From Fimbriimonadaceae bacterium (GTDB lineage Bacteria > Armatimonadota > Fimbriimonadia > Fimbriimonadales > Fimbriimonadaceae): DNA of 64,000 bases. Under the pieces are notes generated by a model, which was given only the letters and a program-made list of their open reading frames with translations, did no database searches and was not told the DNA's origin. The stretch covers positions 971,564-1,035,563 of the forward strand of contig CP075366.1 in assembly GCA_019454145.1 (NCBI GenBank). The letters run 5' to 3'. Both the position numbers and the translations under genes were made by a program. Shown piece after piece: positions 1 to 64,000 of this stretch (positions are counted from its first letter, which is position 1; every line of letters starts with the position of its first letter).

Positions 1-371
1 TTCTTCGGTCGCTTCGTGCCGTACTTGCTTCGGCTCTTTTGTCGGTTGTTCACACCTGATGTTTGTTGCGCACCGCGAATAATGTGATAGCGCACACCAG
101 GAAGGTCTTTTACACGACCACCGCGAACGAGAACAACTGAGTGCTCTTGCAGGTTATGGCCTTCACCAGGAATGTAGGCCGTGACTTCGATACCATTAGT
201 CAAGCGCACACGAGCAACTTTGCGAAGTGCCGAGTTAGGCTTCTTCGGTGTCATTGTCCGCACGTTGGTGCACACGCCCCGCTTAAAGGGGTTCTTCTTC
301 AAAGCCGGCGACTTTGATTTCAAAGTCGATTTTTCGCGGCCTTTTCTAACTAATTGGTTTACGGTCGGCAT
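1..371 (-). CDS. rpsL: 30S ribosomal protein S12 (3' end outside window)
   Basis: S12 sits at the decoding centre of the 30S subunit. The minus-strand reading gives [12 protein letters not shown] at the start, then [17 protein letters not shown] and [17 protein letters not shown], the two loops where streptomycin-resistance changes fall; both carry the usual lysines, so this looks like a susceptible allele. 123 codons are visible with no stop, close to the usual 124 or more residues. The ATG at 371 has AGAGG about 6 bases upstream. A 10-codon ORF (391 to 359) with its own AAGGAG overlaps this start in another frame. rpsG/fusA would be expected beyond the left edge. Confidence 0.97.
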
Positions 372-412
372 TCAATCCTCTGGTTGTCCATAACACCACT
401 CCTTCGGGGCAC

Positions 413-444
413 AAAAAAAGCCCTGTCGCTCAGACACGGGGCTT
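413..444 (-). terminator. Hairpin plus T-run in the rpsL leader (terminator or attenuator)
   Basis: On the minus strand AAGCCC..GACA pairs with TGTC..GGGCTT (two-base bulge, 5-base loop) and is followed by seven T. It has the form of an intrinsic terminator but lies only about 40 bases before the rpsL ATG with no minus-strand gene behind it. It could therefore attenuate the ribosomal operon rather than end another transcript. Confidence 0.6.
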
Positions 445-695
445 GGCAAAGGGCGACTCGTTTTCCGTTCGATATCGTTTGATGCTATAGCCACAATCCC
501 GTGAAGGAACTGGCGGGTATAAAAATCGCATACGCGGTCTTCACACCAGGAGCCGATGATACGCCCGTTTGAGCCTGAGTGTCAAGGTCCCGGCCTGTTT
601 CCTAGGTCAAACGGACAGGCACTTTGAAGGCAAACTTAACAATTACATTAACCATTTCGCCTGGCTTCACGTAAGATACACCTAAGCACACTGTA
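445..695. other. Intergenic region between rpsL and the next gene
   Basis: Divergent spacer that should carry the rpsL promoter (minus strand) and the promoter of the gene at 696 (plus strand). An AT-rich TTTTTATACC on the minus strand near 517-526 could be a -10 element for rpsL, but I see no convincing -35. No open frame looks coding. Confidence 0.5.
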
Positions 696-1208
696 ATGCC
701 GGCGAACAAGCCACCCATCCCGAGCCTTACTCAAGAACAAACCGCTTCCCGCAGGTTGACCAGGTTACTGGCGTGTCTTATTCCTATTGGTCTTGGACAT
801 TTGGGAGCCATTACCCTGTTAACTCTCGCTTGGCCGACAAGCAATTACGAGGGGCAAGCACAATCGTCACCAACCCCATTAGAAGGTGTTTTTCTCATTT
901 GTTTCCTGCTCATGGTCTACACATCACTAGTTGTATTGGGAATAGAGTTTGTGACGAGGCCCGAGCGGCGACTTTCCAGCTACAAAAACGGATTCGTTCT
1001 TAACCTTGTGGGCACGTATTTGCTTTACAGTTTGATGTCCTCGCAGGTGTTCACAGACTCTCAATCTGCAGACATCAAGCAAGTGGCAATGGTGATAATC
1101 GCGATCATGTTTCTCGGGATCACCAACTTCTTGGCATACTCGTTCACTATGCGTACACTCACGAGCGAGGTACCGACCGAATCCCAGCCTCCCGCGAGTT
1201 CAAGTTAA
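696..1208 (+). CDS. Hypothetical four-helix membrane protein
   Basis: 170 residues. Four hydrophobic segments are visible: about residues 24-46 (LLACLIPIGLGHLG), 62-86, 97-115 and 128-150. Short polar Pro-rich tails lie at both ends (MPANKPPIPS.. and ..TESQPPASSS). No family recognised. The MscS gene starts 20 bases downstream on the same strand, so the two are probably co-transcribed. The in-frame hydrophobic pattern supports this as a real gene; the other frames here are shadows. Confidence 0.7.
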   Translation: MPANKPPIPSLTQEQTASRRLTRLLACLIPIGLGHLGAITLLTLAWPTSNYEGQAQSSPTPLEGVFLICFLLMVYTSLVVLGIEFVTRPERRLSSYKNGFVLNLVGTYLLYSLMSSQVFTDSQSADIKQVAMVIIAIMFLGITNFLAYSFTMRTLTSEVPTESQPPASSS

Positions 1209-1228
1209 TTTCAGGTAGGTTTAAGTCG

Positions 1229-2821
1229 ATGTTTTCGATGCGGCTCAATTTGCTATTCGTTTTACTTTTTGCTTTGGTCAGCACTGCCTTTGCACAAAGC
1301 GAACCGACGGCCACCGTTCCTGAAACCCTCGCCAACCCCAGAGCAACCCTGACAACGTTCTTCACCGCGATGAACGAGACTCCGCCGAACGTTGTCACCG
1401 CCGCGACGACCCTTGACCTTTCACAAGAACCTGCCGTCATCCGGGAAACCTTCGGTCAACGAACCGCCGTTGAGCTGTTCGCAGTTTTTAATCGCACCAA
1501 ATACATTGATCTAAAAACTGTTCCAAATAATCCGGACGCAACTGAGTACGCCATCGCCCTCCCAAATAACGAGGGTGAGATTCGGTTAGTCAAAGATCCA
1601 GAAGGAGCCTGGCGATTCTCCCCGAACACGGTTGCTAAGGTTCATGGATACTGGCTTGCTTTCCGCGATCAAGAGGTCGTTGGCAACCTGAAAGACGTCA
1701 AACCAAGCGAATCGTTGCCAGTGCAGTTTGCAAACCAAAACCTCTCTGACTGGTGGCGCACGCCTGCGTTTTACGGGTTAGAGCCTTGGAAATGGCTTGG
1801 CATTTTGATTGCCTTAGTTACTAGTTACATAGTTGCCCAGATCGTAAAAATCATTATTAAAACTGCTATTGCCCTCAAGGTTAAGAAGTTTGGGCAACTC
1901 ATCAGCCCCCACGCTTTGAAATCAGCGGGCAACGGAATTTTCCTTGTCACTGGAGGATTGATTTTCAACCGACTCACAGTTGCACTTGAACTTGTGCCGG
2001 ATATCCGGGCTGCGACGGCATTCTTCTCCGAAGTTGTTCTCACCGTCGGTTTCGCTTGGATCGGCTTTGCCCTCACGGAATACCTGATCACATTCATCAC
2101 GCCCAAGATGGCGGATGCCGAACGAGCGGAACGTCTCTTCCTTCCGATCATCCGCAACCTTGCTCGCATTATCGTGATCGGCATCGCGGTGATGTACTTC
2201 CTTCAACGGATTGGTTTCGATATCACAGGCCTTATCGCCGGGCTGGGAATCGGCGGATTGGTGGTCGCGCTTGCGGCGAAAGATTCTGTCGAGAACATCT
2301 TCGGTTCGCTCACCGTGCTTTTTGAGATGCCGTTCCAGATCGGAGACTGGGTGATCGTTAGCGATCACGAAGGCATTGTTGAAGACATATCTATTCGCTC
2401 TGTGACATTGCGAACCTTTTACGACAGCGTTATCCTCATTCCGAACAGCCAGTTCATCAATAACCCCATCGAAAACATGGGTAGGCGGCGATTCCGACGG
2501 ATTAAAACCACGCTCGGAATTACTTACGATGCCACACCCGATGAGATCGAAAACTTTGTCAACTCGATTCGCGAGTATCTGAACCAAAACGAGCACACCT
2601 GGAAGGAGAAAAACAACGTCGCGTTCAATGAATACGGTGCCAGCGACCTGGTGATCCTGGTTCAAACCTTTATCAACGCTTCTGATTTCACGGCTGAAAT
2701 AAAGATACGAGAGCAAATATTGCTTGAAATCATGCGGATTGCCGAGCGATGCAACGTAGAGTTTGCCTATCCAACCCAGCGCATGATCGTCGCGAAGCAA
2801 GACGAAAACCCTCTAGAGTAA
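1229..2821 (+). CDS. MscS-family mechanosensitive channel
   Basis: 530-residue small-conductance mechanosensitive channel that should open under hypo-osmotic stress in the inner membrane. Residues 1-22 form a signal peptide (LLFVLLFALVSTAFAQ). A periplasmic domain of about 160 residues follows, then several membrane helices from about residue 190. The pore helix and MscS domain are clear: GLIAGLGIGGLVVALAAKD, then GSLTVLFEMPFQIGDWV and VEDISIRSVTLRTFYDSVI with PNSQF. The C-terminal domain is short. Length is larger than E. coli MscS (286) because of the extra N-terminal domain. Stop is 3 bases from the stop of a convergent gene. Confidence 0.93.
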   Translation: MFSMRLNLLFVLLFALVSTAFAQSEPTATVPETLANPRATLTTFFTAMNETPPNVVTAATTLDLSQEPAVIRETFGQRTAVELFAVFNRTKYIDLKTVPNNPDATEYAIALPNNEGEIRLVKDPEGAWRFSPNTVAKVHGYWLAFRDQEVVGNLKDVKPSESLPVQFANQNLSDWWRTPAFYGLEPWKWLGILIALVTSYIVAQIVKIIIKTAIALKVKKFGQLISPHALKSAGNGIFLVTGGLIFNRLTVALELVPDIRAATAFFSEVVLTVGFAWIGFALTEYLITFITPKMADAERAERLFLPIIRNLARIIVIGIAVMYFLQRIGFDITGLIAGLGIGGLVVALAAKDSVENIFGSLTVLFEMPFQIGDWVIVSDHEGIVEDISIRSVTLRTFYDSVILIPNSQFINNPIENMGRRRFRRIKTTLGITYDATPDEIENFVNSIREYLNQNEHTWKEKNNVAFNEYGASDLVILVQTFINASDFTAEIKIREQILLEIMRIAERCNVEFAYPTQRMIVAKQDENPLE

Positions 2822-2824
2822 ATC

Positions 2825-3181
2825 TCACGAGACTCGTTTGACTAACTTCGCGATCTTGCTAATCAAGCCGATTGCGATAAAGACAGGAGCCACTTTTTCG
2901 ATCACGCTGAATGCCGTGTGAGCGTGTTCATCCACTACTTTGGTAATGCCTCTTGCGCGGGTACCAATTTCATCGGTCACATCCTTTACGTTGGTCGCAA
3001 TCGTATCAACTTTATCGGTGAGTGCATTGGCTTTGGCGTTGAGTTGCAATAGCCCTTTTCGCAAGTCTAACAATATCCACAGCAAGCCCATGCTCGAAAT
3101 TGCGATGAGCCCCATCGCTACCGCCCCAAGGATGAAAAATATCCCCGAAGAGGTCAACCACCATTCCGGCATTTGTTGCAT
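2825..3181 (-). CDS. Small membrane protein, DUF948-like
   Basis: 118 residues. One strong membrane helix at about residues 12-37 (SGIFFILGAVAMGLIAISSM) is followed by a long amphipathic, coiled-coil-like stretch (LNAKANALTDKVDTIATNVKDVTDEIG) and a second hydrophobic patch near residue 95. This layout resembles DUF948 general-stress-type proteins, but I assign that only by pattern. Function unknown. It lies 17 bases downstream of the DUF5694-like gene on the same strand. Confidence 0.6.
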   Translation of the reverse strand: MQQMPEWWLTSSGIFFILGAVAMGLIAISSMGLLWILLDLRKGLLQLNAKANALTDKVDTIATNVKDVTDEIGTRARGITKVVDEHAHTAFSVIEKVAPVFIAIGLISKIAKLVKRVS

Positions 3182-3198
3182 AAACCGAGTGTACTCGG

Positions 3199-4029
3199 TT
3201 ACTTCTCGGGCGGCAAATATTCAAGTGGGTCAACCAATTCAAAGTCCAATGAATTCGCCCACATTTCGCGCATAAATGCAGTATGTGATGAACCCAGGAT
3301 TACAAGAATCCTATCTTCTGGTTTCTTAGCCAACTGCGATATGTAGCTCATCATAATGAGGTTTCGCTTATGCCATTCCGCTAAAACTTCTGCTCCCTTT
3401 GAATCCGTACCTGCAGTGAATTCCAGCATTCGCACATAGATTGCCTGATTAAATTTATCGAAAAGTGGCGAGTTAAATAACCTCAAGGTTTCGCCTACCG
3501 TATTTTCATTTTGGATTTTTTCTAAGATCGGGCCAAGTTCACTGGTAGTAGCCATGAAGCGGGCGGACTCCTGTTGCAACCCTCGTTCGCTGGCAAACTT
3601 CATCATCCCAGCGAAATCCATCCCAGATGTATAGTCAATTGCTTCTACCGACTTTAGATTCAACATTTTTGCTAAAGCAAAACCCAGTTGAACTCGCTCA
3701 TTTGCTACCGGTTTGAGAGTGCCTTTCAAGTAGGAGTCATAGTTTGCCGTCAAAGTCTCAGAGTCAACCTTTGGCCACTCTAATGCGATGGCAGTTGGCT
3801 TAAATCTGACGAGAGCATCCCTAACAACTTCGATCTCTGCCTGACGCTTTGGAGAAAGATGATCATCCAGTTTGGATTTAACTAAGTCCAAGCCAGGATT
3901 TGCAAAATGATAAGTTCCAAGAAGCAAGATTTTCGTCTTGTGCTCGGGTGTGAACTTTTTTACATAAGAGGATAAATCCTGTCCAATAAGGACACCAGCG
4001 ATGAGTGCGGTCATGCTCATAATCGGCAA
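3199..4029 (-). CDS. DUF5694 (TraB/GumN-like) secreted protein
   Basis: 276 residues. A hydrophobic N-terminus (MSMTALIAGVLIGQ) may be a signal or anchor. The conserved start of the domain reads KILLLGTYHFANPGLDLVKS, followed by RQAEIEVVRDALVRFKPTAIALEW, the hallmark of DUF5694/TraB-like proteins, and near the C-terminus RILVILGSSHTAFMREM. Members of this superfamily are thought to be metal-dependent hydrolase-like proteins; no activity is established for this one. The ATG at 4029 follows a 59-base gap to the large gene upstream. Confidence 0.75.
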   Translation of the reverse strand: MPIMSMTALIAGVLIGQDLSSYVKKFTPEHKTKILLLGTYHFANPGLDLVKSKLDDHLSPKRQAEIEVVRDALVRFKPTAIALEWPKVDSETLTANYDSYLKGTLKPVANERVQLGFALAKMLNLKSVEAIDYTSGMDFAGMMKFASERGLQQESARFMATTSELGPILEKIQNENTVGETLRLFNSPLFDKFNQAIYVRMLEFTAGTDSKGAEVLAEWHKRNLIMMSYISQLAKKPEDRILVILGSSHTAFMREMWANSLDFELVDPLEYLPPEK

Positions 4030-4088
4030 TACCGTTCCTTAACCCATCGGGTTACATAAAATCAGAAATTGACAAAACCGTGCACTGA

Positions 4089-6677
4089 TTATCCAACTTC
4101 GCCGCGGACGACTACCGACGCCCCGGCACCAAGTTCGACCGGAATAACGAATGTCCGATCATTGACTTCGTACGACTTGCTATCAACAAGGACTGATTTG
4201 CCCCAGAGTCCTTTCACCCTCAGCTTTGTACGAATTGGCTTGTCGGCCGGACTGGTGATACTGGCTTCAAACCACCTCAGGCGAGTATCCAAACGTAGTT
4301 CATAGAAGCATCCGAAGTCGAGGTGGAACTCCGCCCCGATTTGGCGAAGAATGATCTTCCGACTCACCCCATCCCACGGCCTTACAATATGAACATCTGC
4401 ATCTACCATGTGATGGCAGCCAAACGAATATCCATCTGGCTCGCGGTTCGGGAGCACATAGCTTCCCGCCGCCCGGAGATAGTGGTAGTAACCAAGCCCA
4501 CTTCCGCCCGTGAAGGTGTTGTATCCGGCGTGCTTGCTGGAAAGATCAGGGCAATAGCACAAGCTCGCCGCTCCATCGTGGCGGATCAATGCCCATGGAC
4601 CGAGCATTCCGCCAAACGCCATACGAACGTAAGCATCTGGCAATGCCAGGTAATCACGATCCATCAGCCCGAAAAAGATGAGCGAGTTCGGAATTGTGGT
4701 GTGGGCCAAACACGCTTCGCCACGGTCAATGAGCGCGCGCCGCGAAGCACTTTCGCCCAAATCGCCCTGGCGCTTATCGGCTCCGTACCACCACCAACTT
4801 GGCGCAAGCGAACGGGTCGCAAACGCGCATCGCATTGTTCGCTCTAGGTGGTCATCGTCATCCTGATAACGTCCGGCGGCGGCAATTTCTTCAAACCCGC
4901 TGGTATCCATCACTGTCTCACCCGCGAACGGATATTGCGCGTCCACGACTTCCCCGGTTTTGAAGTCAATCCATTTCTGAACGATCTCTGCTTCTTCCTC
5001 TAAACCTTCGTTGATGAGGTCTTCTAACAGATCGTAAAACCGTGCAAAGCCAAGGACGCCGACCGAGCGAACGTACAACCGCCAACCGTGCTTGAACAAT
5101 GCGTCCACGGTCATCGCTGCCATCTTCAAGTATTCGAGCGGCTGGCGGCTCGTTTGTCCATAGCTTTGCGCTATTCGGTACATCGAATGGTACAAATTCG
5201 CCACACTGGGGTACGTCATCGGGCGACCAAAATATGCTGGAATTCCTTCGATCAACACACTCGCCACTGCCCCACTGCTGGGGTTCTGAACACGGTTCAG
5301 CAAGAACTGCTCGATGTACTGGTCTACTACCGTGACCTGCTCGGCCACCGGATAGATCGTGTTCTTCTCTGCCAAGAACAACGCATCGCCCAGCGAATAC
5401 TCCAACCCGCTCGGCTCGGCGTATTCGGTCGCTTCTACGATTGGAATCGGTGGTTCATCGGGTGCTTGCAGTTCCACCGGAACAACCGCATGATCGAGCG
5501 GAGTACCAGTCGGCGGCATGACTTGGTGCTCGGCAATCCATGCCGCCCGCTTGTTGATAAGGTGCTGAAGCGGCTCGGTAAACATGAGGTGCGCATGGCA
5601 CATCAATCCGGCTGAATCCTGAAAGCTAACAATCATCGGCCCTGGTTCAGACGGCTTGACAAAACAGAACCCACCCGCTTCGTCTGTATCAACTTCGGTC
5701 GTCGCTTCTCGGCTGACGTAAAAACGGCTGACCGGGGTTCCTGCCACTTCAACCCCAATTCCTACATCCACTGGTGCAACCGCACTCGGCAGAATCCGGA
5801 TAGTCGGCTTGTTGCACAGAGCCAATGTGGAATGGACGCCGTCGTGCTTATCACTTTCCGTTGCGGCAAACCGAATCTGCACCTTACGGGAATCACCCGG
5901 TTCAAGAATCGAACTGGTATGTTCGTTAAACCAAGTCGGCCATTCTTCGCGTTCGATTGTGGCTTTACTGTGGACGTAAACCACCGGGATGCCTTCCCAT
6001 TGGTGCGGCGTGTTCAAACTCCCTTGGACATGATTGTAAAACTCCCACCCGGTTTCGTGACCGGGGAAAACCAGCAATCCCGGGCTTTCCGCCGTCATAC
6101 GTTGGGCGAATAACCAACTCGCCCCTCCACCGATAAACTTATGGAGATAGACGCGGCTTTGCCACAGCTTTTTGAGTTGCTCGTCGTTCCACCCGAACCC
6201 ATCGTAAAAGTTGTTAAACGCCATCGGGAACCCGAGTTCGCCGATCTCAATCGTCCGGCGGCCGACGTTTTTGATTTCGACATCCCACACGACTTGCGGA
6301 ATCACGTCAGGGTGCTCCCAAAAGTTGCCTGTGACCTCTAACCCTTCAATCAGAGGAAACTCGTATTCAAATCCTAGGCTTCCGCTGGTGAGCGAATCAA
6401 TGTCTAATGAAACGGTCGGTTTTGCCCCACTGTTACGGCTCACCACCCACGGCTCGTCGGGGTCGCTTCGAACTCCGAGAAGGATCGTGCCGGGATAGTA
6501 ATCGTCCGCCCCTTCTTCGCCGAACTGGATGGGTGGCAACACAAATTGGAAATCCTCGCCTTCCTCCGGCAATCCTGGATCGGTCGCCCAAAGCTGATGA
6601 ATCCGCCCATCGGGGCCAAATTCCATCGTAATCAGAGTAGCGGCAAGCTCAGGGCGTGGATCGTCGAATCCTTCCAT
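4089..6677 (-). CDS. Large glycoside-hydrolase-like protein (possibly DUF5695)
   Basis: 862 residues with no signal peptide. The N-terminal half looks beta-rich (FQFVLPPIQFGEEGADDYYPGTILLGV; DVEIKNVGRRTIEIGELGFPMAFNNF), like the beta-sandwich of long glycosidases. Residues from about 430 on look helical (MYRIAQSYGQTSRQPLEYLKMAAMTVDALFKHGW), as in an alpha/alpha toroid, and a beta-rich C-terminal segment follows. I relate it to the DUF5695 family from this architecture only; no catalytic residues can be assigned. It is a stand-alone gene: its stop is 59 bases upstream of the next gene, and a terminator for the upstream gene lies behind its start. Confidence 0.55.
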   Translation of the reverse strand: MEGFDDPRPELAATLITMEFGPDGRIHQLWATDPGLPEEGEDFQFVLPPIQFGEEGADDYYPGTILLGVRSDPDEPWVVSRNSGAKPTVSLDIDSLTSGSLGFEYEFPLIEGLEVTGNFWEHPDVIPQVVWDVEIKNVGRRTIEIGELGFPMAFNNFYDGFGWNDEQLKKLWQSRVYLHKFIGGGASWLFAQRMTAESPGLLVFPGHETGWEFYNHVQGSLNTPHQWEGIPVVYVHSKATIEREEWPTWFNEHTSSILEPGDSRKVQIRFAATESDKHDGVHSTLALCNKPTIRILPSAVAPVDVGIGVEVAGTPVSRFYVSREATTEVDTDEAGGFCFVKPSEPGPMIVSFQDSAGLMCHAHLMFTEPLQHLINKRAAWIAEHQVMPPTGTPLDHAVVPVELQAPDEPPIPIVEATEYAEPSGLEYSLGDALFLAEKNTIYPVAEQVTVVDQYIEQFLLNRVQNPSSGAVASVLIEGIPAYFGRPMTYPSVANLYHSMYRIAQSYGQTSRQPLEYLKMAAMTVDALFKHGWRLYVRSVGVLGFARFYDLLEDLINEGLEEEAEIVQKWIDFKTGEVVDAQYPFAGETVMDTSGFEEIAAAGRYQDDDDHLERTMRCAFATRSLAPSWWWYGADKRQGDLGESASRRALIDRGEACLAHTTIPNSLIFFGLMDRDYLALPDAYVRMAFGGMLGPWALIRHDGAASLCYCPDLSSKHAGYNTFTGGSGLGYYHYLRAAGSYVLPNREPDGYSFGCHHMVDADVHIVRPWDGVSRKIILRQIGAEFHLDFGCFYELRLDTRLRWFEASITSPADKPIRTKLRVKGLWGKSVLVDSKSYEVNDRTFVIPVELGAGASVVVRGEVG

Positions 6678-6742
6678 TGAATGGGCTCAGGTTACCTGCG
6701 GGATTCAGAAAACATTGGTAGTTATTCCACTTGAACTTTCAA

Positions 6743-6776
6743 CAAAAAACCGCCCAAGGATAAACCCGGAGCGGCG
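6743..6776 (-). terminator. Intrinsic terminator after the 182-aa gene
   Basis: On the minus strand CCGCTC..GGGCGG forms an imperfect stem with an AT-rich loop, followed directly by six T. It lies about 25 bases downstream of the stop of the gene at 6801-7349 and separates it from the large gene beyond. Confidence 0.6.
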
Positions 6777-6800
6777 TTTTGTTTTACGAGCAAGAAAAAC

Positions 6801-7349
6801 TTAGTTGTCAACTTTGGCGATCGCCGCGTTCAGAGCTTTCAGGCCAGCTTCGTCGCCTTTCAAGTTCACGAACTTAGCCACTACTTTGCGATTCTTGTAA
6901 ACGAACACTGTGTTCTTTACTGCAGTATCAGTGTTGACTTTGTAATCGCCGACGGCTGGGCTATCGATAGGCAAGTTAGTCACAGCAACCTTTTCACCCT
7001 TCACTTTGCCAGCGATTGTGCCGGACATTTCGACGCACTTTTCGCAATGGGTGAGATAAACAACAAATGCTCGGAATTCGGCTTTGCTGGAAGCCATTTT
7101 TTTATCCAAATCATTGGCGATGGCAACCACGTTTTCAGGTGCGTCACCGTTTACCCACACTTGAACCGCTGGACGGTTTCCGTATTTGCAGACTGGGCAA
7201 GTGTCGGTGCCTTTATCTGGGCCAGAAACATGATGAGGTTCAAACGCGCTGGTCATTTCGCCAACTTTCAGGCCGCTATCTGGGGCACTCGCAAAAACGG
7301 GGAGTGCAAGGGCGGCGATGGCAGCAATACCGATGAGTGCTTTCTTCAT
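6801..7349 (-). CDS. Secreted thioredoxin-like protein with two Cys pairs
   Basis: 182 residues. Cleavable signal peptide (MKKALIGIAAIAALALPVFA). The mature part carries CPVC at about residues 51-54 and HCEKC at 101-105, embedded in a thioredoxin-like pattern (EFRAFVVYLTHCEKC; TVFVYKNRKVVAKFVNL). The first pair is redox-like; the second could be structural or metal-binding. Probably a periplasmic redox protein; the partner is unknown. Monocistronic: terminator downstream, and an 87-base upstream gap holding a small hairpin (GTGGCG/CGCCAC near 7369-7383). Confidence 0.65.
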   Translation of the reverse strand: MKKALIGIAAIAALALPVFASAPDSGLKVGEMTSAFEPHHVSGPDKGTDTCPVCKYGNRPAVQVWVNGDAPENVVAIANDLDKKMASSKAEFRAFVVYLTHCEKCVEMSGTIAGKVKGEKVAVTNLPIDSPAVGDYKVNTDTAVKNTVFVYKNRKVVAKFVNLKGDEAGLKALNAAIAKVDN

Positions 7350-7436
7350 TGTTCAATCCTAGGGGTCTGTGGCGGTACGCCACGGAGACTCTCTATTCAA
7401 ATAATGCACCAAAAAACGGAATAGTTCGGCTTAAGT

Positions 7437-8837
7437 TCAATTTTGGGGCTGAGATTCCCCGACATTAAGTCCCGCCGCTTTGGCGATTTCCGCCAGCAGA
7501 TAATAACTTCCGGTCACGAGTAAAACGTCGCTCTGAGCGTTTGCAACGACATCCTCAGCAGAAGACGCCGCCCGAGATTCGGCAAAGTATTTACTGCAGA
7601 GTTCGTTGAGTTCTTCGGCTTTCCGCGCACCCTGCCAGCCGATGGTCACGAACTGAGCACGGTCGCAGATCGTCGCAAATTGCGGAACCGTGTCCATCGG
7701 GTCGCGTTTATCAAACATGCCATGAACTAACTCGGCTTTTACTCCAGGGAATTGGCTGCGGAACGTGCGGATTAGCTCCGCCGACGCCTGTTCGTTGTGA
7801 GCTCCATCCAAAATCCAAGTCCGGCCGTGCGCTTTAAAAATCTGGAATCGCCCGGGTTGAAATGCGGATTTGATTCCCTTCCCTATCAACTCAGCGCAAT
7901 CGGGTCGGTGACGCAATTCTGAGTCGCCCACCAAACACGCAACTGCCGCCAAAGCCGCGTTGTGAGTCTGAATCGGCCCTTTGAGTCGGAGCGGTTTTGG
8001 CAGTCTCAAGACCTCGCCATCGAATGTCAGTTCAAATTCTGCCTCGTCTTTATCCGCCGAAACAAACCACTCTTTTCCGAATTCGTAGATCGGGGATTCG
8101 TTTTGCCGCGCGATCAGCCGGATCACTTCGGATGCATGGCGATGCAACTGACCTAACACCACCGGTTTGCCGGGCTTGATGATTCCCGCTTTTTCTTCAG
8201 CGATTTCCATAAGCGTCCCGCCGAGAATTTCTGTGTGGTCAAAGCCGATCGAGACAATCACGCTGACTGCTGGATTAACAATATTAGTTGCATCGAGCCG
8301 ACCACCCAGGCCGACTTCTAAAGCGACTGTGTCGCACTTTTCCTGCTCCCAGAACCAAAAGCCGAGCGCAGTGATAGTTTCGAACATTGTGGGTTCGCCA
8401 TACCCTTCTTCCACCATTACAGGAAACAGCGATTTGATAACTGAACTACCCTCAGCAAACTTTTCTTGCGGGATGAGCTTGCCATCCACCTGGACTCGTT
8501 CGCGGAAATCGAAAACATAAGGTGAGAAAGCCGCTCCACACTTTTTGCCCGAAGCGGTGAGAATCGCTTGAATCGTAGCGGTGGTGCTGCCCTTGCCGTT
8601 AGTGCCTGCGATATGAAAAAACTGGGCCGAACCGCCCCTGGGAACTCCTAACTGTTGGGTGAGAGCGTTGATTCTATCCAGACCCATGCGGCTTTTTCCG
8701 TTGGTTTCACGTACCACCCAACGCAGTGCGCTAGCGTAGTTCAAAAAGTGTGCAGAGTTTATCCGCACCTCACCGCCCGACAGGTCTAGTCTCCCCTTCA
8801 ATTGTCTCCTTGTTAATAATTTACGTCTCAGGTTCAA
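7437..8837 (-). CDS. folC: Folylpolyglutamate synthase / dihydrofolate synthase
   Basis: Bifunctional ATP-dependent ligase that adds glutamate to dihydropteroate and to folates. 466 residues. The P-loop HIAGTNGKGSTTA lies at about 75-87, the Mur-ligase-like segment DTVALEVGLGGRLDATN follows, then SIGFDHTEILG and WILDGAHNEQASAELI. The N-terminus carries some 25 residues (MNLRRKLLTRRQLKGR..) before the usual family start near INSAHFLNYASALRW, so the true start may be a GTG about 23 codons in. It sits alone between two spacers. Confidence 0.95.
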   Translation of the reverse strand: MNLRRKLLTRRQLKGRLDLSGGEVRINSAHFLNYASALRWVVRETNGKSRMGLDRINALTQQLGVPRGGSAQFFHIAGTNGKGSTTATIQAILTASGKKCGAAFSPYVFDFRERVQVDGKLIPQEKFAEGSSVIKSLFPVMVEEGYGEPTMFETITALGFWFWEQEKCDTVALEVGLGGRLDATNIVNPAVSVIVSIGFDHTEILGGTLMEIAEEKAGIIKPGKPVVLGQLHRHASEVIRLIARQNESPIYEFGKEWFVSADKDEAEFELTFDGEVLRLPKPLRLKGPIQTHNAALAAVACLVGDSELRHRPDCAELIGKGIKSAFQPGRFQIFKAHGRTWILDGAHNEQASAELIRTFRSQFPGVKAELVHGMFDKRDPMDTVPQFATICDRAQFVTIGWQGARKAEELNELCSKYFAESRAASSAEDVVANAQSDVLLVTGSYYLLAEIAKAAGLNVGESQPQN

Positions 8838-9031
8838 ATAGGTTCCCGCAAATTCACGTTATTCGCGGCACAACCACCTTAGATTGGCAGATATGATTGC
8901 TGTTGTAGCAAGGCTTTGATGGCTGACTATTTGTACCGGGTAAATTATTGGCGACTTCGCTGGTTTCGGTCGCTGGAGAATTGTGCGGTTTCATCCGCAA
9001 GTATTCGGTGATGGAAAGTGAAGGTTGTTCC

Positions 9032-9107
9032 GGCCTCGTAGCTCAGTGGATAGAGCGCCTCCGTCCTAAGGAGGGCGTCGGGGGTTCGATTCCCTCCGGG
9101 GCCGCCA
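9032..9107 (+). tRNA. tRNA-Arg (anticodon CCT)
   Basis: Full cloverleaf: acceptor GGCCTCG/CGGGGCC, D-arm GCTC..GAGC, anticodon stem CCTCC/GGAGG with loop GTCCTAA (anticodon CCT, with G at position 32), T-arm with TTCGATT, discriminator G and an encoded CCA. 76 nt. Its last 45 nt (9063-9107) are repeated exactly at 17149-17193, and part of its 3' end recurs at 18779-18797. Confidence 0.97.
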
Positions 9108-9132
9108 CTAACCGTTCTGCATAGAATTAATC

Positions 9133-9822
9133 CTATTGCCTTAGCCTATAGCCGATCCCAATTTCAGTTTGAATTTTTAAACCTTCTCTGGCATGAGCCT
9201 TCAATTTGTTACGCAAGTTCGCCATATGAACCCTAAGCGTATGAGTCGAATCCTCATAGGCAGGCCCCCACACTTCAAGAAGAAGGTGTCTTTGGGTAAC
9301 CACCCGATCCACATTCTGGGCAAGGATAGCCAGCAATTTGAATTCGATCTGGGTAAGGGCCAATTCGACCCCCTCAATAGACGCAATATGACCAGCCATA
9401 TCTAGCCTCAACAATCCCGCTTCAATCGCAGTTTGAGCCGAGTGGTCGGAAGTCTGGGCGTGTCGCATCGCAACCCGAATTCTCGCCATCAACTCCGCTA
9501 CCGAAAACGGTTTAGTCAGATAATCGTCCGCGCCGCCATCCAGAGCTGCGACTTTATCCGTATCCTGTCCCCGTGCGGTTAATACAATGACCGGCACATT
9601 CGACCAAGTGCGAAGTTCCCGCAACACTGCGAGTCCATCTTGATCCGGCAAGCCAAGATCAAGAAGCACCACGTGGGGATTCTTCCGGGCAATAAGCGTC
9701 AGCCCCTCCGAACCAGTACCGGCCTCGTGGAGTTCTGCCTCTCCATCGCCAAACGATGCCTTCAAGAATCTCCTGATCGCTACTTCATCTTCGATTACGA
9801 CCACACGGATCGGATCATTCAT
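9133..9822 (-). CDS. kdpE: KdpE, K+-responsive OmpR-type response regulator
   Basis: Partner of KdpD; when phosphorylated it activates kdpFABC. From the ATG at 9822 it is 229 residues: receiver domain with the acidic pair in VVVIEDEVA, phospho-acceptor Asp in VVLLDLGLPDQDGL, the Thr/Lys positions in VIVLTAR and DDYLTKPF, then a winged-helix DNA-binding domain (LTQIEFKLLAILAQN; VHMANLRNKLKA). An upstream in-frame start would add about 16 residues, but the 9822 ATG gives the normal family length and overlaps the kdpD stop by 8 bases, consistent with coupled translation. Confidence 0.95.
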   Translation of the reverse strand: MNDPIRVVVIEDEVAIRRFLKASFGDGEAELHEAGTGSEGLTLIARKNPHVVLLDLGLPDQDGLAVLRELRTWSNVPVIVLTARGQDTDKVAALDGGADDYLTKPFSVAELMARIRVAMRHAQTSDHSAQTAIEAGLLRLDMAGHIASIEGVELALTQIEFKLLAILAQNVDRVVTQRHLLLEVWGPAYEDSTHTLRVHMANLRNKLKAHAREGLKIQTEIGIGYRLRQ

Positions 9823-12445
9823 CGTCAACCTCCTCACCGAGCGGAATTCGGATTTCAAATTGCGCGCCAACTGCCGAAGGAATCAAATCAAGCGTTCCCC
9901 CATGCGCTTCGACCGCCGCCTTCGCGATCGCGAGTCCGAGACCCGACCCGACAGCCCCGCTACTTTCAAACCGGTCAAAGACGTGCGGTTGTCTGTCCGG
10001 CGAAATCCCAGGCCCTTGATCTTCAAACTCAATAAGGGCGAAACCTTTTGCTTGACTCAAACGGATCGTTACACCTGTGTGCCGCCCGGCATGGCGCGAA
10101 GCATTTTCCAGCAGGTTGACCAATACCTGCTCAATCAAAAGCCCATCGACCTTCACCATTATCGGTTCGCTCGGAGATTCGACCTGCACAGGCTGGTCAA
10201 ACAGGTCCGCCGTCCGAGACACCGCACTCTCAACCACCTCATCCAGGGCGTACCAATCCAACTTCAGTTCAACTTTGCCCTGAATCCGGGTCATATCCAG
10301 CAGATTGCGAACTAACCGCTCGAGCCGGTTAGATTCCTCGCGAATCGTTGCCGCCAGTTCGCGGCTTTGACTGGTCAATTCCGGTTGAATTTCAAGGACA
10401 GATGCCGATCCGGTGATCGAAGCAAGTGGAGTGCGCAAATCATGCGATACCGAACTCAGCAAATCGCTTCTCAGCTGTTCCGATTCGGCCTTGAGAGTCG
10501 CTTGATGCGACTCCTTTGCGAACTGCGCCCGCTCAATCGCCGTCGTCAACTGGTTCGCAATCGCCTCGACTAAATGGCGTTTGTCGATCCTCCAATCCGC
10601 TGCATTTTCAACTTTCACCGCAATCGCCCCAAATGTTTTTCCCGCACCCCTTAGTGGCAAATACCATCCCGCCGACCCGGCAAGCGTATTCGTCGTCGCT
10701 CCCGCCGGTTTACCGTGCTCAATAACCCATTCCCCAACTGCACTTTCTTTTGCATCTTTCTCAAACCCTAATTCCGATTCCTCCAACACCTTGATCGAAC
10801 CCGACGAATCAACCCTCAAGACCGCCGCATCTGCACCAGTCAACGTTCGGATCGCCCCCACCGCCGACCGCGCCATTTCCGTCTTGCTTCGCGTCGCCGC
10901 CAAGGCTTGGCTCAACGAATAAAGCGCACCCGTATTTCGTTCCCTTTCCGAAAGCGCCCGATTTTGTTCTTTTAGCCTCGCCGTCAGCGAACTCAAAATC
11001 AGAGACACCGCCAACATCACCCCGAATGTAATCAGGTCGCGAAAATCGTAAACATGCAACGTATAACGTGGCTCCGTGAAATAGAAGTTGTAAGCCAGAA
11101 CCGATCCCAAAGCGCAAACCATCGACGAGAAGCGGTCATACCTGAGCGAAACCGCGACCACGCCAATCAAATACAGCATGATCACGTTAGCAGGCTGAAC
11201 ATCCGTTTCGACCAAAACCCCCAGCCAAGAGGCAGCCGCAACCCACAAAAGTGCCTCTGCTGAACCCCGCCAATCCCACTTGCCCTGATTTTTAGCTGGT
11301 CGCACCTCGGCCTTTTCCGGTTTACCCGTCACAACCAAAACATCGATATCCCCACTCGCCCGAACTGTATGGTCTACCACCGATCCAAAGAGATATTCGC
11401 GCCAGCGCGGTTTAATCGGTTTCCCCATCACGATAGTCGTCACATTCTCCGATTGGGCAAAGCGGATCAGCTCTCCAACAACATCTCCGCCCGCTAACGT
11501 AGCGGTCTTCGCCCCCAATTGCTCTGCAAGGGTCATCGCCGCTTCAAGCTCTAGTTTGCCTTGTTCCGAAGGCGATTGGCGCGGCGAGGAAACACTCACC
11601 GCCAAAAAGTCAGCTTTCAGGCTAGTCGCCAATCTGCGGGAAGCCCTTACAATCCTTCGCGCCATTGAATTCGGAGCAACACAAACCAAAATACGTTCTC
11701 GAGCATGCCATGGTTCTACCGCCAACTGGGTGCGTCGGGATTTCAGCAGCTCCTCGTCCACCCGCTCAGCGGTATGGCGCAATGCAAGCTCCCGCAACGC
11801 GAGCAAATTTCCCTTGCCGAAAAACTGACTCAACGCCTGCTCAATCTTCTCCGGGGCATAAATTTTCCCCTCCCGCAACCGTTGCTGCAAAGCTTCCGGC
11901 GGAATATCAACCAGTTCGATCTCATCCGCCCGTTCGATAAAACTATCGGGAACCGTCTCCTGAACAAACACCCCCGTCACCTGGGCGATAATGTCCCGCA
12001 AACTCTCGATGTGTTGGATGTTGACCGTCGTCCAAACCTCTATCCCGGCATCAAGCAGATCCTCAATATCCTGCCACCGTTTGGCGTGGCGCGAACCCGG
12101 CGCATTACTGTGGGCGAGTTCGTCTACTAAGCAAATGGCTGAGCCAGCCTCGATAACTGCTTCGACATTGAGTTCCGCCAGGCGCACGCCCTTATGCTCG
12201 ATCAACTTCGGTGAGATAACTTCGAGACCTTCGGCTTGGGCAATAGTATCTGGCCGGTCGTGAGGCTCCAGATAGCCGATAACCACCTCATCACCTCTCT
12301 TCTTAGCCTCCCGTGCATCGGAGAGCATTGCATAAGTTTTTCCAACTCCGGCCGCCATTCCCAAATACAACTTCAACCGCCCGCGTTTCTCACTGGGAAC
12401 GGTGGCAAGTAAAGCATCAGGGTCAGGGCGGCGAGGTTCCATCAA
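9815..12445 (-). CDS. kdpD: KdpD, K+ sensor histidine kinase
   Basis: 876 residues, full length. N-terminal KdpD domain with the Walker-like motif GMAAGVGKTYAML (about 31-43) and VIGYLEPHDRPDT, then a USP-like domain, four closely spaced membrane helices (about 400-490), a GAF-like region, the phospho-acceptor box SSVSHDLRTPLASITGSA and the HATPase domain (NLLENASRHAG; DQGPGISPD; GSGLGLAIAKAAVEAHGG). Senses low K+/ionic conditions and phosphorylates KdpE. Starts 3 bases after the kdpC stop, within one operon. Confidence 0.97.
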   Translation of the reverse strand: MMEPRRPDPDALLATVPSEKRGRLKLYLGMAAGVGKTYAMLSDAREAKKRGDEVVIGYLEPHDRPDTIAQAEGLEVISPKLIEHKGVRLAELNVEAVIEAGSAICLVDELAHSNAPGSRHAKRWQDIEDLLDAGIEVWTTVNIQHIESLRDIIAQVTGVFVQETVPDSFIERADEIELVDIPPEALQQRLREGKIYAPEKIEQALSQFFGKGNLLALRELALRHTAERVDEELLKSRRTQLAVEPWHARERILVCVAPNSMARRIVRASRRLATSLKADFLAVSVSSPRQSPSEQGKLELEAAMTLAEQLGAKTATLAGGDVVGELIRFAQSENVTTIVMGKPIKPRWREYLFGSVVDHTVRASGDIDVLVVTGKPEKAEVRPAKNQGKWDWRGSAEALLWVAAASWLGVLVETDVQPANVIMLYLIGVVAVSLRYDRFSSMVCALGSVLAYNFYFTEPRYTLHVYDFRDLITFGVMLAVSLILSSLTARLKEQNRALSERERNTGALYSLSQALAATRSKTEMARSAVGAIRTLTGADAAVLRVDSSGSIKVLEESELGFEKDAKESAVGEWVIEHGKPAGATTNTLAGSAGWYLPLRGAGKTFGAIAVKVENAADWRIDKRHLVEAIANQLTTAIERAQFAKESHQATLKAESEQLRSDLLSSVSHDLRTPLASITGSASVLEIQPELTSQSRELAATIREESNRLERLVRNLLDMTRIQGKVELKLDWYALDEVVESAVSRTADLFDQPVQVESPSEPIMVKVDGLLIEQVLVNLLENASRHAGRHTGVTIRLSQAKGFALIEFEDQGPGISPDRQPHVFDRFESSGAVGSGLGLAIAKAAVEAHGGTLDLIPSAVGAQFEIRIPLGEEVDDE

Positions 12446-12447
12446 GA

Positions 12448-13023
12448 TTAGCGGGCTTTGGCCCGGTCAAGGTCGAGATTCAATTCCTGAACATTCACCA
12501 CCCGCTCTCCGAACACACCCAGATCTGGCCCGTAGGTATTCCTCACAACCAAATCCCGAACTTTAGCTTCCGTTATCTCTCTCAGCCGGGCAACACGAGG
12601 AACCTGGTATTCCGCCGCCGCAACCGAAATGTGCGGATCCAATCCGCTGCCGCTCGCTGTCACCAAGTCCGGCGGAACCGGTTGATCATTACCTGGGTCA
12701 GCCACCCGCAAAGCCCTCACTCGTTCCTCGATTCCTTTCATCAAATCAGGATTTGTCGGCCCTAAGTTACTCCCCGAAGACGATGCCCCATTGTAAGGGG
12801 CAGGCGAAGTCGCCGAAGGCCGCCCCCAGAAGTATTTCGGATCATCGAATTGACGTCCGATCAACGATGATCCGACAACCTTTCCATCCTGGCGAATCAT
12901 CGATCCGTTCGCCTGGTGTGGAAACACTGCCTGAGCAAATCCTGTCACTGCCAGGGGATAAGCAATACCCGTCAAAACCGTCAGAACAACGAACACCCGG
13001 ATTGCAACAATCATTTCTTTCAT
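12448..13023 (-). CDS. kdpC: KdpC, K+-transporting ATPase subunit C
   Basis: 191 residues. Single N-terminal membrane helix ([22 protein letters not shown] is the family hallmark, visible at about residues 7-28), then the periplasmic domain with [22 protein letters not shown] and [15 protein letters not shown]. KdpC stabilises the KdpA-KdpB complex. Its start overlaps the kdpB stop by 4 bases (ATGA type). Confidence 0.97.
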
Positions 13024-15086
13024 TTAAAAAACCCTCCGATCAGGAGGTCGATGACTTTAATGCCGATGAACGGCGCAATCAGCCCGCCAACGCCGTAAAT
13101 GAGCAGATTGCTTTTCAACACTTGATCTGCCCCCAGCGGCCGATATCGAACCCCTTTCAACGCAAGCGGGATCAGGAACACGATGACAAGGGCATTAAAA
13201 ATCACCGCACTCATGATCGCGCTTTCGGGTGTCTTCAAAGCCATCACATTAAGAACCCCGAGCTCCGGATAAGTCGCCGCAAAAGCCGCCGGGATGATCG
13301 CAAAATACTTCGCGATATCGTTGGCAATGCTAAAAGTCGTGAGCGACCCGCGCGTCATCAATAGTTGCTTACCCGTCTCGACAATCTCGATCAACTTCGT
13401 CGGGTTGCTGTCTAAATCGACCATGTTGCCCGCTTCCTTCGCCGCTTGCGTCCCTGAGTTCATCGCAACCGCAACATCGGCCTGGGCGAGCGCCGGTGCA
13501 TCGTTCGTTCCATCCCCCGTCATAGCGACCAACCGACCCCCCTGCTGATATTCGCGAATCAGTTTCAGCTTCGCCTCTGGAGTCGCTTCTGCCAGAAAAT
13601 CGTCCACACCCGACTCTGCCGCTATGGCCGCTGCCGTCTTCGGGTTGTCGCCGGTGACCATCACGGTTTTGATCCCCATCTGCCGAAGTTCGGCGAACCG
13701 CTCTTTGATCCCGCCTTTCACGATGTCTTTCAAATAGATCGTCCCTAAAACCCGACCCTCTTCGGCAACCACTAGCGGCGTTCCGCCTGCCCGAGAAATT
13801 CCATCGACATCAGCTTCCACTTCCTGCGGAAACCTTGAGGCCGCTTCCTCAATCCACTTCCGGATCGCATCCTGAGCGCCTTTTCTCAGCCTCCCGCCCT
13901 CAAAATCCACACCCGACATCCGGGTTTGGGCGGTGAAGGGGATAAATGTTTCGCCTCCCACATTTCGACCCCGCAAGCCAAACTGATCTTTGGCAAGGAT
14001 GACGATGCTCCGTCCTTCTGGCGTTTCGTCTGCCAAGCTTGAAAGTTGTGCAGCAGCCGCTAACTCAATTTCGGAGACACCGGGCGCGGGACTGAATTCC
14101 ACTGCCTGCCGGTTGCCGAGCGTAATCGTTCCCGTCTTATCGAGCAACAACACATCCACGTCGCCCGCCGCTTCGACCGCACGGCCGCTCGTCGCGATCA
14201 CATTCTTCCGCATCAACCGGTCCATGCCCGCAATCCCAATTGCGCTCAACAATCCACCTATTGTCGTCGGAATCAAACAAACCAAAAGCGAAACCACGAC
14301 CGGGATGCTGATGACCGCGCCCTTGCCAGAGGATTCGACGGCATATTGGGAAAAGGGCACGATGGTGAGACAGGCTAGTAAAAAGATGATTGTGAGGGCG
14401 GCAAGCAGAATGCTGAGCGCGATCTCGTTGGGAGTTTTTTGTCGTTTCGCGCCTTCGACCATGGCGATCATGCGGTCTAGAAATCCTTCGCCTGGGTCGG
14501 CGGTGACTTGCACGACAATCCAGTCACTCAGCACCTTTGTCCCGCCCGTCACCGAACTCCGGTCGCCCCCCGCTTCCCGGATTACGGGCGCGGATTCGCC
14601 CGTAATCGCGCTCTCGTCAACGGTGGCAACCCCTTCGATAATCTCGCCATCGGCGGGGACGTACTCGCCCGCCTGGATGAACACAAAGTCGCCTTTTCTC
14701 AAAGTACTCGCCGAAACCTTTTCCGACGAATTCACCTCAAAGGCATCTACTCCCTTGCCCGCACGCGAACGGTAGTCGATCTTGCATGCCAGCACGTCCT
14801 GTTTCGATGACCTCAGGGCATCGGCCTGTGCCTTCCCCCGGCCCTCAGCCATCGCTTCGGCGAAGTTCGCAAACAGCACCGTGAACCATAGCCACAGCGC
14901 AATCCCCAGCACAAACGGCGAAAAAGCCATCGTACAAATCAATGTTGTGGCGACAGACCCCACAAAGACAACGAACATCACCGGGTTCTTCAACTGAAGA
15001 CGCGGATCGAGTTTGACGAAGGATTGTCCGACCGCTTTCTTCATCAACCGGGAATCGAAGAGTTTTTGAGTTGCTTCTGCCATCAT
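13020..15086 (-). CDS. kdpB: KdpB, K+-transporting P-type ATPase catalytic subunit
   Basis: 688 residues from the ATG at 15086 ([13 protein letters not shown]), the normal family length; a longer frame upstream only reads antisense-like sequence through the kdpA end. P-type signatures: [12 protein letters not shown], the phosphorylated Asp in [30 protein letters not shown] and [21 protein letters not shown]. Couples ATP hydrolysis to K+ uptake through KdpA. The start overlaps the kdpA stop (ATGATG arrangement). Confidence 0.97.
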
Positions 15087-16765
15087 CGCGCACCGTGCAT
15101 TTGGATTTGTTCGACCACCGGCCCCAATGCCAAAACCGGGATGAAAGTGAGTACGCCGACGATCAATACCGTCCCGCACAAAAGGCAAACGAAAAGGGGC
15201 GTGTGTGTGGGCAACGTCCCTGACCCAGCGGGCGCAACCCGCTTTTTGGCCAAAGATCCCGCAAGTGCCAACACCGGAACAATCAACCAAAACCGGCTGA
15301 TCCACATGATCACCCCGCCGAGAAAGTTATGGAACGGCACATTTGCCCCGAATCCGGCAAACGCCGACCCGTTGTTATTCCCCATGCTGGAATAGGCGTA
15401 CAAGAGTTCGCTGAAGCCGTGTGCCCCTGGATTCGCCATGCCTTCCTTGCCCGCACCGTTCATCAATGCCGCCGCCGTTCCGATCAACACAACCGCGCAC
15501 GGGATAAGGATCACAAGCGAAGCCATTTTCATCTCGTACGGGCTGATCTTCTTGCCCAAATACTCCGGTGTCCGCCCGACCATCAGCCCGGCGATAAAAA
15601 CTGCGATGATCGCAAACACCAGCATCCCGTAAAGCCCTGAGCCAACCCCGCCAAAAACCACTTCACCCAGTTGCATTAGTAGCATCGGAAACATCCCGCC
15701 GACCGGCGTATACGAATCGTGCATCGAGTTCACCGACCCGTTGCTCGCCGCCGTCGTTGCCACCGCCCACAAAGCAGAATTCTCTATTCCAAAGCGGGCT
15801 TCTTTCCCTTCCCAGTTCGCCGTACTCTCCAAGCCGAGATCCTTAAACGCCGGATTTCCGTGTTGCTCTGCCAGCACGGTCGGAACCAAGAACATCAACA
15901 ACAGCGCCGTCATCGCCGCAAGCACCGCCCACCCCTGCCGCCGATCCTTCACCATCTCCCCAAACGTTAGGCAAAGTGCAGCCGGGATCAACAAGATCGC
16001 CAAACATTCGAGGAAATTGGAAAGCCCTGTCGGGTTCTCAAACGGATGCGCCGAATTCACATTGAAAAACCCGCCCCCGTTCGTCCCGAGTTGCTTGATC
16101 GCAATCTGCGATGCCGCCGGCCCGAGAGCAATCGTTTGACCACTTACCGTCTTCACCGCCGAATCAAACGTCTGCACAACCCCCTGTCCGACGAGAACTA
16201 CCGCCAACACAACCGAAAACGGTAGCAGCACATAAACCGTCGCCCGGGTCATATCCACCCAAAAATTCCCGATCGTCGATGCTTCCTTGGCCCGCAAACC
16301 CCGGATCAACGAGACCAGAACCGCCATCCCCGTTGCCGCGCTCAAAAAGTTCTGAACCCCTAGCCCAACCATCTGCGTGAGGTAGCTCATTGTAGATTCG
16401 CCGCCATACCCTTGCCAGTTCGTGTTCGTGGCAAAGCTCATCGCCGTATTGAACGCCGAATCCGCCGATACCGACTTCATCGCATCCGGATTCGCGAGCA
16501 ACATCCCTTGAAATCGCTGAAGCGCAAAAACAACTACAACTCCAAGCAAGTTAAACGCAATCACCGACCACGCATAACGTTTCCAATCCTGCTCCTGGGT
16601 CGCATCCACACCGCCGACCCGAAGTGCAAAACGCTCCAACCAACCAAGCGAACCCGAAAGCAAGTGCTTCTCCCCATTAAAAACTTTCGCCATATACCGC
16701 CCGAGAGGAACCGACACCCCTATCAAGACCGCCAGATAAACCGCGATCTGAATCCAACCGGACAT
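15083..16765 (-). CDS. kdpA: KdpA, K+-binding and translocating subunit
   Basis: 560 residues, about ten membrane helices. Family landmarks: [21 protein letters not shown], then [23 protein letters not shown] (selectivity-filter region), the third pore repeat [18 protein letters not shown] and [14 protein letters not shown]. Together with KdpB it imports K+ at micromolar affinity. Start ATG at 16765, one base after the kdpF stop. Confidence 0.97.
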
Positions 16766-16766
16766 C

Positions 16767-16853
16767 CTAAAACTTCTCCGGCTTGAGCAACGCGAACCCC
16801 AGATAACCCAAAATCAGGGCCCCGACAATGCCAAGAATGTCCACTCCGGTCAT
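16767..16853 (-). CDS. kdpF: KdpF, small Kdp stabilising subunit
   Basis: 28 residues, one membrane helix (DILGIVGALILGYLGFALL) ending in KPEKF, matching the KdpF pattern of a single-helix peptide with an L-x-KPE-KF C-terminus. It lies directly before kdpA in the usual order and overlaps the stop of the upstream 31-aa peptide (ATGA). Confidence 0.93.
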   Translation of the reverse strand: MTGVDILGIVGALILGYLGFALLKPEKF

Positions 16854-16945
16854 TCCTGAACCTCTGCCAGCCGGTCACATAAATTGACCAGCCCAAACGT
16901 CGCCAATGCCGCTAGTGCGATCAATGCCAAAGAAAAAATGTCCAT
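16850..16945 (-). CDS. Small single-helix peptide at the head of the kdp operon
   Basis: 31 residues: MDIFSLALIALAALATFGLV then NLCDRLAEVQE. A hydrophobic helix followed by a short charged tail with the pattern G-L-V-x-L-C-x-R-L, which I recognise from unnamed short proteins encoded before kdpF/kdpA in many bacteria. Probably a further small Kdp-associated membrane peptide. Its stop overlaps the kdpF start by 4 bases, so it is translated from the same message and is likely the first gene of the operon. Confidence 0.75.
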   Translation of the reverse strand: MDIFSLALIALAALATFGLVNLCDRLAEVQE

Positions 16946-17148
16946 GACACCATCGTGTAACCCCACCCCATCAAGCCCGTATCAAGGCGTAATGGTAAGT
17001 ATCAAGATGGTGTCAAGTTTGCGTTTTTGATCTGTTGATACTGCCTGTTTTTTGGCCTCTCCAATGTCTCTCCAACGCGACGGGTTTCAATGGACGCCCA
17101 GGTTCAAAGGAGGACTTTGGTTTGAATTCGTGAACCTAAAAATATTCA
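16946..17148 (-). promoter_or_regulatory. kdp upstream region with repeated ATCAAG/CTTGAT boxes
   Basis: Between the first kdp peptide and the tRNA-derived repeat. Read on the plus strand, ATCAAG occurs at 16970, 16981 and 17001, with GTCAAG at 17011, so on the minus strand CTTGAT boxes lie 25-60 bases before the first ATG at spacings of 11 and 20. They could be KdpE sites or promoter-associated repeats. The kdp promoter must be here; I see no clean -35/-10 pair. The rest holds no credible gene. Confidence 0.4.
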
Positions 17149-17193
17149 GTCCTAAGGAGGGCGTCGGGGGTTCGATTCCCTCCGGGGCCGCCA
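17149..17193 (+). repeat. Exact 45-bp copy of the tRNA-Arg 3' end (att-like)
   Basis: Identical to 9063-9107, running from the anticodon loop (GTCCTAA) through the T-arm and acceptor strand to CCA. The sequence upstream (AAAATATTCA) is unrelated to the tRNA 5' half, so this is not a gene. A tRNA 3' half duplicated from the anticodon loop on is the usual footprint of tyrosine-recombinase integration; the 8.1 kb between the copies carries kdp but no integrase. Confidence 0.85.
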
Positions 17194-17257
17194 TACACGC
17201 AATGTCCCATTTATTACAACAACCCATACACCGTACAGACGCACGTTAGCAACTAAC

Positions 17258-18775
17258 TCAAAGTGGACCGAGCATTTTCGCGCGGTCTAAGAGTGCCAAA
17301 ATATCATCAGTAGAGGCGTACTGTCCGTCATCTCTTTGTTTCTTGCTCCCTTTGTATGGATTCTTAGTCATCCAATCTAAGGTCTTGTTAATCTCGTCAC
17401 ATGTTCTTTGATAAGTTTCAAAATCGAGGATATTCTTGGAATCTTCGGCAATTTCTATCATAATACGTAGCCAACAGCTGCACCTTTTATTCGCACAATT
17501 TAATTTTTCGCGGGGCGGCTTTCGCTCCCACTTAATTAAGTTTCCTATAGAGTCATGCACTTCTTTATGCAAGCCTAATCTATTTAACACAGATGTCCAG
17601 TCGTGTCTACGCTTTACTTTATGCGACATCGTAACAGCGGAATGATACTTAAAAAATTCAGCTGGATCATTCTCAGGATAAACTTGAGGGAGACTCCTTG
17701 AATCTAGTTTACTTCTTGGAAATTTATGAGCTATAATACTCTCACTAGAAATAAGTAGCGCATATGTTGTAAAGTGTTCTAATCCATAAAAGGAGACACC
17801 TTGCTGCGCTGATGGCCTTAATGCCACGCTTTTAGCTGTTCGCGAAATATCTACGAGGCCAATCGGGCCAACGTAATCTAAAGTTTCGGAAGTAGATAAC
17901 TTCGATACATTTGATTCTCTTATTTGCTCCTGCAAATATCGTTGAAATTTTTCGTGATCAATACTATAAATAACTGACTCACCCTCTTTGTCTGAATCAA
18001 GTGCAAAAGCCATTGCCACTTCTGGGCTCCAAGAGAAGTCAGTCATTAGAGAACGTCCGCCATAATGCTGGCAAATGCTGTTAAGCTCTGCTAACCAATG
18101 TGAGACAGCTACCTGTTTGTTAGCAGTGTCAAACCAATTTTCTTCAGCAATCATGTTAGTGCCAATCCAGAATCCATTTCTAACATTAACAGATAGCAGC
18201 TTTGAAATTTGCATCGTGTTACTTGCACGCTCTAACAATTCTGCAACAAACATGCGATGATCGTTAGTTCCACGTTTACTAATTGCTGAAATAATATTGT
18301 AGAAGCTTGAAATACCAAATTCATATCCGTATTGTGTCCGCAGATAACGAGTCCATGAGATATTCCCACCGCGCTCAAATCTTCTAAAGTACGTTGGCAA
18401 TAAACTATCTGAATGGATTACACATCTGACCTTCGTATTACTTGTTCCAAAAATTGGCTGACTTCTATAACAATAAGAAGATGTCTGGCCCCTAAATATG
18501 CAGTTAGAAAATGATTGTTTTGAAAGGGCACTTAAGGCCGATGAAGCGCTTGGATAGTGAATGACTCGATCAAATGCTGTCAAATGCCAGTTGATCTCAA
18601 GTCGGCCTTCTCCATCTGGTTTAATAGTCTGATTCACCAGATTATCAACCGATTTTAACCTTAAAAGACATTCTGCATCTATCTTAGAAAGTAATTCTGA
18701 ACCGCGAAATCGGGCACCATTCATCCAACACAATTTAACATATTTTGCTTTGCCCTTAGCTACAAGGGGATCCAA
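17258..18775 (-). CDS. FRG-domain protein
   Basis: 505 residues from a TTG at 18775; an ATG at 18724 (MNGARF) is an alternative and neither has a clear ribosome site. FRG-domain features: FRGQ at about 94-97 with following Tyr/Arg-rich residues, and QHYGGRSLMTDFSWSPEVAMAFALD (about 236-260, in two parts), the pattern of this fold. The C-terminus carries a Cys cluster (CANKRCSCWL). FRG proteins are poorly characterised and often found among mobile or defence genes. By eye the gene is clearly more AT-rich than kdp and the efflux genes on either side, and its ends lie next to tRNA-derived repeats, so recent acquisition is likely. Confidence 0.75.
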   Translation of the reverse strand: MDPLVAKGKAKYVKLCWMNGARFRGSELLSKIDAECLLRLKSVDNLVNQTIKPDGEGRLEINWHLTAFDRVIHYPSASSALSALSKQSFSNCIFRGQTSSYCYRSQPIFGTSNTKVRCVIHSDSLLPTYFRRFERGGNISWTRYLRTQYGYEFGISSFYNIISAISKRGTNDHRMFVAELLERASNTMQISKLLSVNVRNGFWIGTNMIAEENWFDTANKQVAVSHWLAELNSICQHYGGRSLMTDFSWSPEVAMAFALDSDKEGESVIYSIDHEKFQRYLQEQIRESNVSKLSTSETLDYVGPIGLVDISRTAKSVALRPSAQQGVSFYGLEHFTTYALLISSESIIAHKFPRSKLDSRSLPQVYPENDPAEFFKYHSAVTMSHKVKRRHDWTSVLNRLGLHKEVHDSIGNLIKWERKPPREKLNCANKRCSCWLRIMIEIAEDSKNILDFETYQRTCDEINKTLDWMTKNPYKGSKKQRDDGQYASTDDILALLDRAKMLGPL

Positions 18776-18778
18776 GTA

Positions 18779-18797
18779 CCTCCGGAGCCGCCACTAA
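18779..18797 (+). repeat. Decayed copy of the tRNA-Arg 3' end
   Basis: CCTCCGGAGCCGCCACTAA matches 9093-9111 with one difference, covering the acceptor 3' strand, CCA and four bases of flank (CTAA). Upstream the T-arm is no longer recognisable. It sits immediately behind the FRG-gene start and closes the presumed insertion. Confidence 0.55.
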
Positions 18798-18873
18798 TTT
18801 GAACCTAATAAGCGACCGTTCAGCATCTCGTACGATTTTTTGATTTCTCTTGCGAGTATCAAATTCAATCCAT

Positions 18874-18904
18874 GGCGTCATCAATAAAATTCATTGATGA
18901 CGCC
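18874..18904 (-). terminator. 12-bp perfect hairpin at the end of the efflux operon
   Basis: GGCGTCATCAAT pairs exactly with ATTGATGACGCC around a 7-base loop, 15 bases beyond the efflux permease stop. There is no T-run on the minus strand; a T-rich stretch follows on the plus strand. Probable transcript end for the operon, possibly by a stem-loop that blocks decay. Confidence 0.5.
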
Positions 18905-18918
18905 CAAGAGATTTTTAT

Positions 18919-21900
18919 TTACTGAGGCACTGAATCCCGTTCGAACAATGTGTACAGCGCCGGAAGAACCACTAGCGTCAGTAGAGTCGCGGATGCAATT
19001 CCTCCAATTACAACCGTGGCCAATGGGCGTTGCACTTCGGCACCAATCCCGGTGTTCAAAGCCATCGGAACGAAACCAAGGGCCGCAACAAGGGCGGTCA
19101 TCAGCACAGGGCGGAGACGTTGCATCGCCCCCTCCCGAACTGCGTCAAGTACCGATAGCCCTTCTTCTCGCAAGCGATTGATCGCCGAGACCATTACGAC
19201 TCCATTTAGCACGGCAACACCAGAAAGGGCGATGAATCCGATTCCCGCGGAGATACTGAGGGGTAGGCTACGAAGGGTCAAAGCAATGACTCCACCGGTC
19301 ACCGCAAGGGGAATTCCTGTGAAGATAAGGGTCGCTTGCTTGAGGGATCCAAAGGTTGTAAACAGCAAAACAAAGATCAAGCAGAGGGCAAGCGGAACTA
19401 CAATAGCCAACCTTGCCGAAGCTTGCTGCAGATTTTCAAACTGACCACCCCAATTGAGGTAATAACCTTCGCCTAAGTCCACATCATTTTTAATCTTTGA
19501 TTGCGCTTCATTGACAAACCCGCCGAGATCACGACCACGAACGTTCAGTTGTACTACGACCCTACGCTTCCCGTCCTCTCTCGAAATCTGGGCAGGGGCT
19601 GAAACGGTTTCGACGGCCGCAAGCGATGAAAGCGGAACCGCCCCACCAGCAGGTATCTGAACTGGAAGAGAGCGTATCCGTTCAGGATCGTTCCGGATTT
19701 CGTCGGGAAGCTGAACCGTCAAATCAAACCGTTTATCGCCTTCGATTACCTGTCCTACAGGCTCTCCACCTAGCGCAGTTTTGACAATCTGCTGGATATC
19801 ACCGACTGAAAGCCCAACCCGACTGATAGCATCCCGGTCAATGTTTATTTGGAGTACCGGAACTTCTTCGACCTGCTCGACTTCGACATCTTGAGCACCA
19901 GGAATCTCACGAACGAGGGCGGCAATCTCATCGGCTTTGGCTTTTAGAACGGTCAAGTCTTCGCCGAAAACCTTGATACCGATATCCGCTTTCACCCCGG
20001 AAACAAGCTCGGCAAACCGCATCTGAATCGGCTGAGAAAAGTTGTATCCCTGCCCCGGCACCTGGGAAATCTTTGCGTTCAACTCTTCAATGAGCTTTTC
20101 CTTAGTCAATCCCTTTCGCCATTCTTTACGAGGTTTCAGCATAACGAATGAGTCGGTTAAGCTGAGAGGCATCGGGTCTGTGGCCACTTCCGGTGTTCCA
20201 CTCCGCGAAAAAACCGTCGTCACTTCGGGAACCTCCAGAACCTTCTTTTCAAACTCGGTGACTAACTTCACGGTCTGCTCCGCATCGACCGTCCGAATCC
20301 GAACTGGCTGAATGACCAGCGAGCCTTCGTCGAGTTGGGGCACAAATTCCATGCCTAGCTGGGAGAATAACGCACCAGCAATAAGCAACAAGAAGACAGC
20401 TCCAGCAATGACCACACCTTTCATACGGAGAGAAAAATTTAAGGCCTTACTGTAAAAGCGAGCAAAAAAGTCCATCACCACGTTCCGCCGTTCGTGTGTA
20501 TTCCGAGACAGGAATACACTTGCTAGTACGGGAACCAGTGTCATTGTAAGAACTAACGCCCCGATTAACGCGAACACGACTGTGAGGGCCATCGGTTTGA
20601 ACATCTTGCCCTCTGTCCCCTCTAATGCAAGGATAGGCAAGTACACGACCGTGATGATTCCGACTGCGAATGCTGTTGGTTTGGCGATCTCGCGGGACGC
20701 ACTCCAAACGGTATCCCGAACTTCCCGGCTGGTTAGCGGTTGACCTTGCTTCTCCCGTGCTTCGGCAAGACGCCGCACGGAATTTTCGACCATAACTACC
20801 GCTCCATCGACGATCAATCCGAAATCAATCGCGCCTAAGCTCATCAAGTTGCCCGAAATGCCGAATTGGTTCATTCCGATCACGGCAACGAGCATCGAAA
20901 GTGGGATCGCCAGGGCAACAATCAATGCTCCGCGGAGATTCCCCAAAAGTAGTACCAGAACCGCAATGACGAGGATTGCTCCTTCCAGCAAGCTCTTCTC
21001 AACTGTATGCAAGACTTCGCCGACTAATTCCGACCGGTTGTAGGTGGTGGTCAATGTAACATCGTCAGGAAGTTGAGATTTGATCGCTTGGATTTTCTCA
21101 TCGACCGCATTGGCGACTTCTCGACCGTTCGCGCCCTTCAGCATCATTACGATGCCAAGCATTGATTCCTTTCCATCCTTAGTTGAAATCCCGGTCAGTA
21201 TCGGGGTGTCGAGCCGAACTTCAGCCACATCTCGAACCAGGATCGGCACTCCTCTTTCGCTCGAAACAACGATCTGCTCAATATCTTTCACCGTCGTGGC
21301 TAATCCAACGGACCGGATTAAGAATCGTTCGCCTTTATTCTCCAAAACGCCGCCACCGACATTCTCATTATTTGATTCAACGGCCGCAATGACTTCTTCA
21401 ATCGCTATCCCTCGGGCGTACAGCGCCTGGGGATCGACGATCACCTGGTATTGCTTTACACTCCCGTCGGCCGCGTTGACCTCAGCAACTCCAGCAACAG
21501 TGCGCAATTGAGGAGCGATGAACCAATCCTGGATACTTCGCAATTCCATTGGCGGAAGACTCTCACTTTCCAGGGCGTACATATAGATGTCTCCCAGCCC
21601 CGTTGAAACTGGCCCCATTTGTGGAGCTTCGATACCACCGGGGAGTTGCCCACGGATGTTATTTAGCCTCTCGTTGACAAGTTGGCGGGCGAAGTAAGTT
21701 TCAACTGAGTCCGCAAAAGTAACCGTCACCTGCGAAAGCCCATACTGGCTCAGGCTTCGAACCTGCTCAACTCCCTGGATACCGCCCATGGCAGCTTCAA
21801 TCGGGAAAGTCACCAGCCGCTCTACTTCTTCCGGCCCCATGCCACCTGTTTCAGTGTTGATTACTACTTGATTTGTAGTAATGTCGGGTACTGCGTCGAG

Positions 21901-22005
21901 GTTTAACCGTTGCCACGAAACGATCCCAAAACCAACCAAAAGTGCGGTGGCTAAGACAATCAGGAATCGTTGGTTAAGGCTGAACTGGAGGATGCGTTCC
22001 AGCAT
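18919..22005 (-). CDS. Heavy-metal RND efflux permease (CzcA/CusA family)
   Basis: 1028 residues. Inner-membrane proton antiporter of a tripartite pump. The start (MLERILQFSLNQRFLIVLAT; LDAVPDITTNQVVINTET) and the fourth-helix motif GAIDFGLIVDGAVVMVENSVRR, with the acidic residues typical of the metal-exporting HME-RND branch, set it apart from drug RND pumps. Two large periplasmic loops and twelve helices are present at full length. Which metal it exports cannot be read here. Stop/start are shared with the adaptor gene (its ATG overlaps the adaptor's TGA), in order TolC-like, adaptor, permease. Confidence 0.95.
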   Translation of the reverse strand: MLERILQFSLNQRFLIVLATALLVGFGIVSWQRLNLDAVPDITTNQVVINTETGGMGPEEVERLVTFPIEAAMGGIQGVEQVRSLSQYGLSQVTVTFADSVETYFARQLVNERLNNIRGQLPGGIEAPQMGPVSTGLGDIYMYALESESLPPMELRSIQDWFIAPQLRTVAGVAEVNAADGSVKQYQVIVDPQALYARGIAIEEVIAAVESNNENVGGGVLENKGERFLIRSVGLATTVKDIEQIVVSSERGVPILVRDVAEVRLDTPILTGISTKDGKESMLGIVMMLKGANGREVANAVDEKIQAIKSQLPDDVTLTTTYNRSELVGEVLHTVEKSLLEGAILVIAVLVLLLGNLRGALIVALAIPLSMLVAVIGMNQFGISGNLMSLGAIDFGLIVDGAVVMVENSVRRLAEAREKQGQPLTSREVRDTVWSASREIAKPTAFAVGIITVVYLPILALEGTEGKMFKPMALTVVFALIGALVLTMTLVPVLASVFLSRNTHERRNVVMDFFARFYSKALNFSLRMKGVVIAGAVFLLLIAGALFSQLGMEFVPQLDEGSLVIQPVRIRTVDAEQTVKLVTEFEKKVLEVPEVTTVFSRSGTPEVATDPMPLSLTDSFVMLKPRKEWRKGLTKEKLIEELNAKISQVPGQGYNFSQPIQMRFAELVSGVKADIGIKVFGEDLTVLKAKADEIAALVREIPGAQDVEVEQVEEVPVLQINIDRDAISRVGLSVGDIQQIVKTALGGEPVGQVIEGDKRFDLTVQLPDEIRNDPERIRSLPVQIPAGGAVPLSSLAAVETVSAPAQISREDGKRRVVVQLNVRGRDLGGFVNEAQSKIKNDVDLGEGYYLNWGGQFENLQQASARLAIVVPLALCLIFVLLFTTFGSLKQATLIFTGIPLAVTGGVIALTLRSLPLSISAGIGFIALSGVAVLNGVVMVSAINRLREEGLSVLDAVREGAMQRLRPVLMTALVAALGFVPMALNTGIGAEVQRPLATVVIGGIASATLLTLVVLPALYTLFERDSVPQ

Positions 22006-23543
22006 CAGTGGTCGTGCCCCTTCAATTCGTCTTTGGCGAGCTGCGATTTCAGCACGAAACCGCCTTCAGTAGCAATGTCGGCCCCTGGCTCAATGCCTGA
22101 AATAATTTCGACAAAGCCATCACTTTTCCGCCCTACCTCAACTGCATAACGCACAAATCCATCACCTTCGCGTACGAAAATAAATGACTTGCCTGCCTCT
22201 TCCACAATTGCAGTTGATAGCACGGCTAAGACCTCTACCGACGCCCCAAACTCAATATGGACTTGGGCGAACATGCCGGGTTTGAGCCGAGCGTTCTCAT
22301 TTGAAACCAAACATTGAACGGGAATCGACCTCGTTTTTTCGTCGAGCCGTGATCCGACAACTTGCACAATCCCTCGGAAAGTGATGTCCTCAAGACCAGC
22401 GGTTGTGACCTCTACCGTTGCACCTTTTCGGACTTTCGCAGCATCCCGTTCAGGAACGTTTGCGGTCACCCATACTGAATTCAGGTTTTCGATTTCACAA
22501 ATCGTTTGCGTTCGATCAACCGCTTGCCCCCGTGTGACATCAAGGTGGCTAACGGTTCCGCTGATCGGTGCAACCAGATTGGTTCTGCCACCGGAGCCGC
22601 CTATTCCGCCCGAATAGGTTCGGTATGTCGATCTCGCATTGGCAACTGCCTTATTCGCACTCTGCAACGCCGATTCTGCCGATCTGATAGCGATTTGCAT
22701 ACGCTGAAACTCAAGCCGAGCTGAGCGAACTTCCGCTTCTGCTGTTTGAACTTCGCGCGCATTGAGCAGTCCCTTGTCTGCAATAGATTTTTCGCGGTCG
22801 TATGCGCTTTTGGCTGAACGGACGGTTGATTCCGCTCGGGAGACTTCGATTTCGTCCTTTTGTACGTCTAGTTGGGCTTCCTGCAGTTCCGACTTGGAAA
22901 CTAACCCTTCTTTGAATAGATTTTCGAGTCGTCGCAAAGCCTCTTCGTGGGTTGCCAACTCTTTCTGTGCCGCTAACAAGTCGTTTTGCGCATCGTTCAA
23001 TTCACGTTGAGCTTGTTGGAGCGATGCCGTATTGAACGCCCCCGCCTGTGCTAAGTCCTGCTGACGCTTGAGGGTTTGCTCTGCGGCTTTAACCTTAGCC
23101 TGAGCAAGCTCTGCTTGAGACCGGGCATCCTTCAGATTCGCGGCATCGCGGTCACGGTCTTGCTCTGCTGAAGAAATGCGTGCCCATGCCTCGGCGAGTT
23201 CTGCCGATTCGATGACCGCAATAGTTTCACCAGCATTCACTTGATCGCCGGGCTGAACTAATAGGCTGACCAGCTTTCCACCCACTGGTGGTGTTACAAC
23301 GGCACGTCCCTTGGTAGTTGAAGAAACCGTGCCCGGAACTTCTAGGGATTCACTCATCACACGAAGAGAAGCAGCTTGAGTTTTGATTCCTGCAATCGCT
23401 TTTTGCTCATCTGTCAACTCAACCGATTCTTGGGAGTGGCTTTCTTCGGCATGCTCACTCTCAGAATGAGTTGCGGGCGCGACCTGTGGGCCGCAGCCAG
23501 CCAAAACAATAGCCAGCAGAGTGAGAAGTAATAACCGGTTCAC
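22005..23543 (-). CDS. RND efflux periplasmic adaptor lipoprotein (CzcB/CusB-like)
   Basis: 512 residues. Lipoprotein signal LLTLLAIVLAGC, then a His/Glu-rich stretch (THSESEHAEESHSQES) that may bind metal. Barrel/lipoyl halves flank a very long coiled-coil hairpin of about 200 residues (RISSAEQDRDRDAANLKDARSQ.. to ..SANKAVANARSTYR), longer than in CusB and with signs of internal repetition. The C-terminal half includes LVAPISGTVSHLDVTRGQAV. Bridges the permease and the TolC-like channel. Overlaps both neighbours by 1-4 bases. Confidence 0.92.
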   Translation of the reverse strand: MNRLLLLTLLAIVLAGCGPQVAPATHSESEHAEESHSQESVELTDEQKAIAGIKTQAASLRVMSESLEVPGTVSSTTKGRAVVTPPVGGKLVSLLVQPGDQVNAGETIAVIESAELAEAWARISSAEQDRDRDAANLKDARSQAELAQAKVKAAEQTLKRQQDLAQAGAFNTASLQQAQRELNDAQNDLLAAQKELATHEEALRRLENLFKEGLVSKSELQEAQLDVQKDEIEVSRAESTVRSAKSAYDREKSIADKGLLNAREVQTAEAEVRSARLEFQRMQIAIRSAESALQSANKAVANARSTYRTYSGGIGGSGGRTNLVAPISGTVSHLDVTRGQAVDRTQTICEIENLNSVWVTANVPERDAAKVRKGATVEVTTAGLEDITFRGIVQVVGSRLDEKTRSIPVQCLVSNENARLKPGMFAQVHIEFGASVEVLAVLSTAIVEEAGKSFIFVREGDGFVRYAVEVGRKSDGFVEIISGIEPGADIATEGGFVLKSQLAKDELKGHDH

Positions 23544-24733
23544 TCGCCCACCTCAATCAATGTTCCGGTCGTTTGATACATTTTCGCGGTCGCGAGGTTT
23601 GCAGCCAAACGAGCTTCCGCCACTTCTTCTTCAAGTTCACGTAAAGAACGCGAAGCTTCTAGAACATCTATTAACGTGCCAACACCCTGTGAAAACCCAA
23701 GCTGGGTTTTCTGAACCAGGATACGATTCGTTTCAATTAGGCTAAGGAAAGCTGTGATCTGATCTAATGCCGCCGCAAGCTCGGTTTGCACGGCTACTAG
23801 TTCTGCCGCTGCGATAACCCTTGTATCGGCAATTTTCTGGCGGATAGCTTCTGCTTGTTTTCGGGCAGCTTCTAACTCGAACTTCTTTTTGCCGAAATCG
23901 TTGAACGTCCAAGAAAGCTGGAGTCGCGCACCAAAGTCTGTCGGATCGTCCCTCCACGGTGAACGAAGACCGATCAACTCCAAATCAGGCATACTCGACC
24001 GTCTTGCGGCCGCTGCTTCCGCTTCTGCTTCAAGCAGTTCGGCCCGTAGTAACCTCAGGTCATATCTATTATCAAGATTTCCATCGGCAACCGGAGTCAG
24101 CGCGTCTTCTTCAAACACGAACTCCACGTCATTTGTTACACCTATGGCTGCTTTCAACCGGGTTAATGCGGCCCGATATTGAGATTGTCGCAACCGACTT
24201 ATTTGCAGTGCGCGGTCGCGCTCTAGTTTTGCGCGCGTGACTTGCACTTCCGGGATTTTTCCCTCTTCAAATCGGCGTTGTGTGGCTTGCAAAAGTGACT
24301 CGGCGATCTCGCTCACACCAATGGTGCTTTCTTGCAACCGAAAAGCCGTCGCGGCTTCGAAGTAACGGACAATTACATCGCCTTGCACCGCAATTAGGGC
24401 CTCATGTAAATATGCTTCTGCCCGGGCCACATAGGCTTCCCCTATTTTTCGTTGAGCCGAAGACTTCCCGAAGATATCGAGAGCTTGGCTAATATAGAAA
24501 TCGTTGTCAGTTGCGCCTAACTCGGCCCGGGATGAGTATCCAATTCCAAGCTCTGTTCCCGGATACGCTCCGAGTGCGCTCATTTTCTTTTGAGCTTGTT
24601 CGACGTTGAGCCGGCCAGCTTCTACGGCATTGCGGTTCTTGAATGCTTCTTGCAAAGAACGATTCAGGTCATAAGGTTCCGCCGCCGACCAACTGGCCAG
24701 GCATAAAAATGTGATCAGGGTTGTTGTTTTCAC
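23540..24733 (-). CDS. TolC-family outer-membrane efflux protein
   Basis: 397 residues with signal peptide (MKTTTLITFLCLASWSAAE). Typical long heptad helices in two repeats (SLQEAFKNRNAVEAGRLNVEQAQ; DLRLLRAELLEAEAEAAAARR) with strands such as GTELGIGYSSR and FGARLQLSWTFND. Forms the outer-membrane channel for the pump encoded downstream. Its stop overlaps the adaptor start (ATGA), so the three pump genes are translationally coupled. Confidence 0.93.
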   Translation of the reverse strand: MKTTTLITFLCLASWSAAEPYDLNRSLQEAFKNRNAVEAGRLNVEQAQKKMSALGAYPGTELGIGYSSRAELGATDNDFYISQALDIFGKSSAQRKIGEAYVARAEAYLHEALIAVQGDVIVRYFEAATAFRLQESTIGVSEIAESLLQATQRRFEEGKIPEVQVTRAKLERDRALQISRLRQSQYRAALTRLKAAIGVTNDVEFVFEEDALTPVADGNLDNRYDLRLLRAELLEAEAEAAAARRSSMPDLELIGLRSPWRDDPTDFGARLQLSWTFNDFGKKKFELEAARKQAEAIRQKIADTRVIAAAELVAVQTELAAALDQITAFLSLIETNRILVQKTQLGFSQGVGTLIDVLEASRSLRELEEEVAEARLAANLATAKMYQTTGTLIEVGE

Positions 24734-24786
24734 GAGTTTTCATTGTTTGTTTGTCAGTTCCGGATTGCAACGCAAACCGGAATATG

Positions 24787-25221
24787 TCAAGCCAAACGAA
24801 TGAAAGGAGGAGCGCGGGAAGAATGCTCCGATGGCGGGCCAGTTGCAGGATTAGCGGGATCGAATGGAATTTCAATGAAGAATGATTCCAGTTCGAAAAC
24901 AAATACCTGTGGAGTTCGCGAAGGCAAATCTGATGCGATTTGGTTCTTGTTGGTTGGCGTCCACCAAGAACTGTCCTGATCTTTATCTTTGCAAGGTTTT
25001 AGTGAGCAACAGTCGTGGCAATCGCCATGCTGTGAATTGAATCCATCCTTACAACTTTTCTCAACGCTGATCTTTGCACACGAACCGCAATTCTGACCGG
25101 ATGCCGTAACGTAAGCCGGAGAGCAAAAATGGAGTTGGGCTGATAATACGATCACCACGATACAAATCGCCTTTAACAGACGATTTGTAAACGATCCAAA
25201 AATTGCTCTAAGAACCTCCAC
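24787..25221 (-). CDS. Secreted Cys-rich protein heading the efflux operon
   Basis: 144 residues from a GTG at 25221; the good GGAGG is inside the first codons, so a slightly later non-ATG start is possible. A hydrophobic segment (LLKAICIVVIVLSAQLHFC) is followed by a Cys/His-rich region: CGSC, then C at two further sites, HGDCHDCC and KPC. No family recognised. Placed 53 bases before the TolC-like gene on the same strand, it may be a periplasmic metal-binding or sensing partner of the pump; this is inference from residues and context. Confidence 0.55.
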   Translation of the reverse strand: MEVLRAIFGSFTNRLLKAICIVVIVLSAQLHFCSPAYVTASGQNCGSCAKISVEKSCKDGFNSQHGDCHDCCSLKPCKDKDQDSSWWTPTNKNQIASDLPSRTPQVFVFELESFFIEIPFDPANPATGPPSEHSSRAPPFIRLA

Positions 25222-25391
25222 GTATAGGATTAAACCAAATAGACGATTCCTCTAGGGGAAAGACTGTTGCAATAAAGCCAGAAACTAAGCCCATTGGTTG
25301 TTTACATGATTAATTTCGATTTTGGTGGTGAGGAAGCATTTTGGATTTCAAGGAAAAACGTCCAGCGAATTTGAAGGATAAATGAGTTTGA

Positions 25392-25841
25392 TTACAACTC
25401 TTCCGCCAGCCCGATCAAAATCCCCTCCGGCCCGCGGACATAACACAGCCGATACACATTTTCGTACTGCACCACTTCATCAACAAGCGAAGCACCTAGC
25501 GCATACACCCGCTCTAAAACCTCGTCGAGATTCTTAACCGTAAACATCACGCGAAGATAACCCAGCGCGTTCACTGGCGCAGTTCGGTGATCGGCAATCA
25601 CGGCTGGCGTAATGAACTGAGAAAGCTCCAGCCGGCTATGGCCATCTGGCGTGGCGAGCATTGCTATTTGCACTTTTTGCGACTTGAGGCCAGTCACCCG
25701 CCCCGACCACTCACCTTCGATGGTCGCGCGGCCTTCCAGAATCATTCCAAGTTCCAAAAAGAACGGAATCACGTTATCTAGCGATTCAACAACAATGCCC
25801 ATGTTGTGCATTTGGAGCAAATTTGAATCTGACGTTTCCAT
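25392..25841 (-). CDS. VOC (glyoxalase-fold) protein
   Basis: About 149 residues from the ATG at 25841 (METSDSNLLQMHNMGIVV); a TTG start 12 codons earlier is less likely. VOC pattern: HNMGIVVESLDNVIPFFLELGM, SRLELSQF, LRVMFTVKNLDEVLERVYALGASL, CYVRGPEGILIGLAEEL. Metal-dependent dioxygenase, isomerase or resistance function cannot be told apart. It lies 64 bases downstream of a helix-turn-helix regulator gene and probably shares its message. Confidence 0.85.
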   Translation of the reverse strand: METSDSNLLQMHNMGIVVESLDNVIPFFLELGMILEGRATIEGEWSGRVTGLKSQKVQIAMLATPDGHSRLELSQFITPAVIADHRTAPVNALGYLRVMFTVKNLDEVLERVYALGASLVDEVVQYENVYRLCYVRGPEGILIGLAEEL

Positions 25842-25905
25842 GAGCGTGACAATACCACCGCCCAGAATTACGGACAACTAAATACTTTTACAGATCGCAA
25901 AGTTT

Positions 25906-26535
25906 TTAAGATTCTTTTGCTTTCCTCACCCGACTTTCGCTCTCGCGAACCGTGGGCAGCATCACCATCGAAAGTTTCACACGTGTGTAATCACCCTTTT
26001 CGCGTACTTCCCGATCTTCCTCGTGGAGTTCTGAAAACAACTGCGCCAAATCCGCGAGAGCTTTTTTCACTTTCAAAGTTGATTCTTTATCAAAGTAGCC
26101 AATATACGAGCGGATTAGCACTGAATTGTACAGTTCGGGGACATCACGGATCGCTCGGAACGCCGCCGCGCTCATACGGTCGGTTTGGCGCAGGTCGCAA
26201 CGGAATTTACGAATACATTCTTCGGTTGCTCCTTCCGACTGGCCAACCGGATCGAACAAGTAGTGGCTGGCTTTGAGTGCGTAAAGAATCTCTTCCCTGG
26301 CGTGGCGCTTACGTGTTCCTACAGCAGTGATGAGGCCAACATCAAGTAACTTCGCAATATGCTCTCCAACTGAAGCTGTACTCCGGTTGACTTCTTCAGC
26401 GATTTCTCGAATAGAAATCCCGTCGCGGAAAGGAATCTCCTGATAGACCTCTGCACACGGAGCAGAGGCGAGCACTGCCAGGTGCTTTTCTTCGAGCTGT
26501 AAGACCTCAATTTGATCAGGATGGGGCATGCGCAT
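25906..26535 (-). CDS. Winged helix-turn-helix transcription regulator (ArsR-like)
   Basis: 209 residues. N-terminal winged helix: LEEKHLAVLASAPCAEVYQEI, ISIREIAEEVNRSTASVGEHIAKLLDVGLI with the recognition helix, then VGTRKRHAREEILYAL. A helical C-terminal half of about 110 residues has no domain I recognise. It probably controls itself and the VOC gene downstream. Effector unknown. Confidence 0.75.
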   Translation of the reverse strand: MRMPHPDQIEVLQLEEKHLAVLASAPCAEVYQEIPFRDGISIREIAEEVNRSTASVGEHIAKLLDVGLITAVGTRKRHAREEILYALKASHYLFDPVGQSEGATEECIRKFRCDLRQTDRMSAAAFRAIRDVPELYNSVLIRSYIGYFDKESTLKVKKALADLAQLFSELHEEDREVREKGDYTRVKLSMVMLPTVRESESRVRKAKES

Positions 26536-26698
26536 AACCGGAAAGATTCCTCAAACTAAATTATTATCCACAATTCTGCAAAATATTTTTTAAGCAAAGA
26601 ATTAAGGGGTTTGCAAACGAATCGCTACAAAAATGAACCACTTCATAATCAATCTCCATAAATCCAAAATGTCTTGTAGAGGCGTTAATTTACACTCC

Positions 26699-27298
26699 TT
26701 ATGGCCAATTTCTGGTTATTTTCAGGATCGTTTCAGACCAATTTTCTTCAGATGAGATCGGCTTTTCAACCAGATCGCGAACGATTGTCAGCCACTCTAA
26801 TCGTGCTTTGGTTTCCAGAATGCAAGAGACTGTTGCCAACGCCCCAAAATAGTCTCCTAATTGCTCATTCGCCGGTATCAAAGCCTCACATCGCGCCAAA
26901 AACTCTCTTAACCCACCAATTGTATTGTCAATCAGAGCAAGTCTCTGTTCACTATGTATCACTCCTAAGAAAAAAAATCTGAGGCGCACTAAGTCTGCTG
27001 AGTGAGCAATATCAGATTGCGGCAAGGGAGGAGTGAGCCATTGTTGCAACGCCTTTTCACCAGATTCAGATACTTTGACTAGGTTCTCTTTAGTATCTAC
27101 ATCTTGCAAAACTGTTTGCAGAAGCCCATTTTCAATTAACCTTTTGGAGACTGAGTAGGCTGTACCTGCCCTGGATTTATGATAAGTAGACTCTGAATAA
27201 GAGAGTTCCTTCATGATAGAGTAAGTAGTACATGGGCCGCGCAACCATGCAAAACCAAGTACTGTGAGTTCAATTGTCGAGAGTTTTCTAACCTTCAC
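26699..27298 (-). CDS. PadR-family transcription regulator
   Basis: 199 residues. PadR winged helix: STIELTVLGFAWLRGPCTTYSIMKEL, AGTAYSVSKRLIENGLLQTV, then the wing (DTKENLVKVSESGEKAL) and a helical dimerisation C-terminus. It is transcribed away from the PDZ-hydrolase gene at 27395; a perfect palindrome at 27369-27385 lies between them, next to the hydrolase start. PadR proteins are usually repressors of an adjacent divergent gene. Confidence 0.88.
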   Translation of the reverse strand: MKVRKLSTIELTVLGFAWLRGPCTTYSIMKELSYSESTYHKSRAGTAYSVSKRLIENGLLQTVLQDVDTKENLVKVSESGEKALQQWLTPPLPQSDIAHSADLVRLRFFFLGVIHSEQRLALIDNTIGGLREFLARCEALIPANEQLGDYFGALATVSCILETKARLEWLTIVRDLVEKPISSEENWSETILKITRNWP

Positions 27299-27368
27299 CG
27301 AGATCCTTTAAACACTATAACTTTTTTTGACTGTAAAAAATTGAGGAACCAATCTGCCATCTACAATG

Positions 27369-27385
27369 TATTACAATTTGTAATA
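27369..27385. promoter_or_regulatory. Perfect palindrome, likely PadR operator
   Basis: TATTACAATTTGTAATA: 8-bp arms around one central base. It ends 9 bases before the hydrolase ATG at 27395, where a bound repressor would block transcription or initiation. The divergent PadR gene starts about 70 bases away. Confidence 0.6.
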
Positions 27386-27394
27386 GAGAAAATC

Positions 27395-28873
27395 ATGATT
27401 CTAACCACCGCGCTTTTTTTGAGCCTTCAGTTCTCGGCTCAACCAAATCCTCAAGTCAAGACACTCGGCGAACTCCCGATCATCGGGAACTTGTTTCGGG
27501 ATGACTCAAAAATTCCGCACCTCAAAGACCTTCCCCTCATCGGAGACCAGTTTGGGAACGGACCCACTGTACTACCGCGTCGTGGCTCACTCGGCCTTCC
27601 CTATACGCCAGTTCAGCAAGACCCAAACATAAAATCTAATCCGACCGCAGTTGAAGGGCTTCGGGCGGGTACACCTGTCCCCGAACTCACCGCCGCCAAC
27701 GCGGGAATCAAAGCCGGCGACCTAATCACCCATATCAACGGAAAACCTGCTTTTCCTGCGACGCTCAATTCCACATTGAGGGGCATTCCCGTAGGTCAAC
27801 CAATAGAGTTTACTGTGATACGCGATGGTCAGACTCTTACGCTCAGAACACCGCTCACCGAACGACCTCGCGATCCCGGTAACGCAAATTTCGAAGTTAT
27901 TTATACACATATAGTCAGCAATGGCGAGCGGATGCGAACCATTATCACGAAGCCGAAGAAACCGGGCAAGCATCCCGCGCTGATGTTTATTCAGGGCTTT
28001 TCACCAGTCTCTTACGACTACACTCTAGAAACTGCCACGGGTGACGTTGCTACTTTAGACGGTCCAATTCTATACGACTTCGCAAACTCCGGCTTCGTCA
28101 CCCTTAGAATTGAAAAGCCCGGCGTTGGAGACAGCGAAGGTGGCCCGTTTGCACCAATGGATTACATAACCGAACTGGACATTTATCGACAAGCTTTAAT
28201 TCAGTTAAAGGAGTTCGAAGGTGTTGATAAAGATAATGTCTTCATTTTCGGTCACAGCATGGGTGGCGCGTTTGGTCCGATGATCGCCGCTGAAAACCCA
28301 GTGAAAGGTATCGCGGTCTACGGAGTCGCATCACGGACTTGGTTTGAATATCTCGTAGATATAATGCGCTACCAAACTCTTGTTGCAGGAGCCAGCTACG
28401 AAGAAGCAGATGAAGCGGCTCGGCAGGGCACCAGAATGATGGCCTTGATTATGCTAGAGAAAAAATCTCCGGAGGAAGTCAAAAAATCGCATCCAGAACT
28501 TGCTCCGCTAGTTGATGGATATTTCCCAGACGGGCTATTCAACGGCAAATCACTTGATTTTTGGAGACAACTCGGAGAAGTCAATTTTGCACACTATTGG
28601 TCTAAGGTAAATACTCATGTACTTGCCGTAAAAGGGGAAGCAGACTTTGTCGTTTATGATGTTGACCATAAACTCATCGCCGATATCGTGAACCGCGCGA
28701 ATCCTGGATTTGGCAGTTTCGTAATCGCCCCGGATTCCGACCACCTGTTCCACAACTTCGATACAGAAGTGGAAAGCAGACGTAATTTCCAAAAAGGCAA
28801 GTTTAATCCCGGGTTCACAAAGATAATGAAAGACTGGATTCTCAGCATTATGAACGATCGAAGCGGAAGCTAA
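27395..28873 (+). CDS. Secreted alpha/beta hydrolase with PDZ domain
   Basis: About 492 residues from the ATG at 27395, which places a signal peptide at the start (MILTTALFLSLQFSAQ); an upstream ATG at 27341 would add 18 residues ahead of it. A PDZ-like module (VPELTAANAGIKAGDLITHI; VIRDGQTLTLRTPL) precedes an alpha/beta hydrolase of the serine aminopeptidase/S33 type with nucleophile elbow GHSMGG. A His in the C-terminal SDHLFHNF is a candidate for the catalytic base. Probably an esterase or peptidase controlled by the divergent PadR regulator. Confidence 0.82.
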   Translation: MILTTALFLSLQFSAQPNPQVKTLGELPIIGNLFRDDSKIPHLKDLPLIGDQFGNGPTVLPRRGSLGLPYTPVQQDPNIKSNPTAVEGLRAGTPVPELTAANAGIKAGDLITHINGKPAFPATLNSTLRGIPVGQPIEFTVIRDGQTLTLRTPLTERPRDPGNANFEVIYTHIVSNGERMRTIITKPKKPGKHPALMFIQGFSPVSYDYTLETATGDVATLDGPILYDFANSGFVTLRIEKPGVGDSEGGPFAPMDYITELDIYRQALIQLKEFEGVDKDNVFIFGHSMGGAFGPMIAAENPVKGIAVYGVASRTWFEYLVDIMRYQTLVAGASYEEADEAARQGTRMMALIMLEKKSPEEVKKSHPELAPLVDGYFPDGLFNGKSLDFWRQLGEVNFAHYWSKVNTHVLAVKGEADFVVYDVDHKLIADIVNRANPGFGSFVIAPDSDHLFHNFDTEVESRRNFQKGKFNPGFTKIMKDWILSIMNDRSGS

Positions 28874-28876
28874 TTA

Positions 28877-28926
28877 GCTAATAGCATAGGGGATGCAAAA
28901 TAGTTTGCATCCCCTATGCTATTAGC
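28877..28926. terminator. 23-bp perfect inverted repeat between convergent genes
   Basis: Arms of 23 bp pair without mismatch around a 4-base loop (ATAG). The hydrolase stop lies 4 bases before it and the last bases of the convergent VOC gene are inside the right arm. No long T-run on either side. Likely a shared bidirectional terminator. Confidence 0.75.
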
Positions 28927-29392
28927 CTGCTCGTGCTTTATCCAAAAGTGACAAATCTATCTTTGCCATCTGCATCAGTGCAGACCAATAACGACCCACG
29001 CGCTCTTGATCTGGATCTTTAAGACACTCACTCACATTCGCGGGAACGACCTGCCACGAAACGCCGAACCGATCTTCTACCCAACCGCAAGCCATTTCTT
29101 GCCCGCCTTCACCTAACTTCGACCAATAATAGTCAATTTCTTCCTGGTTCTCGCATTTAATGGTGATTGAGGCAGCCGGTGTGAGTTTGTAATGAGGCCC
29201 CCCATTTAGCAGCATGATCTCATGTCCTGCGATTTCGATAACTCCGGCAAGGAATGCTCCCTCTGGCAAGTGCATATTGGCTGAACCAACAGTTTTATCC
29301 ACGAACTTAGAGTTTGGGAAAATCTCCAGATAAGTGTTCATTGCCTCTTCGGCATTGCTTTCAAGCCACAAACAAGTGTTCAGACCTTTCAT
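28922..29392 (-). CDS. PhnB-like VOC-fold protein
   Basis: 156 residues with the PhnB/DUF1338-like VOC pattern: NTCLWLESNAEEAMNTYLEIFPNS, IEIAGHEIMLLNGGPHYK, SITIKCENQEEIDYYWSKL, GWVEDRFGVSWQVVP. The family is widespread; a few members are misnamed 3-demethylubiquinone methyltransferase, and the true substrate is unknown. Third gene of a TetR-DUF899-PhnB operon; its ATG overlaps the DUF899 stop. Confidence 0.88.
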   Translation of the reverse strand: MKGLNTCLWLESNAEEAMNTYLEIFPNSKFVDKTVGSANMHLPEGAFLAGVIEIAGHEIMLLNGGPHYKLTPAASITIKCENQEEIDYYWSKLGEGGQEMACGWVEDRFGVSWQVVPANVSECLKDPDQERVGRYWSALMQMAKIDLSLLDKARAG

Positions 29393-30090
29393 ATTGCTCC
29401 CTCATATTCATCATGGCGTTTCATCCAGTTCATGGTGCTGGATTCATTACGCCCGAGTGGAGTGATGTCCAGCCAATTGAGTGCACCTATGTGAATATCT
29501 CCCCCACGCGAATACGACGAGTAGGTGTGAAAGATGTCTCCATTCTCATCTTTGTAGAACACACTGATTCCCGGCCAGTCTTCATCCTTTTCCTCAGTAT
29601 TCGGAACGAAGTTATACATAGAAGGCACTCCCGCCTTAAACGACACCCAAAAATCGTAGTTGAAGTCGCTCGGCGCACTGGAATACCAATCGAAATTCCA
29701 GCCCATCCGTTTTTTGTAGGGTGCTAGCTCGGCGTACGGAGCGCGTGAAATTGCGACCAAACTTACATCGTGGTATTTGATGTGCTGGTTCGCGCCATCT
29801 ATGTGATCGCATAAAAAAGAACAGCCTTCGCAACCCTGCTCCCAACCTGGCCCAAACATAAAGTGATACACGATGAGCTGACTGCGACCATCGAATAGGT
29901 CAGCAAAACTGAGCGTTCCGTTCGGCCCCTCAAACGTGTAGTCCTTATCGACTTTGACCCATGGGAGTTCCATTCGCTCTCTGGCAAGGGCATCGCTTGC
30001 ACGAGTGTGAGCCTTTTCTTTAACTAAAAATTCGCGACGACGCTCAAGCCATTCTTCGCGGCTGACAACTTTGTGTTCTAACTTATTCAT
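29389..30090 (-). CDS. DUF899 thioredoxin-like protein
   Basis: 233 residues, full family length. Landmarks: VSREEWLERRREFLVKEKAHTR, LPWVKVDKDYTFEGPNG, then HFMFGPGWEQGCEGCSFLCDHIDG with a Cys-x-x-Cys pair, and ISRAPYAELAPYKKRMGW. The fold is thioredoxin-like; activity is undefined. It sits between the TetR repressor and the PhnB-like gene, overlapping both by 4 bases, so it is almost certainly under TetR control. Confidence 0.9.
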   Translation of the reverse strand: MNKLEHKVVSREEWLERRREFLVKEKAHTRASDALARERMELPWVKVDKDYTFEGPNGTLSFADLFDGRSQLIVYHFMFGPGWEQGCEGCSFLCDHIDGANQHIKYHDVSLVAISRAPYAELAPYKKRMGWNFDWYSSAPSDFNYDFWVSFKAGVPSMYNFVPNTEEKDEDWPGISVFYKDENGDIFHTYSSYSRGGDIHIGALNWLDITPLGRNESSTMNWMKRHDEYEGAI

Positions 30091-30716
30091 GATCTGTTTT
30101 CCTGGTTCTCTGAAAATAGGAATTCGACATAGCGAATGAGATGATCCATGCTCTCAATCGCGGTTTCTGGTTTTTGGCTTGCTTTTGCCATGATAAATGC
30201 TCCCTGGAGCACTGCCTGAACATGTAGCGCCAAGCTCTCGGGAGTCCAGACTGCAGTCGGCGCATACTTAGCTTTTGCTTCGGCGACCATGGGTGTAATT
30301 GTCTCCACATGGCCCCAGATGCTTTGTTGGCAAGCCTCGCGGATATCGGGATGAGAAAGATGTACTTCTTGCACCATGGTTCCGAGTAAGCAGGTGAATT
30401 CCGCCGTCGTGCCCTGTAGTATTTCTCGGCGAAACTCTAGGTAGCCCATAAAGCGATCAAATGGATCTTGTTCTGATTGGAATGGCGCAGAGCCAAATAG
30501 CTTGTTCGCGAAATCTCCAAAAAACTCTGCTGCCGCCTCTGCCATTGAATCTTTGCTCGGAAAGTGGTGGAAGAAGGCTCCTTTAGTGACTCCAGCATGT
30601 CGGCAGATGTCATCTACCGTGGTGGCGGCAAAACCTTTGGTTCTGATCGCCCACATCGCCGCACCAAGGATTTTAGTGCGCGTTTCTTCTTTTCGAGCTT
30701 CTTGTTGGGATAACAT
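30087..30716 (-). CDS. TetR/AcrR-family repressor
   Basis: 209 residues. N-terminal TetR domain: ILGAAMWAIRTKGFAATTVDDICRHAGVTKGAFFHHFPSKDSMAEAA (seen in consecutive parts), with recognition helix VTKGAFFHHF. The C-terminal ligand domain is typical of the NemR/AcrR type (FTCLLGTMVQEVHLSHPDIREAC). A matching palindrome overlaps its own start codon, so it represses the operon TetR-DUF899-PhnB. The ligand is probably a small electrophile or lipophile; not shown here. Confidence 0.92.
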   Translation of the reverse strand: MLSQQEARKEETRTKILGAAMWAIRTKGFAATTVDDICRHAGVTKGAFFHHFPSKDSMAEAAAEFFGDFANKLFGSAPFQSEQDPFDRFMGYLEFRREILQGTTAEFTCLLGTMVQEVHLSHPDIREACQQSIWGHVETITPMVAEAKAKYAPTAVWTPESLALHVQAVLQGAFIMAKASQKPETAIESMDHLIRYVEFLFSENQENRS

Positions 30717-30732
30717 ACCGACCAGTTGGTAT
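30715..30732. promoter_or_regulatory. TetR-type operator overlapping the repressor start
   Basis: ATACCGACCAGTTGGTAT is a near-palindrome (ATACC/GGTAT outer arms, inner GAC/GTT), resembling NemR/TetR boxes of the ACCGACC type. It begins inside the ATG of the TetR gene, so binding would shut off the operon. Confidence 0.6.
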
Positions 30733-30790
30733 TTATATTAGCAAATCTTCCAGCATTTTGCAAATCTTTATTTCTTATGGACTTTTTGAG

Positions 30791-31678
30791 CTAGGAGGAC
30801 GGCTGAATGACTAACTCGACAAACCTAACAAAGCCTCGCCTCATTGTTTCAGTTGTAATGTCCGGCCGACCAAAGCCCGGATACGGTTCCGCTAGCTTAT
30901 CGAACATGGAAACCATCCTGAGTGAAGCCCGCAAATCCCAAAACGGAAGCCAATCTGTATTAATCGGATTCTTCGCCAGATATATCTGGGTCATCTCTTT
31001 CATCGCGTCTTCGCCATAAGCCCACATCACATCAAGCCGTGTACATGCAAGATCGAATGCCGGATCACCGAGATTCGCGTTCTCCCAATCAATGACTCCA
31101 GTCAGTTGCCCATCTTGCCAAAGCAGATTCCCTGGCCAGTAATCGCCGTGCCGAAACGCAACTGGATTGAATTCTGGTTCTCCAAGTCTTTGTAGAACGT
31201 TTCTGATCTCCGGCTCGCATAGTTCGATTACTAGCTCTTGTTCCGGCTCCCATATCCTTGAACCATAGCTTGGCAAGAAATCCAGGCCCGAACCTTCTAA
31301 TGGTAACTGGTGAATCTCCGCCAACCGCTCTGCGTACTGCTTGATGTGGCTGCTAAGATCGGTCGGATTTAAGTCGGGTTCTCCCGGAAGGAATTCCAAA
31401 ACATAAAACTCCTCATTACTAAAATATGTTCTTGCGACAGGTAATCCGTTTTCACGGAGTGTTCGCAAAATCTTTACTTCGTGCGCCACGGCATCGCCGA
31501 ACTGTTCAAAGTTGTAATCAGCAGGTATGCGAGCCACATAAGTCTCCCGCATACCGTTAGATCGCTCTATTTCAAACGCCGTCGTAGTCGCCGAAATCCC
31601 GCCCTTGAGTGGCCAAGTGCGAATGAGTTCTGACCCTGGCGCAAACTCTTGAATTGCCTTTACGATCTGTGCTTCCAT
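30791..31678 (-). CDS. APH-family phosphotransferase
   Basis: 295 residues. Kinase-like fold: N-lobe with GGISATTTAFEIERS, hinge FYVLEFLPGEPDL, catalytic loop FRHGDYWPGNLLW (Asp/Asn positions kept) and metal-binding VIDWENANLGDPAFDLA. This pattern covers aminoglycoside, macrolide and fructosamine kinases as well as housekeeping choline-kinase-like enzymes; a resistance role should not be assumed. Monocistronic. Confidence 0.85.
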   Translation of the reverse strand: MEAQIVKAIQEFAPGSELIRTWPLKGGISATTTAFEIERSNGMRETYVARIPADYNFEQFGDAVAHEVKILRTLRENGLPVARTYFSNEEFYVLEFLPGEPDLNPTDLSSHIKQYAERLAEIHQLPLEGSGLDFLPSYGSRIWEPEQELVIELCEPEIRNVLQRLGEPEFNPVAFRHGDYWPGNLLWQDGQLTGVIDWENANLGDPAFDLACTRLDVMWAYGEDAMKEMTQIYLAKNPINTDWLPFWDLRASLRMVSMFDKLAEPYPGFGRPDITTETMRRGFVRFVELVIQPSS

Positions 31679-31822
31679 GGGTCAACCTATCAAAAGTCTC
31701 GTGCCGTTAACCGCCCGAGCGACATAATTATGACAATGTGACCCCTGCTTGGTGCCCCCTCGCCTAAGAACTTTTTACTGACTGCGCACCAATGCGCCTG
31801 CCCAAAAACCAAGCAAACCTCC

Positions 31823-33406
31823 ATGAATTCACTCCAAACCGAAATCGCGCGACGAAGAACTTTCGCGATCATCTCCCACCCCGACGCAGGGAAAACCACG
31901 CTCACTGAAAAGCTCCTGCTCTACGGAGGCGCTCTCCAACTTGCCGGATCGGTAAAAGCTAAAGGTAACCAACGCCGCGCTACATCCGACTGGATGGAAC
32001 TCGAAAAACAGCGCGGAATCTCTGTCACATCCACCGTTCTTCAATTTGAATACAGCGGTTTGATGCTGAACTTGCTGGACACTCCTGGCCACAACGACTT
32101 CAGCGCCGACACTTACCGCACTCTCACCGCCGCTGACAGCGCAGTCATGTTGATTGATAACGCCAAGGGGGTTGAGGCGCAAACCAAGAAGCTATTCAAG
32201 GTCTGCCGGCAACGAGGAATCCCTATTTTCACGTTCGTCAACAAAATGGATCATGAAGGCATCGGCCCGCTTGATCTCCTCAGCGAAGTCGAAGAAACAC
32301 TCGGAATCCGCAGTGTGCCAATGAATTGGCCGATCGGGCAAGGAGCCGATTTTCAAGGCATTTACGACCGGCAAACCCACGCGGTTCACCTGTACGAGCG
32401 CACTGCCCGCGGAGCCACCACCGCCGGGCATAAGGAATACCAACTCGAAGATCCGGAAGTAAAGAATACAGTGGGGGCACGACTCTACCAACAGCTGCTT
32501 GATGAAATCGAACTGCTTAACGTTGCGGGCGAAGAAATCGATCTCGACCAAATCCTGGCCGGGCAACTGACTCCGGTTTTCTTTGGTTCGGCCCTCACGA
32601 ATTTCGGCGTCCAACAGTTCCTCGACCAATTCATCAAGATCGCGCCAGCCCCTACCGAGCGATTGAGCCAAGATGCGGCAATCTCGCCTGACCATGCTTT
32701 TAGCGGATTCGTTTTCAAAATCCAGGCGAACATGGATCCCGCCCACCGCGACCGCATCGCTTTTCTGCGAATCGTGAGTGGTGAATTCGAAAAGGATATG
32801 GAAGTCATTCATTCCCGAACGGGCAAAACCCTCAAACTCAACCGCCCACAAAAGCTATTTGCCCGCGACCGCGAGACAGTAGAAACCGCCTTCGCTGGCG
32901 ACATTATTGGACTCACGAACCCTGGCGCATTCCGATTGGGCGATACGCTTTCGCTAGATGGTTTACTGAAATACGAAGAAGTCCCTGCATTCAAGCCTGA
33001 GGCTTTCGCTTCTATTCAAAGCGAAGACGTTGCTCGCTACAAGCACTTCGAAAAAGGCGTGAATCAACTCTCGGAAGAAGGGTTAGTTGATTTGTTCTGG
33101 GATCACCGCGCCCAAACCCGCACGCCTATTTTAGGAGTTATCGGAAAACTACAGTTCGATGTTGTACAGTTCCGGTTACTGTCGGAATACGGGGTCAAAA
33201 CGATGATCTACCCTGTTCCCTACACCGAAATCGCCTGGGTCACCGGCCCGGAAAAAGACATCATGAACATCTTTTTCGGAAGCGAAAATAAGCTCGTTAA
33301 AGATAACTCTGGGAACTACGCGATCCTTTCTATCAGCGAGCGGCAACTGGATTTTATCAAGTTGAGGAACGAGACGCTGACATTTTCTGAATCCCCCAAT
33401 CCATAA
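31823..33406 (+). CDS. prfC: Peptide chain release factor 3
   Basis: 527 residues, full length. GTPase that removes RF1/RF2 from the ribosome. G1 ISHPDAGKTTLTEKLL, switch region with RRATSDWMELEKQRGISVTST, DTPGHNDFSADTYR, NKMD, then the RF3-specific middle and C-terminal domains (FARDRETVETAFAGDIIG; GVIGKLQFDVVQFRL). Cytoplasmic. Stand-alone gene preceded by a 144-base spacer. Confidence 0.97.
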   Translation: MNSLQTEIARRRTFAIISHPDAGKTTLTEKLLLYGGALQLAGSVKAKGNQRRATSDWMELEKQRGISVTSTVLQFEYSGLMLNLLDTPGHNDFSADTYRTLTAADSAVMLIDNAKGVEAQTKKLFKVCRQRGIPIFTFVNKMDHEGIGPLDLLSEVEETLGIRSVPMNWPIGQGADFQGIYDRQTHAVHLYERTARGATTAGHKEYQLEDPEVKNTVGARLYQQLLDEIELLNVAGEEIDLDQILAGQLTPVFFGSALTNFGVQQFLDQFIKIAPAPTERLSQDAAISPDHAFSGFVFKIQANMDPAHRDRIAFLRIVSGEFEKDMEVIHSRTGKTLKLNRPQKLFARDRETVETAFAGDIIGLTNPGAFRLGDTLSLDGLLKYEEVPAFKPEAFASIQSEDVARYKHFEKGVNQLSEEGLVDLFWDHRAQTRTPILGVIGKLQFDVVQFRLLSEYGVKTMIYPVPYTEIAWVTGPEKDIMNIFFGSENKLVKDNSGNYAILSISERQLDFIKLRNETLTFSESPNP

Positions 33407-33485
33407 CCAGCGGATACCAAAAATTCAGTGTACTTTTGCGACTATTGCACAATTATTAAAATTTCTGCAATCATCAAAACCTGTC

Positions 33486-35173
33486 ATGATTCCCGGTTTG
33501 AACAATCAACCAGTGCTAATTGCAGGCTTACTTCTAGTGTCAGCTTCGCTAGCTACCGCGCAAGTCAACGTGGAATAAGCCAATTACCTTTTTGGGCAAC
33601 ACGATTGGGCGGCGGCGGGCAAAGAATATGAAGGTCTTGTTAAAGAAAACCCATACCAAGGCCTTTACTGGTTCCGATACGGTGTTGCTCACTATTAACT
33701 AAAAACTACGGTACGGCAATTACTGCATACACCAAGTCACTTGAACTTGGTTGTGGCGGGAGTTCGGCACTCGGCGGAATGGCGTGGAGTTGTCGTGGAA
33801 AGGGCGAGCTTGAAAACGCAGCAAAAACATTTGAACAGGTTATGCAAGCCGATCCTGCGATGATTGATCAACTCCAAACTCCTGAGATGCGCAAAAACCT
33901 TGGAGATGCACTTTATAAAAAATTATTTGGTGAATTTGGAACCCCGGAAGCACCTCGAGTAGAAGGATGGCGAGCAGATTTGGCATTCTGCATGAAGACA
34001 CTTCAGAACTCTCATTACAACATTAACGCCAAAACTTCAGAAGAAAAGTGGAACTCGATCTTTCATAACCTGAATGATTCTATTCCAAATCTAACAGATA
34101 AGGAGGTTCAATTTGAATTCATGAAGTTGGTTGCCCTTGCGGGCGACGGTCACACATGCACATGGCCGATACTTAATCCAGCAAATAAATACACGATGCT
34201 CCCTGCCGTGATTTATCCTTTCAAGGACGGCTACTTCATACGCTCAGCGGCCCAAGAATATGAATCGATTATCGGTAGCAAAGTCACCCGGATTGGCTCA
34301 ATGACGATCGAGGATGTTGCTAATGCGATCACACCTTATGTAGGACACGAAAACCCGATGCATGCTCTTTGGAATTCTCCACTATTGATGGGCACAATAG
34401 AGATTCTAAAAGCGATTGGAGCTACCAATACACTCGATACCGTAAACCTGACTATTGAGGGAGAAGGCAAAACGAAAACTATTACCATGAAGACAATTCC
34501 ACTTAATCGATCTCTTTACGGTGACCGCGACGAAGGCTCAATCTGGAAGAAAATGAATTCGGGTGCTACAAACCCAACCCCGTTATATACCAAGAAGCCA
34601 GATGATCCCTATTGGTTTGAATACTTAGAAGACGACAAAATACTTTATTTTCACTACGGCAATGTCTTCAGCAAGGAAAGCGAACCCTTCGGCGATTTTG
34701 TAAACCGAATGTTTGCAGTCGTTGACTCAAAACCAGTCGAAGCAATGGTAATTGATTTACGAGATAACTTTGGTGGAAGCTCTGAATTATATAAACCGCT
34801 AATTAAGAAACTCATACAGCATCCGAAGATATCAAGTAAAGGCTACTTGTTTACGCTTATAGGGCGTTCCACATACTCCGCAGCTATTAATTTGGCGGTT
34901 GATCTTGAATACTGGACCGATACACTCTTCATTGGAGAGCCTACTGGATGTAGCCCCAACTTTATTGGCGAAAATAAACTATTCACACTGCCTTATTCCG
35001 GCCTGAAAGTGAGCGTCTCAGATCGCTACCATCAGCATGGTCGGTCTGATTCAACCGACAAGCGAATTTGGATTGCACCAAACATTCCTGCCGAATTCAC
35101 ATCTGAGGACATCCGCAATAACCGCGATCCTGGCATGAAGGCGGTAATTGACTACCTCGACTATCGTGGCTAA
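33486..35173 (+). pseudogene. Broken TPR plus S41 (tail-specific) protease gene
   Basis: The ATG at 33486 begins a signal peptide (LIAGLLLVSASLATAQ). The frame then meets TAA at 33576, continues in the same frame with clear TPR-like coding (FGQHDWAAAGKEYEGLV) to another stop at 33696, and resumes one frame over (KNYGTAITAYTKSLELG) into the long open part from about 33700. The C-terminal 460 residues are an S41-type protease: LAGDGHTCTW, AMVIDLRDNFGGSSEL and the serine region GRSTYSAAINLA. One nonsense change plus one indel argue for inactivation; a truncated protein without signal peptide could start at 33779. The 3' end overlaps a decayed RHS cassette. Confidence 0.75.
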
Positions 35174-35630
35174 AAAAGGTGGGTAGGGCATTTTGAATAA
35201 GGGATTGTCCGATCTGATGTGCCTCTTCATCTGAACAACCATCAAAATCTAATCGATCAACGGGGTTGTTGCTTGCGTAGACATAATAATTTACGCCGCT
35301 TCGTTTGAGATCCTGGCTCACAAACCTCCCTGATCCAGGTTCGTAGTACCGAGCCCGCATATACACGAGTCCGGATTCATCGTCTTGCACATGTCCCAGA
35401 TTTGCGACATACCGCCCCTTCGGCCCACCAGTTGCATTGCCTTGGCGCATTCCGCCCCAGACATCGTAGTTGCGCTCGTCACCGATATTCCAAGTCGTAC
35501 CGCCAGAATTCTTGGTTACGGTTGCAATCATGTTCCCATGTGTATCATACAACGGATAAGCTACCGTTGTACTGCTCGAACCTACGGTCTCTATTGCCTC
35601 AATCCCACGAGCACCAACAAAATTCCGAGT
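35097..35630 (-). pseudogene. RHS cassette 5: truncated orphan tip
   Basis: Begins abruptly at 35630 within the RHS core (RNFVGARGIEAI), runs in one frame through YPLYDTHGN, ERNYDVWGGMRQ, GRYVANLGHVQDDESGLVYM, RARYYEPGSGRFVSQD and YVYASNNPVDRLDFDG, then starts a tip (SDEEAHQIGQSLIQNAL) that resembles the start of the cassette at 39508. After about 15 tip residues the frame runs antisense into the S41 gene, so the rest of the tip is lost. No start codon fits the core start; a TTG at 35552 is the first possible. Most likely a decayed donor cassette. Confidence 0.7.
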
Positions 35631-35874
35631 CTATTTATGAGATGGGTATGCTCAGGCTAATTTAGCCCAGAGTATTTCTAATAGTTTCGCAATCTATGAT
35701 CTGACCCACCTCTTCAAGCCCCAGCTCTTGACGGCAATGAGTCGTAATGGCACACTTCTAGAAGAAACTCTTAATACTAAGTTCAACAACAAAGCGAACC
35801 AAGTTGAGATGTTTGCTTAGTTTAGCATCTTGATTAGTGCTATCAAGATTGAATTTCAATCTTACGCAACTTCT
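35631..35874 (+). other. Junction segment with a possible coding remnant
   Basis: Between the cut RHS core and the next minus-strand gene. On the plus strand a frame without start is open to TAG at 35820 and reads protein-like (YAQANLAQSISNSFAIYDLT; LTAMSRNGTLLEETL). It could be the 3' end of a lost gene brought in by the rearrangement. I do not recognise it. Confidence 0.25.
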
Positions 35875-36279
35875 CTACTTGATTGTTACCCCAGGATTCG
35901 CTACACCAATTACTATCGGAAATAATATGCAAATACTTAAACCAACGCCTACAAGCAATCGAGCCTTTCCCTTAGAATGAATATATAGAAGGATGCCCCA
36001 TATTATAGGAATCAACCAAGCAATTAAGAATATAGAAGCCTGTATCAATGCAACATCATAAGGATCAATGCCTCCATCACGATGAGCTAGTATGTTCTGT
36101 AAAGATTCTGAAGGAGCTATTGGCGTTCTATCTTTGCCTTGAATTAACAACCATAAAAACAAATGTGGTCCACATTGCGTCAAGGTGAGAATAGTAACCA
36201 CACTTAAATAGCATAGGTGCATATAACCTATTGCGATACGGGTCTCTTGCCTATCTGCTTCCAAATTTAGCCACTCCAA
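35875..36279 (-). CDS. Small membrane protein behind RHS cassette 4
   Basis: 134 residues. Hydrophobic segments at about 20-45 (LCYLSVVTILTLTQC), 80-102 (LIQASIFLIAWLIPIIWGILLY) and 108-128. No family recognised. Its start overlaps the end of the preceding small membrane gene by 29 bases in another frame. By position it belongs to the string of small membrane genes that separate RHS cassettes and may be an immunity-type partner; unproven. Confidence 0.5.
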   Translation of the reverse strand: MEWLNLEADRQETRIAIGYMHLCYLSVVTILTLTQCGPHLFLWLLIQGKDRTPIAPSESLQNILAHRDGGIDPYDVALIQASIFLIAWLIPIIWGILLYIHSKGKARLLVGVGLSICILFPIVIGVANPGVTIK

Positions 36280-36598
36280 CTGCTACCAATAAAACCAGAA
36301 ACAGACCCAATGAGATAGTACTAACTATGAGATTGCTAAGCAGATGCCCTCTAATTACCCCAACCACAAGCAAGAAAATGGACATTATAAAAAAGAGTGC
36401 CCCAATAATCGCATACACAGTTGAAATTTGTTTATGGCGTTGGTCAGATTCCGCCTTCCACGTTTTCATATAAGTTCTAAACTGGCTATCCTCCTCACCA
36501 TACTCCGTTACCGTCTGGGGCTCAGTGGAACTACTCTGAATCGAATCGTAAATCAAGCAAGTCATACCAATTGGCCCACCGAAGATTAGTGAAACCAA
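36251..36598 (-). CDS. Small membrane protein following RHS cassette 4
   Basis: 115 residues from a TTG at 36598. Two membrane segments in the C-terminal half (VYAIIGALFFIMSIFLLVVG; NLIVSTISLGLFLVLLVAVG) after a polar part. A run of seven A (36597-36603) lies at the start: with one base fewer the frame would join an upstream ATG at 36617 and give MLVAAFLVSLIFGGPIGM, a better membrane-type N-terminus. Either a frameshift or a wrong base count is possible. Candidate immunity partner for the tip at 36662. Confidence 0.5.
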   Translation of the reverse strand: MVSLIFGGPIGMTCLIYDSIQSSSTEPQTVTEYGEEDSQFRTYMKTWKAESDQRHKQISTVYAIIGALFFIMSIFLLVVGVIRGHLLSNLIVSTISLGLFLVLLVAVGVAKFGSR

Positions 36599-36661
36599 AA
36601 AAAGCAGCCACTAACATTTTGGCGTATGGAGATATTTTATAATCATTACCTATCATATAAC

Positions 36662-37579
36662 TCATTCGCTGTCAATGTCATCCAAATACCAACTTAACCT
36701 CATGGAATATCCCATACATAGGACGCCAAATTTCTGCAAGATTCTGCCACAACAGACAAGGATTCCAATTGTGCCAATAATTGCACCAGGCCCACCAAGA
36801 GCAACTGCAACCATAGAAGATAGCAATCCAATAATATCGTAGCCTAGGCCGACGGCTCCGCTGTCATCCCAAGATGAGAATAGGGAATAATTCCATTCAT
36901 ACATAAACTGTCCGTAGGCTTCCTCAACGTCCGCAGAATCCTTAACGCTGAGAAGTGCTGTTGCAAACTTTCGTAAGCATTGCCCACCAACTGCAAGTAG
37001 CCCAATCCCCTCACCCGTACCAACAATTGAAATTGCATCTATTATGGCTATCAAAACAGTGATAAAAATAGCGGTAGTTCCAGAAAAATCTGCGAAACTC
37101 GCTGGCGCATTGCGTGCATAAATATACCAATTACCTCCATCATTTCTTGGATCCTCGCTAATAAACCTGCCACTCTCCGGCTCATAGTATCTGGCCCTCA
37201 TGTAGATCAAACCGGACTCATCGTCTTGCACATGTCCCAGATTTGCGACATACCTTCCCTTCGGCCCGCCCGTTGTGTTACCTTGACGCACTCCTCCCCA
37301 GACATCATAATTCCGCTCGTCTGCGATGTCCCAAGCAGTGCCTCCACTTAAAGGGCGAACCGTTGCAATCATATTCCCATGTGTATCATACAACGGATAA
37401 CTCGTTACCGCTCCACTTCCACTATCCACCGTCATCGCCTCTATCCCTCTGGCACCAACAAAATTCCGAGTTACTGTATCGCTAGAAGTACCGGTCGTAT
37501 CAAAGTCTTCTTCTGTCGGCATCTGCCCATCGTAGTAGCTACGAGTAGTTCCAGCTGAGCAAGATTTCTTTACCCGCAT
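36662..37579 (-). CDS. RHS cassette 4: core repeat plus hydrophobic tip
   Basis: 305 residues from an internal ATG (MRVKKSC). Core homology begins a few codons earlier at YRADG, but a stop lies just before and no start codon fits, so this may be a silent cassette. The core runs through SYYDGQM, FVGARGIEAMTVDSGSG, YDTHGN, DERNYDVWGG and YYEPESGRFISED to NAPASFADFSG; then a unique tip with several membrane-type helices (AIFITVLIAIIDAISIVG; MVAVALGGPGAIIGTIGIL). No known toxin domain recognised. Followed by small membrane genes. Confidence 0.65.
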   Translation of the reverse strand: MRVKKSCSAGTTRSYYDGQMPTEEDFDTTGTSSDTVTRNFVGARGIEAMTVDSGSGAVTSYPLYDTHGNMIATVRPLSGGTAWDIADERNYDVWGGVRQGNTTGGPKGRYVANLGHVQDDESGLIYMRARYYEPESGRFISEDPRNDGGNWYIYARNAPASFADFSGTTAIFITVLIAIIDAISIVGTGEGIGLLAVGGQCLRKFATALLSVKDSADVEEAYGQFMYEWNYSLFSSWDDSGAVGLGYDIIGLLSSMVAVALGGPGAIIGTIGILVCCGRILQKFGVLCMGYSMRLSWYLDDIDSE

Positions 37580-37703
37580 CCCATCTGCGCGGTAACCACA
37601 ATGAACTTATTTTATTGATCTCATCTTATCTAAAAGGCCGTATGGTGCCCCGTTTATCATAGTAGTTAGAAATACTCGCATACTTTCACTAATAAAATGA
37701 ATA

Positions 37704-37967
37704 CTAAAAAATGACGTTCAGGACAACTCCGCCAAGAAGGAGGATGAGAAAGTAAATCAATTCACGAATAAATATCCTTACTCTTATGGACGCATTGTTA
37801 TTTTCAGACTTTAGTGCTTCCATCACTATGACGCTGGAAGCAGTAACCATAAACGACGATAAAGTTGCGATAGCCATGGAGTCATACGGGGATATAACTT
37901 TCACAAAAACGAATATGCAAAAGCCAACCGTATAAAGCGATATTCTTACTTTTCTCAACTTTGTCAC
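37704..37967 (-). CDS. Small membrane protein paired with RHS cassette 3
   Basis: 87 residues, three hydrophobic stretches: ISLYTVGFCIFVFVKVI, MAIATLSSFMVTASSVIVM and LIYFLILLLGGVVLNVIF at the C-terminus. Its ATG overlaps the stop of the cassette-3 gene (ATGA), which suggests coupled synthesis with that tip. Candidate immunity protein by position and size only. Confidence 0.55.
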   Translation of the reverse strand: MTKLRKVRISLYTVGFCIFVFVKVISPYDSMAIATLSSFMVTASSVIVMEALKSENNNASIRVRIFIRELIYFLILLLGGVVLNVIF

Positions 37968-39256
37968 TGTGAATCCATTTCCATGAGTTCGAATAATACT
38001 TGCATACTCCTACCAAAGACCGCTGCGACAGGCATACTTACCATAGATAAGCCACTAAGAGCTGCTTCAAGCCAGCCGCCAAACCCAGCAATGCCGATTG
38101 CAAACATTCCGGCGATCACCTCAATTAAAATCCAGGTGCCTAAAGCTGCAGCTGAAACTGCAGCGAGAGATCCAGTTACCCATAAGCCAGCCGCTATAAC
38201 AATAACTGCAGTTGCAGCACCAGCAACTGCGGCAGCGATTGTTCCAGCTGTAGTCGGCTCTTGACCTTTACCATATTCACCTGCTTGATATACAGCGGCA
38301 CCAATAAGGGCACCCAGAATAGCCGCTAAAATCCAGAGAGCTGGCACAATCCAGTTGCCTGATGAATCGACAAAATTCACTGGATTTGATTTACAATATG
38401 TATACCAATTGACCCCTTGTCTAACTGAATCCTCGTTTATAAACCTCCCGGTTTCCGGTTCGTAGTACCTCGCCCGCATATAAATCAGGCCGCTTTCATC
38501 ATCCTGCACGTGGCCCAAGTTGGCGACATACCGACCCTTCGGCCCGCCCGTTGTGTTACCCTGGCGCACTCCGCCCCAGACATCGTAGTTCCGCTCATCA
38601 TATATATCCCAAGCGGTTCCGCCGCTTAGTGATCTCACAGTTGCAATCATATTCCCATGTGTATCATACAACGGATAACTCGTTACCGCTCCACTTCCAC
38701 TGTCCACCGTCATTGCTTCAATGCCGCGGGCACCAACGAAGCTACGGGTGAGTTTTACACTGCTACCGTCGTTCACATCTTCTTCAACTGGCATCTGACC
38801 ATCATAGTAACTCCGAGTCAGTATTGTAGTTGTTCCATCACCCACTTCTTTTTTCACGCGCATGCCGTCAGCTCGATAAGTGAATTCACTATCCCATCCA
38901 GCGATGCCGGAAGAAATGCCAATAAGGCGATTCACGCGATCCCAGTAATACGATTCATCGCCAGAACTGGGCGTTTCCTTATAGGTTCGGTTTCCAACCG
39001 CGTCATGCTCATAAGTTGCACCAGGGCTTGCCGTCATCCGGTTTAAGTTGTCGTAAGTCCAAGAACCAACCTTCGCACTCGCAGAAATTCTGTTACCCGC
39101 CGCATCATAACCCCACGTTTGAACTTCGTTGCTTAAACCATCGTTGTAGTCAACATCTGTTAAATAGTCAAAGTCTGCATCGTAGCCGTAATATTCGGTG
39201 CGAACCGTGCTCCAGTTAGCATAACCAGGAGTGGTTCTTGCTAACACAAAATGCAC
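37964..39256 (-). CDS. RHS cassette 3: long core repeat plus hydrophobic tip
   Basis: 430 residues from a GTG at 39256. Homology to the main RHS protein starts within ten residues (RTTPGYANWSTVRTEYYGY) and continues through YD repeats and the core to YYEPETGRFINED and VNFVDSSGN. The segment 38535-39052 is identical at the DNA level to 41319-41836. The tip is unique and strongly hydrophobic/Ala-rich (PALWILAAILGALIGAAVY; AGTIAAAVAGAATAVIVIAA; AALGTWILIEVIAGMFAIGI). No recognised enzymatic domain. Stop overlaps the start of the 87-aa membrane protein. Confidence 0.7.
   Translation of the reverse strand: MHFVLARTTPGYANWSTVRTEYYGYDADFDYLTDVDYNDGLSNEVQTWGYDAAGNRISASAKVGSWTYDNLNRMTASPGATYEHDAVGNRTYKETPSSGDESYYWDRVNRLIGISSGIAGWDSEFTYRADGMRVKKEVGDGTTTILTRSYYDGQMPVEEDVNDGSSVKLTRSFVGARGIEAMTVDSGSGAVTSYPLYDTHGNMIATVRSLSGGTAWDIYDERNYDVWGGVRQGNTTGGPKGRYVANLGHVQDDESGLIYMRARYYEPETGRFINEDSVRQGVNWYTYCKSNPVNFVDSSGNWIVPALWILAAILGALIGAAVYQAGEYGKGQEPTTAGTIAAAVAGAATAVIVIAAGLWVTGSLAAVSAAALGTWILIEVIAGMFAIGIAGFGGWLEAALSGLSMVSMPVAAVFGRSMQVLFELMEMDSQ
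38535..39052 (-). repeat. RHS core repeat, copy in cassette 3
   Basis: About 518 bp that I read as identical to 41319-41836. Sequence on both sides is clearly homologous but diverged (for example TCGTAAGTCCAAGAACC versus TCATAAGTCCAAGAGCC at one end), so the identical tract is bounded like a conversion track. Confidence 0.85.
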
Positions 39257-39274
39257 TACTTCTAAATCGCATCT

Positions 39275-39502
39275 TCATTTTTTGCTATTCGTAGAGGAAG
39301 TATTGCTCTTACTTTGATTAGCTCGTCGTGCAATTTGTCGATACTGAGCCAAACTCGTTGATTTGGAAAACGTAATCCAAATATAGCTAATTAAAAAAAC
39401 ACCCCCAAGAACTAAACCAGCATTTCGCGGAATTTGATCCCAGAATAGAGCGACCATGCAAATCAATCCAATAAACCCTATTGTGATTACTCGATTATTC
39501 AT
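39275..39502 (-). CDS. Small membrane protein following RHS cassette 2
   Basis: 75 residues: two helices (VITIGFIGLICMVALFW; AGLVLGGVFLISYIWITF) and a basic, Ser-rich tail (RRANQSKSNTSSTNSKK). It starts 5 bases after the cassette-2 stop and ends 18 bases before the cassette-3 start. Candidate immunity partner for cassette 2. Confidence 0.55.
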   Translation of the reverse strand: MNNRVITIGFIGLICMVALFWDQIPRNAGLVLGGVFLISYIWITFSKSTSLAQYRQIARRANQSKSNTSSTNSKK

Positions 39503-39507
39503 AGCAA

Positions 39508-40494
39508 TTATTGCGGTTGAGTATCAAACCATTCCTCCAATTTACCAATTAAGCCCGATGGTAACCCTCCCGGTTTACCGGCTTCAATAAAGGATGCTGC
39601 AAATTCCCAACCATCATCCCCGAGTGCGGCCAGTATTGATCCAGCTTTTGCCAGATAAAGACCTCTTACAACTGCATTTACACCTTGCATCATTGCTCCA
39701 GTCCCCAAAAGCATCAGCAGCATTCCTTTTCTCAAGTGGTCTGCTGCAACTAATGAGTATGCGCCCCCGTTTGGCCACGAAAGTATTGCAAGGCCAGTCA
39801 AATACTCAATTTGACCTCTAATGTGATTTATCATTCCTGATAAAAATGCTGCAATGCCAATTGACATAAGTATTTTAGCGTAATCCATTAATGCAGTGCC
39901 TAGTTGTTGTGTTTCTTCATCAGAATTACCACTAGGATCACATTTAGTAGTTGGCAGATTACTTGCATATACAAAAAAATTTCTTCCCGTCTTGTATAAA
40001 TCCTCGCTAATAAACCTCCCCGTTTCCGGCTCATAGTATCTGGCCCGCATATAAATGAGCCCGGACTCATCATCTTGCACATGACCGAGATTGGCCACAT
40101 ACCGCCCCTTAGGCCCGCTGGTTGCAGCACCTTGGCGCACTCCGCCCCAGACATCGTAGTTCCGCTCATCACCTATATTCCAAGCGGTACCCGCACCGTT
40201 TTTAGTTACGGTCGCAATCATATTCCCATGTGTATCATACAACGGATAACTCGTAGTTGTCGTTGTCCCATCATCCACCGTCATCGCTTCGATACCCCCA
40301 GCACCGATAAAGTTTTGAGTTAGCTTCACAAAGTTTTGGCTGATGGATTCTCGCTCCTCTTCTTCAATAGGCATTTGCCCATCGTAGTAGCTTCTCGTTA
40401 CGTTTGTCACAGTCCCATCGCTTGATTCCTTGCGCACACGCATGCCATCGGCGCGGCAAGAATTTGAATAGCCAGAAATTATTAATGGGCTCAT
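39508..40494 (-). CDS. RHS cassette 2: core repeat plus hydrophobic tip
   Basis: 328 residues. About 13 unrelated residues (MSPLIISGYSNSC) precede the core, which starts at RADGMRVRKES, the same boundary as in cassette 4. Core: SYYDGQM, FIGAGGIEAMTVDDG, YDTHGN, DERNYDVWGGVRQG, YYEPETGRFISED, TKCDPSGN. Tip: SDEETQQLGTALMDYAKILM then helices (SIGIAAFLSGMINHI; MLLMLLGTGAMMQGVNAVV). Its ATG overlaps the stop of the 83-aa membrane protein (ATGA), so translation can be coupled to the preceding gene. Confidence 0.7.
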   Translation of the reverse strand: MSPLIISGYSNSCRADGMRVRKESSDGTVTNVTRSYYDGQMPIEEEERESISQNFVKLTQNFIGAGGIEAMTVDDGTTTTTSYPLYDTHGNMIATVTKNGAGTAWNIGDERNYDVWGGVRQGAATSGPKGRYVANLGHVQDDESGLIYMRARYYEPETGRFISEDLYKTGRNFFVYASNLPTTKCDPSGNSDEETQQLGTALMDYAKILMSIGIAAFLSGMINHIRGQIEYLTGLAILSWPNGGAYSLVAADHLRKGMLLMLLGTGAMMQGVNAVVRGLYLAKAGSILAALGDDGWEFAASFIEAGKPGGLPSGLIGKLEEWFDTQPQ

Positions 40495-40742
40495 TTTGTT
40501 CCGGTTCGATGAGTTGCCCTCAATTCAAAATATATTAAAGCAATTGCCAGGTAAACAATCGCATAGACAATATGCAACGCTCCAGCAATGGATGCTAAAG
40601 GTATGCCCAGAAATAATGTTGTTCCAAACACAACTAGCTCGTTCTTTGTCTTAACTCGATGTCTTTTTATTACACTGAACAGATAAATTACTGCAATTAT
40701 CTGCACTGAATACTGTATGGCAATCATTATGGAAGCCCCCAA
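40491..40742 (-). CDS. Small membrane protein following the main RHS gene
   Basis: 83 residues, three hydrophobic stretches (IMIAIQYSVQIIAVIYLFSV; LVVFGTTLFLGIPLASIAGA; IVYAIVYLAIALIYF). The start lies 16 bases inside the 3' end of the main RHS gene and its stop overlaps the cassette-2 start. Placement right behind the tip of the active RHS gene is where an immunity gene normally sits. Confidence 0.55.
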   Translation of the reverse strand: MGASIMIAIQYSVQIIAVIYLFSVIKRHRVKTKNELVVFGTTLFLGIPLASIAGALHIVYAIVYLAIALIYFELRATHRTGTK

Positions 40743-43700
40743 AAGCTATCTTGACCAGGATAAGAATCAGTTGCCATACCTTCCATTAAGTCAGCCATCA
40801 GTAATCCTATAATCAACAATGAGTAACCGATGACTGCTCCTGCTAATTTTCCTGTAGGAAGCTTACCAAGACACTTTGCACTGAAAGCTGCTACTGCTAA
40901 AGTCCCACCAAATGCTGAGAGAGCTAACCCTACGGCCCACTTCAATGTTGCACCATCATTTGAATGGGTGCTCCATGCAGTACCTATCACAGCGATTAGT
41001 AATGTCGCGGCAGTGATAGCTTCGAAAGCATCCTTGGCACTCTCTGCAGATGCCATCCACATCCCAATCCCAAAAGCAAAAGGCACAGCAGCAAGGATTC
41101 CTAAAAACGCGATAAATTGACCAACGTTCTCATCTGATTGGCCATCATAATCTGCCCTACAAGTGGGTAAATTTGAAGCATATATATACCAATTATAACC
41201 AGATTTTCCTGGATCACGACTGATAAACCTTCCACTTTCAGGCTCATAGTATCGAGCCCTCATATAGATCAAGCCCGACTCGTCGTCCTGCACATGACCA
41301 AGATTGGCAACATACCTTCCCTTCGGCCCGCCCGTTGTGTTACCCTGGCGCACTCCGCCCCAGACATCGTAGTTCCGCTCATCATATATATCCCAAGCGG
41401 TTCCGCCGCTTAGTGATCTCACAGTTGCAATCATATTCCCATGTGTATCATACAACGGATAACTCGTTACCGCTCCACTTCCACTGTCCACCGTCATTGC
41501 TTCAATGCCGCGGGCACCAACGAAGCTACGGGTGAGTTTTACACTGCTACCGTCGTTCACATCTTCTTCAACTGGCATCTGACCATCATAGTAACTCCGA
41601 GTCAGTATTGTAGTTGTTCCATCACCCACTTCTTTTTTCACGCGCATGCCGTCAGCTCGATAAGTGAATTCACTATCCCATCCAGCGATGCCGGAAGAAA
41701 TGCCAATAAGGCGATTCACGCGATCCCAGTAATACGATTCATCGCCAGAACTGGGCGTTTCCTTATAGGTTCGGTTTCCAACCGCGTCATGCTCATAAGT
41801 TGCACCAGGGCTTGCCGTCATCCGGTTTAAGTTGTCATAAGTCCAAGAGCCAACCTTTGCACTGGCAGAAATTCTATTCCCTGCCGCATCATAACCCCAC
41901 GTTTGAACTTCGTTGCTTAAACCATCGTTGTAATCCACCTCGGTGAGGTAGTCAAAGTCGCTATCATAACCGTAATACTCCGTGCGAGTGGTGCTCCAAG
42001 TATCGTAACCAGGAGTTGCACGGGTAAGAAAACTCGTACTTGTCTTTAGCCCAAGATCATGAGCATAAGCCGCAGTGGTTCCACGGATAGATTCCCGCGC
42101 ATAGCTACCACTGACTAACTGGTTCCAGTAATGCTTTACGCCAAGCGTACGGCCCGAAGTATCGTACTCGTACTCTGCGCTCACAAAACTCAATGGAGCA
42201 TTAGTTGTATCGTAGTTCGAAGCGCTACTTTGCGGAGTCATCGCAAACAATGCCTTGGTCATTTGCCCAAGCCCGTTAAAGATGTAACGAACTTCTTCGG
42301 CACTGTTCACCCAGTTCCCGCTGACGTACGCTTGTTTATTGATGCGTGTGAACATCCGGTTGACATTGACGCCTGTGCCACGGATTCCGTAGCCCGAATA
42401 CTTATAACGGGTGGTTCCGTTTGGAGTAGCGATGGTAGAGGTCGAACGATTCCCAATTTCATCGTAGGTGTAATCGGTTGTTGTGACTTGGCTACTACCC
42501 GCATCTTCTACGATAGTGGCTGGCGCACCTTTAGCCACTCCACTTTGAACGTAGTCAATCTCTTGCTCAACTCCGCTCAAGCCATCGGTGATAGTGAGCG
42601 GTTGACCGTTCTCAACTGTTGCATCAGTAGTTCCGTAGGTGTAACTCACCACGTTTTGGCTACCTTGATCCACGCTCAGAACATTGCCATCAACATCGTA
42701 AGTGGTGGTAAACACACGATTGGCTGCATCTTGGGTTTCTATAGCCTTACCTAAAAGGTCGAACTCTAAAGTTTCGGTGGTGCGGGCACTGGCTCCACCA
42801 TAGTCCTCAGTGACTTCGGTAGCATTACCATACGCAGGCGCGTTGTCTGCCCCGTAAACACTTCTGGTTTGAACGTAGTTATAGGTTCCGCTCACTACCT
42901 TTTGGAGCTTCCAAACATCTACCGGGCGGCCTTTGCTATCGTAATCGAACTTAGCCGAGTACTTGGCGGTATCTGCTTTGATTTGGTACTTCCAAGCATA
43001 GGCAGTGCCGTAAGAAGGCACAGTTTCGCCTGTGTCTAACCAAATGCCACCATGCTTGTTATCGTAGACTTTGTACGTTTGACCTTTTTTTCCTTGGGTT
43101 GCACTGCTGTCGTAGTAGTCGGTAAATGAATATCGGACGGTGGAACCAGCGGTAACTCGAACTGCCTTTTGTTGGAAGTACTTATCTTCGCCCCAAAATG
43201 CCGTATCCGTGGTCACTAACCGGGTTTGAGCACCTTGCCCCCACTGATCGGGCCAAGCGTATTCATATTTCTTTTCTTCGACCGGATTGCCGAGGAAGTT
43301 ATATTTAGTAGTCTTTTTGGAAATTGTTGGATATACACTGCCAAGCCCAATATTGCCAATGGATGGATCAAGTGTTCCGACTTGCTCTTCGATTAGGTTT
43401 TGACTAATATCGTCGTATGTTTTTTGAGTTGAAACCTGAACAACAGTGTTTCCGTCAAATCCAGGGTTGTCCACCGGGCCGGAATCGTAAACTAACTGAC
43501 CGTTGTCCGTTTCTTCACCTACACGCATCCCACCAGAAATAGGTGTATATGTGACAACGCTGTATTCTCCAGGCACGGTTGTGCCACCTGCTCTGCCTAC
43601 AACCGCCGTTCGAAGACCATTTGTTATTCCGACGTTTAGCGTGTAGACGATTCCTGAGGGTTCTGTGATTTGCGTAACACGCACGGAGTCTGAGGGGTAG

Positions 43701-44899
43701 GAATATCCATCAATAATAATGTCAGTGCTATACGAAATGTAAGTTGACATACCCCGAGGGTCAGTCATTGAAGTCATTAAGTTTCCGGAATAGCCGTAAC
43801 GATTGATCCGACCATATTCAGGCGAACCACTTCCGATTGTTCGTACTTGCTGGACAGAAGTGAGTTGACCGCTCGTGTATCCGTAGAGTACTTTGCGTTC
43901 TTCTGCCGAACTGTAAGCTCGAATTTGAGTGACCCTATCGCCCGTCCAAGTGAGTTCAATACTTCGACCGTTAGGCATATCAACGCCGACAAGTGGATTT
44001 TCACTTACGTCGCCATTTGACTTGGTAAAAGTGACCGGTGTAGTTCCGTAAGTGTAAGTCGTCTCGTTATTGTGTCGATCCTTGACCCAAACGGGTTTAA
44101 GAACATTGTTTGGTTCGGCGGTTGCGCCAGCATCATCCCAAGGTTTTGATCCGCTTGTGTATTCTCCTTGTTTTTCGTACTGATAGACCGTGCCATCTGG
44201 GGTCATGGTCTTGTTTGAAATCAAAACCCAATAAAGAGCACCCCCGAAAGTCACATATTCATATTCAGTTTCGTATTCGTTTTTGTCCCACGGAGGAGTT
44301 GTGAGAATGCCGTCAACGTCTCTTTGAACAGTTGTTTCTTTGCCATCCGCATCCGTGACAATAACCGCTTCAACTGGCTGAGAAGGAATGTTGGGATCCG
44401 TCTCAGAACTGGGGCGGCGTTTCATTCCAGTTGGCACACTTCGTACAGGCGCCTTGGAACTCTTGAGCAGCCCTCCCGCAGTGGATCGAAGGTCGGCGCT
44501 TAGAGTCCAACCAATACCAAACGGGCCTTCATCAATACTATTCGCCGAATATGAGCGGGTGATGTTGACTGGGATACCATAGCCACCTTCAAAACTGAGA
44601 TCCGTTGCCGATGTCGAATAGTTTCCTGTTCGCAGGTTGACGCCCTTATAAACGACATCAAACTTTGCTTGTCCAGCATAATAGGGGTTGCCAAGACGCC
44701 CTTTGAGTTGCCCCATCTCCTTTGCCGACAGCTTTCTCGATTCCACTGGTTTGGCCTTGGTGGTCGGTTCTTCAACCTCGACTGGTTTATTGGGGTCATA
44801 AGCGTACAAGTTAGATGGTATCCCCAGCGTCAACATGAGGATTGCGCAGATATTGCAAAGAGGTTTGCGCAGTCGAGATTCGGCAATAGTTGTTATCAC
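40727..44899 (-). CDS. RHS/YD-repeat secreted protein (main gene)
   Basis: 1390 residues. Signal peptide at about 1-33 (ICAILMLTLGIPSNLYA). An N-terminal DUF6531-like region follows (VNLRTGNYSTSATDLSFEGG; ITRSYSANSIDEGPFGIGWT), then many YD repeats that would build a hollow shell, and the RHS core (YDTHGN; DERNYDVWGG; GRYVANLGHVQDDESGLIYM; RARYYEPESGRFISRD; PTCRADYDGQ). The last 140 residues are a tip with several membrane-type helices (FIAFLGILAAVPFAFGIGMW; AGAVIGYSLLIIGLLMADLM). Usual RHS proteins deliver a C-terminal toxin; no known toxin domain is recognised here. Coupled by ATGA to the C39-like gene upstream. Confidence 0.88.
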   Translation of the reverse strand: MITTIAESRLRKPLCNICAILMLTLGIPSNLYAYDPNKPVEVEEPTTKAKPVESRKLSAKEMGQLKGRLGNPYYAGQAKFDVVYKGVNLRTGNYSTSATDLSFEGGYGIPVNITRSYSANSIDEGPFGIGWTLSADLRSTAGGLLKSSKAPVRSVPTGMKRRPSSETDPNIPSQPVEAVIVTDADGKETTVQRDVDGILTTPPWDKNEYETEYEYVTFGGALYWVLISNKTMTPDGTVYQYEKQGEYTSGSKPWDDAGATAEPNNVLKPVWVKDRHNNETTYTYGTTPVTFTKSNGDVSENPLVGVDMPNGRSIELTWTGDRVTQIRAYSSAEERKVLYGYTSGQLTSVQQVRTIGSGSPEYGRINRYGYSGNLMTSMTDPRGMSTYISYSTDIIIDGYSYPSDSVRVTQITEPSGIVYTLNVGITNGLRTAVVGRAGGTTVPGEYSVVTYTPISGGMRVGEETDNGQLVYDSGPVDNPGFDGNTVVQVSTQKTYDDISQNLIEEQVGTLDPSIGNIGLGSVYPTISKKTTKYNFLGNPVEEKKYEYAWPDQWGQGAQTRLVTTDTAFWGEDKYFQQKAVRVTAGSTVRYSFTDYYDSSATQGKKGQTYKVYDNKHGGIWLDTGETVPSYGTAYAWKYQIKADTAKYSAKFDYDSKGRPVDVWKLQKVVSGTYNYVQTRSVYGADNAPAYGNATEVTEDYGGASARTTETLEFDLLGKAIETQDAANRVFTTTYDVDGNVLSVDQGSQNVVSYTYGTTDATVENGQPLTITDGLSGVEQEIDYVQSGVAKGAPATIVEDAGSSQVTTTDYTYDEIGNRSTSTIATPNGTTRYKYSGYGIRGTGVNVNRMFTRINKQAYVSGNWVNSAEEVRYIFNGLGQMTKALFAMTPQSSASNYDTTNAPLSFVSAEYEYDTSGRTLGVKHYWNQLVSGSYARESIRGTTAAYAHDLGLKTSTSFLTRATPGYDTWSTTRTEYYGYDSDFDYLTEVDYNDGLSNEVQTWGYDAAGNRISASAKVGSWTYDNLNRMTASPGATYEHDAVGNRTYKETPSSGDESYYWDRVNRLIGISSGIAGWDSEFTYRADGMRVKKEVGDGTTTILTRSYYDGQMPVEEDVNDGSSVKLTRSFVGARGIEAMTVDSGSGAVTSYPLYDTHGNMIATVRSLSGGTAWDIYDERNYDVWGGVRQGNTTGGPKGRYVANLGHVQDDESGLIYMRARYYEPESGRFISRDPGKSGYNWYIYASNLPTCRADYDGQSDENVGQFIAFLGILAAVPFAFGIGMWMASAESAKDAFEAITAATLLIAVIGTAWSTHSNDGATLKWAVGLALSAFGGTLAVAAFSAKCLGKLPTGKLAGAVIGYSLLIIGLLMADLMEGMATDSYPGQDSFWGLP
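41319..41836 (-). repeat. RHS core repeat, copy in the main RHS gene
   Basis: Partner of 38535-39052, offset 2784 bases. Covers the core up to about 40 codons before the tip switch. Shorter, diverged copies of the same core lie in the other cassettes; a stretch around GTATCATACAACGGATA occurs in all five. Confidence 0.85.
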
Positions 44900-45858
44900 T
44901 TTTTAGCTCCAGTAGTGTTAGATTGAATCGTTAGAATCGTGGCTGAAAACGATTTGTCGCTGGCCGCAGGGATAGAAATTTCTCGGTCGTTTTTGATGAA
45001 CGGATCGTAAACCAGCACTTTCGCTGGCTTAATTTGTTTTACGAGAAGATAATGCTCTTGGTTAAGCCAAATAAATGGCACCCTTTTTCGCCTAAAATCA
45101 TTATTGTCAACAAGTAAGCCTTCGCAGGAGAATCCGCGTGATTCCAAGGATTTTTGAATTCCAGCCATTGATGTTCCATCTTCTGAAGTGCCACATTCTT
45201 TTTCTAGGATGTCCAGAGATGGAATGGACAGATTCTTAGCCTTGTAAAACTCTTGGATGCAGCGAGGCCCACAGAGTGCCATTTCTCTCTTCGCATTTGC
45301 CTGTTGCTTATCGACGGCTACTTGAAGCAACTGATCGTAGTCCTCACGAGATTTGCCCTCTGGCAACATCTTTATCAGTCGTTTGTGCACGCCGTAGACT
45401 AATGGAGAAAGCGGTCTATCTTGAATAAACTCAACGTACTCGTCTCTGGCCTGAGCGACTTTGCCTTCCGCCATCAGACAGTTAATCGCTTGGTAACGAG
45501 CTTGGTCGATCACTTCACCGTAAGAGGGGTCTTGAGCATCGGAACCTTTGTGCTTAGCTTCTGTTTCAAGAAAAATTGCCCTGGCCTCTTCTAGATTCTT
45601 CTCATTTGCTTCAATATATGCAAGCTTCATTCTTGCAGCGGACACTGAATCCTGAACCGATGTATCTGGACTATTTAAGTTTTTCTCAACATAGTCATTC
45701 AGCGCTTCCTTCTTTTCCGGTTGCCTAAGATTCTCGGTGTAGGCTAGTCTATTGGAGTTTGCTGATTTTTGCTGATTCGCAATCCACTGATAAGCTCCTA
45801 GCCCAATGGTTAAGATAGCCAGTGCAGACAATGCGTAAATGCTATTCCTCATTCCCAC
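44896..45858 (-). CDS. Membrane-anchored C39-like cysteine peptidase
   Basis: 320 residues. One N-terminal anchor (SIYALSALAILTIGLGAYQW), a helical TPR-like region (about 40-190) and a C39-type domain: Cys196 in ALCGPRCIQEFY, GTSMAGIQKSLESRGFS, His269 in WLNQEHYLLV and Asp285 in VLVYDPF. The Cys-His-Asp order is intact; the usual upstream Gln is not obvious. The stop overlaps the RHS start (ATGA) and the start overlaps the Gly-rich gene by 10 bases. It could process the RHS protein or its tips, or act on a delivered peptide; this is inference from the tight operon. Confidence 0.75.
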   Translation of the reverse strand: MGMRNSIYALSALAILTIGLGAYQWIANQQKSANSNRLAYTENLRQPEKKEALNDYVEKNLNSPDTSVQDSVSAARMKLAYIEANEKNLEEARAIFLETEAKHKGSDAQDPSYGEVIDQARYQAINCLMAEGKVAQARDEYVEFIQDRPLSPLVYGVHKRLIKMLPEGKSREDYDQLLQVAVDKQQANAKREMALCGPRCIQEFYKAKNLSIPSLDILEKECGTSEDGTSMAGIQKSLESRGFSCEGLLVDNNDFRRKRVPFIWLNQEHYLLVKQIKPAKVLVYDPFIKNDREISIPAASDKSFSATILTIQSNTTGAKK

Positions 45859-47372
45859 ACCGATGCCGAGACAGTTTCGTTGTGCCCCCCAACATTCTCA
45901 ATGAGAAACTGCCAGATTCGCGGAGCCATATCTACAAATGAGGTGGGAATTACATCTTGAAAGTTCGTAGAAACAAACTCCTTATCGGCAATGTAGCGCC
46001 ACCAAGTGTTGTTCGCATCGACTTTGGTCTGTTCATCATGCAATGCGTAAATAATTCCTCCAAAGATTGGAGTTGACCAAGTAGTTCGGTACGGTGTAAT
46101 TCCTCCTACGGGGGTTTGCGCAACATCATAAACTTTTGTCAGACTCACAGACAGGAAACCCGCCGCATCAGATGAATTGACCGTAAATTTTCTATAAGGA
46201 TCCTTATCTTGCTCGTAGGAGTATCCCGAAGGAATAGAAGCTCTCGGAACTACATTCCATTTATTCGACCAAGTGAATTCATCTTCCTCTATCATTAAAT
46301 CAGCTCCACTTGGAGGACCAAAAAGTCCAATATCCATGGATCCAGAGATATTGGCTGGTGAACCCATTTGGTATACGGTTACAACCATCATACGGGCTGG
46401 AGTTGTTATATTTGCTACGGTACTTCTAAGTAGTTGCACCCTAGATGTTCCACTTCGATCACCACTGCTCGACGGCATATTTCCAACAAACATTCCACCC
46501 TTAAATGTCCAGTCACCAAAATTAATGTTTCTCAATTCTGCATTTGGATCCGCAGGAAACTGCCCTTCTCTATTTGGTTGACCGTATCCGCGTCGAGAAT
46601 CGACAGATCCATCACCAAAGCCATCATCTCGAATTAAATCATAAACCGCTTCTTGATGCGTCAACGAGTAAGAACCCATCCCATTATAAAGCGCCCTCGT
46701 TACCATGACTCTGGGATTTCCAGACGGTAACTTAACGTAAGACCGGAGGAAATAACAAACTGTCACTTCCTGTCCGGCAGTAAGTTTAACTCTGAGCCCA
46801 GGCTCTGCCGATCCAGGCGTTGCATAAGGGCCGCTCCCACTGTAGTCATAGCCCTTATAGTCATATATTTGCGGAGACACGCCAGTTTGAACTAGGAATC
46901 CCATTGTTGGCCCAGATGCCCCTGTCGAGCTGGGAATTCTTAGCCAATACGATAATGTTTCGGTACTTCCGCCCCCTTCGCCTCCACCAGTTCCTCCACC
47001 TGGGCCTTCTCCGCTACCTTCAACGAGGTTTTCTTCCCCTCCTGAAGATCCGCCAGAACCACCAGATCCACCTTCAATTGATGAGCCACCTGCTGTGTCA
47101 ACTCCGTTCATATATTTATATGTCATTGCCATTACATTACGGGTCTCGGTAACCATGACAGGTTGATTTGAGCTGTTTACGCTTCTCACAATTACGGAAG
47201 CATCTTTGATTTCCTTTGCTCGAACCAAGCGAACTTGAATATATGCGTCATCGCCCGTGGACATCGTCTGGGCAACCGCTACTGATCCGATCATCGCAAG
47301 ACCTGCTATAACAATTGCTTTCAATGAAAGCCGTACAAAAACTTTGGAACCAACGCCCATAACCGCGATCAT
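45849..47372 (-). CDS. Secreted Gly-rich protein at the head of the RHS operon
   Basis: 507 residues. Hydrophobic signal segment (LSLKAIVIAGLAMIGSVAVAQ), a beta-rich part, a flexible Gly/Ser/Glu linker at about 93-135 (GGSGGSGGSSGGEEN; GEGPGGGTGGGEGGG), then a long beta-rich region without a motif I know. First gene of the operon with the C39-like peptidase and RHS gene. May be a surface or periplasmic scaffold for the system; no function can be assigned. Confidence 0.6.
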   Translation of the reverse strand: MIAVMGVGSKVFVRLSLKAIVIAGLAMIGSVAVAQTMSTGDDAYIQVRLVRAKEIKDASVIVRSVNSSNQPVMVTETRNVMAMTYKYMNGVDTAGGSSIEGGSGGSGGSSGGEENLVEGSGEGPGGGTGGGEGGGSTETLSYWLRIPSSTGASGPTMGFLVQTGVSPQIYDYKGYDYSGSGPYATPGSAEPGLRVKLTAGQEVTVCYFLRSYVKLPSGNPRVMVTRALYNGMGSYSLTHQEAVYDLIRDDGFGDGSVDSRRGYGQPNREGQFPADPNAELRNINFGDWTFKGGMFVGNMPSSSGDRSGTSRVQLLRSTVANITTPARMMVVTVYQMGSPANISGSMDIGLFGPPSGADLMIEEDEFTWSNKWNVVPRASIPSGYSYEQDKDPYRKFTVNSSDAAGFLSVSLTKVYDVAQTPVGGITPYRTTWSTPIFGGIIYALHDEQTKVDANNTWWRYIADKEFVSTNFQDVIPTSFVDMAPRIWQFLIENVGGHNETVSASVWE

Positions 47373-47409
47373 AGACCAATCAATTTGTGCGATTGCAACT
47401 GTTTACTGC

Positions 47410-47441
47410 AAAAATATCTTGGAACTTTAGAAGCCAAGATA
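47410..47441 (-). terminator. Intrinsic terminator upstream of the RHS operon
   Basis: On the minus strand TATCTTGG pairs with CCAAGATA over an 11-base loop and five T follow. It lies between the tRNA-Lys terminator and the first RHS-operon gene (start 47372), so it insulates the operon from upstream read-through or acts in its leader. Confidence 0.6.
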
Positions 47442-47501
47442 AAAGTACGCATTCATTTCTCTCAGCTGTCAATTACGCCGCCAATCGTTCGGTTACCTAA
47501 C

Positions 47502-47526
47502 AAAAAAACCGCCCAATCGGACGGTT
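47502..47526 (-). terminator. Terminator after tRNA-Lys
   Basis: AACCGTCC pairs with GGGCGGTT (one G-U) around a 4-base loop, followed by a run of T on the minus strand. Lies 16 bases beyond the tRNA CCA end. Confidence 0.8.
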
Positions 47527-47541
47527 TTAAGTTCAAAATCG

Positions 47542-47617
<76 letters not shown>

Positions 47618-47680
47618 ACGCGTAAGAAAAAGATACCAGCAATCCCAGTTGAATTCAAGGACCGCACCATAATCAAACCT

Positions 47681-48199
47681 GTGATCCGACTCGCCACCAA
47701 GCAAGATGAACCCCAAATCCAGCACGTGGTACACACGGTGTACGACGAATATGGATTCGGCTGGGAACCAGATGGCTACGTTCGCGATTTGTACGACATC
47801 GAAAACTACTTCGCCGCTCCTAATGCGTTTTGGGTAGCCGAAGTCGATGGCCAAATTGTCGGATGCATTGGCATCGAACTCTTCCCTACTATCCACGGCG
47901 AACCAGGCACCATCGTGGATGGAAAGAAAAAAAAGCGCATTGCCGGAACAGATTGCGAGCTTGTTCGGCTTTACACATTGCCAGAAGCGCGAGGTAAGCA
48001 AGTCGGCTTACAGCTTTGCCAAACGTGTATCGAATACGCCAAATCCCAAGGCCGAACGCTCATGGAAATCTGGTCGGACGTCGAACTCAAGCGGGCACAC
48101 GCTTTTTACGAAAAGCTCGGGGCAAAAAACATCGGCGAACGGTATTGCCCTCCCCCCGATGACTGGACAGAATTCGGATTCATTTACGATTTGCGCTAG
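47681..48199 (+). CDS. GNAT N-acetyltransferase
   Basis: 172 residues from a GTG. GNAT order: MIRLATKQDEPQIQHVV, strand AFWVAEVDGQIVGCIGIEL, acetyl-CoA motif A ELVRLYTLPEARGKQVGLQL (the R/Q-x-x-G-x-G/A loop as RGKQVG) and DVELKRAHAFYEKLGAKNIG. Substrate unknown. The translin-family gene follows with its likely start about 75 bases beyond this stop. Confidence 0.88.
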   Translation: MIRLATKQDEPQIQHVVHTVYDEYGFGWEPDGYVRDLYDIENYFAAPNAFWVAEVDGQIVGCIGIELFPTIHGEPGTIVDGKKKKRIAGTDCELVRLYTLPEARGKQVGLQLCQTCIEYAKSQGRTLMEIWSDVELKRAHAFYEKLGAKNIGERYCPPPDDWTEFGFIYDLR

Positions 48200-48273
48200 T
48201 GCTCGCCCGGCACAAGGCCAAGCCCCCGAACCGATCGAGGAATCGAAACCAGAAGTCAGCTAAACTCCACACC

Positions 48274-48894
48274 ATGAGCTGGGAACAAACCGTCGCGGAA
48301 CTCAAAACAGAAATGGAAGGCAAACACGCCGCCCGCGAAGATGCTCTCAAGGCCTCGCGAGCGCTCATCCAAACCTGTAGCAAGTGCATCAAAAACATCC
48401 ACCGCCACAATTTCGCTGAAGCCGCCCAACTGCTTGACCAAGCCAAATCCCAGGCTCAGCAAGCACGATCACAGGTCACAGAGCATCCGGAAATCGAATA
48501 CGCTGGCTACCTGCAGGATGCGGAAAAAGAACTCGTCGAAGCCGCCGGCTGCCTAGCTTTAGCTCAAGGTCAACCGTTGCCAACCTATTTTGAGCTAGCA
48601 GTTAATGCAACCAGCTACCTTAACGGAATGGGAGAATGCGCAAGCGAAATGAGACGGTTCGTACTCGATAAAATGCGCAATGGCGATCTCGAAACCGCTC
48701 AAAACATCCTGCAACAAATGGATGAGATTTACGACGACCTCACCACGTTCGATTTTCCAGATGGCCTTACTGGGGGTTTGCGTCGAACTTGCGATGCTCT
48801 CCGGGCCGTAATCGAACGAACTCGCTCTGATCTCACCCTCACAAAAATCCAATACGATCTGATTACTGAACTAAAATCAGCGAAAAAGCCTTAA
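48274..48894 (+). CDS. Translin-family protein
   Basis: 206 residues from the ATG at 48274 (MSWEQTVAELKTEMEG); a frame from 48199 would add 25 basic residues without support. All-helical, with translin-like blocks: SRALIQTCSKCIKNIHRHNF, ELAVNATSYLNGMGECASEM, DLETAQNILQQMDEIYDDLT, FDFPDGLTGGLRRTCDALRA and IERTRSDLTLT. Translin/TRAX proteins assemble into rings that bind RNA or single-stranded DNA, and some cut RNA. They are well known in eukaryotes and archaea and less so in bacteria. Confidence 0.8.
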   Translation: MSWEQTVAELKTEMEGKHAAREDALKASRALIQTCSKCIKNIHRHNFAEAAQLLDQAKSQAQQARSQVTEHPEIEYAGYLQDAEKELVEAAGCLALAQGQPLPTYFELAVNATSYLNGMGECASEMRRFVLDKMRNGDLETAQNILQQMDEIYDDLTTFDFPDGLTGGLRRTCDALRAVIERTRSDLTLTKIQYDLITELKSAKKP

Positions 48895-48923
48895 TCTATA
48901 CAAAAAAGTATAGTTAGTTCGGT

Positions 48924-49352
48924 ATGGTGTTTCTCGAAATGGAACGAGATTCGCAACCTGCTCCTTCAAAGCAGTCGTGCCCCTTTTCTGGCCTAAACAA
49001 CGGGCCAACTCCCGAGCAACAAGCCGCCGCCGGTTTTGTTGCAATCAACTACATCAATTGCAAACCGCACTATCAAGAACGGTTCGAATGCCTGTTCTGC
49101 ACCCGTGCTCGCGCTATTGATCGGTTGCCCGGGTTCATCGGCATGAACGTTCTCAAATGCCACGAAGAAGGCCAACCGTATCTCATCATGAGCTACTGGA
49201 CAGACAAGGAATCATTCGAGGCTTGGGTTGGCTCACCTGAATTCATCGAGGGCCACAAACGAGGGTTCGAAGACCTCGCCGAAGCCAAACGCCGGGGTGA
49301 AGAACCTCCAATGAGCAGCAGCTTCAAAACCTATTCAGTTCTTGCTGATTGA
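48924..49352 (+). CDS. ABM-fold monooxygenase-like protein
   Basis: 142 residues. The antibiotic-biosynthesis-monooxygenase fold is visible: VAINYINCKPHYQERFECLF, RLPGFIGMNVLKCHEE, YLIMSYWTDKESFEAWVGSPEF and HKRGFEDL, as in HmoA/HmoB heme-degrading proteins. The N-terminal 35 residues, with CPFSG, are extra. The exact role (heme, quinol or stress) cannot be told. Followed by a strong terminator. Confidence 0.72.
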   Translation: MVFLEMERDSQPAPSKQSCPFSGLNNGPTPEQQAAAGFVAINYINCKPHYQERFECLFCTRARAIDRLPGFIGMNVLKCHEEGQPYLIMSYWTDKESFEAWVGSPEFIEGHKRGFEDLAEAKRRGEEPPMSSSFKTYSVLAD

Positions 49353-49364
49353 CTTGAGTTTATT

Positions 49365-49397
49365 AAGTGAGCGAGTTAAAGGCTCGCTCACTTTCTT
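49365..49397 (+). terminator. Bidirectional terminator
   Basis: AAGTGAGCGAG pairs with CTCGCTCACTT (11 bp, 7-base loop) and is followed by TTCTTATT. It lies after the plus-strand monooxygenase gene and overlaps the end of the convergent PEP-CTERM gene. Confidence 0.8.
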
Positions 49398-50074
49398 ATT
49401 CGGCGCTTCAGTAACAAAGCACTCAAAGCTAAGCCTGTCAGTGTCATTGGTTCCGGCACTGCGCCCACCAGTTCTATTTCATCTAATAATATCGTCGGAG
49501 TCTCCAAGTTCGGCACTCCGTCCAAATAGTTTTGAATACGAACCTCAATGTAATCTGTATCAGAATAATCTGCTGGCGATAACGACATAGCCATTACATC
49601 TGTGCCAGCAAAGCCAGTACCAATAAAAATCTGATCACCATTCGTGCTGGAATGAACGATCACTTGCACAAAGAATGCGCCGTCTGCCTGGTACGGAATG
49701 AGTATTTGATTTAACCCACTTAAATCAATGTTTAAGTCATCCGAAAACTGAAAACTATTTCCCACCTTGCCAGTAGCTCCGTACACAATCTTTGAAGCCA
49801 CTTTAGAGCCGTTTTGATTAGCTAAATCAACAAACCCAAACTCCGACCCGAATGAACCGACTAGATAATTGTTGTCTCCAGTCTCAACTAAATTCGCCCA
49901 TGTTCCACGGCTCCCACCAAAAAAACTTCCGAATTCGAGATGTGAATCTATTGTATTGAGGCCATTCATGACCAATGTAGGCGAAGGGCTTGAAAAGTCA
50001 TCTAAGATTAGAGCCTGTGCGTGAGATGAAAAAAGAACTCCGACTCCCAATAGCACAGCATGAAAAATTCGCAT
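49388..50074 (-). CDS. PEP-CTERM secreted protein
   Basis: 228 residues. Signal peptide (IFHAVLLGVGVLFSSHAQA), a beta-rich mature part (FGSFFGGSRGTWANLVETG; LNQILIPYQADGAFFVQVIV) and a C-terminal sorting signal VPEPMTLTGLALSALLLKRR: PEP motif, hydrophobic helix and basic tail. Such proteins are trimmed by an exosortase during export; none is visible in this window. Confidence 0.85.
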   Translation of the reverse strand: MRIFHAVLLGVGVLFSSHAQALILDDFSSPSPTLVMNGLNTIDSHLEFGSFFGGSRGTWANLVETGDNNYLVGSFGSEFGFVDLANQNGSKVASKIVYGATGKVGNSFQFSDDLNIDLSGLNQILIPYQADGAFFVQVIVHSSTNGDQIFIGTGFAGTDVMAMSLSPADYSDTDYIEVRIQNYLDGVPNLETPTILLDEIELVGAVPEPMTLTGLALSALLLKRRIRK

Positions 50075-50183
50075 TGATAAGCAGTGTAGGAGAATTACGA
50101 AGGTTTGTCAAGCACTAAAAGACATTACCGATCTAAATCTCAACAGAGGAACCTAATTACTAGCATTTTTCACAGTAAAATCT

Positions 50184-51038
50184 CTACCTTAAATCTCTTA
50201 GCAAGAACACCAAACACAAATCCAGGCGACCTGCCCACGCCCGCTCGTTATGCCCCGCCTTGGCTTCTTCGTAGAACTGGAAATCTTTCCCCGCCGTAAA
50301 TCCGCGCTTGAGCAAAGCAGTTTCCATCGCCCGCCCTGGCCCGACCATGCTCGGCCCTTCTTCCAGGCCCATATCCATCCATATCTTTACGTCTGGCTTC
50401 TTGACCCATTTAGGAACTTGCTTAGTTAGGCTCTCGCCATCCCACCAAAAACTGGGAGACATCACGCCGAGCAGACCAAATTCCTCTGGCCGTGTTGTCC
50501 CCAAATAAAAACTTATGATCCCACCAAAACTAGAACCAATCAAACCCGTTTCCGATGCCTTGGCACTCACGTGGTATTTGCCCGCAATAAAAGGCTTGAC
50601 TTCCTTTACTAAGAAGTCGCCAAATTTGTCGGCATCTCCGCCGATTTCGGTGCCCTGAAATTTCGCCTTGGTCGGCAGGTACTCATCGCTTCGCTTCATT
50701 CCCCCGTTATCCACCGCAACCAAAATCACGGGCGGAATCATCTTCGCCTTGATTAAAGCAGTGGCGGTTTCGTCAGCGCGCCATTCTTGATTCGGAATAA
50801 AACTCGCCGCTCCATCGAACACGTTTTGTCCATCACAAAAGTAGATCACGGGATACGGCTTTTCGCGTTTGGCATCATAACCCTCTGGGAGAAATACTTG
50901 AACGGTGCGTTTATTTCCCAGGATTTTGCTTTCAAAATCTTCGTGCCGCCTCACATCGCCTGTGATCGAATTGACTCTATCCTGAACAACCGGAATAATC
51001 GGCGAGCTAAAAATAACGGAAGCAAGGGCAAATAACAT
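50184..51038 (-). CDS. Secreted esterase, enterochelin-esterase (Fes/YbbA) type
   Basis: 284 residues. Short signal (MLFALASVIFSSPIIPVV). Putative-esterase pattern: RTVQVFLPEGYDAKREKPYPVIYFCDGQNVFDG, PPVILVAVDNGGMKRSDEY, nucleophile elbow GLIGSSFGGIISFYLG with Ser, PSFWWDG, and a late His in AGHNERAW. Substrate not predictable; family members hydrolyse feruloyl, siderophore or other esters. Stand-alone. Confidence 0.85.
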   Translation of the reverse strand: MLFALASVIFSSPIIPVVQDRVNSITGDVRRHEDFESKILGNKRTVQVFLPEGYDAKREKPYPVIYFCDGQNVFDGAASFIPNQEWRADETATALIKAKMIPPVILVAVDNGGMKRSDEYLPTKAKFQGTEIGGDADKFGDFLVKEVKPFIAGKYHVSAKASETGLIGSSFGGIISFYLGTTRPEEFGLLGVMSPSFWWDGESLTKQVPKWVKKPDVKIWMDMGLEEGPSMVGPGRAMETALLKRGFTAGKDFQFYEEAKAGHNERAWAGRLDLCLVFLLRDLR

Positions 51039-51100
51039 GATTCAAGTTTAGCTCAGGCCATAAACACGCCTGTAAATACATCCCGAATCTGATTTTTAGA

Positions 51101-51142
51101 TTTCCCTCTCCAAATATGAGAAGAGATTATGGGTGGGGTTGA
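51101..51142. repeat. REP-like dispersed repeat, diverged copy
   Basis: Starts TTTCCCTCTCC and ends GGGTGGGGTTGAA with a weakened palindrome between, the same plan as 55234-55273. Confidence 0.5.
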
Positions 51143-51230
51143 AAAGAATTTTTATTTACACTGGTTAAAACCAGTGCCACCCAGTTCTCTAGTTCTGGGA
51201 AGGAATGATAAGAGAGGTTAATCCAAAGAA

Positions 51231-51273
51231 TTCCCGCCCCGAAGATCGGGGAGGGATAAAAGGAGGGGTTGAA
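51231..51273. repeat. REP-like dispersed repeat, diverged copy
   Basis: TTCCCGCCCCGAAGATCGGG, then GAGGGATAAAAGGAGGGGTTGAA: palindromic head plus the GGGGTTGA tail. It sits 15 bases beyond the stop of the methyltransferase-like gene. The rest of the 51039-51287 spacer holds another short hairpin (CACTGGTT/AACCAGTG near 51159-51177) and no gene. Confidence 0.55.
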
Positions 51274-51287
51274 TCGCCGCTAACTAC

Positions 51288-52271
51288 CTACTTCAATGGC
51301 TTACGCAATACTGTGTAATGCGTGAAAAGCGACTTTTTCAGTTCTTCCATACCTTCGCCGAAGTCGTAACCCAAAGCTAAGAACATGCCTCGGCCCTGTT
51401 CGTCATCCTTCACGTCCCAATCCAGAACCTCAAATCCAACTCGTTCGGTGAGTTTTCGGTCAAACGGGAAGGTTCCATCCGCATGAGGCAAATAAGGCTG
51501 ATCCACAGGGTTCTGGGCCGGGGAAAGGTTATAGATCACAAACAATCCACCTGGTTTGAGAATCCCCATTACTGATTTCAAAAAGTCGCCATCGCTCACG
51601 CCTAAATCAACCAAGTTTCTAGGATCAGTCTTACGTTTAGGATGGATGTAACCCATCTTTAAAACGTTTTTGGTCACGAACAAATCGTAGTCGCGGCCGA
51701 TCGCATCCCTCACCGCTTTATCTTTAGGCCACTGACCATGGTGGACGGTCACAGATCCTCCTCCAGGAACCGAACCTGTGTCGCCTGGCCAAGAGTAAAG
51801 TTTTTCAAACAACGGTTCCACATCCACCCCATGAGCGTTTGCCCCTGCATGAGCCATCATCTGAACCTGACCAATCATCCCGTAGCCAAAGTCCAAAACC
51901 TTCTTGCCCTTCAGAGTGGCCATGCCCCTTTTTGCGGCGACATCTAATGGGAGAGCGTATAGAGTTGGCGATCCGTACGCTGTGTTGTAATAAAACCGCT
52001 CGCCGAACTCTCTCTTTTCAAATCCTTTGCGCTTTTCTTCGGAAAGCTTTTCGTATTCTGATTCCGTTAGAGTAGCCGAGGTGTCGGGATTCCGGTAAAG
52101 AACGCGCGTTCCGACTGGTTTAAGCTTTTCGGTCTGCGCCAAAAATTCCTTCGCAAATCCGCTTTTCACCATTCCCGAAACCGTCACGGATTCCTTTTTC
52201 AGCAATTCTAGCGCAGTCACTGCAGGCGCATCTTGCCCTAGAATCAATCCTGCTGCCACAAAACTCAACAT
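51288..52271 (-). CDS. Secreted class I methyltransferase-like protein
   Basis: 327 residues. Short signal-like start (MLSFVAAGLILGQDAPA). A Rossmann SAM-binding pattern: GKKVLDFGYGMIGQVQMMAHAGA, HGVDVEPL with the acidic residue, DYDLFVTKNVLKMGYI, SVMGILKPGGLFVIYNL. Methyltransferase fold is likely; export of such an enzyme is unusual, and the first residue is close to the hydrophobic stretch, so it could also be cytosolic. Substrate unknown. Confidence 0.7.
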   Translation of the reverse strand: MLSFVAAGLILGQDAPAVTALELLKKESVTVSGMVKSGFAKEFLAQTEKLKPVGTRVLYRNPDTSATLTESEYEKLSEEKRKGFEKREFGERFYYNTAYGSPTLYALPLDVAAKRGMATLKGKKVLDFGYGMIGQVQMMAHAGANAHGVDVEPLFEKLYSWPGDTGSVPGGGSVTVHHGQWPKDKAVRDAIGRDYDLFVTKNVLKMGYIHPKRKTDPRNLVDLGVSDGDFLKSVMGILKPGGLFVIYNLSPAQNPVDQPYLPHADGTFPFDRKLTERVGFEVLDWDVKDDEQGRGMFLALGYDFGEGMEELKKSLFTHYTVLRKPLK

Positions 52272-52359
52272 CTCTCACCCATACCACTTTCTGACGTCCC
52301 AGAAGTTCCGCGAAGATAGTTGGGGTTGCAACTAAATCTATGGAATACGAATTCTGAAC

Positions 52360-52899
52360 ATGGACTACACACCAATTATGATGCCTGCCATCAAGTTACT
52401 CATAATAGCAAGCAGTCTTCTTCTGTGCTTCCGGGTTCTCGGCCTTCTCCTGTCAAAGCTGTTTAGTTTGTCAAAAGGGCAAATTAGTCGTCAACCTGTT
52501 TCTACTAAGGATCGCCAACCTTTTTCAGCAAAAGCCAGCCTCCTTACCGCGCCTGAGCTGAATTTCGCTCGCGGAATCATTCCTTATCTTCCAGATCACC
52601 TTCACCTTTGCCCGAAAGTTTCACTGAAAGATGTCGTTCACCACGGGCCGAACGGATTAAAGAACGGCAATTTCGGACGCATTTCGCAAAAGCATCTCGA
52701 CTTCGTCATCATCGAATCAGAAACTGGTCGCATCCGCCTGGCTATTGAAATTGACGACCGGAGTCACCAACGTGCTGACCGCCAGAAAAGCGATCAAGTA
52801 AAGAATCAAGCACTTGCTGAAGCTGGGATTCCACTTTTGCGAATCGCACCGCGACAAAGTATTGCAATCGAAGAAATCCTTCAGGCAATGGCCGCCTGA
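52360..52899 (+). CDS. DUF2726 membrane-anchored protein
   Basis: 179 residues. N-terminal helix (IKLLIIASSLLLCFRVLGLL), then the DUF2726 block: SLLTAPELNFARGIIPYLPD, HLCPKVSLKDVV, FGRISQKHLDFVIIESETGR, LAIEIDDRSHQRADRQKSDQ and AGIPLLRIAPRQS. The fold is related to restriction-endonuclease-like nucleases (D, then E-x-D), but activity is unproven. The 3' end overlaps the convergent gene by 19 bases. Confidence 0.88.
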   Translation: MDYTPIMMPAIKLLIIASSLLLCFRVLGLLLSKLFSLSKGQISRQPVSTKDRQPFSAKASLLTAPELNFARGIIPYLPDHLHLCPKVSLKDVVHHGPNGLKNGNFGRISQKHLDFVIIESETGRIRLAIEIDDRSHQRADRQKSDQVKNQALAEAGIPLLRIAPRQSIAIEEILQAMAA

Positions 52900-53828
52900 T
52901 AAGCCGCGTCGAACACCTCGTCCAACCCCGTGCCGAACGTTTCGCGCAGAGCTTCGTCGGCTGGAGCTTGACCCGTCAGCCGCATCTTGATTTCTTGCAA
53001 AACCGAGTTGTCCGAAAACGCCCGGCCCAAATCACCTAAGCCAGATTTTCCCTTCAGGCCGACCAAATATCTGCCGATCAGGCCTGATTGCTGATAAGCC
53101 TCCCAGATGCCATTCTGGGTTGTCGCAACTCGCCTATCGCCCGCGAAGAGGGCATCTAAATCTCGAGGGTTGCGCCAACTCGCAACGCCAGTTCGCAACG
53201 CCGCCAGATACTGACCACTAAGGTTCCCTTCCATGATCATGGCAATCGCCTCTTCCATCCAAGTTGGCATGTGGCCCTGCGCCAAATTTAAGTTGACAAC
53301 ATGCGAATACTCGTGTCGCAGAGCTCCCCTAAATGCTGGCTCGTTGCCAATCATGTTCACGGGAAGGCACACCTTGTCGAATGGAACCTTATCCACACAA
53401 TAACCCGACCGATACGGATTCCACATCGCTTGACTCTCGGGCATGAGCAGGCTCAGACGCACCTTCTCAATAGGCTCATAACCCATGCTCGAAAACACGG
53501 ATTCCAGTTCTTCGCGAGCCGCACGTAAAACAAACTCCTTATCCGATTGTTCTAACTCTTTTGGAAGCTCCACGCTCAAAATTTCGGTCACCTCGTGAAC
53601 CTCGCTCACCTCGAACGATCGAAATTCTGCTTCGACCATCCTGTACATCCGCGTTCCGTAAGCAGCTTCTCCAACCCCCAAGGCAACTGCCTCGTTAAAC
53701 GCTTCTTGAATGCGGTCTTCGTAATACAGCTCAAGAACAATTTTCCATCCGACGCTCGCACCCGCTCCACCGTAGCGCCCCGCTACGCCAGTCATCATGC
53801 CGCTATCTATGGGTTGAAGATCACTCAT
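52881..53828 (-). CDS. Gluzincin-type peptidase (MA-like, HExxH)
   Basis: 315 residues, no clear signal peptide. Zinc motif in GALRHEYSHVVNLNLAQGHM (HEYSH) and a downstream Glu in WMEEAIAMIMEGN, the usual third ligand position for gluzincins. The rest is helical (AYQQSGLIGRYLVGLKG; LRETFGTGLDEVFDAAY). Similar to peptidase-MA-like proteins of unknown substrate. Lies 22 bases downstream of the M50 protease gene. Confidence 0.75.
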   Translation of the reverse strand: MSDLQPIDSGMMTGVAGRYGGAGASVGWKIVLELYYEDRIQEAFNEAVALGVGEAAYGTRMYRMVEAEFRSFEVSEVHEVTEILSVELPKELEQSDKEFVLRAAREELESVFSSMGYEPIEKVRLSLLMPESQAMWNPYRSGYCVDKVPFDKVCLPVNMIGNEPAFRGALRHEYSHVVNLNLAQGHMPTWMEEAIAMIMEGNLSGQYLAALRTGVASWRNPRDLDALFAGDRRVATTQNGIWEAYQQSGLIGRYLVGLKGKSGLGDLGRAFSDNSVLQEIKMRLTGQAPADEALRETFGTGLDEVFDAAYQAAIA

Positions 53829-53850
53829 TGATAGTCTTCATACGCCGCAA

Positions 53851-54978
53851 TTATTGAACGGGCGGTGCATTTAATTGCATCTTGGCCTTTCGGATAAGCA
53901 ATTCCATCAATTCATATTGAAAATCCGCCGACGGGCGGTGAGCAAGAACATATTTTTTGTACTTCTCAATCGCTTTCTCCCCGTATTCAATACATCCTTC
54001 GTAATCACCGTTGCAATAGTATCTAAAGGCTTTGTAACGAGGATGTGAGTAAGCATTGATAACTCCTAGTGGAGCTACGCGAACAACATCGGGAACGATC
54101 TCCTCCAAAAACGCCCTTTCAGTTTGAGCAGCTTTAATGGATCGTGCATCCTTCAGATTACTTATGAATTCCAGTGCCTTATTGGCATCCCCTAAATCCC
54201 AGTAGTAAAAAGCTTCCATCACCTGAGCTGAATCTCGAATTGACTGTTCTTGATCCGTTCTCTCCCCTATCGCCCGAATAGATTCGATGTCGAAATCACG
54301 CGGTCTAGTCCAGTTGGACCAAGCATAAATATACTCACTAAGTTCTAGTAACTGTCCCCAATTACGCTTTTTAAACAAAATTGTGAATAAATACTGCGCA
54401 TCTAATAATGGAAAAGTTAATGTGCAAATTATACTCGCAATAAACATCAGCCATAATGTATCTCTCCAAATATTAGTAGCAGCTATTGGCAAAAGGATGA
54501 AAATCAATAATGTCGCTAAAACATTCATAACAAATCCAGCCGCAACTATAAAAAAGTAATCTCGTGCCCTGTACTTTCCAGGTTCAGGATGAGTAGCCAC
54601 ATAACCACCAGCTGGCATCAACTTGGTCTGGTTCCACACTCTCACCCAGCCTGTTGGCCTCAGTTGCCATGTCACTGGCCCAATATTGACCTGTTTGATT
54701 TTCCATCCCAATAATTTGGCAACCAATGCATGACCGCCTTCGTGAATAGTCATTTGACCAGCAAAAATGACCACGGCAGGCAAGAGCACACTTGCAGTGG
54801 TAGAACTTAAGTCAAAAAAGATAGTAAGGAAGCTTTTCTCAGGAGCTACGCCAAATAGTTTTAAGATTGCGGCTATTTCAAAAAATATAACCGCTAATAT
54901 CAAAACAAAGGCAAGCCAAGGGTGCTCCTGTTGAAATTCCTTATACTTGCTAAACGATCCAACCTTCAAAGGCATCAC
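53851..54978 (-). CDS. M50-type intramembrane/site-2-like metallopeptidase
   Basis: 375 residues. Several membrane helices, with the zinc motif MTIHEGGHALVAKLLGWKIK (HEGGH) in the first core helices and FPLLDAQYLFTILF, where the second ligand (Asp) would lie. The C-terminal 150 residues are soluble and TPR-like (SAQVMEAFYYWDLGDANKAL; YCNGDYEGCIEYGEKAIEKY). Could cleave membrane-bound regulators; target unknown. It precedes the gluzincin gene, so two proteases may be co-transcribed. Confidence 0.8.
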   Translation of the reverse strand: MMPLKVGSFSKYKEFQQEHPWLAFVLILAVIFFEIAAILKLFGVAPEKSFLTIFFDLSSTTASVLLPAVVIFAGQMTIHEGGHALVAKLLGWKIKQVNIGPVTWQLRPTGWVRVWNQTKLMPAGGYVATHPEPGKYRARDYFFIVAAGFVMNVLATLLIFILLPIAATNIWRDTLWLMFIASIICTLTFPLLDAQYLFTILFKKRNWGQLLELSEYIYAWSNWTRPRDFDIESIRAIGERTDQEQSIRDSAQVMEAFYYWDLGDANKALEFISNLKDARSIKAAQTERAFLEEIVPDVVRVAPLGVINAYSHPRYKAFRYYCNGDYEGCIEYGEKAIEKYKKYVLAHRPSADFQYELMELLIRKAKMQLNAPPVQ

Positions 54979-55035
54979 TTAATATAGCTAGTTCTGAATG
55001 AATAATGAAAGTTCAGTTTAAGCTGCAAACAGCCG

Positions 55036-55140
55036 TTACCTCCAGAACCACAGCCAGTAAATCAGATCACCAAGTATCCACCAATCCCACCAGTAGTCGG
55101 CATCCCGTTCCCGCCAATATTCTCGCTTTCTTGTCTTCAT
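55036..55140 (-). CDS. Trp-rich 34-residue small protein (possible)
   Basis: MKTRKREYWRERDADYWWDW then WILGDLIYWLWFWR: a basic N-terminus and eight Trp in 34 residues, the second half hydrophobic enough to sit in a membrane surface. Ribosome site is weak. No family recognised. It lies in a spacer of over 300 bases (54979-55294) whose other frames look random. Confidence 0.35.
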   Translation of the reverse strand: MKTRKREYWRERDADYWWDWWILGDLIYWLWFWR

Positions 55141-55233
55141 ACCCACGCAGTTTATACGGTGTGCCTATTCCGATGGTGGCAGCTAATGAAACTCAGCGAT
55201 GTGCTTCACTCACCACAGCAAGGCGTTCTTTCA

Positions 55234-55273
55234 TTTCCCTCCCCAAGCTTGGGGAGGGTTAGGGTGGGGTTGA
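55234..55273. repeat. REP-like dispersed repeat, intact copy
   Basis: A 22-bp perfect palindrome at 55237-55258 (CCCTCCCCAAG/CTTGGGGAGGG) with the tail TTAGGGTGGGGTTGA. Identical to 63841-63880 except one base. Located between small genes, just beyond the stop at 55295. Confidence 0.85.
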
Positions 55274-55294
55274 TAGAAACACTTGCCTAAAAGA

Positions 55295-55522
55295 TTACTG
55301 GGGGGCGCCCTGCCCGATCAACTTCCAAAACACAGCCACTCCTGCTACCAAACTCGAAACCACCCATACTAAGCATCCTAGGCACTCGTAGCTTGCATAA
55401 ATCGCCCAAAACCAACCGCCCAGTGATTGGACGAATTGCCGCACCCAATCCCAGATATCGCAGAGCGACTCCCAAGCAATTTTGCATAGCTCGTGGAAGC
55501 GGTATTTCACGGTTGAAACCAA
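55295..55522 (-). CDS. Small Trp-rich membrane protein (possible)
   Basis: 75 residues from a TTG at 55522 (GTG four codons later is also possible). An amphipathic Trp-rich part (KIAWESLCDIWDWVRQFV) is followed by a membrane helix (CLGCLVWVVSSLVAGVAVF). A competing frame over the same bases lacks this pattern. No family recognised. Confidence 0.4.
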   Translation of the reverse strand: MVSTVKYRFHELCKIAWESLCDIWDWVRQFVQSLGGWFWAIYASYECLGCLVWVVSSLVAGVAVFWKLIGQGAPQ

Positions 55523-55614
55523 TTACCAACGTACGCTTAATCACGTTGCTGATTCTTAAAAACTACAAAAGAACGACATCCTAACAGAACATGTAACCCA
55601 GTAAACTTCCAGAC

Positions 55615-56700
55615 ATGATTACTGCCGCCGTTCTCGCCCTCACTTTGGCAGATTCCATTACCGCAACCCTCACTCCCGCTGACCCGACAACCAAAGATTC
55701 CATCCGCTGGTCACCAAAAGGAGCCGCCGTCGCGCTTAAGCTTCAAGGGAAAGACCTGTTCGGTTCCTTCCCGCTTGGAGCAAAAGGCACCGAGCCAGTC
55801 CGAATCCAACTCAGCAAAGTTGACTCTCCCTATTACAACATGCTTTGGATAGATAGCAACCGCGACCGCCAGTCAACTCAAAACGAAGTCTTCAAAGCCA
55901 CACCGACGGAGCGCACCGGAAAGTGGTGGTCGAGTTTTGGCCCAGTGAATATTCCCATCCCAACCGCCGACGGAAAATCACGGCCCTATCCAATCAACCT
56001 CTGGTACGTCGAAGATCCGCTCGAACCAGAAGCTGTCCCCACACTACGTTGGAGCCGCCGCGGATGGCACGAAGGTCAAGTCAAACTTGGCGATCAAACC
56101 GCTTATGTGCTCATCACCGAAATGAATATGGATGGTGTGTTCGACCAACGCGACCATTGGATTCTGGCTCGCACCAGAGCCGGACTCTGGGAACCGAAGT
56201 CACGTGGCCTCGAAGATCATGTATGGCTGGATGGCATTTGCTACCGACCCCTCGGCATTGATCCGGATGGAATGTTCATTAAATTTGAATCGTTCGATCC
56301 TGGCTTCACCGAAGCCGAAGAGTCCAACCGGCGCGACCCTTACCTTGATGACAAAGCTGCTACCCGTGCGCCAAAGCCAGTGCCGTTTGGCCACGATTTT
56401 GAGGCTGCTCTCAAGCAATCAAAAGCTGAGAAAAAGAACATGCTCGTAGACTTTGAAGCGACTTGGTGCGGCCCTTGCAAAACCATGGATGAGCTTGTGT
56501 ACACCGCGCAAGCCGTCGTTGATGCCGCCAAGAACGTCGTCGCCGTAAAGGTGGATGGCGATGTTCACCGTGATCTCACCAAAAAGTACAACGTCACCGC
56601 TTACCCCACCATGATTCTTCTTGACCCAAGTGGCAAAGAACTCAACCGCGCCGTCGGCTATCGGGGAGTCAACGAAATGGTGCAGTTCCTTGCTCCTTAA
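55615..56700 (+). CDS. Secreted protein with C-terminal thioredoxin domain
   Basis: 361 residues. Signal-like start (MITAAVLALTLADSITA), a beta-rich N-terminal domain of about 240 residues (LWIDSNRDRQSTQNEVF; LITEMNMDGVFDQRDHW, which resemble Asp-rich calcium-type loops) and a thioredoxin domain: NMLVDFEATWCGPCKTMDEL with the redox pair CGPC, then YNVTAYPTMILLDPSGKEL with the cis-Pro. Likely a periplasmic disulfide reductase. Monocistronic, ending in a strong terminator. Confidence 0.88.
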   Translation: MITAAVLALTLADSITATLTPADPTTKDSIRWSPKGAAVALKLQGKDLFGSFPLGAKGTEPVRIQLSKVDSPYYNMLWIDSNRDRQSTQNEVFKATPTERTGKWWSSFGPVNIPIPTADGKSRPYPINLWYVEDPLEPEAVPTLRWSRRGWHEGQVKLGDQTAYVLITEMNMDGVFDQRDHWILARTRAGLWEPKSRGLEDHVWLDGICYRPLGIDPDGMFIKFESFDPGFTEAEESNRRDPYLDDKAATRAPKPVPFGHDFEAALKQSKAEKKNMLVDFEATWCGPCKTMDELVYTAQAVVDAAKNVVAVKVDGDVHRDLTKKYNVTAYPTMILLDPSGKELNRAVGYRGVNEMVQFLAP

Positions 56701-56731
56701 CCAGTCTTAGCCATTGGCTAAGACTGGTTAA
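56697..56731. terminator. Bidirectional terminator, 17-bp perfect stem
   Basis: TTAACCAGTCTTAGCCA pairs exactly with TGGCTAAGACTGGTTAA with one base between the arms. It begins in the stop codon of the thioredoxin gene and ends 10 bases before the convergent stop at 56741. Confidence 0.8.
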
Positions 56732-56740
56732 TTCAGATAC

Positions 56741-58960
56741 TCATGGCCGATAGATCGGTAACTCGTTACCGCCATAGTAACGATTTTCGAGGTGGGCTTT
56801 CCAATCGAAGCCCTTGTCCCTCAGCTTTTTTGCAAAGTCTGCGCGGAACGATTTTCTAGCCTCTTCAGGAGTTGCAAGGATAAATTTCATATCTTTAAGG
56901 CCGTTATCAATTTGCATGATTGAAAGGTCGCCGGCAAAAAGGGACATCTCTTTTCCGACAACCAAGTTTCCGACTTCTTTAGAGTAAGAAGTTGATCCCC
57001 GCCCGTTAGGGTAAGTGTACTCGACCTGCACATAAGCGTCACGGCTAGTTGTTTTGATAGTTCCGAGTTCTGTATTATCAGAAACCATATCTGCGACAAC
57101 CTTTCGGATTCCTAATGAACCAAACCACTGCTGGCGATGGAAATTATTTAGCATCAGATACGAACGGCTCACTTCATTCCCACCTTCACTTTTAAGTTTG
57201 CTAATCGCTCGAGAAAGCGCCGATGCCACCAATTCTTGAACGGCCGCGTTGTTTGGATGCTCCCAACCAGTTCGGAGTGCATCCTGGCTCAGTACATTCT
57301 TAATTGAATAGTTTTCTAGGGCTGCCTTGTAGTCAATGAGGGCCGCATTTTCATCCCCAAGGGCTATTCGTTGAGAAATGACTGCCCCTAACGCACCACC
57401 ATATTGCGACCAGTTGTTGTCGTTAGCTGAAGATAGCTTTGCCAGTACTTCAAGCGAAAATTGCCGTAGCACAGGGATCGAACCCTTTCCTTTGACATGG
57501 GCAAGGCCAATACAAAGTTGACCCACTGCTTCAAAGTCCGGATTCTTTTCAATGGGGTCACCGAATCGGACAATTCGCTTCTCCAGTGCATCTGAAAGTT
57601 TTTTGCGCTCGGAATCTGTCAGCTGATCCATGACGATAGGCACCCGTCCCGGCACGTAAGTCACCTGGCTACCCCCCGTTCCTTTGGCAAACAAGCCCAT
57701 TAATGATGAGGAAGCCGAACGATCTGAATTCTTCATGTCAGCGATAGAATTCAAATATCGTTGCCCACCAGAAAGTTTGGAGTGCTCTTTCCACTTTGCG
57801 CTCCAGTAGTCCGCAGAACGATCGTATCGCCCTTCCATCGAATTGTAAGGAAGTGCTGGCATGCCTACCCAAAGCTGAGAAATGTATCTATAAATCAGGT
57901 TCCGAACCGGCTGTGGCATGTTGTTCGGGAATCCGAATTCGTTTGTTACAAACGAAACCCTATCGTCAGTGCGATACGCTTCAATCAGATCGGGGATGAT
58001 TGCTTCGCCCTCCTCTGTAATCAAACCCGCCAAAGTCAAATTAGGCTCCTGAGCATCAAGATTTACAGATCCATCTAATGCTTTGATCAATGCTTTTCGC
58101 CTCGCCTCCGGTTCGAGTGCAACGATATCAATAATTTTGGGCACCGGGCGATTTTCTTTGATCCTACGCTCAAGGTCAAGGATAATTTGGTCAGTTTTCA
58201 CTTGACCGAATCCATAGCCGCCATAAACGCGCCCCTGATTATTAGCAGAATGTTCTTCGCAATATTTAGAGCGGATTGCGGCTGTTAGAGCATTTTTCCA
58301 ATCGGTATCTCTTGCAAGTCGGGTCACAGTCGAAAAATTGGAATTAAAGAATATCTGACCAAGAAGGGACTCAAAATTTGTGTTCGATCCGTTAACCGAG
58401 CTTTGAACCGCAGGATTTGCTGCCTTCATTTGCTCAAAAAACTGCTCGGCTTTTTCGGTTTCACCAGAAATAACTAACATGACAATTTTGCACAATGACC
58501 GATCCAACATCATGCGGCTCATTTCCACCATGTATTGATCTGTATCGTAAGATTTGTTAAAGGCTTCGTCAACATTAATCGGCTCGCCAGGACTGGCAAT
58601 ACGGTGAACCGCTCCAAACAATGTAACTACCATTTGCACACCATTCTCATCGGCGGGCATAACCCAACCAATGACATCGGCCCGATCAGGCATGCCAGGA
58701 TAGTTAGGAACTTGAACGACTTTTGCCGTCCTTAGTTTTCCCCCACGCACATCAGGGATTCCCTGACCAACATATTTTTTGATTGCCGAAACCAGTTCGG
58801 CGGGCAATTTAGAATCCTTTATTTCTAACGGTGCAACGGCTGGAAGCGAGCGTACAATTGCCGGGGTCTCCTGCGCTCTTGCTTGTTTGGGCATTGTTCC
58901 AACCCACCAAACCGTTCCGATAACAAAAATTGATGCAACGACTATAAGTGACCGTCTCAT
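56741..58960 (-). CDS. Large secreted protein of unknown function
   Basis: 739 residues. Signal/anchor (LIVVASIFVIGTVWWVGTMP) followed by a mature region that is mainly helical and alpha-solenoid-like (PVLRQFSLEVLAKLSSAND; AAVQELVASALSRAISKLKS), with an N-terminal beta part (RADVIGWVMPADENGVQMVV). No catalytic motif seen. Stand-alone gene. Confidence 0.7.
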   Translation of the reverse strand: MRRSLIVVASIFVIGTVWWVGTMPKQARAQETPAIVRSLPAVAPLEIKDSKLPAELVSAIKKYVGQGIPDVRGGKLRTAKVVQVPNYPGMPDRADVIGWVMPADENGVQMVVTLFGAVHRIASPGEPINVDEAFNKSYDTDQYMVEMSRMMLDRSLCKIVMLVISGETEKAEQFFEQMKAANPAVQSSVNGSNTNFESLLGQIFFNSNFSTVTRLARDTDWKNALTAAIRSKYCEEHSANNQGRVYGGYGFGQVKTDQIILDLERRIKENRPVPKIIDIVALEPEARRKALIKALDGSVNLDAQEPNLTLAGLITEEGEAIIPDLIEAYRTDDRVSFVTNEFGFPNNMPQPVRNLIYRYISQLWVGMPALPYNSMEGRYDRSADYWSAKWKEHSKLSGGQRYLNSIADMKNSDRSASSSLMGLFAKGTGGSQVTYVPGRVPIVMDQLTDSERKKLSDALEKRIVRFGDPIEKNPDFEAVGQLCIGLAHVKGKGSIPVLRQFSLEVLAKLSSANDNNWSQYGGALGAVISQRIALGDENAALIDYKAALENYSIKNVLSQDALRTGWEHPNNAAVQELVASALSRAISKLKSEGGNEVSRSYLMLNNFHRQQWFGSLGIRKVVADMVSDNTELGTIKTTSRDAYVQVEYTYPNGRGSTSYSKEVGNLVVGKEMSLFAGDLSIMQIDNGLKDMKFILATPEEARKSFRADFAKKLRDKGFDWKAHLENRYYGGNELPIYRP

Positions 58961-59008
58961 TCTCCACCTATCATTTGTAGTGTATTCAAAATTAATTTCC
59001 GTTCAAAA

Positions 59009-59959
59009 CTATTTGCCGTTTTTTGCTCTCGCCTCCAATTCTCGAACCGCGCTACTCCAATTCGGATATTCAAAGTCAAATCCAGCCTCAAGTAACCGCC
59101 CCGGGACAACCCGACGACTTTTTAAAACCAGTTCACTTTCAGTTTGCATAGCCCAGCACCCAAGTTCCACCATCCAATTAGCCGCAGGCAAACCAATATT
59201 CACTTCACACGCGGCCCGAAATTCATTCATGAATTCGGCTTGTGGTAACGGGTTTGGAGAGCAAACATTGACCACACCCGATAAATCCGAATCAATCAAA
59301 AACGAAATCGCGCGGCAGAAATCCTGTTCGTGGATCCAACTCACATACTGCTTACCCGAACCGAGTCGGCCGCCCAAACCTTTCAATACCAACCCCCGCA
59401 AGACATCGAACACACTTCCCTGGTCTACCGACATCACCATCGAACTCCGCATCGCGACTTTCCTTGTCTGCGGAGTTTCAGATTCAAAAAACGCCTTTTC
59501 CCAAGCTTTTGCAATTTCAATACTCGCCACCCACTTTGGCGGAGCCCCTGGTTCCTCACCGCCGATGATTCCAGTAGCTTCATCATTAGGCGCATCGAAC
59601 CGATGAGCGTAAATCGTAGCCGTACTTGATTGCAGCCAAAGTTTGGGCGGAGTCATGCACATTCCAATCGCCTCGCCTAAAAGCTGTGTAGATTCCACGC
59701 GGCTCTGCATCATCTCTACTAGGTTCTTAGTGTTGTAACGGCAGTTGACGGTTCGTCCTGCTAAGTTGATCACCACGTCAGAACCCTCCAACTCTTCGAC
59801 CCAGTCGCCAAACGAACATCCATCCCACTGCAAAACCTTCACATTAGGGATTTCAGCGCGCTGGCGAGAAAGCACGACGATCTCATCAAACCCATGCGAA
59901 AAGTGCCGGATTAGCGCCGCGCCAATGTGTCCAGTCCCACCGGGAATTATTATTTTCAT
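59009..59959 (-). CDS. TIGR01777-family NAD(P)-binding epimerase-like protein
   Basis: 316 residues. Rossmann start MKIIIPGGTGHIGAALIRHF, DVVINLAGRTVNCRY, LWLQSSTATIYAHRF with the catalytic-type Tyr, WEKAFFESETPQTRKVAMR, LKGLGGRLGSGKQYVSWIHE and the C-terminal DUF1731-like SRRVVPGRLLEAGFDFEYPN. Known as the YfcH/SulA-like SDR branch; substrate unknown. Divergent from the DUF1990 gene with a 32-base gap. Confidence 0.9.
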   Translation of the reverse strand: MKIIIPGGTGHIGAALIRHFSHGFDEIVVLSRQRAEIPNVKVLQWDGCSFGDWVEELEGSDVVINLAGRTVNCRYNTKNLVEMMQSRVESTQLLGEAIGMCMTPPKLWLQSSTATIYAHRFDAPNDEATGIIGGEEPGAPPKWVASIEIAKAWEKAFFESETPQTRKVAMRSSMVMSVDQGSVFDVLRGLVLKGLGGRLGSGKQYVSWIHEQDFCRAISFLIDSDLSGVVNVCSPNPLPQAEFMNEFRAACEVNIGLPAANWMVELGCWAMQTESELVLKSRRVVPGRLLEAGFDFEYPNWSSAVRELEARAKNGK

Positions 59960-59991
59960 TTTTTTCTGAAAATTCCGAATATAATAATACT

Positions 59992-60558
59992 ATGGCAGGA
60001 AAAACTCCAAACGCCATCCAAAAACGACTCAAAACGATCCAACATCATCCTCTTGCCTGGAACCCACTCTCTGGAGGAAAGCGAGGCCCCGTCTGCTTTC
60101 AAGACGAAACTGATGAGTCACTCGGAGCCGACCCAACCGGCACCCGATTCCAAAAAATCGCCGAGCTCACGTTCTCCGGCCACTATTATCCTGCCGATGC
60201 TGTTGAATTCTTCCCCACCGAAACTCCCTTAGCTCCCGGAGTCCGCATCGTCCAACGCGCCCGAGTCTTCCCTGCTATCAAGTGGCCAGTCGCTTATTCA
60301 ATTGTCGAAATCTATGTCGCCAATCAAACTGCCGGCACAATAGAAATCGGATACGTCACTACAAAACGCCATCACGGTCGCGGAATCTGGACGGCCACCA
60401 TCACCCGCCACCCAGATCACGAACTCACCATCCGAGTCGTCTCAACCGCTTGCCCTAACTCCTTCCTATTTTGGATCGGCTTGCCCTGGGCACGGCACCT
60501 GCAAGTCCGCGCAAAATGGCGCGCCATTCAAGAATTCCGCAAGATCACTGGAGAATAA
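59992..60558 (+). CDS. DUF1990 protein
   Basis: 188 residues. DUF1990 pattern: PLAWNPLSGGKR, HYYPADAVEFFPTETPLAPG, YSIVEIYVANQTAGTIEIGY, VTTKRHHGRGIWTATITRHP, FWIGLPWARHLQVRAKWRAI. No activity known. Two bases separate its stop from the next gene, so it heads a plus-strand operon of helical/SH3-like membrane proteins. Confidence 0.82.
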   Translation: MAGKTPNAIQKRLKTIQHHPLAWNPLSGGKRGPVCFQDETDESLGADPTGTRFQKIAELTFSGHYYPADAVEFFPTETPLAPGVRIVQRARVFPAIKWPVAYSIVEIYVANQTAGTIEIGYVTTKRHHGRGIWTATITRHPDHELTIRVVSTACPNSFLFWIGLPWARHLQVRAKWRAIQEFRKITGE

Positions 60559-60560
60559 AA

Positions 60561-61196
60561 ATGACCCAAACCCTTGCTCATCAAGAAACTTACACCGAAC
60601 CCGAACTTGAACTCATCATCAACCGCGCTCAAGAAATAGAACTGCAAGACCGTCTGACTCCTTCCTACACCCCGGACGACATTTGCACAGCCGCGCATGA
60701 AATGGGAGTCTCGGAAGAATCCGTCGCCCGCGCACTCGAAGAACACCGACTCCGCCGACTCATTGGCCCGCCGCAGTATGTGTTTGCCCTCAAATTCGAT
60801 AACCGCTACTACATTGCCGAGCAAATCTGCACGCACGGCTCGCGAGCAGAAATCCGCTATATGGATGGAACCACCACTTCTATAGACCGCGATCTCATAT
60901 TTCCTGCAGCACTTTCACCCGGGCACCGCGTTCAAGTCAAATCAAAAAATGGATGGTGGTTCCCCGCTACCGTTACCCAGTTCAACCCTGGTCGAGATTG
61001 CGCAACGATCCGGTTTAAAACTGGAAACGAAGCCAATTATTCGTTCGACCATCTTCGGCTGACCACAAAACAGATTCGGGAGAATGTAGATATTCGCCGA
61101 ACGCTCAGCTCGCGAAAATCCAACATAAACGCCATCCTGATTGTTGTGTCCGTTCTCACGCTCTATATGTTCATGCTCATCAAACTCACAATGTAA
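60561..61196 (+). CDS. Helical domain plus SH3/Tudor-like domain, membrane-anchored
   Basis: 211 residues from the ATG at 60561, which has GGAG at the right spacing; a frame from 60471 is longer but lacks support. Helical N-terminus (LELIINRAQEIELQDR; DICTAAHEMGVSEESVARAL), a beta-barrel-like part (HRVQVKSKNGWWFPATVTQF; DCATIRFKTGNEANYSFDHL) as in SH3/Tudor/Agenet folds, and a C-terminal helix (NAILIVVSVLTLYMFMLIKL). Paralog of 61803-62486. Function unknown. Confidence 0.65.
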   Translation: MTQTLAHQETYTEPELELIINRAQEIELQDRLTPSYTPDDICTAAHEMGVSEESVARALEEHRLRRLIGPPQYVFALKFDNRYYIAEQICTHGSRAEIRYMDGTTTSIDRDLIFPAALSPGHRVQVKSKNGWWFPATVTQFNPGRDCATIRFKTGNEANYSFDHLRLTTKQIRENVDIRRTLSSRKSNINAILIVVSVLTLYMFMLIKLTM

Positions 61197-61240
61197 CGAA
61201 CTAAACGCAAATCCGCCAAATGCAGTAAGAATCAGTATAG

Positions 61241-61768
61241 ATGCCCGAAGAGTTCTATTACGTCAATCCGTTTGAACCCGATCCTTTCTCGGGGATGAGA
61301 ACGATAGTTGTGACTAATGCATCCCCCGGAATTGTAAGCGTGCGGGAAGGCGATAAGATACTTTTCACCGAAAGGAGTTCGCAGACAAAAGCAGTGTTGG
61401 AACTAGACGAAAATTGGGAGGTGAAATTGATCTCCACAGGTAAATACTATAGCTATCTAGTCAAATCCGAGCACACTGAAATTCTGATAAAATTAGTGGA
61501 TCAAAATGAATTTATATATCAGTTCGAATATGACTCGCATCAATACGAAATCACTCCTTACAAATTGTTCCATCAGCTAAAAGAAGTGCAGAATTCTGCT
61601 CCATTAGCAGTTCTCATTCCAACTTGGAAAGACAAAGAAATCAACGAAAGGCGTACTTGCACAATTCGATGCTCAAAAGGGCTAAGTCCGTTTCTAGTTA
61701 TGTGTCTCTACATCGCAAAAGGATCAAGTAGTTCTTACTATCCAGCCCCTTTTCGTTTACCGGAGTAA
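61241..61768 (+). CDS. Hypothetical protein between the two paralogs
   Basis: 175 residues. Looks beta-rich (MRTIVVTNASPGIVSVREGD; AVLELDENWEVKLISTGKYY; ILIKLVDQNEFIYQFEYDSH), reminiscent of LURP-one/scramblase-like barrels, though I cannot confirm that. C-terminal SPFLVMCLYIAKGSSSSYYP is partly hydrophobic. Sits 44 bases after and 34 bases before the two paralogs. Confidence 0.55.
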   Translation: MPEEFYYVNPFEPDPFSGMRTIVVTNASPGIVSVREGDKILFTERSSQTKAVLELDENWEVKLISTGKYYSYLVKSEHTEILIKLVDQNEFIYQFEYDSHQYEITPYKLFHQLKEVQNSAPLAVLIPTWKDKEINERRTCTIRCSKGLSPFLVMCLYIAKGSSSSYYPAPFRLPE

Positions 61769-61802
61769 CTAACTCAAACAAAAGTCGTCTTCCAAGAATT
61801 AA

Positions 61803-62486
61803 GTGAGCTTCACGCAACCTCAGCAAATCTCAGTCAGAATAAATAATGTGAGTCACAAATTCACAGAACAGCAAGTTCGCGAAATCCTTGCCCGCGCCGA
61901 GCAGATTCACCTCGGGGCCGCCAACGAGCAAGAATCCGACACAAAAGCTCTCATCAAAGCCGCGGAAGAAGCTGGACTTCCCCGTGAAGCGGTAGAGCAA
62001 GCCTTGCGCGAACGGCTTGATACGCAAACCCCAAACCTCACCCCTGGCGAATTCGTTTTCGCGCCCTCTACCGACGGAAAACTATACGTAGCAGAAGTCA
62101 AATCATCTGGCTCAAACACCACCACGGTTCAGTTCCTCATTGGTAGCGAACTTTCCGTCCCATCGAGCCAAATCCAACCCGCCGTTTTTCTCCCTGGATC
62201 CAAGGTCAAAGCGAATTGGCCGCATTGGGGTTGGTGGACTTGCACCGTGCTCAGCTTCGATAAACCCAACCGCCTGGTTCGCCTTTCCGATGGCTGGGGC
62301 ACAGAAAAAACTTTCCCGCTGACTGAAATCCGACTTGATCCTCCCCAAGTTGCGACTGGAAATACTACTTTCGCCAAAATTAAAAAATTCTTAGATGCAA
62401 ATCCACCAGTCAAATACATTGCTTTTGGATTAAGCGTAATTTTCGCGATTCAGCTCGTCAGATTATTTGTTGAGATGGTTCGTTGA
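61803..62486 (+). CDS. Paralog: helical domain plus SH3/Tudor-like domain
   Basis: 227 residues from a GTG. Same plan as 60561-61196: helical ILARAEQIHLGAANEQESDT, ALIKAAEEAGLPREAVEQAL; barrel GSKVKANWPHWGWWTCTVLS, NRLVRLSDGWGTEKTFPLTE; C-terminal helix YIAFGLSVIFAIQLVRLF. The helical part resembles a short module found before membrane helices in many bacterial proteins. Its stop overlaps the next gene's TTG start. Confidence 0.65.
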   Translation: MSFTQPQQISVRINNVSHKFTEQQVREILARAEQIHLGAANEQESDTKALIKAAEEAGLPREAVEQALRERLDTQTPNLTPGEFVFAPSTDGKLYVAEVKSSGSNTTTVQFLIGSELSVPSSQIQPAVFLPGSKVKANWPHWGWWTCTVLSFDKPNRLVRLSDGWGTEKTFPLTEIRLDPPQVATGNTTFAKIKKFLDANPPVKYIAFGLSVIFAIQLVRLFVEMVR

Positions 62487-63235
62487 CCCAAATCCCTCCA
62501 GGGGTCTTGGACTTCGCTCGGTTGAACACCTTTCCCCTCGACCAAGAACTTCCGCCTGGTTACTGCTCACGCATTTTTCGCCACAACGACCGCATCCTCA
62601 AGTTTCCGTTCCAAGGCGAAGAGCAAACCACCGGGTTCCACGCGGCATATCAACTCGAACAAATCGGCGGCCCCAAAATCTATGCGGGACACGAACCAAC
62701 CGGATCGCTCATCATGGAATTCATCCCCAGCGGAACGAGCTTGGCCACATCTGGTCAACCTGATGAGCCGACGTTTATCCAGCTCGCTCGCCAGATGCAG
62801 AATCTATCTACTGAGCACTGCCTATCGCTGGAAAGCTACTACCAATATCTCCCTGATTTCGGCAAAGATCTCCTTGCCACAACCACCAATCCAGTTTTCC
62901 TGCACGGCGACTTGCACCACTCCAACATCCTGCTCGACGAACGAACCAACGAGTTTCGCCCAATCGACCCTAAGGGTTTGGTCGGCGATGCGGCATTTGA
63001 ATGTGTCGCCTTTCTGCGAAACCCTATCGATACTCTCCCACTCCGGGACGACCTTTTTGAGTTCACAGTCGGGCGAATCGAACGTCTTTCTCAAGCTCTC
63101 ACGCTCGACCCCGCGCTCATCGCCGCGTGGACTTATATAGATCGGGCTTTTGATGAAGACTTAGAACCCTCCAGCCCTTGGCGCAAGGTCATCCCCACGT
63201 TTGAGCGCGTTTATAATTACTTCAAGGAAAAATAG
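62483..63235 (+). CDS. APH(6)/hydroxyurea-kinase-like phosphotransferase
   Basis: 250 residues from a TTG that overlaps the preceding stop. Kinase C-lobe as in the APH_6_hur family: FLHGDLHHSNILL (Asp/Asn catalytic loop), RPIDPKGLVGDAAFECVAFL (metal-binding Asp), LRNPIDTLPLRDDLF. The N-lobe is short (HNDRILKFPFQGEEQTTG; SLIMEFIPSGTSL). May phosphorylate a small molecule; resistance is only one possibility. Confidence 0.8.
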   Translation: MTQIPPGVLDFARLNTFPLDQELPPGYCSRIFRHNDRILKFPFQGEEQTTGFHAAYQLEQIGGPKIYAGHEPTGSLIMEFIPSGTSLATSGQPDEPTFIQLARQMQNLSTEHCLSLESYYQYLPDFGKDLLATTTNPVFLHGDLHHSNILLDERTNEFRPIDPKGLVGDAAFECVAFLRNPIDTLPLRDDLFEFTVGRIERLSQALTLDPALIAAWTYIDRAFDEDLEPSSPWRKVIPTFERVYNYFKEK

Positions 63236-63238
63236 TAC

Positions 63239-63840
63239 ATGTCTCACAAATCACCATTTACTGATGATATTTATATTGAGTGGGAATTCCTTGCCATGAG
63301 CCCATATAGGGAGCCAATACCTGAAGAGGAACTCGTAACCCGAAGCATCGCCTTATACGAAGCATGCTTCTCTAATGATAAGTGGCTAGTTCACCCCTTA
63401 GATGCTAGTTTGGTGACGAATTTGCGATTTGGTCAGCTTGCAACAGAAGGGGATTATTCAGGAGCCCTTGAGATTTGTGAGAATTTCCTGAATCATCCTG
63501 ACCTATCTTCAGAGGTACACAAAATTGAATACATAACGATTAAAAATAACTTTCATAGTATGCAGTTTTTAGTTGGTCAAGTAGAAGTAAGTATTCTAGG
63601 TTTTAGCGAATTTCTCACTGACGACAAAATTGATATTGTTCACCTTAGAAACAGCATTTTGGGAATACTAAGAAGCCTCCAGCGGATGAAACTGCAAACC
63701 CATTGCTTCTAAAACTGACGATTGATTTATTAGCTGTGTTAGAACTTCAACCAACCTTAGTATTGTCGGCGAGCACAAATATCGAATTGGATCAAGCGAT
63801 AATTAATACCCTCTTTCCGGACGATGAAAAGAACTCTTGA
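63239..63840 (+). pseudogene. Frameshifted hypothetical gene
   Basis: The ATG at 63239 opens 157 codons (IALYEACFSNDKWLVHPLDA; FGQLATEGDYSGALEICENF) to a stop at 63712. At about 63670-63680 a frame one base over continues coding-like sequence (PPADETANPLLLKLTIDLLA; LELQPTLVLSASTNIELDQA) to TGA at 63840. One base missing in AAGAAGCC would restore about 200 residues. Function unknown; the pattern looks helical, TPR-like. True decay or a base-calling error cannot be told apart here. Confidence 0.6.
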
Positions 63841-63880
63841 TTTCCCTCCCCAAGCTTGGGGAGGGTTAGGGAGGGGTTGA
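63841..63880. repeat. REP-like dispersed repeat, intact copy
   Basis: Begins on the base after the stop of the frameshifted gene. Same palindromic head and GGGGTTGA tail as 55234-55273, with one base changed in the tail (GAGGGG for GTGGGG). Confidence 0.85.
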
Positions 63881-63957
63881 AAGATCCGAAACAATAAAAA
63901 CCTTCGCCGGGAACCATAACACCCACTTCACACGTTTAGCCAACCAGAAGGTTCGCC

Positions 63958-64000
63958 ATGAAGCACTCATTTCTGCTGATTTCACTCGCCGTGCTGGCAC
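63958..64000 (+). CDS. Secreted protein, first 14 codons only
   Basis: ATG with AGAAGG 5-10 bases upstream, reading MKHSFLLISLAVLA, the start of a signal peptide. The rest lies beyond the window, so nothing more can be said. Confidence 0.6.
   Translation, partial: MKHSFLLISLAVLA

What the first reader, a model, noticed from the sequence alone, without database searches (positions are those of the whole stretch)
44896..47372. C39-like peptidase and Gly-rich secreted protein coupled to the RHS gene
The three genes overlap by 4 and 10 bases. The middle protein has a membrane anchor, a helical repeat part and a C39-type Cys196/His269/Asp285 domain. C39 domains cut leader peptides in export systems. 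Tight coupling suggests processing or release of the RHS protein, and the first gene may be an outer scaffold. I know of no described system with this set.
Basis: partly seen in the sequence, partly recalled or inferred. Interest (0 to 1): 0.62.

Follow-up and report, generated by a model that had tools for sequence, protein, structure and literature searches.

The report
Leader-cutting peptidase for an RHS toxin
In a little-studied bacterial phylum (Armatimonadota), a large polymorphic toxin carries a cleavage signal so far known from small bacteriocins, next to a gene for the matching cysteine peptidase, which here appears to work outside the cytoplasm; this suggests a dedicated way to mature RHS toxins, whose front-end cutting is otherwise unexplained.

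Summary
In detail: three minus-strand genes overlap by 10 and 4 bases. Gene 1 is a secreted protein with a CBM96/DNRLRE-like carbohydrate-binding fold. Gene 2 is a membrane-anchored TPR + C39 peptidase with Cys196/His269/Asp285. Gene 3 is a Sec-exported RHS polymorphic toxin followed by four orphan tip cassettes. The trio recurs in the same order across the Armatimonadota order; the C39-RHS pair recurs across the phylum.

The new result is the likely substrate site. RHS residues 57-68 (LSAKEMGQLKGR), between signal peptide and DUF6531 plug, match the published double-glycine leader consensus L(-12)xxxE(-8)L(-7)xxxxG(-2). I collected 37 such leaders: 32 in RHS genes near a C39 gene, 3 in C39-RHS fusions, 2 elsewhere in C39-bearing genomes. 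None occurs in about 33 evaluable RHS genes of the phylum without adjacent C39. Two further fusions, outside the phylum, place a strong leader directly after the C39 domain.

Best model: an extracytoplasmic C39 peptidase removes the RHS propeptide just before the plug. Leader-C39 coupling is well supported; cleavage itself is inferred. Doubts: most proteins lack the usual oxyanion Gln, and -1 is usually Arg/Lys.

The parts
45849..47372 (-). Gene 1: secreted protein, 507 aa; helix 9-30 as signal peptide, Gly-rich stretch about 96-138, C-terminal CBM96/DNRLRE-like domain about 242-491
45900..46649 (-). CBM-like domain of gene 1 (residues 242-491)
   Evidence: VIA Z 12.0, rmsd 3.2 to 8wab (chondroitin CBM); Z 11.2, rmsd 3.2 to 7vbo (alginate CBM96); next best Z about 7
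44896..45858 (-). Gene 2: N-terminal membrane anchor, TPR-like repeats, C39 peptidase domain (320 aa)
44911..45288 (-). C39 domain (residues 191-316); Cys196 codon 45271-45273, His269 codon 45052-45054, Asp285 codon 45004-45006
40727..44899 (-). Gene 3: RHS polymorphic toxin, 1390 aa (signal peptide, leader-like propeptide, DUF6531 plug, YD repeats, Rhs core, tip with predicted transmembrane segments)
44801..44899 (-). RHS signal peptide region (about residues 1-33)
   Evidence: sequence and hydropathy
44696..44731 (-). Double-glycine-type leader in RHS, residues 57-68 LSAKEMGQLKGR; predicted C39 cut at or next to its C-terminal end
   Evidence: consensus in PMC6959990
44486..44641 (-). DUF6531 N-terminal plug of RHS (residues 87-138)
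   Evidence: Pfam PF20148 E 2.9e-9
41138..41371 (-). Rhs core of RHS (residues 1177-1254) with the two autoprotease Asp positions
   Evidence: TIGR03696 E 3.9e-15
40730..41137 (-). RHS C-terminal tip (residues 1255-1390), several predicted transmembrane segments
40491..40742 (-). Small membrane protein overlapping the RHS end, candidate immunity protein
   Evidence: position and hydropathy; inference
39508..40494 (-). Orphan RHS tip cassette 1; small membrane protein 39275-39502 follows
37964..39256 (-). Orphan RHS tip cassette 2; small membrane protein 37704-37967 follows
36662..37579 (-). Orphan RHS tip cassette 3; small membrane protein 36251-36598 follows
35097..35552 (-). Orphan RHS tip fragment 4; small membrane protein 35875-36279 lies between it and cassette 3

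Best explanation
The locus makes a Sec-exported RHS polymorphic toxin and its own maturation peptidase. After export, the membrane-anchored TPR-C39 protein, facing away from the cytoplasm, binds the leader helix LSAKEMGQLKG(R) in the RHS propeptide as double-glycine peptidases bind bacteriocin leaders, and cuts at its C-terminal end, just before the DUF6531 plug. This frees the cocoon's N-terminus from its propeptide. The tip is released separately by the RHS's own C-terminal aspartyl autoprotease. The co-expressed CBM-like secreted protein probably attaches to a surface glycan or presents the toxin. The tip probably acts on membranes and is matched by the small membrane protein downstream. 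Shown by sequence: conservation of the trio and pair, leader-C39 association, C39 fold and triad. Inferred: actual cleavage, the exact bond, orientation of C39, the order of events, and the roles of gene 1, tip and immunity protein.
For: Trio in the same order in more than 20 loci of the order; C39 usually directly upstream of RHS across the phylum. Leader in 37 RHS proteins; per-column counts L(-12) 33/37, S/T(-11) 32/37, E/D(-8) 33/37, M/L(-7) 35/37, L/I(-4) 28/37, G(-2) 37/37. This is the consensus L(-12)XXXE(-8)L(-7)XXXXG(-2)G(-1) of PCAT substrates (PMC6959990; PMC6363468). In leave-one-out scoring the motif is the best site in all 37; most score 10-26 bits, against a shuffled mean of 0.4 and 99th percentile of 8.9. 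Forty DUF6531-bearing RHS regions without an adjacent C39 gene were taken as controls; 3 proved to be fusions, about 33 of the rest are evaluable, and none has the motif, including the window genome's own second RHS. Fisher p 3.7e-16 (rows related). Scanning 265,145 residues of ORFs at these loci gave 36 sites of 13 bits or more: 34 are known leaders, 1 is an RHS left out of training in a C39 locus (L068), 1 is unrelated. In fused TPR-C39-RHS proteins a GG leader follows the C39 domain: LSQQELASAWGG and ISAQEMKLVWGG (L025), LSMADLENAWGG (L095), LSPEELRNAWGG (L225), and outside the phylum LSEKEMERIRGA (L210) and LSKKEMKISWGG (L211). The C39 model's best structural matches are PCAT1, LahT147 with leader peptide (6mpz) and ComA: Z 16-16.6, rmsd 1.9-2.0 over about 118 residues. 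Export: N-terminal hydrophobic segment in 28/34 C39 proteins at the cut-off used, most others just below it; a lipobox in L017 and a signal peptide in L025b.
Against: No cleavage was observed. The Gln six residues before the catalytic Cys, the proposed oxyanion residue, is present in only 1 of 34, although in LahT147 that Gln lies 4.3 A from the oxygen and His may serve instead (PMC6363468). Position -1 is Arg or Lys in 27/37, whereas known substrates have GG, GA or GS and the cleft is narrow. Some leaders are weak (L021 5.7 bits, L066 8.0 bits). Another family of long C39-RHS fusions has no clear leader: L181 and L184 keep the Cys, L167 has Ala in its place, and L217-L224 are similar. Some other fusions keep only a GGCC stretch after C39 with a degenerate helix (L213-L216). 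Orientation of the C39 protein rests on sequence features, not experiment.
Confidence: 0.72

Rival explanations
1. The C39 domain binds the leader but does not cut: it is a docking or chaperone module (like the C39-like domain of HlyB) that holds the RHS propeptide at the membrane for a later export step.
For: Missing oxyanion Gln in 33/34; Arg/Lys at -1 in 27/37; HlyB C39-like domain also matches the model (Z 13.2-13.4); one fused relative (L167) has Ala in place of the Cys.
Against: Cys, His and Asp are identical in all 34 aligned relatives, which a pure docking role would not require; several fused forms have an intact GG or GA site; peptidases are closer in fold than HlyB.
Confidence: 0.17
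2. The C39 peptidase releases the toxin tip by cutting before it.
For: Genetic coupling.
Against: No leader-like site near the tip: in the locus-wide scan the only sites of 13 bits or more in RHS ORFs were the N-terminal or C39-linked leaders; both autoprotease Asp positions are kept in all five window copies with constant spacing; RHS genes without C39 are common in the phylum.
Confidence: 0.04
3. The motif is a structural part of the RHS N-terminal plug unrelated to C39.
For: It lies just before DUF6531, where T6SS RHS proteins have seal and anchor elements (PMC8765631).
Against: Absent from about 33 evaluable RHS genes of the phylum without adjacent C39, including relatives in the same broad clade as C39-linked ones; sits directly after C39 in fusions; matches a published C39 recognition consensus.
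Confidence: 0.04
4. The C39 peptidase processes gene 1, and the link with RHS is only regulatory.
For: Gene 1 is also exported and adjacent.
Against: No leader in any of 22 gene-1 proteins (best 5.6 bits); many loci have C39 and RHS without a gene-1 match, and peptidase and leader are fused in one RHS chain elsewhere.
Confidence: 0.03

Closest known systems
Double-glycine leader peptidase domains of peptidase-containing ABC transporters (PCAT1, LahT147/LahT150, ComA; Pfam PF03412)
   Same: Fold (Z 16-16.6), Cys-His-Asp triad, and a substrate leader with the same key positions -12, -8, -7, -4, -2
   Different: No ABC transporter part; TPR and membrane anchor instead; predicted outside the cytoplasm; substrate is a Sec-exported RHS protein of over 1,000 residues; oxyanion Gln mostly absent; -1 mostly Arg/Lys in the separate-gene form
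T6SS RHS effectors (RhsA of Pseudomonas protegens, Tse5 of P. aeruginosa)
   Same: DUF6531 plug, YD-repeat shell, C-terminal Asp pair, an N-terminal processing position just before the plug (PMC8765631; PMC10684867); Tse5 has a pore-forming tip
   Different: Those lack a Sec signal and C39; their N-terminal cleavage is described as autoproteolytic with an unknown or divergent mechanism
C39-like domains in polymorphic toxins (Tox-PL-C39; Zhang et al. 2012, PMC3482391)
   Same: C39-type domain associated with polymorphic toxins
   Different: There listed as a toxin domain; here a conserved separate or N-terminal peptidase with a leader in the RHS protein
CBM96 / DNRLRE domain (7VBO, PMC9971899)
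   Same: Fold of the gene-1 C-terminal domain (Z 11.2); 1 of 22 relatives matches NF033679 weakly (E 0.012); the paper links CBM96 to DNRLRE
   Different: Sequence too diverged for a confident family call; ligand unknown

Membership tests
Peptidase C39 (PF03412) | Profile match above curated cut-off | tested here: met
   56.7 bits against cut-off 22
Peptidase C39 (PF03412) | Cys-His-Asp catalytic triad | tested here: met
   identical in 34/34 relatives
Peptidase C39 (PF03412) | Oxyanion Gln six residues before the catalytic Cys | tested here: not met
   K190 in the window protein; Gln in 1 of 34; its need is disputed (PMC6363468)
Peptidase-containing ABC transporter (PCAT) | C39 domain fused to ABC transmembrane and nucleotide-binding domains | tested here: not met
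   320 aa with TPR and anchor only
Double-glycine leader substrate | L(-12), E(-8), L/M(-7), hydrophobic -4, G(-2) | tested here: met
   window RHS LSAKEMGQLKGR; 37 members
Double-glycine leader substrate | G, A or S at -1 | tested here: not met
   R in the window; R/K in 27/37, G/A in 9/37; GG or GA in most leader-bearing fusions
Double-glycine leader substrate | Cleavage after -1 by a C39 peptidase | not testable with these tools
   needs biochemistry
RHS polymorphic toxin | DUF6531 plug and Rhs core above cut-off | tested here: met
   PF20148 37.6 bits; TIGR03696 56.1 bits
RHS polymorphic toxin | Variable tips and orphan cassettes with adjacent small genes | tested here: met
   four orphan tip cassettes with conserved core and different ends
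RHS polymorphic toxin | Toxicity of the tip and protection by the neighbour | not testable with these tools
   needs assays
CBM96 / DNRLRE domain | Fold | tested here: met
   Z 11.2 to 7vbo, well above unrelated rows
CBM96 / DNRLRE domain | Profile match of NF033679 | tested here: inconclusive
   window protein none; 1 of 22 at E 0.012

The most novel reading that the evidence does not exclude
A double-glycine processing system that works outside the cytoplasm without an ABC transporter and is dedicated to RHS toxins of over 1,000 residues. It occurs as separate genes and as single-chain self-processing fusions in more than one phylum, with a peptidase that accepts Arg/Lys at -1 and no longer relies on the usual oxyanion Gln.
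Probability: 0.55. Interest if true: 0.85.

Novelty: new variant of a known kind. Interest (0 to 1): 0.74.

Why it matters
N-terminal cleavage of RHS toxins has been seen in several T6SS effectors, but its mechanism and purpose are described as unknown or enigmatic (PMC8765631, PMC10684867). Here a dedicated peptidase and its recognition signal are predicted at the corresponding position, which makes the question directly testable. It would also move double-glycine leader processing, so far a cytoplasmic step of ABC exporters of small peptides, to the outside of the membrane and to a very large protein.

Tried and rejected
Pfam and NCBIfam scans of the short leader segments gave nothing above threshold; the only sub-threshold NCBIfam matches (E 0.085-0.19) were four bacteriocin or RiPP families aligned at the motif. 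They are suggestive only, and one of the ten query strings was mistyped (protein 9; it had no hit). Pfam scan of gene 1 gave no confident family. Plasmid tblastn found, among the rows listed, mostly ABC exporters or unannotated stretches. Paper searches for RHS with peptidase C39 or double-glycine found no description of this system; the library holds open-licence papers only.
Full report
WHAT IS THERE. On the minus strand, ORFs 45849-47372, 44896-45858 and 40727-44899 overlap by 10 and 4 bases. The window lies in a 2.76-Mb single-contig genome; close relatives are Armatimonadota, among them a Fimbriimonadaceae MAG and 'Armatimonadetes bacterium Uphvl-Ar1'.

GENE 2. The 320-residue protein matches Peptidase_C39 at residues 196-315 (E 3e-15) and TPR models weakly. 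Cys196, His269 and Asp285 are identical in 34 of 34 relatives. The AlphaFold model (pLDDT 93.4) superposes on PCAT1, LahT147 with leader peptide and ComA with Z 16-16.6 and rmsd 1.9-2.0 over about 118 residues. The N-terminal segment (residues 3-41, helix) carries a hydrophobic stretch. One relative (L017) has a lipoprotein signal, and a fused relative (L025b) a signal peptide. I infer that the domain faces away from the cytoplasm.

GENE 1. The secreted protein's conserved part (242-491) has the fold of a carbohydrate-binding module: Z 12.0 to 8wab and Z 11.2 to 7vbo, with the next rows near 7 (model pLDDT 71.4). 7vbo defines CBM96, which the authors relate to the DNRLRE domain (PMC9971899); one of 22 relatives matches DNRLRE at E 0.012.

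GENE 3 AND ITS TAIL. The RHS protein has a signal peptide, DUF6531 (87-138), Rhs core (1177-1254) and a tip with four predicted transmembrane segments. Four orphan tip cassettes follow, three with a small membrane protein behind them; the fourth is a fragment preceded by one. All five copies keep the two Asp positions of the C-terminal autoprotease. This is a polymorphic toxin array; tip and immunity roles are inferred.

CONSERVATION. The trio occurs in the same order in more than 20 loci of the order, and C39 lies directly upstream of RHS in many further loci of the phylum. In the order, 20 genomes have both the RHS N-terminal subfamily and C39, one has only the RHS (G171, with a decayed-looking N-terminus), one only C39 (G168, where the contig ends after C39) and 91 neither. 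Same-genus genomes lacking one lack the other.

THE SUBSTRATE SITE. Between signal peptide and plug, RHS proteins linked to C39 share L-[ST]-x-x-E-[ML]-x-x-L-x-G-[RKAG]. The published recognition sequence of C39 peptidases is L(-12)XXXE(-8)L(-7)XXXXG(-2)G(-1), with -4 also important (PMC6959990; PMC6363468). I collected 37 cases: 32 RHS genes within 1.3 kb of C39, 3 fusions, one at a contig edge (L124) and one unlinked paralogue in a C39-bearing genome (L123). A leave-one-out profile puts the best site at the motif in all 37. Homology among the rows inflates this, but the motif is kept between groups whose flanks do not resemble each other (for example the window, L071-L078, L082-L088, L025, L095).

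CONTROL. From 291 genomes of the phylum I took 40 further DUF6531 regions without an adjacent C39 gene. Three proved to be C39-RHS fusions. Of the other 37, about 33 have a usable N-terminus and none has the motif, including the window genome's second RHS (L193). A tree places C39-linked and C39-free RHS within one broad clade (L082-L088 against L161-L194; many forks are weakly supported), so the motif appears to follow C39 rather than RHS ancestry. Scanning 265,145 residues of ORFs at these loci, 34 of 36 sites of 13 bits or more were the known leaders, one was an RHS not used in training but in a C39 locus, one was unrelated.

FUSIONS. In L025 (two genes), L095 and L225 the order TPR-C39-leader-RHS lies in one chain, with WGG at the leader end. 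Two genomes outside the phylum (G376, G313) have the same: LSEKEMERIRGA and LSKKEMKISWGG directly after C39. Linking peptidase and site in cis is the strongest single argument that they act together. Exceptions: long fusions L167, L181, L184 and L217-L224 have no clear leader, and L167 has Ala for the Cys; L213-L216 keep mainly a GGCC stretch after C39.

MECHANISM. I propose that C39 removes the RHS propeptide after export, at or next to residue 68. This corresponds to the position where T6SS RHS proteins are cut before the plug, by a mechanism described as unknown (PMC8765631) or enigmatic (PMC10684867). Doubts: the oxyanion Gln is missing in 33/34, and -1 is Arg/Lys in 27/37. A docking-only role remains the main rival.

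NOVELTY. C39-like domains in polymorphic toxins are known as toxin domains (PMC3482391). I found no description of a C39 peptidase paired or fused with RHS through a leader, within an open-licence library. Hence a new variant of a known kind.

Noticed in passing
35097-40742: Array of orphan RHS tip cassettes with small membrane proteins; about 300-bp core repeats 75-85% identical. Candidate set of polymorphic membrane-acting tips.
   Followed up: partly
48199-48894: Protein matching Pfam Translin (E 3.1e-7), unusual in a bacterium as far as I know.
   Followed up: no
L210 (G376) 874-4662 and L211 (G313) 1132-5832: TPR-C39-leader-RHS fusions outside the phylum.
   Followed up: partly
L167, L181, L184, L217-L224: Separate family of long TPR-C39-RHS fusions without a clear leader; L167 has Ala in place of the catalytic Cys.
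   Followed up: partly
L024 873-3653: C39 domain that stops right after the catalytic His and runs into RHS repeats, as if by a deletion or misassembly.
   Followed up: no
47542-47617: tRNA-Lys (ctt) just upstream of the trio, a possible boundary or integration point.
   Followed up: no
L089, L090, L092: Exported C39 domains followed by repeated domains, no RHS; another non-transporter C39 family in the phylum.
   Followed up: no
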